31,569 nt of DNA from a virus. Every line of letters begins with the position of its first letter. The first letter of the stretch is position 1. The DNA lies in IMG/VR virus record IMGVR_UViG_3300032285_003799, positions 1 through 31,569 of that record. One strand, 5' to 3'. Position numbers and translations under genes: made by a program. The notes beneath the pieces are model-generated. The model saw nothing but the letters and a program-made list of their open reading frames with translations. It had not been told where the DNA came from and searched no databases. Shown here one piece after another: positions 1-31,569 of the stretch.

Positions 1-156
1 GGCTCATATTATCTAATCCTATATCATTCTATCTATGCTCTTGCAATTGGTGGGATTGTTGGGCATGGGAGTAATTGGTTTTTTATGTATGGGTTTATAT
101 GGGATGATGGGGGATGGGGGATGATAATCGTAACAAAATATTGGCTTGTATCGTAA
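1..156 (+). CDS. Possible 3' end of a truncated gene
   Basis: Frame 1 is open from the window edge to a TAA at 154-156, giving 51 residues with a hydrophobic first half (around LILYHSIYALAIGG) and a Trp/Gly-rich end (WDDGGWG). If real, it is the C-terminus of a small membrane protein whose start lies outside the window. Against it: it uses GGG codons repeatedly, which nearby genes avoid, and its end runs into the tandem repeats. The stretch may instead be non-coding G/T-rich DNA. No family is recognised. Confidence 0.25.
   Translation, partial: GSYYLILYHSIYALAIGGIVGHGSNWFFMYGFIWDDGGWGMIIVTKYWLVS
91..120 (+). other. G-quadruplex-like G-run tract
   Basis: Four G-runs lie within 30 bases: GGG (91-93), GGG (101-103), GGGGG (109-113) and GGGGG (116-120), with loops of 7, 5 and 2. 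Further GGG runs lie at 61-63 and 67-69. The surrounding strand is G/T-rich and nearly free of C. This fits the usual G3+N1-7 quadruplex pattern and stands out in a genome this A+T-rich. Function is unknown; an origin, a packaging signal or chance in a coding frame are all possible. Confidence 0.5.
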
Positions 157-190
157 CAAATCGTAACTTAGCGTAACAAATCGTAACAAA
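128..190 (+). repeat. 10-bp tandem repeat array (TCGTAACAAA)
   Basis: Four abutting decamers occupy 151-190: TCGTAACAAA, TCGTAACTTA, GCGTAACAAA and TCGTAACAAA. A fifth copy lies upstream at 128-137. The 10-bp period puts copies on one face of the helix, as in operators and iterons. The last base of the array is the A of the ATG at 190, so the array occupies the leader of that gene. A degenerate two-unit copy lies at 442-461, again on a gene start. Confidence 0.7.
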
Positions 191-447
191 TGATAAATAG
201 ATCACCTTTTTGCATTTATTGCAATGAAAGAATGGAAAGCAAAACATCAAAGAAAAAGTTTTGTTCAGAAAAATGTCGTGTATATTGGCATAGGAAGTAC
301 CCAAATGGTAATACTGTTTCTCCAGTAGAATTAGCCTCAAAATTGGAAGATAATCCAAAAATGGAACAAGTATTAATAAAAGCAAAAGAAGAGGCTAAAA
401 ACGAGCCTAAAGAAGGAAGTTTAGCTTGGTTCATAAAAAATTCGTAA
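190..447 (+). CDS. Small zinc-finger protein
   Basis: This 85-residue protein has an N-terminal CxxC (C8, C11) and a downstream CSEKC block (C25, C29) followed by R-V-Y-W-H-R. That is the usual treble-clef pattern of short phage zinc proteins that bind nucleic acid. The C-terminal half is acidic/lysine-rich and likely helical. The ATG directly follows the decamer array, with no Shine-Dalgarno-like purine box. It heads a plus-strand run of small genes. The exact role is unknown; DNA- or RNA-binding is inferred only from the zinc motif. Confidence 0.7.
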   Translation: MINRSPFCIYCNERMESKTSKKKFCSEKCRVYWHRKYPNGNTVSPVELASKLEDNPKMEQVLIKAKEEAKNEPKEGSLAWFIKNS

Positions 448-461
448 ATTAGCGTATGAAA
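442..461 (+). repeat. Degenerate second copy of the 10-bp repeat pair
   Basis: TCGTAAATTA followed by GCGTATGAAA matches the decamer pair at 161-180 at 17 of 20 positions and keeps the 10-bp phase. It straddles the stop of the zinc-finger gene (TAA 445-447) and the ATG at 456 of the next gene, so both array copies sit on start codons. Confidence 0.45.
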
Positions 462-611
462 AGTAAATTACAAATGATGAAAAGAGCTGATGGATCATAT
501 TCACCTCGTGGATTATGGGATAACATTCGTGCAAATAAGGGCAGTGGTAAAAAACCTACTCCTGAAATGTTAAAACAAGAGAAAAAAATTAAAGCACAAG
601 AAAAAAAATAG
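456..611 (+). CDS. Small basic protein, 51 aa
   Basis: This short gene begins with ATG at 456, eight bases after the preceding TAA, and ends at TAG 609-611. It encodes 51 residues, strongly basic. A central block (SPRGLWDNIRANKGSGKK, then PTPEMLKQEKKIKA) resembles a small protein I have often seen in Bacteroidota phage genomes. The N-terminus (MKSKLQMMKR) resembles the N-termini of the products at 2468 and 2722. The product may be DNA-associated or packaged in the virion, but no function is established. The gene at 614 begins two bases after the stop, which supports a co-transcribed real gene. Confidence 0.7.
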   Translation: MKSKLQMMKRADGSYSPRGLWDNIRANKGSGKKPTPEMLKQEKKIKAQEKK

Positions 612-613
612 TT

Positions 614-898
614 ATGTCAGAAGCTTGGGAAAGAAAAGAAGGCAAAAATCCTGAAGGTGGATTAAACCAAAAAGGTCGTGATTCATATAATCATGCACAT
701 GGTGGTCATTTAAAAGCTCCTGTTAAGTCTGGAGTTAATCCTCGTAGGGTTTCATTTGCAGCGAGGTTTTCTGGTATGATGGGAGCTATGAAAAAACCAA
801 ATGGTGAGCCAACAAGAAAAGCTTTAGCTTTAAAAGCTTGGGGATTTGGTAGTGTTGAAGCTGCTAGAAAGTTTGCTAATGCACATAAAAAATCTTAA
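614..898 (+). CDS. DUF6321-like small protein
   Basis: This basic protein of 94 residues has the pattern I associate with DUF6321: W-x-R-K-E-G-K-N-P-x-G-G-L-N-x-K-G at the start, then GGHLKAPVKSG, a NPRRVSFAARFSGMMG block, and an end rich in lysine and alanine. Such proteins occur in marine and Bacteroidota phages; their function is unknown. Composition (Gly/Lys/Arg) suggests nucleic-acid binding or a virion-associated role. It lies between two equally tightly spaced small genes, so it is probably co-expressed with them. Confidence 0.75.
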   Translation: MSEAWERKEGKNPEGGLNQKGRDSYNHAHGGHLKAPVKSGVNPRRVSFAARFSGMMGAMKKPNGEPTRKALALKAWGFGSVEAARKFANAHKKS

Positions 899-900
899 AT

Positions 901-1419
901 ATGCCAAATCAAGAAATTACATGTGCAAATTGTGGATGGCATTGGAATACAAAAGATTCAAAGGAAAGTGATAAGTATGTTTGCCATAAATGTGGTTTTG
1001 ATAATAGTTTAAAATATCGTAATTTAGCTAAAAATAATAATATGGTTTCAGTAGATAATAATTTTGTAGAATTTGTAAGTGATTTAAAAACAGCATTTGA
1101 TCAATCTATAGTTTGGCACCATCAAACAGATTCTCATGCTGTACATAAAGCATTAAATAATTTTTATGATGAAGTTTTAGAATTAATTGATGGTCTAGTT
1201 GAAAGTGTTAGTGGTATTTATGATAGACCAGAAGGATACGAAATTGGAGAACCAATAGATTATAAAAATGTTGAACAAGTTATAAAGTATTTTAAAAAAT
1301 GCTACGAAACTCTTCAAGAAGATAGACAAGAAATTTATCAAGAAAGCTGGATTCAAAATCAAGTAGATGAAATAGCTCAATTATTTGCAGAAACATTATA
1401 CTTGTTAAGTTTAAAATAA
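901..1419 (+). CDS. Zinc ribbon fused to a DUF5856-like helical domain
   Basis: The first ~40 of 172 residues form a zinc ribbon with two CxxC knuckles (CANCGWHW and CHKCG). This N-terminal module recurs on various phage virion proteins. From about residue 50 the protein is helical, with a segment around IVWHHQTDSHAVHKALNNFY and an acidic LIDGLVESVSG. That matches my memory of the DUF5856 family, which has a ferritin/Dps-like four-helix look. His and Glu residues could bind metal, but no full ferroxidase set can be confirmed by eye. It starts two bases after the preceding stop. The role is unknown; a packaged metal- or DNA-protecting protein is one possibility. Confidence 0.65.
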   Translation: MPNQEITCANCGWHWNTKDSKESDKYVCHKCGFDNSLKYRNLAKNNNMVSVDNNFVEFVSDLKTAFDQSIVWHHQTDSHAVHKALNNFYDEVLELIDGLVESVSGIYDRPEGYEIGEPIDYKNVEQVIKYFKKCYETLQEDRQEIYQESWIQNQVDEIAQLFAETLYLLSLK

Positions 1420-1424
1420 ATAAA

Positions 1425-2210
1425 ATGGCAATTTTACCAATGTTATCAAATCCATATGAATTATCTAATTCTGAATCAATTGTAGGACCTGGTAATCCAA
1501 TTAAAATTAAAGGCACTGGATTAACTTTATATGGTGGTGGCAATGAAAAAACACCAACAGGTATGAGTAATGCGGCTTCTGCCGGAGGAGTAACACCAGA
1601 AATTGTTCTTACGGCTGCAAAAGAACACAATTTGCCAATTACATCAAATAAAGAATTTCAAGAAGCATTAATAAAAAAATTAGCATCTACAGAACTTGGT
1701 CAGCAACAACTAGCTCAAATGGAAAAAGATTACGGACCTACTAAATCAGGTAGTTATGTTGATAATATTTTAGGAGCTAGAACACAGTATTTGTTAAATT
1801 CATTAGATAAAGTTCGTAAAATTGAACAAATTAAAGAAAATGAACCATATCCTATAACTACAACAGATAAAGGAAGTAAATATCCAGAAAAAATGCTTGT
1901 ATTTGACAATAATGATAAAAAAGCAGCAAAAGAATATTGGAATTATATTTTATCTACATCTAACACACCTGGAGCAATTAAATATGTAGATAGTCTTAGA
2001 AAAAACTTAGCTCCAAAGGGTGGAAGATATTTAACTACAATGCAAGAAATGGATCCTATAATTAATTATCAAGCAAACCAAAGAGAAGAATATAAGAAAA
2101 AATATGGTGAATACCCACCTCCCGGAAACATGTCGCAATTAATTGTTCCTTTACCTAAAGAAAAACAATATGAAGCTCTAAGCAAATATTTAGGATTTCA
2201 ACAAAAATAA
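1425..2210 (+). CDS. Unknown protein, 261 aa, possibly virion-associated
   Basis: The N-terminus is Gly/Asn/Pro-rich and low in predicted structure; the middle (about residues 55-140) is helical and charged. A segment reading YVDNILGARTQYLLNSL loosely resembles the helix of peptidoglycan-binding type 1 domains (usual form D-G-I-x-G-x-x-T), but a complete domain is not evident. There is no signal peptide or membrane segment. It starts five bases after the previous stop, continuing the same transcript. Position among likely late genes suggests a structural or lysis-related role; I do not recognise the family. Confidence 0.6.
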   Translation: MAILPMLSNPYELSNSESIVGPGNPIKIKGTGLTLYGGGNEKTPTGMSNAASAGGVTPEIVLTAAKEHNLPITSNKEFQEALIKKLASTELGQQQLAQMEKDYGPTKSGSYVDNILGARTQYLLNSLDKVRKIEQIKENEPYPITTTDKGSKYPEKMLVFDNNDKKAAKEYWNYILSTSNTPGAIKYVDSLRKNLAPKGGRYLTTMQEMDPIINYQANQREEYKKKYGEYPPPGNMSQLIVPLPKEKQYEALSKYLGFQQK

Positions 2211-2228
2211 TTTTAATCAATTATTATT

Positions 2229-2381
2229 TTAAAGCCCCAATCTTAATTCATATATAGTTAAAGAGTCCTTTATTATTAATTTATTTTTACTTATACGATG
2301 TATAATAGGATATTTTTTATGAATTTTTTTAGATGTTATACAACTAGTAAATAATAGCAATAATACAATTAATTTTTTCAT
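2229..2381 (-). CDS. Putative mini-lipoprotein, 50 aa
   Basis: This minus-strand ORF lies in a 257-base gap between plus-strand genes. It begins MKKLIVLLLLFTSC: a lysine-charged start, a run of leucines and a lipobox (L-F-T-S-C14), the features of a Bacteroidota lipoprotein signal peptide. The mature part is about 36 basic residues. An A-rich leader and a near-consensus -7 box (2429-2422) precede it. Being single, inverted and membrane-directed, it looks like a moron gene; superinfection exclusion is a common job for small phage lipoproteins, but that is inference. Confidence 0.55.
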   Translation of the reverse strand: MKKLIVLLLLFTSCITSKKIHKKYPIIHRISKNKLIIKDSLTIYELRLGL

Positions 2382-2406
2382 AATTTATTTTTTAGGTTTA
2401 ACAAAG

Positions 2407-2429
2407 CATATTTGTAATTTGCAAATATG
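2407..2429. promoter_or_regulatory. Inverted repeat with two face-to-face -7-like boxes
   Basis: CATATTTG (2407-2414) and its inverse CAAATATG (2422-2429) are separated by seven bases. Each arm is one base off the Bacteroidota -7 box TAnnTTTG, one per strand. The element lies between the divergent genes at 2381 (minus) and 2468 (plus), at 40-55 bases from each start. It could be two overlapping promoters, one operator, or a hairpin. Confidence 0.4.
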
Positions 2430-2467
2430 TATAAAAAATCTTAAATTAGCAAAAAATATTAAATTTT

Positions 2468-2722
2468 ATGAAGCCTTTAAAAATGATGAAAAAAGAAACT
2501 GTGAAAGCTGGAGGCGAAAGACATGTTGTTTATGAAAAACCAAATAATATAGGTAAAGGTCATAAAGGTGATATTATGGTAACTCATCCAGATGTTGATA
2601 AAGGTAAATGGACTACAATAGATTTGACTGATGTTGATCATAGTATGACAATTGCTGAAGGTGTTGCTGCTGTAAAAAAATGGCATAAAGAACACCCAGA
2701 ATATAATAAAGATAAAAAATAA
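2468..2722 (+). CDS. Small basic protein, 84 aa
   Basis: This lysine-rich protein has an N-terminal KPLKMMKKE, a central GGERHVVYEKP, a GDIMVTHPDVDKGKWTTIDL stretch and a C-terminal helix ending KWHKEHPEYNKDKK. I have an impression of similar proteins in other Bacteroidota phages but cannot name a domain. Its TAA overlaps the next ATG by one base (TAATG), which implies translational coupling with the phosphatase-like gene. The His/Lys content suggests nucleic-acid or metal contact; function unknown. Confidence 0.65.
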   Translation: MKPLKMMKKETVKAGGERHVVYEKPNNIGKGHKGDIMVTHPDVDKGKWTTIDLTDVDHSMTIAEGVAAVKKWHKEHPEYNKDKK

Positions 2723-3303
2723 TGAGTAAGTTAAGTATAATGAAAAAAGTTAAGGAAGATGCACCAAAAGTTGCACCTATCCGAATTGATGATACTGAAA
2801 TATATGAACATGGTGAAGATGATGCTACTGCAAATAATTTAGAAAATGGTGTAAAACCAACAAACTTAACTGAAAAAGGTAAAAAATACGCTGAAGAGAT
2901 TGGAGAACATGCTAAAGATGCTGGTAAAAAGAAAATAGTTAGTAGTAAAGTTAAAAGAGCTGTTGAAACTGCTAATATAATTGCTAAAAAAGCTGGAATA
3001 CCACATATAACAAATGAACTTTTAAGTACATGGAATATTGGTGATTATGAAGGCAAAAAATCTGGTGAATTTAATGAAAAAGAATGGATTTTAAAGCCAA
3101 ACGAATCTCCAAAAGGAGGTGAAAGTTTTAATTCATTTAAAAATAGAATGGTAAAAGCATATAAATATGCTGTTGATGCTCCAAAAACAGAGCAAATTAT
3201 AACACATAGTAAAGTTACTAGAGCATTTCAAGCTCTTAGAGATAATAAAGGAATATGGAATGATAAAACAACTAAAGATTTTTTATCTCTTAAAGGTAAT
3301 TAA
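2722..3303 (+). CDS. Histidine-phosphatase-like protein with altered RHG motif
   Basis: The 193-residue product carries the block order of the histidine phosphatase (phosphoglycerate-mutase-like) superfamily: YEHGEDDATANN (H30), S-S-K-V-K-R-A-V-E-T-A, IGDYEGKKSGE, GGESFNSFKNR and the second catalytic His in ITHSKV (H162). In typical members the first motif is RHG; here Arg is Glu (E29-H30-G31), which removes a phosphate-binding residue. It may be inactive, act on an unusual substrate, or serve another role. The N-terminus (SKLSIMKK) resembles those of two neighbours. One-base overlap with the upstream gene; a terminator follows. The substrate is unknown. Confidence 0.7.
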   Translation: MSKLSIMKKVKEDAPKVAPIRIDDTEIYEHGEDDATANNLENGVKPTNLTEKGKKYAEEIGEHAKDAGKKKIVSSKVKRAVETANIIAKKAGIPHITNELLSTWNIGDYEGKKSGEFNEKEWILKPNESPKGGESFNSFKNRMVKAYKYAVDAPKTEQIITHSKVTRAFQALRDNKGIWNDKTTKDFLSLKGN

Positions 3304-3342
3304 CTTTCTTTTTTCATACATACGGTTTTTGGTTAACAAAGC

Positions 3343-3373
3343 ACCCCCTGAGTTTCTACTTGGGGGTTTTTTT
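3343..3373 (+). terminator. Intrinsic terminator of the 190-3303 cluster
   Basis: ACCCCC (3343-3348) pairs with GGGGGT (3362-3367), with a 13-base loop, followed by a run of T to 3373. It lies about 40 bases after the phosphatase-like stop. The left half of the minus-strand mini-gene 3356-3460 ends inside the hairpin. Confidence 0.75.
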
Positions 3374-3460
3374 GTCATTATCTTCAAAGGGTTCACTGTA
3401 CATTTCATATCCAACAAATGCCGATATTGCCATTACTAAGAAAATTATTATATATATCAT
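3356..3460 (-). CDS. Small single-pass membrane protein, 34 aa
   Basis: The ATG at 3460 comes one base after the TAA of the upstream minus-strand gene, and TAG 3356-3358 lies in the terminator hairpin. The product has one hydrophobic helix (IYIIIFLVMAISAFVGY) and a short charged tail. Tight coupling to the operon favours a real gene, but at this length chance is possible. Holin-like and inhibitor-type small membrane proteins both look like this; function unknown. Confidence 0.4.
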   Translation of the reverse strand: MIYIIIFLVMAISAFVGYEMYSEPFEDNDKKTPK

Positions 3461-3461
3461 A

Positions 3462-3692
3462 TTATTCTGTTTCTGGTTTTTCTAATAATTCTCTACCTGA
3501 ATCTGATAATGGTCTAGCAAATAATCTTACTTTTTTACCTGTTGTAGGACATAAAAATGTTACACCACCATCCATTATTGGAGTTACTTTAACTTCAATA
3601 CAACCATTTGAATCCATTGTAGCACCAATTAAATGTGGTTCATCATTGTCAAATTGCATACAAAAGTCACATCCTTCAAATACCTTTTCCAT
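3462..3692 (-). CDS. Unknown small protein, 76 aa
   Basis: The N-terminal half holds a CDFC pair (C8, C11) and acidic residues; a third cysteine (TFLCPTTGKKVRL) lies near residue 47. The pattern suggests a small beta-rich, possibly zinc-binding, fold, but a fourth ligand is not obvious. It lies one base from the upstream gene (3694) in the early minus operon. No family recognised. Confidence 0.6.
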   Translation of the reverse strand: MEKVFEGCDFCMQFDNDEPHLIGATMDSNGCIEVKVTPIMDGGVTFLCPTTGKKVRLFARPLSDSGRELLEKPETE

Positions 3693-3693
3693 A

Positions 3694-3897
3694 TTATTTT
3701 ATTTTATAAGTTTTATCAAAATAATTTTCAGCATCTGCTTTAAAATTTACACCATTAGCCCAACCATTTCTAAATGCTTTAACTATTTCATCATGTTCTT
3801 TTTTAATTAAATCTAAAGATTCTATCATATGTAATACATTAGCATTTAAAATTGGATTTATTTTTAATTTTTCTATTAGTTCTTCTATTGGTGTCAT
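3694..3897 (-). CDS. Small helical protein, 67 aa
   Basis: The product is all-helical and charged, with a C-terminal segment FRNGWANGVNFKADAENYFDKTY that I have seen in short Bacteroidota phage proteins. The same design (IIDAC...Y-F-x-x-T-Y) ends the product of 7309-7085 at the other end of this minus-strand block, so the two may be paralogues. The ATG overlaps the TGA of the preceding gene (ATGA). Function unknown. Confidence 0.6.
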   Translation of the reverse strand: MTPIEELIEKLKINPILNANVLHMIESLDLIKKEHDEIVKAFRNGWANGVNFKADAENYFDKTYKIK

Positions 3898-4244
3898 GGC
3901 ATATCTTTTATATCTACTATTTTAATTTCCTCCCCTGCTAACATAGCATCAATTGTATCTTCAATCATTTCTCTTTGTTCTGGCGAAAGTAATGAAACTT
4001 TTTCTACTATAGCTGGAACTGCAAAAACATCACTTGCTATTTCTTTACGAATTCCAATACGAACCTCATCAGTAATAGATGGTATAGTTATTATATCTGA
4101 AAATATCCAATCAATTTTATCTATATATTTTTTAAACAATCTTTCTCCTGATGATTTAGGATATTGTCTAATAAAATCTTCAAATTGATCTTTAGCCATT
4201 CTCAAATTTTGTATAGCACTAATTATATTTGCACCTACACTCAC
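3894..4244 (-). CDS. Unknown helical protein, 116 aa, GTG start
   Basis: A GTG start at 4244 gives MSVGANIISAIQNL and overlaps the TGA of the nuclease gene by four bases (GTGA), so the start is well supported by coupling. The sequence is largely helical, with a charged SSGERLFKKYIDKIDWIF and an acidic C-terminal SPEQREMIEDTIDAML. It lies directly downstream of the PD-(D/E)XK nuclease, which hints at a shared recombination or replication role, but no domain is recognised. Confidence 0.6.
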   Translation of the reverse strand: MSVGANIISAIQNLRMAKDQFEDFIRQYPKSSGERLFKKYIDKIDWIFSDIITIPSITDEVRIGIRKEIASDVFAVPAIVEKVSLLSPEQREMIEDTIDAMLAGEEIKIVDIKDMP

Positions 4245-4960
4245 TTATTAAAATTTAAATGTTTTTCTTCAATATCTGATAAAAATTCTCTTGATTTTTC
4301 AATCTTATGTTGTATTCTTAAAATATCATCTTCATTTCTATCTATACTATACATTAAAATTCTTTCTTTAATATCAATATCATCAAATTTCATATTAAAT
4401 TCTAGCTTCATAGCTTCATATATAAATTCAGGACTTTGTTCAGATATTACATCCATATTTTTAAGCAAATAATACTTTTCTTGTTCTATAATTGAATCAG
4501 GAATATTAACCAAACAATAAGCAATAATAGCTTTATTCTTGTTTGTAAGCCACATATAGCTTTGCATTTGCCAATAATATAAATTATCTAATTTATCTGG
4601 TAAATTGCCCATAAAGGTCCATAAATCATAACTAGACTTAATATCAATAATACATTCATCAATAATATCAGGATGTCCAGATATAAAATCATTTGAAAAT
4701 CTTTCTTCATTTTTAATAAATGGTTTCTTCAAGTATAAAGATAAAAGATTGATTGACTCTTGTTCTACCTCAATACCCTTACGCATTTGTTTTGTTTGTA
4801 TGTCTTTTTTACGGCCATACTTTTCTGCTATATAAACATCTAACAAATGTTTTTGTGCAGTTTTAGAAAGTAACCCAGCTTCTTTATCAGCTTTAGTTAC
4901 AGGTTCAGTCATTAGATAACCAATTGATGATGATCTAAATAATGTTTTTGAAAAGTCCAT
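4241..4960 (-). CDS. YqaJ-like PD-(D/E)XK exonuclease/recombinase
   Basis: This 239-residue protein carries the PD-(D/E)XK nuclease core in order: a helix with Glu (GIEVEQE, residues 62-68), SGHPDII with D98, IIDIKSS with D106 and K108, and the motif IV helix WQMQSYMWL (Q131, Q133). Spacing and the Q-x-Q-x-Y-M pattern are those of YqaJ/lambda-exonuclease-type viral recombinases, which resect double-stranded ends for annealing. Length is normal for the family. The neighbouring genes 4963-5364 and 3894-4244 are candidates for partner proteins, and NinG lies in the adjacent minus unit. A Cas4-like role is unlikely: the cysteine cluster is absent. Confidence 0.85.
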   Translation of the reverse strand: MDFSKTLFRSSSIGYLMTEPVTKADKEAGLLSKTAQKHLLDVYIAEKYGRKKDIQTKQMRKGIEVEQESINLLSLYLKKPFIKNEERFSNDFISGHPDIIDECIIDIKSSYDLWTFMGNLPDKLDNLYYWQMQSYMWLTNKNKAIIAYCLVNIPDSIIEQEKYYLLKNMDVISEQSPEFIYEAMKLEFNMKFDDIDIKERILMYSIDRNEDDILRIQHKIEKSREFLSDIEEKHLNFNK

Positions 4961-4962
4961 AG

Positions 4963-5364
4963 TTATAGAGTGTTTAGTTTTGCAGAATAAGCAGAATGTA
5001 TTAAAGGGTCTGTTTTAGCCATTAGTTCCCAAGCTTTTAGTTCTTTAACTGATTTACATTCTTTAATAAATTGAATTGTTTTTTCAGCTAATGATTGCTT
5101 TGTTTGTGTAGGTATTACTTCATTTTTATTTGTAGTACTAGAACCGCCTATAATCTTATATAATGATTCTCCAACATTTTCATCATAAAGTTGTTTTTGT
5201 CTTTTTACATTTTCAGCATGGTATTCTTCAACTAATTCTCTTGCATAATCAAGAGCTTTTGTTGCTGATTCTCCTTCATTAAGAGCAAATTCAACTCCAA
5301 TTTTTTCAGAAGAATAATTACCTAAATTAAAAGTCCTAGTGTAGTTAATAGTTTGTATATGCAT
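4963..5364 (-). CDS. Unknown 133-aa protein upstream of the nuclease
   Basis: The N-terminal half (INYTRTFNLGNYSSEKIGVE) looks like a beta-sheet domain seen in small phage proteins of unknown function; it is followed by a helix (ALDYARELVEEYHAENVKR), a Ser/Thr/Asn linker and a C-terminal helical part (KSVKELKAWELMAKTDP). It ends two bases before the start of the nuclease gene, so the two are likely co-translated. Exonucleases of this type are often paired with a single-strand annealing protein, but the fold does not obviously match RecT, Erf or Rad52-like families; that role is only positional inference. Confidence 0.6.
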   Translation of the reverse strand: MHIQTINYTRTFNLGNYSSEKIGVEFALNEGESATKALDYARELVEEYHAENVKRQKQLYDENVGESLYKIIGGSSTTNKNEVIPTQTKQSLAEKTIQFIKECKSVKELKAWELMAKTDPLIHSAYSAKLNTL

Positions 5365-5379
5365 ATTTTTTAGTTTTTT

Positions 5380-5577
5380 TTATTTTATTCTACTTACCGT
5401 AGTAACATTATCAACAACTTTAATTTTGTATAACTTGTCCTTATGCTCTACTTTTCTTTTTAAATTAGATACCATTACCATTACAGATGTATATGGATTA
5501 TCTAATCTAATATGTTCTCCTAATTTTAATTCGGCAACCTTACTTGAAACCGAATCTGGGCTAATGCTTCTTGCCAT
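5380..5577 (-). CDS. Small basic protein, 65 aa, first gene of early minus operon
   Basis: The protein has a short N-terminal helix (ISPDSVSSKVAEL), a turn (GEHIRLDNPYTS) and a basic strand-helix region (MVMVSNLKRKVEHKDKLYKIKVV). It resembles small DNA-contacting phage proteins but has no clear named fold. It is the promoter-proximal gene of the 5577-3356 operon, behind a TAATTTTG -7 box and the 15-base repeat motif, a position typical of early regulators. Function unknown. Confidence 0.6.
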   Translation of the reverse strand: MARSISPDSVSSKVAELKLGEHIRLDNPYTSVMVMVSNLKRKVEHKDKLYKIKVVDNVTTVSRIK

Positions 5578-5595
5578 GTTTTATTTATTTTTAAA

Positions 5596-5603
5596 CAAAA
5601 TTA
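5596..5603 (-). promoter_or_regulatory. Early promoter -7 box (TAATTTTG)
   Basis: On the minus strand 5603-5596 reads TAATTTTG, a perfect TAnnTTTG box 19 bases upstream of the ATG at 5577. The -33 position is covered by poly-T and by the AT-only 15-base motif, so no clear TTTG is seen there. Confidence 0.5.
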
Positions 5604-5608
5604 ATTTA

Positions 5609-5648
5609 ATTAATTTAATTAAAAAAATAAATTATTAATTTAATTAAA
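5609..5648. repeat. Two copies of the 15-base motif ATTAATTTAATTAAA
   Basis: Exact copies lie at 5609-5623 and 5634-5648, and a 14/15 copy overlaps the first at 5600-5614. Each contains the 10-bp palindrome TTTAATTAAA. Exact copies also occur at 7332-7346 and 11636-11650, always in a promoter region. Here they lie just upstream of the minus-strand -7 box. A repressor or activator site is the likely meaning; low-complexity coincidence is the alternative. Confidence 0.5.
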
Positions 5649-5653
5649 TTTAT

Positions 5654-5683
5654 TTACTCAGCGTATTGAGTAATTTTACTCAG
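5654..5683. promoter_or_regulatory. TTACTCA operator-like array
   Basis: TTACTCA (5654-5660), TGAGTAA (5667-5673) and TTACTCA (5676-5682) form two overlapping inverted repeats with spacers of 6 and 2 bases. The two direct TTACTCAG copies are 22 bases apart, two helical turns. It lies upstream of the 5577 promoter and downstream of the 6354 operon, where no coding sequence exists. A transcription factor site is the simplest reading. Confidence 0.5.
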
Positions 5684-5734
5684 TGTTCATATTAGTTAAG
5701 TTTTACCTTTACTATGTTACTTTATTATTATACT

Positions 5735-5763
5735 AAAAACCCCCTACTTTTTAAGGTAAGGGG
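5735..5763 (-). terminator. Intrinsic terminator after ninG operon
   Basis: Read on the minus strand, CCCCTTAC (5763-5756) pairs with GTAGGGGG (5747-5740), with one G-T wobble, followed by TTTTT (5739-5735). It lies about 50 bases after the ninG stop and separates that unit from the 5577 operon. The rest of 5578-5811 holds only the repeats and operator described here; no gene is seen. Confidence 0.7.
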
Positions 5764-5811
5764 TAAAAAACTAAATCTACTAAACTATGATAACTGCCGT
5801 AAAAATACAAA

Positions 5812-6354
5812 TTATTTTTGAATAAATTTCTTTTTTACCAAATTTAACTTTGCCCTATATTCTAGGATTAAAGCTTTAAGCTCATCTTTAGTAGGTCTAG
5901 TAGGTTGTCTTGCTGTTTCTCTAAGGTATTCCACTAATGCATTATTTTCTTTATGTAGTCTATATTCAAACTCATCCATGTTTCCAGATTGGAAATAATT
6001 ACATTCCATACATTGTGGTCTGCAATTATCTTCCATCCATCTTGTTGATAAATTAGATCTACCCATAAAATGACCACACTGTATTTCAGATATTGCATGC
6101 TTTTTACCGCAAGTATAACATTCAACAATTCCATTTTTATCAGCATATCTGTTCCTTAAATACTGACTAAATACATGGTCTAAATCTTGAACTAAATTTT
6201 TAAAACTTTCAGAATCATCTTCAAATTCTTCCATACGTTTTTGTGTTGAAGATATTGTTGCACATTGCTTACACATTTTTTTAGAAAAATGATAATCAAT
6301 ATTACCACAATTAATACAACGTTTTTTCTTTACTATTATTGTTGAGTTTCTCAT
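5812..6354 (-). CDS. ninG: NinG/Rap recombination protein
   Basis: This 180-residue protein matches NinG: an N-terminal zinc ribbon (C13, C16, C28, C31), a helix LDHVFSQYLRNRYADKNG, then CYTCG (C79, C82), the core ECYTCG to QCGHFMGRS with H95, TRWMEDN, and QCMECN (C115, C118), followed by SGNMDEFEY. The second half is an HNH-like zinc nuclease fold. In lambda, Rap is a structure-specific endonuclease that resolves recombination intermediates. Presence with a YqaJ-like nuclease suggests a phage recombination set. The ATG overlaps the TGA of the previous gene by four bases; the length is near the family norm. Confidence 0.9.
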   Translation of the reverse strand: MRNSTIIVKKKRCINCGNIDYHFSKKMCKQCATISSTQKRMEEFEDDSESFKNLVQDLDHVFSQYLRNRYADKNGIVECYTCGKKHAISEIQCGHFMGRSNLSTRWMEDNCRPQCMECNYFQSGNMDEFEYRLHKENNALVEYLRETARQPTRPTKDELKALILEYRAKLNLVKKKFIQK

Positions 6355-6551
6355 ATTTTTTCAAGTGAATTTTTAACATTAGTCCAATAAAATAATTCTT
6401 CTGGATTATTTAATCTTAATTCAATTTCTTTTTGAATATAAGACATAGCTTGATTTTTGGCTTTTATAATTCTATTTTCAAAATCACTAACTCTGTCTTT
6501 CATAAAAAAATTTAAATATATTTTTATTGCTTTTGTTTGATATGCTTCCAT
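6351..6551 (-). CDS. Unknown helical protein, 66 aa
   Basis: A short, entirely helical, charged product (KAKNQAMSYIQKEIELRL in the middle). It lies between two small genes, one base from the upstream stop and with a four-base ATGA overlap with ninG, so it is probably translated together with ninG. No domain recognised; an accessory role in recombination is conceivable but unsupported. Confidence 0.55.
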   Translation of the reverse strand: MEAYQTKAIKIYLNFFMKDRVSDFENRIIKAKNQAMSYIQKEIELRLNNPEELFYWTNVKNSLEKI

Positions 6552-6552
6552 A

Positions 6553-6735
6553 TTAAAATGCTATTATGATTCCTTCTTTTTTCTTTTGTTTAGATGCTCT
6601 ATTTGCTAATACAGTACAATGTTTGCATTGGTAATATCTTCCATACATTGCATCATTATTTCTAGCAAAATCATTTAGTGGTTTTTCCATTTTGCAAGTT
6701 GAGCATTTCTTTGTTATTACTGTTTCTTGTTTCAT
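6553..6735 (-). CDS. Small zinc-finger protein, 60 aa
   Basis: Two CxxC pairs (KKCSTCKMEKPLNDF and YYQCKHC) spaced by about 24 residues make a zinc ribbon of the type often seen at the N-terminus of phage HNH nucleases and as stand-alone proteins. The basic C-terminus (RASKQKKKEG) suggests nucleic-acid binding. Its start overlaps the upstream gene (6671-6856) by 65 bases in another frame; the zinc motif shows this frame is the real one here. Confidence 0.65.
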   Translation of the reverse strand: MKQETVITKKCSTCKMEKPLNDFARNNDAMYGRYYQCKHCTVLANRASKQKKKEGIIIAF

Positions 6736-6856
6736 TTAGTTTATGTAGTTTATTGTTTATGAATCTAAATTTACCAATATGTTTACCTTCCTTTGTTACC
6801 TCAATTAACATATCTAATCTTTTAGCCATTTCGTATATTAATTCTCTATTCTGCAT
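6671..6856 (-). CDS. Unknown protein, 61 aa, overlapping the zinc-finger gene
   Basis: The first ~40 residues (IYEMAKRLDMLIEVTKEGKH and FRFINNKLHKLNE) look like a genuine small helical protein. The last ~20 are read from DNA that also encodes the start of the zinc-finger protein in another frame. A single-base deletion or a truncation error could explain this, since a neighbouring frame has a TAA directly before the zinc-finger ATG. The start overlaps the stop of the gene at 6846-7004. Confidence 0.5.
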   Translation of the reverse strand: MQNRELIYEMAKRLDMLIEVTKEGKHIGKFRFINNKLHKLNETRNSNNKEMLNLQNGKTTK

Positions 6857-7004
6857 ACCAAGCTTTTATATATCTATTTGGATAACATGTTCCAAATTTA
6901 TGCGTATATCCCTTACATATACAACACTTAAATTTTGTGCTACTATTATATTTGTAATATATATTCCAAGTGTGTCCAAATAAAAAACAAAATATTTTTT
7001 TCAT
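6846..7004 (-). CDS. Small cysteine-rich protein, 52 aa
   Basis: ATG at 7004 to TAG 6848-6846. The product starts KKIFCFLFGHTW and contains KCCICKGYTHKFGTC, a short Cys/His cluster that suits one zinc or iron site. The stop overlaps the next ATG (ATGCAGAATAG), and its own start overlaps a preceding TAA, as for genuine operon members. It fills an otherwise unexplained gap of 228 bases. Function unknown. Confidence 0.5.
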   Translation of the reverse strand: MKKIFCFLFGHTWNIYYKYNSSTKFKCCICKGYTHKFGTCYPNRYIKAWYAE

Positions 7005-7081
7005 TATAATTGACTTTTAATTATTCTATTAATTAATTCCTTTACTAATTCCCAAATTAATATTGTTATAATTATATTCAT
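7004..7081 (-). CDS. Possible 25-aa leader or membrane peptide
   Basis: A very short ORF, ATG at 7081 to TAA 7006-7004, encoding a hydrophobic and amphipathic helix (NIIITILIWELVKEL). It starts three bases after the TAA at 7085 and its own stop overlaps the next ATG by one base, which is why it is listed. Length gives little statistical support. Confidence 0.3.
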   Translation of the reverse strand: MNIIITILIWELVKELINRIIKSQL

Positions 7082-7084
7082 AGG

Positions 7085-7309
7085 TTATTTGTTTTGGTTA
7101 TAGGTTTGTTCAAAATAATGTATCGGATTAAAATACTCATGTTTTATATCATGACCATACCAACAAGCATCTATTATTTGTTTTTTTTCTTTTTCATGGT
7201 ATAAATTATTTATATAATCAAGTATTCTGTTTGCAGCATTTTCATTAATATAACCCAATTTTTTTTCAATAGTTATATCTTCAATTAATTCTTGCATTGC
7301 TGTTTTCAT
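7085..7309 (-). CDS. Small helical protein, 74 aa, first gene of minus module
   Basis: The product begins MKTAMQELIEDI, a start I associate with short proteins in many Bacteroidota phages, and ends with KKQIIDACWYGHD...YFEQTY, similar in design to the product of 3897-3694. It is promoter-proximal: a -33 TTTG (7353-7350) and -7 TATCTTTG (7331-7324) precede it, and the 15-base motif fills the spacer. Early expression is inferred. Function unknown. Confidence 0.65.
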   Translation of the reverse strand: MKTAMQELIEDITIEKKLGYINENAANRILDYINNLYHEKEKKQIIDACWYGHDIKHEYFNPIHYFEQTYNQNK

Positions 7310-7323
7310 AGTAATAATTTTAA

Positions 7324-7353
7324 CAAAGATAATTAATTTAATTAAACCACAAA
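7324..7353 (-). promoter_or_regulatory. Bacteroidota-type promoter with motif in spacer
   Basis: On the minus strand TTTG (7353-7350), an 18-base spacer and TATCTTTG (7331-7324) give a near-ideal Bacteroidota promoter, 14 bases before the ATG at 7309. The spacer contains the full ATTAATTTAATTAAA motif (7332-7346), exactly where a repressor would block RNA polymerase. Confidence 0.65.
7332..7346. repeat. Third copy of the 15-base motif
   Basis: Exact ATTAATTTAATTAAA, abutting the -7 box of the 7309 promoter, in the divergent region between the minus module and the HTH gene at 7439. Confidence 0.5.
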
Positions 7354-7410
7354 ATAAATTTTAAAAAATATTTGTGAAAAAATAAATTTTTTTAAATAAA
7401 TAATACTTCT

Positions 7411-7418
7411 TTACTTTG
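7411..7418 (+). promoter_or_regulatory. Weak -7-like box before the HTH gene
   Basis: TTACTTTG is one base away from TAnnTTTG and lies 20 bases upstream of the ATG at 7439. No convincing -33 element is seen in the poly-A/T upstream DNA. The gap 7310-7438 otherwise holds only the opposite promoter and the repeat. Confidence 0.3.
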
Positions 7419-7438
7419 TGTCTTAATAAAAATTTTTT

Positions 7439-7636
7439 ATGGAAAAACATAATGTAAAAGATCTTATCTTATTAGAATTAGAACGACAAGAAAGGCCATT
7501 GGCTTGGCTTTCAAGAAAAACAGAAATAAAATATGGTACATTATATGGTATATTAATTCATAGAATAATGAATCTTTCAGATGAAAATCTATCAAAGATA
7601 AACAAGGCAATGGGAACTGATTTTACTAACGATTAA
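7439..7636 (+). CDS. Small HTH DNA-binding protein (Cro/C-like candidate)
   Basis: The 65-residue product fits a compact helix-turn-helix: helix KDLILLELERQERP, then WLSRKTEIKYGTLYGILIHR as the turn and recognition helix, and a closing helix ENLSKINKAMG. It resembles small XRE-type proteins. It sits in the divergent control region with the exact 15-base motif, between minus early genes and plus replication genes, as Cro- and CI-type regulators do. Whether it binds that motif is inference. It ends ten bases before the replisome-organizer-like gene. Confidence 0.65.
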   Translation: MEKHNVKDLILLELERQERPLAWLSRKTEIKYGTLYGILIHRIMNLSDENLSKINKAMGTDFTND

Positions 7637-7646
7637 TAATAACTAT

Positions 7647-8426
7647 ATGTCATTTATAAAAATAGACAGAGAGATACTTGATAGTTATTGTTTTGCAAAT
7701 CCTAACCATTTGAAAGTTTGGTTGTGGTTATTGATTAAAGCTAACTATAAAGATGCTTTTGTATCATTAAAAATGGGTAAGGGTTTTACTACAGTTGAAA
7801 TTAAAAGAGGTCAATTATTATTTGGTAGATTTAAAGCAGAAGAAGAGCTTGGATTAGATGGTTCTATGATTTATAGGGCTTTGAAAAAGTTTGAAGATTT
7901 AGATCAGATAAATATAGAAGCGAACAACCTATATTCTATCATAACTATCTGTAAATATGATAGTTATCAAGGTTATGATTCTGATGATGAACAACCAATG
8001 AGCAGCGAAAGAACAACTAATGAACAACAAGTGAAGAGCCAACGAAAAGCCAATGAACAACAAGTGAACACATCTAAAGAAGAATTAGAAGAAATAAGAA
8101 TAATAAAGAATAATAAAGAACATATACCAAATGAGATTGAATTTTTATTGTATTGCAAGGAAGTGATTGAAAATGATTTGAAGGCTGTTTATGAGGAATA
8201 TGAATTTTCATTAAAAGCAAAATATCAGACATGGGTAGATGCAGGTTGGAAAGATGGATATGGGAAACCAATTAAGGTTTGGAAGTCTAAGATTAAAAAT
8301 ACATTTCCGCATCTTAAAAAAACTTATATCAAATCAAATCCAGATGTTACTCAAACAAGAAGTTCGTTACATGGAAACCAAGATTTCATAAATTATTCAA
8401 AAAGAATGGAAGAATTAAATAAATAA
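7647..8426 (+). CDS. Replisome-organizer-like replication protein
   Basis: The N-terminal ~110 of 259 residues look like the winged-helix domain of phage replication initiators (SFIKIDREILDSYCF, KRGQLLFGRFKAEEELGL, MIYRALKKFEDL). The middle is low-complexity, with a duplicated NEQQV unit. The C-terminal part (YEFSLKAKYQTWVDAGWKDG, then KPIKVWKSKIKNTFPHLK) resembles the helicase-loader-contacting tail of such proteins. Known relatives bind iterons inside their own gene to open the origin; the DNA repeats at 7997-8068 fit that. It is directly upstream of the primase-helicase. A loader such as DnaC is not seen. Confidence 0.65.
   Translation: MSFIKIDREILDSYCFANPNHLKVWLWLLIKANYKDAFVSLKMGKGFTTVEIKRGQLLFGRFKAEEELGLDGSMIYRALKKFEDLDQINIEANNLYSIITICKYDSYQGYDSDDEQPMSSERTTNEQQVKSQRKANEQQVNTSKEELEEIRIIKNNKEHIPNEIEFLLYCKEVIENDLKAVYEEYEFSLKAKYQTWVDAGWKDGYGKPIKVWKSKIKNTFPHLKKTYIKSNPDVTQTRSSLHGNQDFINYSKRMEELNK
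7997..8068 (+). repeat. Iteron-like repeats inside the replication gene
   Basis: AATGAACAACAAGTGAA occurs exactly at 8019-8035 and 8052-8068, 33 bases apart, and a degenerate copy (12 of 17) starts at 7997, 22 bases before the first. Spacings are multiples of 11, so the copies face one side of the helix, but 33 is also 11 codons, so a protein repeat (NEQQV) explains it equally well. Candidate replication origin, by analogy with lambda O-type genes. Confidence 0.4.
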
Positions 8427-8430
8427 AACG

Positions 8431-10296
8431 ATGCAAATTACTATTTTTAAAAACATTTTTAGCAAGGAACCACATTTCATAACAGTTGAAAAAGCACTTG
8501 AAAGGATAAAGTTAGGTGCAAGTAAAAGTTTAGTTTTGGATATTAGATTGGCTTTGGATAAAGAAAAAGCTAGTAAACTGAAATTAAATCTTCCATCAGT
8601 TTGCTTCAGTGGTAAATTCGGTGCAGATAGAAAAGATGAGCAATTAATTGAACATAGTGGATTTATTGTACTTGATTTTGATGATATTTCAGATTTAAGA
8701 GATAAGCAAACGGAAATTATTTCAAAAGATTTTGTTTATGCTTGTTGGGTTAGTCCATCTGGTAATGGATTGAAAGCTTTAGTAAAAATTGCTAATGGTA
8801 AAAAACACAGAGAACATTTTCAATCACTTCAAGAAGTTTTCCCAGAAATTGACCGTAGTGGAATTAATGTTAGCCGAGTTTGTTATGAGAGTTTTGATCC
8901 CGATATTTACATTAACGAAAAAGCAGTAACTTTTACAAAGGCTAAAAAAATTGAAAAAGTAGTTGTTAATGAAAATGAAAACTTAGATGATTCCGAAAAC
9001 TTTCGTAGAATACTTAAATGGCTTACAAACAAAAATGATGCTTTTGTTACCGGAGAACGAAATACTTACATTTTTAAGTTGGCATCTGCATGTTGTAGGT
9101 TTGGAATCAACGAGGAGGCCGCTTTAAGCCTCATTTCGGCCGAGTATTTGGTTAGCAATGACTTTACTATGTCAGAGATGAAGAGTGCCGTAAAAAGCGG
9201 ATATAGGGCAAATAGGGCTATAGCAGGTTCTGCTATTATGCAAAAGGAAAAATTAGTAAACAAAGAAACTAATTATGAAATTGATGTTAAAAAGGAATTT
9301 GTAGATGAAAAGGGTGAAAATTATAGAATAGAAGATGTTGTTTATGGTATTGATGTGAAAGATAAGGCTTTGATGATAAATCAAAATGGATTTGACAAGG
9401 TATTGGGTATTGGTATTAAAGATTTAGATTATTTGTTTAAACCAAAAAGAGGTGAAATTACTTTGCTAACGGGAATAGGGAACTATGGTAAAACAGCTTG
9501 GCAAAAATCACAATTGCTAAGTAGAATAATTGTTTATGGAGAAAAGATTGCTACATTTTCTCCAGAAGATACACCTGCTGAAGAATATTTTCATGATTTT
9601 GTAGAGATGCTTTTGGGTTGTGAGTGTACTCCATTTAATCCAAATAAGCCTTCTGATGAGGTATATGAGGCAGCATATGATTTTATTTCAAAGCATATTT
9701 TTTATATAAGTGCTGAAATGCTTTCTCCAACTCCTCAGTATATCAAGGAAAAATTTCTTGAGTTAATTGTCCAAGAAAAGGTTGATTTTTGTTGTATAGA
9801 TCCATTCAATCAAATGACAAATGATTACAAAGGTTTTGGTGGTAGAACTGATAAATATTTGGAAACATTGTTGGCTGATTTTTCAAGATTTGCCAAGAAA
9901 AATGATGTGTATTTTTGGGTTATAGCCCATCCAAAATTAATGGAAAGAGATAGAAGTGGTAACTATAAATGCCCAGATGTATTTGATGTTAATGATGGAG
10001 CAATGTGGAACAATAAAATGGATAATATAACTGTTTATCATAGACCATTTGCACAAACAGATGTGAACAATCCATTAGCTGAATTTCACACAAAGAAAAT
10101 AAAGAAAAAAAGTGTAGGTAGAAAGGGCTTCGTATCGGTTGAATATATATGGGAAAGAAGAAGATTTTTTATTGAGGGAAGTGATTTTATTCAACAGCTT
10201 TTGAATAACAAAGGCTATGATTTTTGGAAGAAAAAAGAAGCAAGTCAGTCATGGCTACCTTACAAAGATGAAAACGGAGAAGAAGTAATATTTTAA
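8431..10296 (+). CDS. Primase-helicase (BT4734-like domain plus DnaB-type helicase)
   Basis: The 621 residues divide into three parts. Residues 1-170: a BT4734/VirE-N-like domain related to archaeo-eukaryotic primases, with the acidic motif VLDFDD (D82, D84) and SPSGNGLKALVKI. Residues about 190-275: a PriCT-like helical domain (GERNTYIFKLASACCRFGI). Residues about 320-621: a RecA-fold helicase of the DnaB/Twinkle type with Walker A GIGNYGKT (348-355), Walker B CCIDPFNQM (D457) and the IAHPKLMERD sensor region. It would prime and unwind the phage chromosome, loaded by the upstream protein and followed by SSB. No DNA polymerase gene lies in the window. Confidence 0.85.
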   Translation: MQITIFKNIFSKEPHFITVEKALERIKLGASKSLVLDIRLALDKEKASKLKLNLPSVCFSGKFGADRKDEQLIEHSGFIVLDFDDISDLRDKQTEIISKDFVYACWVSPSGNGLKALVKIANGKKHREHFQSLQEVFPEIDRSGINVSRVCYESFDPDIYINEKAVTFTKAKKIEKVVVNENENLDDSENFRRILKWLTNKNDAFVTGERNTYIFKLASACCRFGINEEAALSLISAEYLVSNDFTMSEMKSAVKSGYRANRAIAGSAIMQKEKLVNKETNYEIDVKKEFVDEKGENYRIEDVVYGIDVKDKALMINQNGFDKVLGIGIKDLDYLFKPKRGEITLLTGIGNYGKTAWQKSQLLSRIIVYGEKIATFSPEDTPAEEYFHDFVEMLLGCECTPFNPNKPSDEVYEAAYDFISKHIFYISAEMLSPTPQYIKEKFLELIVQEKVDFCCIDPFNQMTNDYKGFGGRTDKYLETLLADFSRFAKKNDVYFWVIAHPKLMERDRSGNYKCPDVFDVNDGAMWNNKMDNITVYHRPFAQTDVNNPLAEFHTKKIKKKSVGRKGFVSVEYIWERRRFFIEGSDFIQQLLNNKGYDFWKKKEASQSWLPYKDENGEEVIF

Positions 10297-10315
10297 TAAT
10301 TATAAAAACAAAACA

Positions 10316-10654
10316 ATGATTAGAATTTCAGTAATCGGAAGATTAGGACAAGATGCAGTAGTTAATGATGTAAATGGAAAAACAGTAATTAACTTCTCAA
10401 TGGCTTACAGTGAAAAGTTCAAAAATCAACAAGGTCAAGATGTAGATAAAACTACTTGGGTATCTTGTGCTTATTGGACAGATAAATTAAATGTAGCTAA
10501 TTATCTTAAAAAAGGCACAATGATTTATATGGAAGGTAAGCCAGAAGCAAAAACTTATTTAAATGATAAAACAAAAGAAACGATTGCTCAATTACATGCA
10601 AGAGTAAGTTCAATTCAGTTATTATCAAGTACAAAAGATGAAACTCCATTCTAA
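10316..10654 (+). CDS. ssb: Single-stranded DNA-binding protein
   Basis: A 112-residue OB-fold SSB: the start MIRISVIGRLGQDAVVN, the KTVINFSMAYSEKF strand, WVSCAYWTDKLNVANYLKKG, and IYMEGKPEAKTY are all standard. It ends DETPF, the acidic-aromatic tip that recruits partner proteins. The C-terminal linker is short, as in many phage SSBs. It coats single strands made by the primase-helicase and the exonuclease. TAATG overlap with the next gene. Confidence 0.92.
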   Translation: MIRISVIGRLGQDAVVNDVNGKTVINFSMAYSEKFKNQQGQDVDKTTWVSCAYWTDKLNVANYLKKGTMIYMEGKPEAKTYLNDKTKETIAQLHARVSSIQLLSSTKDETPF

Positions 10655-10878
10655 TGTATATACACGAATTAATTAACACAATAGATGTTCAAACACCTTT
10701 AGGATATGGAAAAGCAATCGCATGGTTTGATTACGGAAGCCAAGTCAACACTGTTTGGAAAGTCATACTATACGACAGTGGTATGGTTAGGAACTTTTAC
10801 GATGACGACATACTCGTTCACCCCAACAAAATGGATGGTGGGGAATTAGATTTAAATTATTTTAAAAATAAAAAATAA
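10654..10878 (+). CDS. Small SH3-like protein, 74 aa
   Basis: The sequence is beta-rich and aromatic (TPLGYGKAIAWFDYG, NTVWKVILYDSG, FYDDDILVHPN), like small SH3-type barrels attached to phage replication operons. The DNA in its second half is less A+T-rich than that of its neighbours. Translational coupling to ssb by a one-base overlap. No named family; binding of a nucleic acid or a replication partner is only inferred. Confidence 0.6.
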   Translation: MYIHELINTIDVQTPLGYGKAIAWFDYGSQVNTVWKVILYDSGMVRNFYDDDILVHPNKMDGGELDLNYFKNKK

Positions 10879-10881
10879 TAT

Positions 10882-11163
10882 ATGGAAGATTTAATTTTTA
10901 ATGGATCTGATTATATTCAAGAAAGAGATGGCAAAAGACTTACCAAACAATTTCATAAGATTTATGATTTAATGCAAGATGGTAAATATAGAACATTGCC
11001 AGAAATATCTAATTTATTAAATGAGCCTCCGGCATCTATATCAGCTCAATTAAGACATTTAAGAAAAGAAGCATTTGGATCACATACAGTAAATAAAAAA
11101 TATGAAGGCAATGGTTTGTATTCTTATCAATTAATTTTAAATAAACAAGTTAAATATGAATAA
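10882..11163 (+). CDS. Winged-helix DNA-binding protein, 93 aa
   Basis: A helix-turn-helix of the winged type: QFHKIYDLMQDGKYRTLPEI, then SNLLNEPPASISAQLRHLRK as recognition region, and a beta wing FGSHTVNKKYEGNGLYSYQL. I know this layout from small phage proteins of unknown target. It lies three bases after the upstream stop at the end of the replication operon, where it may regulate the switch to late genes; it is another candidate reader of the 15-base motif. Confidence 0.7.
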   Translation: MEDLIFNGSDYIQERDGKRLTKQFHKIYDLMQDGKYRTLPEISNLLNEPPASISAQLRHLRKEAFGSHTVNKKYEGNGLYSYQLILNKQVKYE

Positions 11164-11302
11164 TAAGGCAGCTAAAAAATTAAGAAGATTGTCAGTAGCT
11201 TTAGCTATAACATCAGGTAAAGGTCTTGATGATGCAAATCGTATTTATAAAAACCTAAAAGTTGTGCATAAAGAAAATAAAAAAGCCCCTAATCGGGGCT
11301 AA
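11156..11302 (+). CDS. Small basic protein, 48 aa
   Basis: ATG at 11156 overlaps the previous gene's stop by eight bases; TAA at 11300-11302. The product (KAAKKLRRLSVALAITSGKG, then DDANRIYKNLKVVHKENKK) is basic and helical and looks like a genuine short phage protein rather than random translation. Its last codons are read from the stem-loop that terminates the opposite gene. Function unknown. Confidence 0.5.
   Translation: MNNKAAKKLRRLSVALAITSGKGLDDANRIYKNLKVVHKENKKAPNRG
11279..11300 (-). terminator. Intrinsic terminator of the minus-strand mini-unit
   Basis: On the minus strand AGCCCC and GGGGCT pair around a GATTA loop, followed directly by a run of T (11284 downward). It begins about seven bases after the TAG at 11307. 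The plus strand has no T-run after the stem, so the terminator acts on the minus-strand gene only. Confidence 0.8.
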
Positions 11303-11306
11303 TTTA

Positions 11307-11552
11307 CTAAGCTAATGCAGCATTTGCAGCAGTAACAATTTGTGCAACTGTGGAAGTTACAATTAATGTAGTACTTCTTTGGTTTAAGCCAGTTGGAGGA
11401 ATGGTGATAGTAGCATGAGCAACTGTACCATTTACTGTACCAGTGTAAGGTTCTGCAATAATACCCAATGCAGGGATTGCAGTTACTACTCCACCAGCAG
11501 CTGTGTTGTACTGATTTTTTTGTAAAACAGTAACGCTAATTAAATTTGCCAT
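11307..11552 (-). CDS. Single-gene unit, 81-aa protein of unknown function
   Basis: I choose the ATG at 11552 (MANLISVTVLQKNQYN) and not an upstream start in the same frame: it has an A-rich leader, and the longer start would include the promoter. The product is small, cysteine-free and beta-rich with Ala/Thr/Val (TVNGTVAHATITIP, STTLIVTSTVAQIV). It resembles small capsid decoration or spacer proteins in composition, but no family is recognised. It is alone on the minus strand with its own perfect -7 box (11599-11592) and terminator: a moron-like cassette between replication and virion genes. Confidence 0.65.
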   Translation of the reverse strand: MANLISVTVLQKNQYNTAAGGVVTAIPALGIIAEPYTGTVNGTVAHATITIPPTGLNQRSTTLIVTSTVAQIVTAANAALA

Positions 11553-11591
11553 TTTGTTTTGTTTTAGATTGTTAATATATGTTTGGCTTAA

Positions 11592-11599
11592 CAAATATA
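11592..11599 (-). promoter_or_regulatory. -7 box TATATTTG for the minus-strand mini-unit
   Basis: Minus strand 11599-11592 reads TATATTTG, a perfect TAnnTTTG box 40 bases upstream of the ATG at 11552. The poly-A/T DNA upstream shows no clear -33 element. Confidence 0.5.
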
Positions 11600-11627
11600 A
11601 TAATTTTTTTTGAGTAACTAAAATCAT

Positions 11628-11650
11628 TAACTTTGATTAATTTAATTAAA
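11628..11650 (+). promoter_or_regulatory. -7 box TAACTTTG with abutting 15-base motif
   Basis: TAACTTTG (11628-11635) is a perfect -7 box, followed without a gap by the exact motif ATTAATTTAATTAAA (11636-11650), two bases before the ATG at 11653. The motif would cover the transcription start and the ribosome-binding region. A TTTG 15 bases upstream of the -7 box (11609-11612) may be the -33 element, although the spacing is short. Confidence 0.55.
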
Positions 11651-11652
11651 TT

Positions 11653-12348
11653 ATGAAACTAATAGCACCAAGTAATAGAGTAATTGTAAAAGTAGATTTA
11701 GAAAGTAAAAATTCTCATACTTTTTCTGATGGAACTAAAATAAGACTTGAAAGAGTATATGATAATTTTAATATGCGTTATGTAAAACCAGTTAATGCAG
11801 AAGTAATTAATGCAAAAGATATACCTGAAGGAGCTGAAATATTAATACATCATAATGCAACTCATGATACATATAAAATATTTAATTATTTAAGACCTAC
11901 TAATGAAGCTTCTTCAGATATACAATATTTTTCTATACCAATTGAAGAATGTTTTTTATGGAGAGCTAAAGATAGTTCCACATGGAACCCTTTGAATAAT
12001 TTTATTACAGGATTAAGAATATTTAAGCCATATACTGGATTTTTGGAAGGTGTTAAACCGGAACTAGTAAAAAATAAAATTTATATTACAAGTGGAGAAT
12101 TGATTGGTAAGGTTGTAACTACTGTTATATCAAGTGATTATGAAATTATTTATCAAGATAGAAATGGTCAAGAAGGTAAAATAATTAGATTAAGATATTA
12201 CCCAGACGGAAATGATAGAAATGAAGTTATAGCAGTTGAAAATGAATTAACTGAAATGGTAAATAATGGTGATTTACTTGTAGGATATAACATATCAGAT
12301 GCACAAACATTAGATAAATTATTAAATCCTAGTTTAATATGTCTATAG
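11653..12348 (+). CDS. Unknown 231-aa protein with a GroES-like N-terminal look
   Basis: The N-terminal ~100 residues (APSNRVIVKVDLE, then NAEVINAKDIPEGAEILIHH and IPIEECFLWR) resemble the barrel and roof of co-chaperonin 10-type phage proteins, but the mobile-loop signature is not clear. The second half is beta-rich and unrecognised. It is the first gene of the late plus-strand block and overlaps the next ATG by ten bases. A chaperone-like or assembly role is inferred from sequence feel and place only. Confidence 0.5.
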   Translation: MKLIAPSNRVIVKVDLESKNSHTFSDGTKIRLERVYDNFNMRYVKPVNAEVINAKDIPEGAEILIHHNATHDTYKIFNYLRPTNEASSDIQYFSIPIEECFLWRAKDSSTWNPLNNFITGLRIFKPYTGFLEGVKPELVKNKIYITSGELIGKVVTTVISSDYEIIYQDRNGQEGKIIRLRYYPDGNDRNEVIAVENELTEMVNNGDLLVGYNISDAQTLDKLLNPSLICL

Positions 12349-12728
12349 AATTAGAAAATAAAATTAAAGATTTAGAAAAGCAAATATCTTATTTGCAAGG
12401 TAAAAATGCTTATTATGAAGAAGATGGTATAGGTAAATTATATCATGCACTTAATAGAAAGGCTAATGAAATGGCTGAATTATTAAATAAAACAAGTCTT
12501 ACAGCTATTGATATTGATGATCCTAAAATTAAGACATTTGAGAGATTGCAAAAAATATGGGTAGATGCTGGAACAATTTCAAGTTCAATTAAAGCTTTAG
12601 AGGTATTAGCTGGGATTGGTCAAGAAAATAAAGAAGAAAAAAAAGAACAAAATCAAATTAATAGAAAGCCATTTTCACCAGAAAATATGGCTGATGCTGT
12701 AGGTGAATTAGCTGGTAAAAGATATTAA
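12339..12728 (+). CDS. Coiled-coil protein, candidate small terminase
   Basis: This 129-residue product opens with a coiled coil (ENKIKDLEKQISYLQGKNAY) and continues helical, with an acidic-Asn/Gln linker and a C-terminal PENMADAVGEL. It lies two bases before the large terminase start, the usual place of the small terminase subunit, which recognises DNA and stimulates packaging. No typical HTH is evident, so the assignment is positional. Start overlaps the end of the previous gene (ATGTCTATAG), which fixes the reading frame. Confidence 0.5.
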   Translation: MSIELENKIKDLEKQISYLQGKNAYYEEDGIGKLYHALNRKANEMAELLNKTSLTAIDIDDPKIKTFERLQKIWVDAGTISSSIKALEVLAGIGQENKEEKKEQNQINRKPFSPENMADAVGELAGKRY

Positions 12729-12730
12729 AT

Positions 12731-14776
12731 ATGTATAACAAAATAGATGGTGGTAGCATCATAGATATTCAGGGATTGCAATGTAATTTGCCACCAGAAG
12801 GTTATGTGTATAATATAATAACCAAACAAGTAGAATTTAGGGGAGTATATAAAAGGTCTGAAAAAGAATCCGAACAATATTGGAAAAGAATAATGTTACC
12901 AGATTGGTACCAAGATACCATGAAAAAGTGGGATGAGTTTGATAAAAAAAAGAAAGAAGATGATGCTGAATTTTATGATGAAAGATTAGAAGAGTATAAG
13001 AAACAAGAATGGGATAGAAGATTGAATGGGTTTTGGTATATGAATAATGGTAAACCTACTTATTTGACAGGTATGCATTATTTGTATTTGCAATGGTGGT
13101 CAATAGATATTGGTTATCCTAAATTTAGGATTCCAGATTTAGAGAAGTTTTATTTCATGGATTATTGCATACAAGATCCATTATGTATGGGAATGCTTGA
13201 GGTAACTAAGCGAAGATTTGGTAAATCATTTGTTGCTGGTTTATTTGTTACAGAATATACTACAAGGACTAAAATGACAAATGGAGGTATTCAATCTAAA
13301 ACTGGGGCTGATGCAAAAAAATTCTTTGCTAAGACTGTAGTAAATCCATTTAGAAGATTGCCAAAATTCTTTAGACCTGAATATGATATGTCTTTGGGTG
13401 TTAATCCAAAGTCAGAAATGCGTTTCCAAAAAACGAATGTTAGAGGTAAAAAAGCAGAAGAAAATATAGATAAGGATGAATTAGGTTCGGTAATAGATTT
13501 TCAATCAGCTGATTCAGTTGCATATGATGGTCAAAAATTACATAGATATATTGCAGATGAGTGTGGTAAGACTACAGAGGTTAATGTTTATGATAGACAT
13601 GAGGTTGTTCGTTATTGTTTGCTTGATGATGAAGGACAAATAATTGGCAAAGCATTATACACTACAACAGTAGAGAAATTAACTACTGAAAAAGATGGTG
13701 TTCAAGATGCTTTTAAATTATTATGGGAAGAAAGTAATCAAGATAAAAGACAAGAAAATGGTACAACTTCTAGCGGTCTTTATAGGTTTTTTATGTCTGC
13801 AAAACGTACAAGAAACTTTGATGACTTTGGATTCCCAAATGAAGAAAAAACTTTAGAACAGATATTAGCAGATAGAGAAACAGTTAAAAATAATCCAAGA
13901 GCATTATCTGCTCGTATTAGAAAAGAACCATTGACTATTGATGAAGCATTTAGTACAGATGCAGATGGTTGTATTTTTAATGTTTTAAATATAGGACAAA
14001 GAGAAGCTTATTTAAAAGAAAATCCTGTGTTAAAAAGAAAAGTAATATTTTATAGAGATATAGATCAAATTGTAAGATGGAGGGAAGCCTCAGATAAAGA
14101 ACAGGATTTTCATTGGAAAATTACGCAATTCCCACCAAAAGGAGAAGAGAATAAACACACTTTTGATGTAAAATTAAAAAAACCGGATAGAATTGATGAT
14201 GGTGCAATTGCAATTGATGGTTATAGTAATAGTCAAGGTGGTAAATATGGTTCAAAAGCATCAGCTTGGATAGGTAGAAGATATAATTTATTAGATCCTA
14301 AAAATACTGGTAAGGCAATTGGACATCTTTATGGGAGGCCTCAAGTAAAAGAAACATTGCATGAGCAAGTTATGTTAGCTGCTGAATTTTATGGTTATAA
14401 AGCTTGGTATGAGCATAATAGTGATGATTATTTATCATATTTTAGAGATAGGGGTAGAGTTGCATATTTAGGTACATACCCTAAAATATCAATGGATCCA
14501 TCTAAAAAAGATGCTGAAAGATATAAAGGTTTCCCAACTACTCCATTTAGTCTTATGAAACAAACAGATGTAGGTATTATGTATTTTGAACATCATATTG
14601 ATTCTATTGATTTTGAAAATTTATTAGAAGATGCTAAAAAATTTGATCCAAATAATAGAACTGAGTTTGACCAAACAGTGTCATTTTTAATGCTTTTAGT
14701 TTGTTTAATGGAGCCAGTTCAGGTAAAAATAAAGAGAGAACCATTAGTAAAAAGTTATAAACCTAGTCTAATTTAA
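12731..14776 (+). CDS. terL: Terminase large subunit
   Basis: A packaging ATPase-nuclease of 681 residues. The Walker A-like loop TKRRFGKS (159-166) is of the atypical R-rich terminase type; Walker B is RYIADECG (D276, E277), and the coupling motif region LYTTTVEKLTTE follows. The nuclease half begins at AIDGYSNSQGG (D496) and includes the segments YEHNSDDYL and FDQTVSFLMLLVC. The motor cuts and pumps phage DNA through the portal encoded downstream. Length and look agree with terminases of crAss-like and other Bacteroidota podoviruses. Confidence 0.9.
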   Translation: MYNKIDGGSIIDIQGLQCNLPPEGYVYNIITKQVEFRGVYKRSEKESEQYWKRIMLPDWYQDTMKKWDEFDKKKKEDDAEFYDERLEEYKKQEWDRRLNGFWYMNNGKPTYLTGMHYLYLQWWSIDIGYPKFRIPDLEKFYFMDYCIQDPLCMGMLEVTKRRFGKSFVAGLFVTEYTTRTKMTNGGIQSKTGADAKKFFAKTVVNPFRRLPKFFRPEYDMSLGVNPKSEMRFQKTNVRGKKAEENIDKDELGSVIDFQSADSVAYDGQKLHRYIADECGKTTEVNVYDRHEVVRYCLLDDEGQIIGKALYTTTVEKLTTEKDGVQDAFKLLWEESNQDKRQENGTTSSGLYRFFMSAKRTRNFDDFGFPNEEKTLEQILADRETVKNNPRALSARIRKEPLTIDEAFSTDADGCIFNVLNIGQREAYLKENPVLKRKVIFYRDIDQIVRWREASDKEQDFHWKITQFPPKGEENKHTFDVKLKKPDRIDDGAIAIDGYSNSQGGKYGSKASAWIGRRYNLLDPKNTGKAIGHLYGRPQVKETLHEQVMLAAEFYGYKAWYEHNSDDYLSYFRDRGRVAYLGTYPKISMDPSKKDAERYKGFPTTPFSLMKQTDVGIMYFEHHIDSIDFENLLEDAKKFDPNNRTEFDQTVSFLMLLVCLMEPVQVKIKREPLVKSYKPSLI

Positions 14777-14791
14777 TTTTTTTTTAATTAA

Positions 14792-14814
14792 TTTGTTAAT
14801 TTTTGGTATATTTG
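14792..14814 (+). promoter_or_regulatory. Late promoter before portal
   Basis: TTTGTT, two bases, TTTTT, one base and GTATATTTG: the -7 box TATATTTG is at 14807-14814, twenty bases before the portal start. The same layout recurs at 22061-22083 with 20 of 23 bases equal. The upstream TTTG is only 11 bases from the -7 box, not the normal ~19, which hints at a phage-specific promoter class. Confidence 0.55.
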
Positions 14815-14833
14815 ACAACAAAATACAGTTAAA

Positions 14834-17266
14834 TTGGCTTCAAATCCATTAGACATAAATGCATATGACGCAGGTCAAGCATTAAAATCGTTTCAGCTTA
14901 CTACTGATGTTAAATCTAAATCTGATTTAGAATATGGTAGAAAAGTTGCTCAAAATATTTATGCCACAATCTATGGTAATCAAACTTATTTTTGGATAAG
15001 AAATAATAGGTTTAGAAAAAATAGACAGATTGCCAATGGTAAAATTGACATGAGTGTATTTTTAGATCGTTTAGAAATGAATGGCAAAGCTAACTATGTA
15101 AATATAAATTGGAAATCAATTATTATTGGTAATACAATTATAGGAAGATTAGTTAGTTCATGGATGTCAAGAAATGAAAAAATTCAAGTAACTGCTGTTG
15201 ATCCTACATCTGTAAGCAAGAAAAAAGAAGTTGCTGATGATGCAGAATTTATTTTTCAAAACAAAGAAATTCTTGCACATATACAACAAGAATCAGGTGT
15301 TCAAATTATTCCACAAGATCAATTTATTGCAGAAGATAAAGATGATTTAGATATTTGGAGAAGTGAATTTAATAAATTGCCTGAAGAAATTTTATATAGT
15401 TTAGGTGTAAATAATGTATTTGAAGCAAATGGTTGGAATGATGTTCTTAAAGAAAGAATATTACATGATTCAGCTGAAGTTGGATTAGTTTGTACATATA
15501 CATGGATGGATGATGAAGGAGAAATTCATGTTGAATGGATTAGACCTGAAAATGCAATTTATTCTTATTCTGATTATCCTGATTTTAGAGATACTGCATA
15601 TAGAGGTCATATTTCATCAATGAAAATTAGTGAAGTAAGAGCAAGATATGGAAAAGAAAATGGTGGTATATTAACAGAAGAACAAATATTCCAATTAGCT
15701 CAATTTTCAAAAGAATATCAATTAACTGATAAGATTAAATGGATGCAAGATTGGAACATTGCATATTTAAGACCTTATGATGAATGGAATATTGATTTAA
15801 TGAATTTTGAAATTAGAACATTAGATTCAGAAGGATATACTATTACTAAGACTAAGAAGAATGGCAGTACTATAATTAGAAAAGGTAAGCCAGAAAGATT
15901 AGATGAAAATCAAGAATACTTAGAAGAAAAGAAATGGAATATATATAAAGGAGTTTATAACCCAGTTACTAAAACTATGTTAGAATGGGGTATAAAGAAA
16001 AATATGGTACGACCACAAGATCCAAAAGAAATTGGTAATGCGGAGTTTTCATATAGCTTCTATATGTATCAAAATTACGACCAAAGAAACGTTGCTGTAC
16101 CAGAAAAAATAGAAGAACCAATTGAGCAAATGATTTTAGCTAGGTTGAAAATTCAACAAATAGTAGCTAAGATGGTACCAGCAGGTGCTTCTATAGATGT
16201 AGATGCATTACAAGAATTAGATTTAGGTTTAGGAGATTCAGTTAAGCCATTGGATATTCAAAAAATATGGGAACAAACTGGTAAACTTTATTATCGTGGT
16301 AGAGATGCTGAAGGAAATAGAATACCTGTTCCAATTACAGAATTAGCAAATACTGGTTTTGCTCCACAATTAAATGCATTAATTCAATTATATAATTTCC
16401 ATTATCAAGTATTAACACAAGAATTAGGAGTTGATCCTAATCTTATGCAACAAGCATCTCAACCTAGAGTTGCAGCTTCAAATGTTGAAACTTCTAGAAT
16501 ATTAGCTAATGATGCTACTGAATATATGTATGATGCATATATGTATGTAATGGAAGATACGGCAAAAAAAGTTGCATGTTTATTAAATGCAAGTGTTAGT
16601 TATGGATCTAAAAAATATAGAGAATTATTAAAAGAAGATCAAGTAAAAGGTAGAAATTTTACTACAAAATTAAAAATGCTACCTACTGAATTAGAAATTG
16701 CAAATTTGCAAAATATGATGAATCAGGCTATGATTTCAAATCCTAATTTAGTATTATATGTAGATCCATTCAAGGTTATGAGGATAGCTAAAGAAAATGT
16801 AGAATTAGCTGAAGTTTATTTCAGATATGGACAAAAGAAATATATAAAAACTGAACAAGAGAATGCTCAAAATAATAGTCAACAAAATGCACAAATTCAA
16901 CAAGCTAGTTTACAAGCTAAGGCTCAAGGAGATTCTGCATTATTAGATAAGCAAACTCAAGCAAAACAAAGAGAAATAATGTTGCAAGGTATTTTTGATT
17001 TAGCAAAAGCAAATATTCCATTACCTGCTGAATTACAGCCATTGGCACAAGAGTTATTCCAAAATATTGGAATGCCTTTGACTATTGATAATCAACAAGA
17101 GCAAATGATGATTCAACAAATGCAACAACAACAAATGCAGGCTCAACAACAGCAAATGCAACAGATGCAACAACAAGGACAACAAGAACAAGAAGGTCCA
17201 GAAACACAAGAAGGTCAACAAGAACAAGATCAAATGCAACAACAAGAATTACAACCTCAACAATAA
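14834..17266 (+). CDS. Portal protein, TTG start
   Basis: This 810-residue protein sits between terminase and scaffold/capsid, the portal's place. It has the helical, charged core of podovirus portals (EIHVEWIRPENAIYSYSDY wing region, TELANTGFAPQLNALIQLY crown helices). The last ~60 residues are a Gln/Met-rich coiled tail (QQMQQMQQ-type). The dodecameric ring forms the DNA entry channel at one capsid vertex. The only fitting start is TTG at 14834 (MASNPLDINAY); the next in-frame ATG is far inside. Length is close to the ~800 residues of crAss-like portals. Confidence 0.85.
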   Translation: MASNPLDINAYDAGQALKSFQLTTDVKSKSDLEYGRKVAQNIYATIYGNQTYFWIRNNRFRKNRQIANGKIDMSVFLDRLEMNGKANYVNINWKSIIIGNTIIGRLVSSWMSRNEKIQVTAVDPTSVSKKKEVADDAEFIFQNKEILAHIQQESGVQIIPQDQFIAEDKDDLDIWRSEFNKLPEEILYSLGVNNVFEANGWNDVLKERILHDSAEVGLVCTYTWMDDEGEIHVEWIRPENAIYSYSDYPDFRDTAYRGHISSMKISEVRARYGKENGGILTEEQIFQLAQFSKEYQLTDKIKWMQDWNIAYLRPYDEWNIDLMNFEIRTLDSEGYTITKTKKNGSTIIRKGKPERLDENQEYLEEKKWNIYKGVYNPVTKTMLEWGIKKNMVRPQDPKEIGNAEFSYSFYMYQNYDQRNVAVPEKIEEPIEQMILARLKIQQIVAKMVPAGASIDVDALQELDLGLGDSVKPLDIQKIWEQTGKLYYRGRDAEGNRIPVPITELANTGFAPQLNALIQLYNFHYQVLTQELGVDPNLMQQASQPRVAASNVETSRILANDATEYMYDAYMYVMEDTAKKVACLLNASVSYGSKKYRELLKEDQVKGRNFTTKLKMLPTELEIANLQNMMNQAMISNPNLVLYVDPFKVMRIAKENVELAEVYFRYGQKKYIKTEQENAQNNSQQNAQIQQASLQAKAQGDSALLDKQTQAKQREIMLQGIFDLAKANIPLPAELQPLAQELFQNIGMPLTIDNQQEQMMIQQMQQQQMQAQQQQMQQMQQQGQQEQEGPETQEGQQEQDQMQQQELQPQQ

Positions 17267-17278
17267 AAATTTAAAAAA

Positions 17279-17626
17279 ATGGCAACAGTAGGTAAATTAT
17301 TAATAAGACTTCAAAAATTTAGTTCAAAAATTAGTACAATTGTTGATGCTACTGCATCATTTAATGCAAATGGCAGTTATTATCAAGATTTATCTGGATG
17401 GGACAGTGCCGTAGTGCAATTTGTAAGCCCTTCTGCAACAATTAATTTTTCAACTACAAATGATAATGGTTCAATTAATGGTGAATTATTACCAGCTCCA
17501 CAAGTACCTATTAACTGGGTTACAGTTTTAGGTGTAGATTTAACAACCAAAACTGATGTATCATCAATCTCGGCTAGTGGAATAGTTGAATTTGGTATTA
17601 TTGGTCAATATTTACAATTTAGTTAA
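17279..17626 (+). CDS. Small beta-rich virion protein, 115 aa
   Basis: The sequence is Ser/Thr/Asn-rich with few charges and alternates short strands (YYQDLSGWDSAVVQFVSP, INWVTVLGVDL, SGIVEFGIIGQYLQFS). It lies twelve bases after the portal and before a Thr-rich display protein. This is compatible with a head decoration or fibre component; no family recognised. Confidence 0.55.
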   Translation: MATVGKLLIRLQKFSSKISTIVDATASFNANGSYYQDLSGWDSAVVQFVSPSATINFSTTNDNGSINGELLPAPQVPINWVTVLGVDLTTKTDVSSISASGIVEFGIIGQYLQFS

Positions 17627-17644
17627 AATAAAAATTAAAATAAA

Positions 17645-18331
17645 ATGTCAAATTCAATAGCATATTTATTATCTAGGAATACATACCCAGATGCTTGGCA
17701 AGCAAATAGAATTGGTGTTACTCAAGGTACACAAGTAGTTTATGCAACAACTAGTTCTTTAACATCTGCAAATAAATTATATGCAGATAGTAAATTAACT
17801 TTGCCAATTACTGGTGATGGTACAAGTTTTTATGGAATTCAATTGTGGACTAATCCAGCAGTTCTTTATGCAATTACAATTAATTATTTAGGTGTTATTA
17901 CTGTAAGTTCTAACCCAACTACAACTACAACATCGACTACATCAACAACAACTACAACTGCTGCTCCAACTACAACTACAACTGCTGCACCTACGACTAC
18001 CACTACAGCTGCTCCAACAACAACTACAACTGCTGCTCCGACTACGACTACAACAACATTAATTGCACCATATTCATATAAAATAAGTTCAAATTCTGCA
18101 ATTGATCAAGGAACAGCTTGTGCAGATGGATTTGGAGGCGGAACAATAACGGTTTATGCATCTACAAGCAATGGTGCATTAGTTACCAGATTCTATACAA
18201 ATGCTATACTTACTATTCCATTTGTTGGTAATGGTAGTGCTTATTCATTTATGTACAATTATCCAACAGGAACTGCATATGCTGCATTTGTAAGTCCTAC
18301 AGGTAATGTAACAGCAACTATAGCTTGTTAA
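17645..18331 (+). CDS. Two-domain display protein with Thr-rich linker
   Basis: The 228 residues hold two beta domains joined by a Thr-rich stalk (residues 91-138) made of repeated TTTTTAAP units. The domains are related: VYATTSS...KLYADSKLTLPITGDG in the first and VYASTSN...RFYTNAILTIPFVGNG in the second, so the gene arose by domain duplication. No signal peptide. Position next to the portal and scaffold suggests a head fibre or decoration; the stalk would hold the outer domain off the capsid. Similar Thr linkers occur in the 1360-residue protein. Role inferred, not shown. Confidence 0.65.
   Translation: MSNSIAYLLSRNTYPDAWQANRIGVTQGTQVVYATTSSLTSANKLYADSKLTLPITGDGTSFYGIQLWTNPAVLYAITINYLGVITVSSNPTTTTTSTTSTTTTTAAPTTTTTAAPTTTTTAAPTTTTTAAPTTTTTTLIAPYSYKISSNSAIDQGTACADGFGGGTITVYASTSNGALVTRFYTNAILTIPFVGNGSAYSFMYNYPTGTAYAAFVSPTGNVTATIAC
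17915..18058 (+). repeat. Thr-linker DNA repeats, copy 1
   Basis: Repeats of a 24-base unit encoding TTTTTAAP, four units with mostly ACT/ACA codons. The DNA is repetitive enough to allow slippage or recombination. Comparable stretches occur at 25697-25789 and 28118-28216. Confidence 0.8.
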
Positions 18332-18337
18332 AATATT

Positions 18338-18370
18338 ATAACCACCAGGTATAAATTGCCTGGTGGTTAT
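18338..18370 (+). other. Perfect 12-bp hairpin between display and scaffold genes
   Basis: ATAACCACCAGG (18338-18349) and CCTGGTGGTTAT (18359-18370) form a perfect stem with a nine-base loop. No T-run follows on either strand, so it is probably not a simple intrinsic terminator; transcript processing or partial attenuation before the scaffold gene is possible. Confidence 0.6.
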
Positions 18371-18400
18371 TAAATAAAAATAGAAACCAAATTAGCATTT

Positions 18401-19570
18401 ATGCCAGATAATAACGCAGCAGAACCAATCACAGGTTTTGCAGATGGCTTCAATCCGTTTTCGGATGAAATTTATGTACCAAAAGTAGAAGAAGCCCCTA
18501 CTCAAAATGTAGAAAATACTCAGGTACAACAAGAAAATGTACAAAATGTACAAGAAAATGTACAAGAAAGTGTACATACAGAAGAACAGCAAACAAACAC
18601 ATTTGATCCTAATCAATTCATAAAAGAAAGATTTGGATTTAATAGTGTAGAAGAAGCTGAAGAAGAATTCAAGAAAATTAAGGAAAAAACTTCTGAAATT
18701 GATTTTGAATTTCAAGATAATGTAAGTAAAACATTATTTGATGCAATCAAAGAAGGTAAAACTGATGATGTTTATCAAGTTTTAAATCAGCAAAAAAGAT
18801 TAGAAAAATTAACTACAGCTGAATTAAATACTGAATTAGCAGTAGAAATTGTTAAAGAAAATCTTAAACAGAAGCATAAAGAATTAAATGATGAGGAAGT
18901 TGATATTTTATTTTATGACAAATTTTATGTACCTTTAAAACCAGAACAGGGATTTGATGAAACTGATGAGGATTATGCTAATAAAGTAAAGAATTGGGAA
19001 GCCCAAGTTAACTATACTGAAAAGAAGTTAATGATTGAGGCTAAAACAACTAGATCTGAATTAGAAAAGCTTAGAAGTGAAATTAAATTACCAGATATTT
19101 ATAATGAGGCTGGCAGACAAGCAGAATATCAAGCAGAATTTGAAATGATGCAACAAGCTAGGTCGATTTATGAAAAAACACTTGAATCTGATTTTAAATC
19201 ATTTAATGGATTTAATATTTCGGTAAAAGACGAGGATGTCGAAATACCGATTTCATTTAATGTAGGAGATGATGAGAAATTAGCTATTAAAAGTCAATTA
19301 GAAGATTTTGATAGCGATAATTATTTTGAGAACAGATGGTTTGACAAAGATGGTAAACCTAATGTTAAACAAACAATGCAAGATCTTTATTTGTTAGAAA
19401 ATTTTGACAAAATTGCCAAAAAAATAGCAAATGAAGCTGCTGCTCAAGTTAAATTATCTTATATCAAAAATTCTGGAAATGTGACTTTAAACAAACAAAT
19501 GCCACAAGGTAGGCCTACTCAAAGTAATAGTTCAGCATTTGAAGATTTACAAAAAGCAGTGTGGTCATAA
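18401..19570 (+). CDS. Capsid scaffold protein candidate
   Basis: A highly charged, largely helical 389-residue protein directly before the major capsid gene, the standard scaffold position. The N-terminus (FADGFNPFSDEIYVP) is followed by a VQENVQ repeat region (residues ~42-58), then acidic helices and coiled coil (NYTEKKLMIEAKTTRSELEK), with a C-terminal end IKNSGNVTLNKQMPQG. Scaffolds guide capsid assembly and leave or are cleaved. No protease gene was recognised in the window. Assignment from position and composition. Confidence 0.7.
   Translation: MPDNNAAEPITGFADGFNPFSDEIYVPKVEEAPTQNVENTQVQQENVQNVQENVQESVHTEEQQTNTFDPNQFIKERFGFNSVEEAEEEFKKIKEKTSEIDFEFQDNVSKTLFDAIKEGKTDDVYQVLNQQKRLEKLTTAELNTELAVEIVKENLKQKHKELNDEEVDILFYDKFYVPLKPEQGFDETDEDYANKVKNWEAQVNYTEKKLMIEAKTTRSELEKLRSEIKLPDIYNEAGRQAEYQAEFEMMQQARSIYEKTLESDFKSFNGFNISVKDEDVEIPISFNVGDDEKLAIKSQLEDFDSDNYFENRWFDKDGKPNVKQTMQDLYLLENFDKIAKKIANEAAAQVKLSYIKNSGNVTLNKQMPQGRPTQSNSSAFEDLQKAVWS
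18524..18576 (+). repeat. Short TGTACA-type coding repeats
   Basis: GTACA recurs at 18524, 18539, 18548, 18560 and 18572 with spacings of 15, 9, 12 and 12, all in frame, encoding the VQENVQ run of the scaffold. Most likely a protein-level repeat grown by slippage. Confidence 0.5.
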
Positions 19571-19580
19571 CTTGTTTATT

Positions 19581-19593
19581 GCTTTGGCAAAGC
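19581..19593. promoter_or_regulatory. 13-bp palindrome before the capsid gene
   Basis: GCTTTG, G, CAAAGC is a perfect palindrome 25 bases before the capsid ATG, preceded by TTGTTTATT. Its left half (TTGCTTTG) is close to a -7 box. It could be a promoter, an operator or an mRNA 5' stabilising stem; the sequence cannot decide. Confidence 0.35.
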
Positions 19594-19617
19594 GTTTAAA
19601 ACAAAAATTATAACAAA

Positions 19618-21042
19618 ATGGCAAGCGGTCCAGGAATACCAACTTCAAACATTTTGCAACCGGGTGCAATATCCCTCCAGTCGCAAAACCGTCAACTAAT
19701 GGTTGACTTACAATTATTAACTCCTCAATATTACAAGCAATATACTGAAAAGTATGGTAATGAAGATTTCACATGGTGGTTAGCTGCCCATGCTGGAATG
19801 GAGGAAGTAAAAAACCAAAATTTCTTCTGGTTTGAGAACAGAGGTAAATTAATGGTTGCTGTAGTAAACAACTCTACAGTATCAGCTCCAGTTGACACTA
19901 ATATTACATTAACTTTAAATTCAGAGGCTTACTATAACAATGGTACAGAATCTCCATTAAGAGTTGGTGAAACTTTGCGTGTTGCTTCTTCTAACATTGA
20001 AGGTAAAATCTTATCAATTGATACAACTACTCCATATGCATTTACATTTGTAGTAGCACCATTATTAGCAACACAAGGATTTACTTCTGCTGGAAGTACT
20101 TCATTATTAGCTGGTGAGGTTTTATTATTTGGTGGTGATACAGATGCTGGTGAAGCTTCAACTCAAATTAACCCATTAATCCATTTGGATCAGAAGTATA
20201 ACAACAACATCACTCAAATTCGTGATGGTTGGAGTAATACTGACTTAGCTCAAATGGCTGAAACATACTATGAGTACCCAGTATCTGCTGATATGGCTGC
20301 TAATGGTGTAACTGCGTTTACTTACAAAGGTATGTATAAGACTCTTGTTCGTTTCAAAAATAACGTAGAAGCAAAATTAATGCGTGGTAATTTGCAAACT
20401 AACAATGCAAATGGTATGACTAACTCTCAAGGTGCTCAAGGTATTATTCCTAAAGTAGTAGCTGATGGCGAAACTGTAGGTTATACTGCAGGTAACTTAG
20501 ACATCCAAAAATTACACGAAATTACTCGTATTATGGATGTTAATGGTTGTGCTAAACAATCTGCATGGTTATCTGATGTATTCCAAAAGCAAGATTTCTC
20601 TGATGGTATCTTCGCAGCTTACCCTGCTGGTGCTTTCGTATATGGAACTGGTGAAAAGTCTAAAGAGGCTTCAGTTGCTTACGGATTCCAAGAAATCTAC
20701 ATTGACGGTTATTTATTAAACGTTAAGAAATATAGCCAATTCAATACTGAAGTAACAACAGGTTTAACTCCTCAAAATGATTACTTCCGTAATTTTGGTT
20801 TGATTTATCCAATGGGTGAATCTAAAGATGCTAGAACAGCACAAGCTTACAAAAATATCACTATCATGTATCAAGAACCACCTCAAGGAGGAACTGTTGG
20901 TAATGGTATCAGAGTATGGCAATATGGTGGTGGATCTCCAAACCCAACTGACGGAACAATGACTAATCAAATCGCAATGATTACTTACCGTTCAACTCGT
21001 GTTTGTGCAGCAAACCAATTCATCATTGTACAAGCTAACTAA
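19618..21042 (+). CDS. Major capsid protein
   Basis: This 474-residue protein follows the scaffold and has the look of a crAss-like/HK97-type capsid: helical N-arm (QNRQLMVDLQLLTPQYY), FTWWLAAHAGMEEVKNQNFFW, an inserted beta-rich part (residues ~75-175), then the core with YYEYPVSADM and YKTLVRFKNNVEAK, and a conserved end (AMITYRSTRVCAANQFII). Its codon use differs from its neighbours: mostly CGT for Arg instead of AGA, and more C-ending codons, as for a highly expressed gene. It is followed by its own strong terminator. Confidence 0.88.
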   Translation: MASGPGIPTSNILQPGAISLQSQNRQLMVDLQLLTPQYYKQYTEKYGNEDFTWWLAAHAGMEEVKNQNFFWFENRGKLMVAVVNNSTVSAPVDTNITLTLNSEAYYNNGTESPLRVGETLRVASSNIEGKILSIDTTTPYAFTFVVAPLLATQGFTSAGSTSLLAGEVLLFGGDTDAGEASTQINPLIHLDQKYNNNITQIRDGWSNTDLAQMAETYYEYPVSADMAANGVTAFTYKGMYKTLVRFKNNVEAKLMRGNLQTNNANGMTNSQGAQGIIPKVVADGETVGYTAGNLDIQKLHEITRIMDVNGCAKQSAWLSDVFQKQDFSDGIFAAYPAGAFVYGTGEKSKEASVAYGFQEIYIDGYLLNVKKYSQFNTEVTTGLTPQNDYFRNFGLIYPMGESKDARTAQAYKNITIMYQEPPQGGTVGNGIRVWQYGGGSPNPTDGTMTNQIAMITYRSTRVCAANQFIIVQAN

Positions 21043-21065
21043 TTAGTATAGTACATAAATAAAAT

Positions 21066-21096
21066 GGTGGGGGTAATTTTACCTCCACCTATTTTT
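21066..21096 (+). terminator. Strong terminator after the capsid gene
   Basis: GGTGGGGGTAA (21066-21076) pairs with TTACCTCCACC (21079-21089) with one G-T wobble, followed by TATTTTT. It would cut transcription after the capsid gene and keep downstream expression lower. Confidence 0.8.
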
Positions 21097-21115
21097 AACA
21101 TTAAAAAAACCATTT

Positions 21116-22003
21116 ATGGCAAAGTTAAAGGCAGCGGGTTTATCTGATGTCTTCTCTTATGAGAATGAAGTACTTAGAGAAAATAGACAATTTGAAGAAT
21201 CCCAATCAGCACAGTCTGGTTCGGTTCAAAATGGAGTAACTTATAAGATTTATAAGTTAACAGATACAACAAAAAAAGGCAAATACCACATGGAAGGCGT
21301 GGATGATGTATGGAATCCAGATAAAAAAAGAATGGAAAGAATTAGGTTATTAAATGGATTTCCTAGCTTATCAATGGATGAACAAAAACATTTAGATAAA
21401 CTTTATGTTGAAAAAAACAGAAGAAGTCTAGTTTTTGATGCTAGAATATTAAGAGTTCCAGATTGGGACACATCTGCAATTGAATTTTTAGAAAAAAGTA
21501 ATGCTAATATTGATAATCCTAATAAAAAAGGAACTAGAAAATTAACATTCTTTCAGTGGAATCCGCATCGTCAAGCTGAATTAGAACGTAAAAAACGTAT
21601 TGCAAAAGTTGAGGCAATCAAATTTGCAAGTATGGCTTCTACAGATGAGATGAGGAAACATGCTAACTACTTAGGAATTAATTTTGTAGATGAATTAGGT
21701 TTCCCTAAATCTGACGAAGCATTAAGAAATGACTATGAATTATATGCTGAAGCTCAACCTAATAAGTTTATGCAAAGTGCTGGATCTAAAGAAGTTGAAG
21801 TAGCATATATAGTTAAAAAAGCAATTTTAGATAATAAAATTGATTTACATTCTAAAAAAGGATCTGCATATTGGGCAGGTGACGGTGGATTCATATGTAG
21901 AATACCCGGAACTGAAAAAGCTAAAGATTATTTAGTTGAATATGCAATGCTTCCTAATGATGAAAGTAAGCAATTTTTAGAACAATTGAAGAAATTGCAA
22001 TAA
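21116..22003 (+). CDS. Unknown 295-aa virion-cluster protein
   Basis: The gene starts twenty bases after the capsid terminator. The product is charged, with a helical N-terminus (DVFSYENEVLRENRQFEES), a Tyr-Lys beta part (GVTYKIYKLTDTTKKGKYH), a helical basic segment (HRQAELERKKRIAKVEAIK) and a mixed C-terminus. No domain is recognised. Location right behind the capsid gene suggests an auxiliary head or assembly protein. A terminator follows its stop. Confidence 0.6.
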   Translation: MAKLKAAGLSDVFSYENEVLRENRQFEESQSAQSGSVQNGVTYKIYKLTDTTKKGKYHMEGVDDVWNPDKKRMERIRLLNGFPSLSMDEQKHLDKLYVEKNRRSLVFDARILRVPDWDTSAIEFLEKSNANIDNPNKKGTRKLTFFQWNPHRQAELERKKRIAKVEAIKFASMASTDEMRKHANYLGINFVDELGFPKSDEALRNDYELYAEAQPNKFMQSAGSKEVEVAYIVKKAILDNKIDLHSKKGSAYWAGDGGFICRIPGTEKAKDYLVEYAMLPNDESKQFLEQLKKLQ

Positions 22004-22031
22004 TATTGATTCTACCCCTCTAAATAAAATC

Positions 22032-22063
22032 GCCCTGTAGCCTAAAAATTACGGGGCTTTTTT
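22032..22063 (+). terminator. Terminator after 21116-22003
   Basis: GCCCTGTA (22032-22039) pairs with TACGGGGC (22050-22057), one wobble, then TTTTTT. The T-run doubles as the upstream part of the next promoter (22061-22083). Confidence 0.75.
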
Positions 22064-22083
22064 GTTTCTTTTTCGTATATTTG
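22061..22083 (+). promoter_or_regulatory. Late promoter of the connector/tail operon
   Basis: -7 box TATATTTG at 22076-22083, 17 bases before the ATG at 22101, with TTTGTT and TTTTT upstream at the same spacing as in the portal promoter (20 of 23 bases equal). It begins the operon of connectors, GroES-like protein and muzzle. Confidence 0.55.
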
Positions 22084-22100
22084 GGTAACAATTTATATAC

Positions 22101-22811
22101 ATGAATATTAATGATATGTATCAAATATGCCAATATGCTATTAACAAAGCACAAAATGGATATTTGACACCTTCTCAATTTAATTTATTAGCAAATCAAG
22201 CTCAGACGAGCTATATGGATTATTTATTAGGTGAATTTCAACAATATCAATATGGAAGGCCACAAGCTAGAGTTAATTATAGTCAAAATAGTGATACAAG
22301 ACAAAGAGTTGCTCCATTTATTTTATTGACAACATTAAATCCAGATGCAGATGGATTCGTTGCTTATCCAGCTGATTATATACAAACTGATTCAATAAGA
22401 ACATCTAATAATAATAGAATTAGATTTGTTCAACAAGATAGTTTATATTCATATTTAACAAGTGAAATAGATCCAATTGTTACAAATCCAATTTATTTAA
22501 TAAGTGATGCTGGGTATAGATTTTATCCAAATACAACAGATAATAATGTATCATTAGCTAATTTAAAACTTAGTTATATTAAAAATCCTCCTACAATTAT
22601 TTGGGGATATAACTTAGACGGAAATGGAAGGCCAGTATATAATCCAAATCCATATAACCCTAGTACGCAACCAACAGGTAGTGTACAACCATTATGGTAT
22701 GATATTGATAAATTAGAAATCGTTGCTAGAATATTAAAATTAGTTGGTGTTAGCTTACAAGATGGCCAAATCCAACAATATGCTAACATGGTAACCACTC
22801 AAGGACAATAA
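22101..22811 (+). CDS. Head-tail connector/ring protein candidate
   Basis: A 236-residue product, with a helical start (INDMYQICQYAINKAQNG, then LTPSQFNLLANQAQTSYMDY) and a beta-rich middle (APFILLTTLNPDADGFVAYP), ending in helices (LEIVARILKLVGVSLQDGQ). Such a design fits the ring or adaptor proteins that stack under the portal in podoviruses. It overlaps no gene and is one base from 22813. Assignment rests on gene order and fold-like pattern. Confidence 0.6.
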   Translation: MNINDMYQICQYAINKAQNGYLTPSQFNLLANQAQTSYMDYLLGEFQQYQYGRPQARVNYSQNSDTRQRVAPFILLTTLNPDADGFVAYPADYIQTDSIRTSNNNRIRFVQQDSLYSYLTSEIDPIVTNPIYLISDAGYRFYPNTTDNNVSLANLKLSYIKNPPTIIWGYNLDGNGRPVYNPNPYNPSTQPTGSVQPLWYDIDKLEIVARILKLVGVSLQDGQIQQYANMVTTQGQ

Positions 22812-22812
22812 A

Positions 22813-23445
22813 ATGACAAGAAAAATATTTATAGAAAGAATATTAAGGCAAATATATAATGGACAGCCTAATGATGATTCTAGTATTACATTTAATCAAG
22901 TTAACCAATGGTTAAATGATGCTATTGGCATAGCTGCTAAAAAAAATTATACTGATAGCGTTCAATTAGATGGTATTGCTTATGTAAATAATTCATTTTA
23001 TACAACTTACACTAATTTAAATATAGCAGCTGAATCAGTAGATAATGTTACATATTCTGTAAAGCTTCCGCAAATACCTTTTGCATTAGGAAAAAATGAA
23101 GGTGTAGCAACTTTACAAATTGTAGGAGATAAGAAAACATCGCAAACTGCCATACCTCTTAGTATTAATCAAGTTGGATATATTGATAATTTAAGACCAA
23201 TTCAAAATAAAATACTTTATTGGATTGAAGGTAATAACATATATGCAAAGAGTTCAATACCTTTGACATCATATAAGGCAACTTTAAGAATGATAAGTGG
23301 TGGGGATTCTTCAAATTTAGAATCTACTTTAATTGTGCCAGATGATTATGTGCCAATAATTGTAGAATATATTAAAGGTCAATTATCATTTGAAAGGTCA
23401 AGACCAATAGATCAATCAAATGATGGTATTGATAATGCAAACTAA
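22813..23445 (+). CDS. Second head-tail connector/ring protein candidate
   Basis: The 210-residue product starts RKIFIERILRQIYNGQPNDD with a helix pair, then SFYTTYTNLNI and a beta barrel, ending in a helix (DYVPIIVEYIKGQLSFERS) typical of phage adaptor proteins. It lies in the connector operon just before the GroES-like gene. Probable partner of the products at 22101 and 23732. Confidence 0.6.
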   Translation: MTRKIFIERILRQIYNGQPNDDSSITFNQVNQWLNDAIGIAAKKNYTDSVQLDGIAYVNNSFYTTYTNLNIAAESVDNVTYSVKLPQIPFALGKNEGVATLQIVGDKKTSQTAIPLSINQVGYIDNLRPIQNKILYWIEGNNIYAKSSIPLTSYKATLRMISGGDSSNLESTLIVPDDYVPIIVEYIKGQLSFERSRPIDQSNDGIDNAN

Positions 23446-23456
23446 AAACTATATAT

Positions 23457-23729
23457 ATGAAACCAATTAGAGATTTTATTTTAGTAAAACCATGCGAACC
23501 TGACACTGTTACAGAAGGTGGTCTTTTTATACCTACTACTGCTATGTCAAGAAATAATAGAGCAACTGTAGTTGAGGTTGGTAGAGGAACAGCTAAAATA
23601 AAAATGGAAGCAAAAAAAGGTGATATGATAATTCATATTAAAAATGCTGGGGAAGAGGTTATAATTAATGGAGAACAACATTTTTTAATTCGTCAAATGG
23701 ATATTTTATCTTACGTTTCAAATAATTAA
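23457..23729 (+). CDS. GroES-like co-chaperonin
   Basis: Ninety residues with the cpn10 pattern: KPIRDFILVKP, a mobile-loop-like TVTEGGLFIPTTAM (residues ~16-32), RATVVEVGRGT, GDMIIHIKNAGEEV and a closing IRQMDILSYV. Phage co-chaperonins such as T4 gp31 replace host GroES so the large capsid protein can be folded. Here it lies among the connector genes, not beside the capsid gene. Length is typical for GroES. Confidence 0.85.
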   Translation: MKPIRDFILVKPCEPDTVTEGGLFIPTTAMSRNNRATVVEVGRGTAKIKMEAKKGDMIIHIKNAGEEVIINGEQHFLIRQMDILSYVSNN

Positions 23730-23731
23730 AT

Positions 23732-24508
23732 ATGGCATCACAAGAAAGACAATTTATAACTGTTGACTCAATCATCAATGACTATCTTGATGAATCTGAG
23801 CAAAGCGTTCATAAATATGCCAAACTTTATAATATAGCTTATAGAGGTATGGAAAGATTAGGACTTGATTTCTTTTATAAAATTAAGTCAGTAAAATTGC
23901 CAGTTGACACTACAAACTATACAGTACAATTACCAAATGATTATATTAGTTATACTAAAATAGGAGTATTAAATGCAGTAGGACAAATTATACCTTTGCA
24001 ATTTGATAGAAAATTAACATTTTTTGGTGACCAATTGCCAAATAGACAAGCATTAACTGATGATGATACATTAGTTAACTGGAATCAAATATATAACGCA
24101 CCAATATTTTATAATTATTGGGATGGGTATGGATTTACTAATATTTATGGTTATCCTAGTGGTTCTCCATTTGTAGGTTCATTTAATATTGATGATGCAA
24201 ATGGTGTGATATTACTTAATCAAGAGTTTTATTATGATTACTTAATGATTGAATATTTATCAAGTCCAAATCCAGATGAGAAATATATGATTCCATTACA
24301 GTTTAGGGAAGCTTTATTGGCTTGGATTGCATGGAGAGATATAGCTACAATGCCAAGTAATAGAAAAGGAAATCTTGGAGATAAGAGAGATAGAAAACAA
24401 GAATTTTTCAATCAGAGAAGATTAGCTAATGCACAGTTTAAACCTATGTATTTAGATCAAGCTTATGAATGGAATTTAATTAATCAAAGAATGACAGTTA
24501 AGGGATAA
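23732..24508 (+). CDS. Tail tube/adaptor-type protein
   Basis: The 258-residue product has a helical head (VDSIINDYLDESEQSVHKYA), beta core (VKLPVDTTNYTVQLPNDYIS), a Tyr/Gly-rich insert (YNYWDGYGFTNIYGYPSG) and a helical basic C-terminal part (FREALLAWIAWRDIATMPS). The pattern (N-terminal helices, PNDY turn, C-terminal helices) fits T7 gp11-like tail adaptors. It starts two bases after the GroES-like stop and ends three before the muzzle-like gene. Confidence 0.6.
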   Translation: MASQERQFITVDSIINDYLDESEQSVHKYAKLYNIAYRGMERLGLDFFYKIKSVKLPVDTTNYTVQLPNDYISYTKIGVLNAVGQIIPLQFDRKLTFFGDQLPNRQALTDDDTLVNWNQIYNAPIFYNYWDGYGFTNIYGYPSGSPFVGSFNIDDANGVILLNQEFYYDYLMIEYLSSPNPDEKYMIPLQFREALLAWIAWRDIATMPSNRKGNLGDKRDRKQEFFNQRRLANAQFKPMYLDQAYEWNLINQRMTVKG

Positions 24509-24511
24509 TAT

Positions 24512-27500
24512 ATGCCAGTAATTAACAACCCTTTTAATGGTAAGTTGAATCTTGATGTTGCTGATTATCGTATAGATAACAATGACTATATAGATGCTTT
24601 AAATATAACTAAAGATGCACAAGGTGTAGGTCAAGATAGAGTTGTATCAAATATCTTAGGTAATACATTAATACCATATACATTACCAAGTGGAACAAAT
24701 AAAATAATTGGTTTTTATCCTGATAAGGTAAGAAATAGAGGTTATTACTTTCTTTGGAATAGTAACGGATATAATTCTATTTTATATTTAAATTTAGATA
24801 CAAATAGTGTTGTAAAGATATTGGTAAGTAAAACGGATAGCAATGGAATTGATATTTTAAATTTTAATCCATCTTTTAAAGTTTTATCTGTAAATATATT
24901 TTATAGAGATATAGAAGGTGATTTATTATTTTTTAATGATGGATTAAATCCTCCTAAAGTAATTAATGTTTCTGAAACACATGGAACATCATGGAAATAT
25001 GAATATTTGTTAGTTGCAAAGGCACCTCCACAGATGCCTCCAAAAGTAGTTTATGAAAATGATTCACAAGTTAAAGTTAATAATTTAAGAAACGTATTAT
25101 TTCAATTTTGTTACAGGTTTGTTTATCAAAACAATGAAAAATCTGTATGGAGTTCAAAAAGTATTGTTCCACTTCCTCAGCAACCAACAGTTAATTTAAC
25201 AGATTACAATATAACATATAATTCTAGGATTTCTGTTTCGGTTTCAACAGGTGATTTAGTAGTAAAAAAAATTGAAATTGCTTTTAGGGAAACAACTAAT
25301 GATACTACAAGTGATTGGTATTTAATTTCTTCTTTTAATAAATTAGAATTTAATATACCAAATAATGATATTTTTACATATAAGTTTTATAATGATAGTA
25401 TATATAATCCAGTAGATGTTATTGATATGTCCCAATTACAAGATTGGGTACCTCAAAGAGCAAATGCTGGTGAACTTGCAAATGGTAACGTTTTATTATA
25501 TGCTGGTATAACTGAAGGTTATGATAAAACAAAAATGAATTTAGTTTCTTCTGCTCAAAGAGAATTGCCTCCTTATTTTTTTGATAAATGTGGTTTATTG
25601 TTTTTTGCAGCAAGTAATGGAGTTGATAGTGGTGTGATTAGTACAAGAATGAAAGTATTTGTTTTTGGAACAGTAAGTGATATTTCACCTATTATTACTA
25701 CTACAACTACAAGTAGTCCTACTACCACTACTACTAGTGGACCGACAACTACTACAACTGCAGGTCCCACTACAACAACTACAACCACAATTGGTCCACA
25801 AGGATTAAATAATCCAGATGGTATATATGTTATAAATGCTATAAATAATAGTGGAACAAGTATTGGTATATCATATAACTATTCAACTAATTTAGGGATT
25901 AGCATTAATTCATTATTGACAAATATATCTTCAGCATTACAAGTTAATGGATGGACACAAATTGGACCTATTAATGACAATTATGTTGAGATGGAATATA
26001 CCAATGGTTTTACATTATTATCAAGTGGTGTAAAATTGAATGGATATTCAAGAGATAATACAGTATTTGCAAATTCGTGGGATTCTGGTTATCAGTATGC
26101 AATTCAATATTTTGATAGTGTTGGAAGAACAATAGGTGCACAAACTAGTTTAGATGCTAGTTTTAATACACCTTCAAGTAATGGATATAAATATCCAACT
26201 ACATTATTACAAATTAAAAATAGACCACCATTAGAAGCTGTTTATTACCAAATTTTAAGATCAAATAATACAACGTATAATAAAAGATTATTTTGGATTA
26301 GTAATAGTGCTTATAGAAGTGTTACATCATTAAATCCATTTGCAATAGGTGATATTGAAGGGTTTGCATATATTTCACTAGATAATATTGATGTATATAA
26401 TAAACAAATTAGTTCTACAGCATCAGTTGTATCTTATTCATATGCTCCGGGAGATAGAATTAGATTTATCAAGAGATTTGATGCAGAAAATAATCCAATA
26501 TCATTTAATACTAATGTAGTATATGATTATGAAATTTTAGGTACAGTTTCTTCAATAGTTACACCAAGTAGCAATAAAATAGGTAATTTTATAAAAATAA
26601 AATATCCTAAAGCAGATATAGATGCAAATAGCTCAAATTTTAATTTTGATGGTGATTTGAACTTTTTACATTATGAAATATTTTTATATAATTTTACAAA
26701 TAATGCATCAGGTACTCAAAGAACATTTTATGAATTTGGTAAATGTTTTGGTATAGGAAATCCAGGAACAAACTTAGCATATCATATTGGATTAGAGCAA
26801 ACTCAATCTGCAACTAATCCTGAAAGTGTACCTGCATATATTTCATGTACTAATGGAGATTTGTTTTATAGAACTAGAAAAGTAATTTCAACTTACGATT
26901 ATATTTATGATGCTGGAAATCAAGATGTAAAAACAGCAAATAATGTTGCTGGTGGGTGGGTTGCTATATTAAATTTAACAATAAAACCGGATCAAAATCC
27001 TTTAGGTAATTCAACTAATTTTGAATTACATAATCAACAAGCTTCTGATGCAATTCCAACATATAATATTCTTCCGGGATATTATCCAACTTCTTATACT
27101 GATACAAATGAATATTTGTTTTGGAATAAATCAACTACTAATAACATTGTAATTAATTTAAATTTTACAGGTAGGGCAACATATGATACAACTAATATTT
27201 TTTTAAATCAAGTTTTATTTTATATATACTATTTAGATATTAATAATGTAAAAAGATATAATGAAATTTATATTTCAAATACTATAAGTGGAACTGGATC
27301 TTTATTTGAATGTAAAGATTGGTTAGTGTCTGTACCACCTACAACTAAAGTTATGATTGGAGTTAGTGGTGGTTCAATAGGGCAAGATATTTCAGCTACA
27401 TTAAATATATTTGATTTTAATATATCTGTATATAATTATAATACTATAGATATTATTGAATCTAGTTTTAGTGATAATTATAATTTAGTTACAAATAGTA

Positions 27501-28594
27501 ATGGAAGGCCATCTGTAATTGATGAAAATGCAAGTAGAAAATATTTCCCAACAACAATAAGATTTGGACAAGCATATCAATTTAATACAAATATAAATGG
27601 ATTAAATAGATTTTATTTTGAGAATTTTGATGACTATGATAGAAGTTTTGGTGATGTGATTCGTTTGCATGTTAGAGATAGATATTTGAAAGTTTATCAA
27701 AAATTTAAAGTAGGTAATGTTCCTATTTTAACTCAAATCGTAAAAGATAGTGCAAACAACCCATTACAAGCTAATACGGATAAGTTAATTAATAAAATTC
27801 AATATTACGCTGGTGATTATGGTATTGGGGATGCTGCTACAAGTTTAGCTTGGAATAACTTTTCAGATTATTTTGTAGATAATTATAGAGGTGTTGTATG
27901 TAGATTAAGTCAAGATGGTATAACTCCATTGAGTATTATTTATCATACTAATGCATTTTTTGTTCCTAAATTAGCCGAATATAATCAAGAGTTAAATAAT
28001 GGAATTCCTGCAGATGGTCAAGTTTATACTGGTAATCCTTGTATTTATGGTATTTTTGATGCTTATACAAATAAGTATATTATAGCAATGGAGGAAATTA
28101 ATAGATATGAATTAGCTACAACTACAACTACAACTATACCTCCTACAACAACTACAACAACTTCTACAACGACTACTTCTACAACAAGTACCACAACAAC
28201 TACAACAACTACAACTTTATCTCCTCAAATAAGTATATATTTTACTCCATTTGATAAAACTTTTACAATTTTATCAAATAGAACAGTACCTCAATCTGTA
28301 TTTGTAGGAGCTTTATCTGTAGATGGGTACCCAAATAATTCTTGTGGTGCAGGTACTTCAATTGCAGGAGCTACATTAACTGGTGGGGTTCTTGGTTTAA
28401 ATGCTGGTGGTACGGTAGATACCAGATCTTCTGTTTATTCTGGTACTTGGGGAACTACTACTCCCTATAGTTTTTCTTCTCCTAATATTAGTTTGAGTAT
28501 TAATGGCGGTGGTTATACATCTTATTCTAATGGAAATACAGTTACAATATCCGGAATTACATTCACTATATTAATTGGTAAAACTTGTTTATAA
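24512..28594 (+). CDS. Tail stabilization/muzzle-like protein with Thr-linked inserts
   Basis: The 1360-residue product begins with FNGKLNLDVADYRIDNNDYI and LNITKDAQG, the start of the 'stabilization protein' of crAss-like and T7-like tails (nozzle type). A Thr-rich linker (396-426) leads to a domain (~427-530) before the core continues with YQYAIQYFDSVGRTIGA. A second linker (1203-1235) carries a C-terminal beta domain (~1236-1360, Gly/Ser-rich with few cysteines). The core closes the tail channel; the inserted and terminal domains probably face outward and may touch the host. It is the longest gene of the window. Confidence 0.75.
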   Translation: MPVINNPFNGKLNLDVADYRIDNNDYIDALNITKDAQGVGQDRVVSNILGNTLIPYTLPSGTNKIIGFYPDKVRNRGYYFLWNSNGYNSILYLNLDTNSVVKILVSKTDSNGIDILNFNPSFKVLSVNIFYRDIEGDLLFFNDGLNPPKVINVSETHGTSWKYEYLLVAKAPPQMPPKVVYENDSQVKVNNLRNVLFQFCYRFVYQNNEKSVWSSKSIVPLPQQPTVNLTDYNITYNSRISVSVSTGDLVVKKIEIAFRETTNDTTSDWYLISSFNKLEFNIPNNDIFTYKFYNDSIYNPVDVIDMSQLQDWVPQRANAGELANGNVLLYAGITEGYDKTKMNLVSSAQRELPPYFFDKCGLLFFAASNGVDSGVISTRMKVFVFGTVSDISPIITTTTTSSPTTTTTSGPTTTTTAGPTTTTTTTIGPQGLNNPDGIYVINAINNSGTSIGISYNYSTNLGISINSLLTNISSALQVNGWTQIGPINDNYVEMEYTNGFTLLSSGVKLNGYSRDNTVFANSWDSGYQYAIQYFDSVGRTIGAQTSLDASFNTPSSNGYKYPTTLLQIKNRPPLEAVYYQILRSNNTTYNKRLFWISNSAYRSVTSLNPFAIGDIEGFAYISLDNIDVYNKQISSTASVVSYSYAPGDRIRFIKRFDAENNPISFNTNVVYDYEILGTVSSIVTPSSNKIGNFIKIKYPKADIDANSSNFNFDGDLNFLHYEIFLYNFTNNASGTQRTFYEFGKCFGIGNPGTNLAYHIGLEQTQSATNPESVPAYISCTNGDLFYRTRKVISTYDYIYDAGNQDVKTANNVAGGWVAILNLTIKPDQNPLGNSTNFELHNQQASDAIPTYNILPGYYPTSYTDTNEYLFWNKSTTNNIVINLNFTGRATYDTTNIFLNQVLFYIYYLDINNVKRYNEIYISNTISGTGSLFECKDWLVSVPPTTKVMIGVSGGSIGQDISATLNIFDFNISVYNYNTIDIIESSFSDNYNLVTNSNGRPSVIDENASRKYFPTTIRFGQAYQFNTNINGLNRFYFENFDDYDRSFGDVIRLHVRDRYLKVYQKFKVGNVPILTQIVKDSANNPLQANTDKLINKIQYYAGDYGIGDAATSLAWNNFSDYFVDNYRGVVCRLSQDGITPLSIIYHTNAFFVPKLAEYNQELNNGIPADGQVYTGNPCIYGIFDAYTNKYIIAMEEINRYELATTTTTTIPPTTTTTTSTTTTSTTSTTTTTTTTTLSPQISIYFTPFDKTFTILSNRTVPQSVFVGALSVDGYPNNSCGAGTSIAGATLTGGVLGLNAGGTVDTRSSVYSGTWGTTTPYSFSSPNISLSINGGGYTSYSNGNTVTISGITFTILIGKTCL
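25697..25789 (+). repeat. Thr-linker DNA repeats, copy 2
   Basis: Encodes TTTTT units separated by SSP, SGP, AGP in the muzzle-like gene. The minus strand shows a Val-rich spurious frame, a by-product of the repeat. Confidence 0.8.
28118..28216 (+). repeat. Thr-linker DNA repeats, copy 3
   Basis: Encodes a Thr/Ser run with IPP and single Ser breaks, before the C-terminal domain of the muzzle-like protein. Codons are mostly ACA/ACT/ACC, so the DNA remains repetitive. Confidence 0.8.
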
Positions 28595-28595
28595 A

Positions 28596-29147
28596 ATGGC
28601 CGCAGTATTAACATATCATCAAGATCCATTTACTATTTCATTTGATGAGGTAGGAAATGCTTTTGAATCATTTTATTCATATTATCCAGAATTTTATGGG
28701 TGTTTGAATACTAATTTATTTTCATTTAAAAATGGACAAATTTGGATTCATTCAAATAGTAGCACATTTTGTAATTTTTATGGTGTACAATATGGAGCAT
28801 CAATTACTACTGTATTTAATCAAGCTAATATTAATAAAAAAACATGGATTTCTGTAGCTGAAACATCTAATATAGTATGGGAATGTCCATTAATATATAC
28901 TCAAATGAATAGTTATGATACTCAAAGGCAAGAAAGTGAGTTAAAAGAGGTAGATTTTGTTACTTTGGAATCAACATATAATGCATCTTTCTTAAAAGAT
29001 AAAAATAGTCAAGGTGGTTTAATTGAAGGAAGTTCATTAAAAGGAGGTTATATTGTTGCAAAATTTGAGAAAACTAATGCAAATTCTTTCGTATATTTGA
29101 ACAATGTAGGAATTAAGTATATAGATTCTCCATTAAATATAAGATAA
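28596..29147 (+). CDS. Virion protein, 183 aa
   Basis: I use ATG 28596 (MAAVLTYHQDPF), one base after the stop of the previous gene; an upstream in-frame TTG would overlap that gene and has no support. The product (FDEVGNAFESFYSYYPEFYG, LNTNLFSFKNGQIWIH, FCNFYGVQYGASI) matches a type of short structural protein that follows the stabilization protein in Bacteroidota podoviruses, with an end GGYIVAKFEKTNANSFVYLN. Exact part of the virion unknown. Confidence 0.65.
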   Translation: MAAVLTYHQDPFTISFDEVGNAFESFYSYYPEFYGCLNTNLFSFKNGQIWIHSNSSTFCNFYGVQYGASITTVFNQANINKKTWISVAETSNIVWECPLIYTQMNSYDTQRQESELKEVDFVTLESTYNASFLKDKNSQGGLIEGSSLKGGYIVAKFEKTNANSFVYLNNVGIKYIDSPLNIR

Positions 29148-29163
29148 ATTAAATTAATATATT

Positions 29164-29949
29164 ATGATAGGAACAGCATTAGCAATAGGACAAGGATTAT
29201 ATGGATTATATAATGCTATTAAATCTGGTCAAGAAGCAAATGATTATCAGGCTAGAATGGAGAGAATGGCAAGACAAAGCCCTCTTATGAAAGAAAGTCC
29301 TGAAGTTGCTAACTATTATCAACAAGCATTGAATAGATACAATGAAAATGTTTTCAATACTCCATATTATTTAGAAAGTCTTAAGCAAGCAGAAAGAAGT
29401 GGAGCAAATGCCATAAATCAAGCTCAAGATAGAAGGTCAGCTCTTGGATTAATTGGTAAAATTGATCAAGGTGTAATGGATCAAAAAAATAGAGCCATAG
29501 CTAGTGCTATAGCTAATAAAAATGCAGAATTTGGTCAATTAGGTGGTGCTACACAAATGAGAAAAAATGAAAGAGATCAAATGTTTGATATTAATGAAAT
29601 GACTCCTTATAATAGAATGTTTGGTTTACAGCAATTAAAAACACAAGCAGCTAATGATAGATACAATGCAGGATTAAATATGTTAGGTCAAGGACTTAGT
29701 AATGTAGCACAATTAGATATTGCTAATAAAATGTATAATCCAAAAATGGTTACTGGAAATACTGCTCAACAAGCACAAAATTTAGCATCTCAAAATTCTT
29801 TTGATATAGCTAGGTCATATTTGCCTAAAATAAATCCAAGTTTAAAACCAACTCCTATGCATTATTCTGATTTATTTGATGCACAATTAAAGGCAAATTA
29901 TGGTAATCCAGGTGTTTTAGGATATAAAAATAATATACCTACTTGGTAA
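29164..29949 (+). CDS. Internal virion/cargo protein candidate
   Basis: This 261-residue helical protein starts MIGTALAIGQGLYGLYNAIK, a Gly-rich amphipathic or membrane-active helix, and continues with long Gln/Asn/Ala-rich helices (SGANAINQAQDRRSALGLIG, QQLKTQAANDRYNAGLNMLG). It resembles T7 gp14-like ejection proteins, which enter the host envelope during infection. It lies in the cargo position after the tail genes. Family assignment is inference. Confidence 0.6.
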   Translation: MIGTALAIGQGLYGLYNAIKSGQEANDYQARMERMARQSPLMKESPEVANYYQQALNRYNENVFNTPYYLESLKQAERSGANAINQAQDRRSALGLIGKIDQGVMDQKNRAIASAIANKNAEFGQLGGATQMRKNERDQMFDINEMTPYNRMFGLQQLKTQAANDRYNAGLNMLGQGLSNVAQLDIANKMYNPKMVTGNTAQQAQNLASQNSFDIARSYLPKINPSLKPTPMHYSDLFDAQLKANYGNPGVLGYKNNIPTW

Positions 29950-29967
29950 AATATTAAAAATATAAAT

Positions 29968-31485
29968 ATGGCAGCTACAGGATTATTAGGTATAAATCCA
30001 TATCAAAAAGGTGTAGATATAGATTTTTCAACTAAACCAACTAATTTAGCAATTAATTTAATGCAGCAAGATGCTGCTAGAAAAGAAGCTTTAGATAAAT
30101 ATTTCATGGATTATGAGAAATCATTAGATCCATCTGGAATGCGTGAGCAAGATAAAAATGTATTTTTAAATAAATTAGCTGAAACAAAACAATACTATTT
30201 AAAAAATAGAGATAAGATTTTAAATCCAGCTAAATATGGAGCAGAGGCTCAATCTCAACTTATGTCTGGTTATAAAGGTGTTTTGTCAGCTATTGACCAA
30301 TCTAAGCAAAGAGCAGCACAAGATAGAGTAATTGCCCCATTATATATAGATGCTAAAAAAAATAATAGAACTATTCCACCAGAAGTTGAAGCTGCATTAG
30401 AAAGAAATAAATTATCTATTGGAGATCCAAATCATGTAGGGTTTGATCCTCTTAATTTTGATGCGTATGATCAGCATGATCCATTAAAATATGCAGCAGG
30501 AATTTATGGTAAAATGAAACAATCAGAAGGGCCATCAAAAAAAGTTTGGAATTCAAGTTTAGGCAGATATGAAATTGAAACTCCAAAAGATTATGATAAA
30601 TCTATTATTAATCCATTAAGAATGGAGGTAAGTTCTGAATTAAAAAAAGACAGAGGTTTGCGTGATCAAGTTGTAGCAGTTGCTAATGATCCTGCAAGAT
30701 TAGCACAAGTAGCTCAAGCATATCAAAAATTTACAGGTACACCAATTAAAAATACACTTGAAGATATTGGTTTGGCTTATACATTGTCATTAAAACCGGG
30801 TGCTACTGTAGAGAAAAAAGATTGGGAAGATGATTATAAAACAAAAGCAAGATGGCAACAAAATTTTGATGATGAGTTAGCTAGAAAAGCTGTTCAGGGT
30901 ATTGGTACAAGTATAGTACAAGGTGCATTAAATAATTTAAGACCTGTTAAAGTTATTAATGGTACTGAAAATTGGTTTGATTTGCCATTGCCATCAAATG
31001 TTATGGAAGATTTTAAAGTTCCAGGAGTAGAAAGAACATGGGTAACAAATCCAAATTATAATCCAAAAGCTAAACCAGGAACACCTGGATCGGAAGAATT
31101 TATTTCAAAACCTGGTACAAAACAAACTTTATTACCTGTTAATTATGTAACTGTTAGAGATGGTAAAATATATGGTTTCATAAAACCTGTAGATGCTAAT
31201 GGTAATCCTGTTGCTGGTAAAGCAGATCAAATTGAAATACCAGTAAAAGTATTGGCACAACAAATTGTAAAAAAAGGTGGTATAACGGATTCAAAATCAG
31301 CTGCTGGTGTAGAACAAGTAACAAAAGAATTAGAAGGAGGTATGAAAAATATTTTACCAAAAAGCAGTGCTGTAAAACAACAAATAAAAGCATCGGATAT
31401 TCCAGCTAAAGCAGCAGCTTCTGGTTATAGTCCTGAAGATTATAAGAAATTATTAATTGGAAGAGGAGTTAAAATAATATATTAA
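29968..31485 (+). CDS. Large internal virion/cargo protein candidate
   Basis: A 505-residue charged protein with few strands. It opens ATGLLGINPYQKGVDIDF and runs through Lys/Glu/Gln-rich helices (DAARKEALDKYFMDYEKS, QDKNVFLNKLAETKQYYL); a Pro/Gly-rich repeat (PNYNPKAKPGTPGSEEFISK) lies near residues 355-375. No enzyme motif was found. Cargo proteins of this sort are packed in the head or tail and ejected with DNA. It ends two bases before the next ATG. Confidence 0.55.
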   Translation: MAATGLLGINPYQKGVDIDFSTKPTNLAINLMQQDAARKEALDKYFMDYEKSLDPSGMREQDKNVFLNKLAETKQYYLKNRDKILNPAKYGAEAQSQLMSGYKGVLSAIDQSKQRAAQDRVIAPLYIDAKKNNRTIPPEVEAALERNKLSIGDPNHVGFDPLNFDAYDQHDPLKYAAGIYGKMKQSEGPSKKVWNSSLGRYEIETPKDYDKSIINPLRMEVSSELKKDRGLRDQVVAVANDPARLAQVAQAYQKFTGTPIKNTLEDIGLAYTLSLKPGATVEKKDWEDDYKTKARWQQNFDDELARKAVQGIGTSIVQGALNNLRPVKVINGTENWFDLPLPSNVMEDFKVPGVERTWVTNPNYNPKAKPGTPGSEEFISKPGTKQTLLPVNYVTVRDGKIYGFIKPVDANGNPVAGKADQIEIPVKVLAQQIVKKGGITDSKSAAGVEQVTKELEGGMKNILPKSSAVKQQIKASDIPAKAAASGYSPEDYKKLLIGRGVKIIY

Positions 31486-31487
31486 TT

Positions 31488-31569
31488 ATGGGAGAATTTG
31501 ATGAATTTGGCATACCCAAAAGAAATGTTTCAAATGCACCAGTTGCTAAAACTGATGGTGAAAAAAGCA
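31488..31569 (+). CDS. 5' end of the next late gene (truncated)
   Basis: ATG at 31488, two bases after the upstream stop, opens a frame that runs to the window end (MGEFDEFGIPKRNVS and on, 27 codons). The short start is acidic, then polar. It is likely another internal virion protein; the remainder lies outside the window. Confidence 0.6.
   Translation, partial: MGEFDEFGIPKRNVSNAPVAKTDGEKS

Follow-up and report, generated by a model that had tools for sequence, protein, structure and literature searches.

What role do threonine-rich stretches play in the structural genes of an uncultured freshwater phage? The question is raised by the IMG/VR record IMGVR_UViG_3300032285_003799, of which positions 1-31,569 were analysed as a whole (31,569 nucleotides, hereafter "the window") and in which two different late genes hold three Thr-rich linkers (Table 1). 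The first-pass annotation had described these stretches as linkers between exchangeable domains in two different virion proteins. The linkers proved to be real and correctly placed, and they do lie in two genes; one encodes a muzzle-like tail-tip protein and the other a 228-aa protein, whose place in the virion is suggested by gene order. Considering the evidence below, it is probable that the Thr stretches are modular joints, at which small outer domains come, go and change as units with the core left intact.

Table 1. Features of the window discussed in the text, in order of position.
Feature	Position	Strand	Remarks
Candidate YqaJ-like exonuclease	4241-4960	-	E 0.005, below Pfam cut-off; possible recombination function
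NinG-like recombination protein	5812-6354	-	E 8e-15
Single-strand binding protein	10316-10654	+	E 2.5e-16
115-aa upstream protein	17279-17626	+	no Thr tail in the window; bare Thr tail in 22/33 scored loci
228-aa head-side protein	17645-18331	+	N-terminal domain, Thr linker, second domain; between portal and scaffold-like/MCP genes
N-terminal beta-rich domain	17645-17914	+	conserved in relatives; predicted model with pLDDT of about 92
Thr-rich linker 1	17915-18058	+	residues 91-138 of the 228-aa ORF 17645-18331; 24-nt tandem period (PTTTTTAA)
Exchangeable second domain	18059-18328	+	of the N-terminal-domain family; absent in the nearest genome L026
14-bp stem-loop	18338-18370	+	directly 3' of the stop codon; -22.9 kcal/mol, z -5.4
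1360-aa muzzle/nozzle-like tail-tip protein	24512-28594	+	conserved core and variable joints
Thr-rich linker 2	25682-25798	+	residues 391-429 of the 1360-aa ORF 24512-28594
Thr-rich linker 3	28115-28216	+	residues 1202-1235 of ORF 24512-28594; at the conserved core end (KYIIAMEEINRYEL)
C-terminal exchangeable orphan domain, 125 aa	28217-28591	+	strand-rich but unreliable model, pLDDT 32
Detached C-terminal part of the muzzle protein	28596-29147	+	forms the constant right border of the array

The domains connected by linker 1 are related, as had been proposed: in a single-sequence search of 10,293 ORFs the second domain of the 228-aa protein matched the first with an i-E value of 1.1e-4, and with 6.9e-22 after iteration. 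Linker 3 carries, again as proposed, a C-terminal domain, for which no relative was found in anything searched; neither degenerate patterns in viral contigs nor tblastn in cultured phages gave relatives of this orphan domain or of the second domain of the 228-aa protein. Pfam models, Ig-like, BACON and PKD included, had no match among the domains of the window or the relatives' domains tested, and the exchanged domains represent families absent from Pfam and PHROGs. AlphaFold models of the second domain and of the orphan domain were unreliable; only the N-terminal domain of the 228-aa protein was well predicted, and a fold search with this domain returned no PDB fold match; predicted proteins of Cellulophaga phage phi17:1 and of uncultured phages were matched weakly.

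Linker 2 had been thought to precede a domain inserted in the muzzle core, an idea that was rejected, since the residues that follow it (QGLNNPDGIYVIN...) align with conserved core that is present in linker-less relatives. At the same site four relatives (L029, L030, L031 and L043) have a linker, about 77 aa and a further linker, and the other relatives have nothing; the flanks of this insert (I-S-D-I-P-P ... I-A-P-[SN]-Q-G-L-N-N-P) match those of the window (V-S-D-I-S-P ... I-G-P-Q-G-L-N-N-P). Linker 2 of the window is thus an empty joint, whether its domain was lost or it was never filled.

By gene content the genome nearest to the window is L026 (MCP 95%, portal 91% and detached muzzle part 93% identical; 84-88% at the nucleotide level). 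The identity between the two breaks off 58, 6 and 6 nt ahead of linkers 1, 2 and 3 (at 17857, 25676 and 28109, respectively) and resumes at 18366, 25997 and 28613. Homology between 14006 and 29146 is interrupted by four gaps, of which three are near the linkers and the fourth corresponds to the divergent centre of the muzzle gene, and random placement of three linkers gave this agreement in 2.8e-4 of the trials (P = 2.8e-4). Since gaps are found at all three linkers, exchange is visible in the window itself, beyond the relatives.

The muzzle-like protein was found at 42 IMG/VR loci, mostly with 53-63% identity, and these relatives have retained the order of the genes between the large terminase subunit and those that come after the muzzle. 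Cultured relatives are more distant; they comprise Cellulophaga phages (Pervagoviridae, Pachyviridae) and the Flavobacterium Elemovirus, none of which is placed in Crassvirales in the records. A profile of the muzzle protein built from 11 relatives matched gp44, the muzzle protein of Bacteroides phage crAss001, with 27.7 bits (N-terminus 20.4, C-terminus 14.1), and hhalign supported the C-terminal part with 76% probability, which indicates remote homology to gp44-type muzzles; a full search of PDB with the profile gave no match. Thr linkers are present in nearly all uncultured relatives and absent from the two cultured ones examined. The core is followed by zero to seven further segments, so that the length of complete muzzle ORFs varies between 1196 and 2053 aa. 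Other genes of the window include a GroES-like Cpn10 gene inside the virion gene block (23457-23729) and, near the left end, a histidine-phosphatase-like gene (2722-3303) and a DUF5856 gene (901-1419).

The relatives were compared for domain shuffling, as the first-pass annotation had suggested, and stable domain content was not observed; exchange at the linkers is strongly supported, both here and between the window and L026. Muzzle cores may be 90-97% identical, yet the C-terminal arrays of these near-identical phages differ, as in L029/L031 (core identity 97%), L043/L030 (95%; the array of L030 is cut by the contig end), L040/L019 (94.5%), L036/L021 (94%), L016/L036 (93%) and others. In the first of these pairs nucleotide identity is 96% before the linker and from the stop codon onwards, the arrays between being largely unalignable; similarly, L006 and L034 are 93.9% identical (nt) up to the linker and 97.9% past the stop, with unrelated terminal domains between. 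Single-domain differences, with a linker on both sides of the domain, distinguish L038 from L036 and L016 from L021. In about 20 close pairs with linkers in both members, which are not independent and represent a handful of clades, the left break lies inside both linkers in 16 and a few residues off in the rest, and downstream identity is mostly back within about 50 nt of the muzzle stop.

Conversely, the same domain is found on different cores. The terminal domains of L006 and L020 are identical over 270/270 nt in proteins with cores of 57.5% identity, L005 and L043 share a domain with 95.4% nt identity on cores that are 63% identical, and the L005 domains are altogether 88-95% identical (nt) to those of L007 and L043, at core identities of 63-65%. 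The exchange between genes that had been proposed is borne out as well. One domain family occupies three gene positions, namely the slot of the 228-aa protein, the muzzle C-terminus and a post-muzzle ORF: the family of the window's second domain also provides the C-terminal domains of the muzzle of L017, L018 and L035 and of their post-muzzle ORF. In L033 a stretch of 107 nt without mismatch (95% over 129 nt) is common to the muzzle linker and to the linker tail of a second gene, which lies about 650 bp downstream, and in L003, a 98.7% relative of L033, the same linker pair matches over 44 nt only; as both flanks are intact in L033, this looks like linker DNA copied between two genes of one genome. 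These two loci, together with L025 and L032, carry two additional small ORFs (about 13820-14830), which have Thr linkers or Thr tails, between the muzzle gene and the detached part.

On the head side, four states of the 228-aa slot were seen in the relatives, i.e., the N-terminal domain by itself, followed by a bare Thr tail, followed by linker and second domain, or fused to the 115-aa protein, and at least 13 changes of state were counted on the MCP tree (38 loci). The fused state, a 209-216-aa ORF with no Thr stretch, was observed in L014, L015, L026, L041 and L044 (about 3230-3935). The portal protein of the window ends in a long Gln-rich repeat (QQQMQQ; 17087-17266), a second low-complexity tail of this gene block. 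A stem-loop follows the stop codon in 5/5 loci with linker and domain (the window, L011, L020, L032 and L039) and in 0/29 others (Fisher 3.6e-6); L032 was counted as a carrier although its stem is imperfect, was missed by the automatic scan and folds at -10 kcal/mol. These stem-loops vary in sequence between carriers and, unlike a classical terminator, are not followed by a T-run.

The locus L006 documents how a domain may leave. Its MCP and N-terminal domain are identical to those of L020, its slot protein ends in a bare Thr tail, and this tail precedes the loop and the right arm only of the stem-loop (remnant at about 3885-3905). Given the half stem-loop and the identity to L020, the second domain of L006 was most likely deleted, with the junction within the linker and the loop, leaving a scar, and at least this bare tail would then be a joint that lost its domain. 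An origin of Thr-tail endings from assembly or frameshift errors was rejected because of clean stops and of the presence of the next gene in many contigs.

The right border of the muzzle array is explained by a split of the gene. In L042, an outgroup, and in L044 the core end (KYIIAMEEI) runs straight into a domain that corresponds to the separate ORF 28596-29147 of the window, and the same region lies near the muzzle end in Cellulophaga phage phi40:1 (E 3e-20) and in elemoF (E 1e-11). Remotely, it also matches residues 1194-1283 of crAss001 gp44 (25.6 bits). Sequence similarity thus identifies this ORF as the detached C-terminal part of the muzzle, and L042, L044 and the cultured Flavobacteriia phages have the two in fused form; the loci listed with this observation are the window, L042, L044, L164 and L165. 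The fused form in the outgroup and in cultured phages, together with the gp44 match, suggests that fusion is probably ancestral; the split is where the Thr-linker array is located. Core and C-terminal part are 13-28 nt apart where fused and 195-2753 nt apart where split, with 509 nt in the window, and the split arrangement provides exchanges with a fixed, conserved right border. In gp44 the IG2/crass insertion comprises residues 318-1021 (PMC10172136); as the matching region of gp44 lies beyond this insertion, the detached part probably belongs to the propeller.

Taken as modular joints, the Thr stretches would be flexible linkers that do not fold, situated where virion proteins expose an end or a loop at the surface. 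They are placed at three or four sites of the virion gene block: the ends of the 115-aa and 228-aa proteins, a loop of the muzzle core, and the split between core and detached part. On the left side crossover would take place in short repeated ACN-rich linker DNA, and on the right side in a conserved neighbouring gene or another linker, through annealing functions of the phage or recombination by the host. Annealing-type recombination, which these phages may encode, could make use of the short direct repeats present, and the single-strand binding protein, the NinG-like protein and the weak YqaJ-like candidate of the window are compatible with such a system. The position of the domains suggests that they could be adhesins touching the cell or the environment, in which case the joint would diversify binding. 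A phage particle can in this way change its outer parts with the core untouched, and fixed core, standard joint and interchangeable domains together give an account of how uncultured phages akin to Flavobacteriia phages could renew their surface.

A further step, which we propose tentatively and at somewhat less than even odds, is that a single Thr-linker wording at several sites of the virion block acts as shared homology that moves whole outer domains between genes and phages, with a head-side cassette format of linker, domain, stop and stem-loop, and with the gap of the split tail-tip gene as landing site. Of the idea that repetitive linker DNA serves as homology for swapping, the exchange itself is well founded, and the homology role is one that we infer, with linkers in the window matching over 14-17 nt only. 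Their DNA had been thought alike in its own right, and this did not hold: the longest exact matches between them are 14, 17 and 17 nt, against 15.4, 15.8 and 15.6 nt expected from synonymous redraws. A special DNA similarity among these linkers was rejected on this basis. Their mutual similarity is what common amino acids and codon use yield, indicating that DNA homology is not specially maintained. Excess internal repetition was detected in linker 1 only (a 25-nt exact repeat, P about 0.03), where the tandem repeat has a 24-nt period and 5.7 copies. Identical Thr codons stand next to each other slightly less often than expected (z -3.2); selection for repeat DNA would have the reverse effect, and this counts against a dedicated homology role.

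These results on the DNA bear on the main alternative, in which the linkers are merely permissive spacers: recombination would be random or driven by the flanks, and the survivors would be broken in a linker since the protein still folds there, with linker DNA taking no part. We regard this as a serious possibility, though short of an even chance. Apart from the agreement with the synonymous null, it is favoured by right borders that have no linker, being placed at the stop codon or at the conserved gene downstream, and by five relatives (L008, L014, L022, L026 and L044) that have no Thr linkers at the muzzle end, yet vary there, with other short repeats or none. The muzzle C-termini of four of these (L026, L008, L022 and L014) carry the short repeat CxFNGGxA. 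On the other hand, the linker copy in two genes of L033 and the clean gain or loss, from linker to linker, of a single domain in L038/L036 and L016/L021 are not expected from spacers alone. Permissive spacing and linker homology may also hold together.

According to a second alternative, which appears unlikely, the Thr stretches are functional themselves, as mucin-like and possibly O-glycosylated stalks or brushes on which the domains are secondary passengers. The motif TTTTTAAPTTTTT was found in at least 119 stretches of viral contigs, the wording PTTTTTAAP being recurrent in many of them. Among the unselected motif matches listed, a bare Thr tail with no domain after it closes an ORF at 45/118 loci, which fits with stalks, and more than one linker ORF occurs at 33/118. 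The Mucin model (PF01456) was matched weakly, with 18.6 and 16 bits, but these scores are below the curated cut-off of 34.7. The D-(S/T) sequon of Bacteroidota O-glycosylation is absent from the three Thr stretches of the window, which contain no Asp, as the first-pass annotation had correctly noted. Moreover, a dedicated glycosyltransferase is not conserved, GT2 being found in one of the 20 related contigs, although glycosylation by the host is possible, and the tail of L006 reads as the scar of a deleted domain. The two GT2 matches concerned lie in the first 1.2 kb of the L027 contig. A stricter codon form of the motif is present in 16 of the 119 viral stretches listed, and a search of all cellular genomes in the collection yielded three stretches, two from Ruminococcus; as the two scans differ in strictness and the viral count is a lower bound, only the direction of this contrast is meaningful. 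A phage-like Thr-linker ORF was also seen in a MAG titled Rickettsia typhi (CAMCQG010000011.1), a bin name that is doubtful. Whatever their function, Thr joints offer an easy marker for rapidly exchanged outer domains in metagenomic phages.

The relatives compared are all assembled from metagenomes, where repeats may lead to misassembly, so that the apparent shuffling could be an artefact of repetitive linker DNA. The contigs of L011 and L030 terminate within linkers, and a few linkers contain exact repeats of 50-107 nt. However, the longest exact linker matches are mostly 13-15 nt (median 14 nt within one contig and 13 nt between contigs), rarely long enough to mislead assemblers, arrays recur in separate metagenomes with both flanks intact, and the stem-loop accompanies the domain and is missing where the domain is, all of which make this explanation very improbable. 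Finally, variation of the outer domains by a diversity-generating retroelement, in which the hairpin just downstream of the variable domain would mark the target site, a known feature of such targets, is close to refuted by the absence of a reverse transcriptase (RVT_1) from 20 related contigs of up to 69.6 kb and by whole-domain replacement in place of point changes.

The preferred reading, that of modular joints, can be set beside several known systems. One is the repeat-mediated shuffling of adhesins of the gp38 or collagen-repeat kind, with which the present case shares exchange borders at low-complexity spacers in an outer virion protein. In the gp38 adhesins of the T4 superfamily, located at the tail tip, a conserved low-complexity spacer alternates with variable binding segments, glycine-rich motifs being set between hypervariable segments (PMC12529663; PMC8651126, citing Trojet 2011). 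The spacer motifs of gp38 belong to one folded tip, whereas here unfolded Thr linkers join independent domains, in several virion proteins and with variable domain number. The antireceptors of Streptococcus thermophilus phages likewise have repetitive linkers, collagen-like repeats, between distinct domains and a variable host-range region (PMC5601072); these repeats are found in a single described gene, and the linkers of the window are Thr runs.

Modular Ig-like and BACON adhesins are known from crAss-like and Flandersviridae-type gut phages. The domains considered here differ from them in lacking any Pfam Ig-like, BACON or PKD match, and a Thr joint is not described for those adhesins in the consulted passages of the paper on them. 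With gp44 of Bacteroides phage crAss001 the muzzle-like protein shares gene position and size class, and it resembles gp44 remotely in the N-terminal region and at residues 1194-1283; length variation of muzzles by insertion has been reported (PMC10172136). Unlike gp44, which is one chain, the gene in the window is split at the array, with the C-terminal part as a separate ORF. A description of Thr-rich joints in phage virion proteins was not found in a literature search that largely covered non-subscription journals. The shuffling at Thr joints is a variant of the already known shuffling of adhesin domains.
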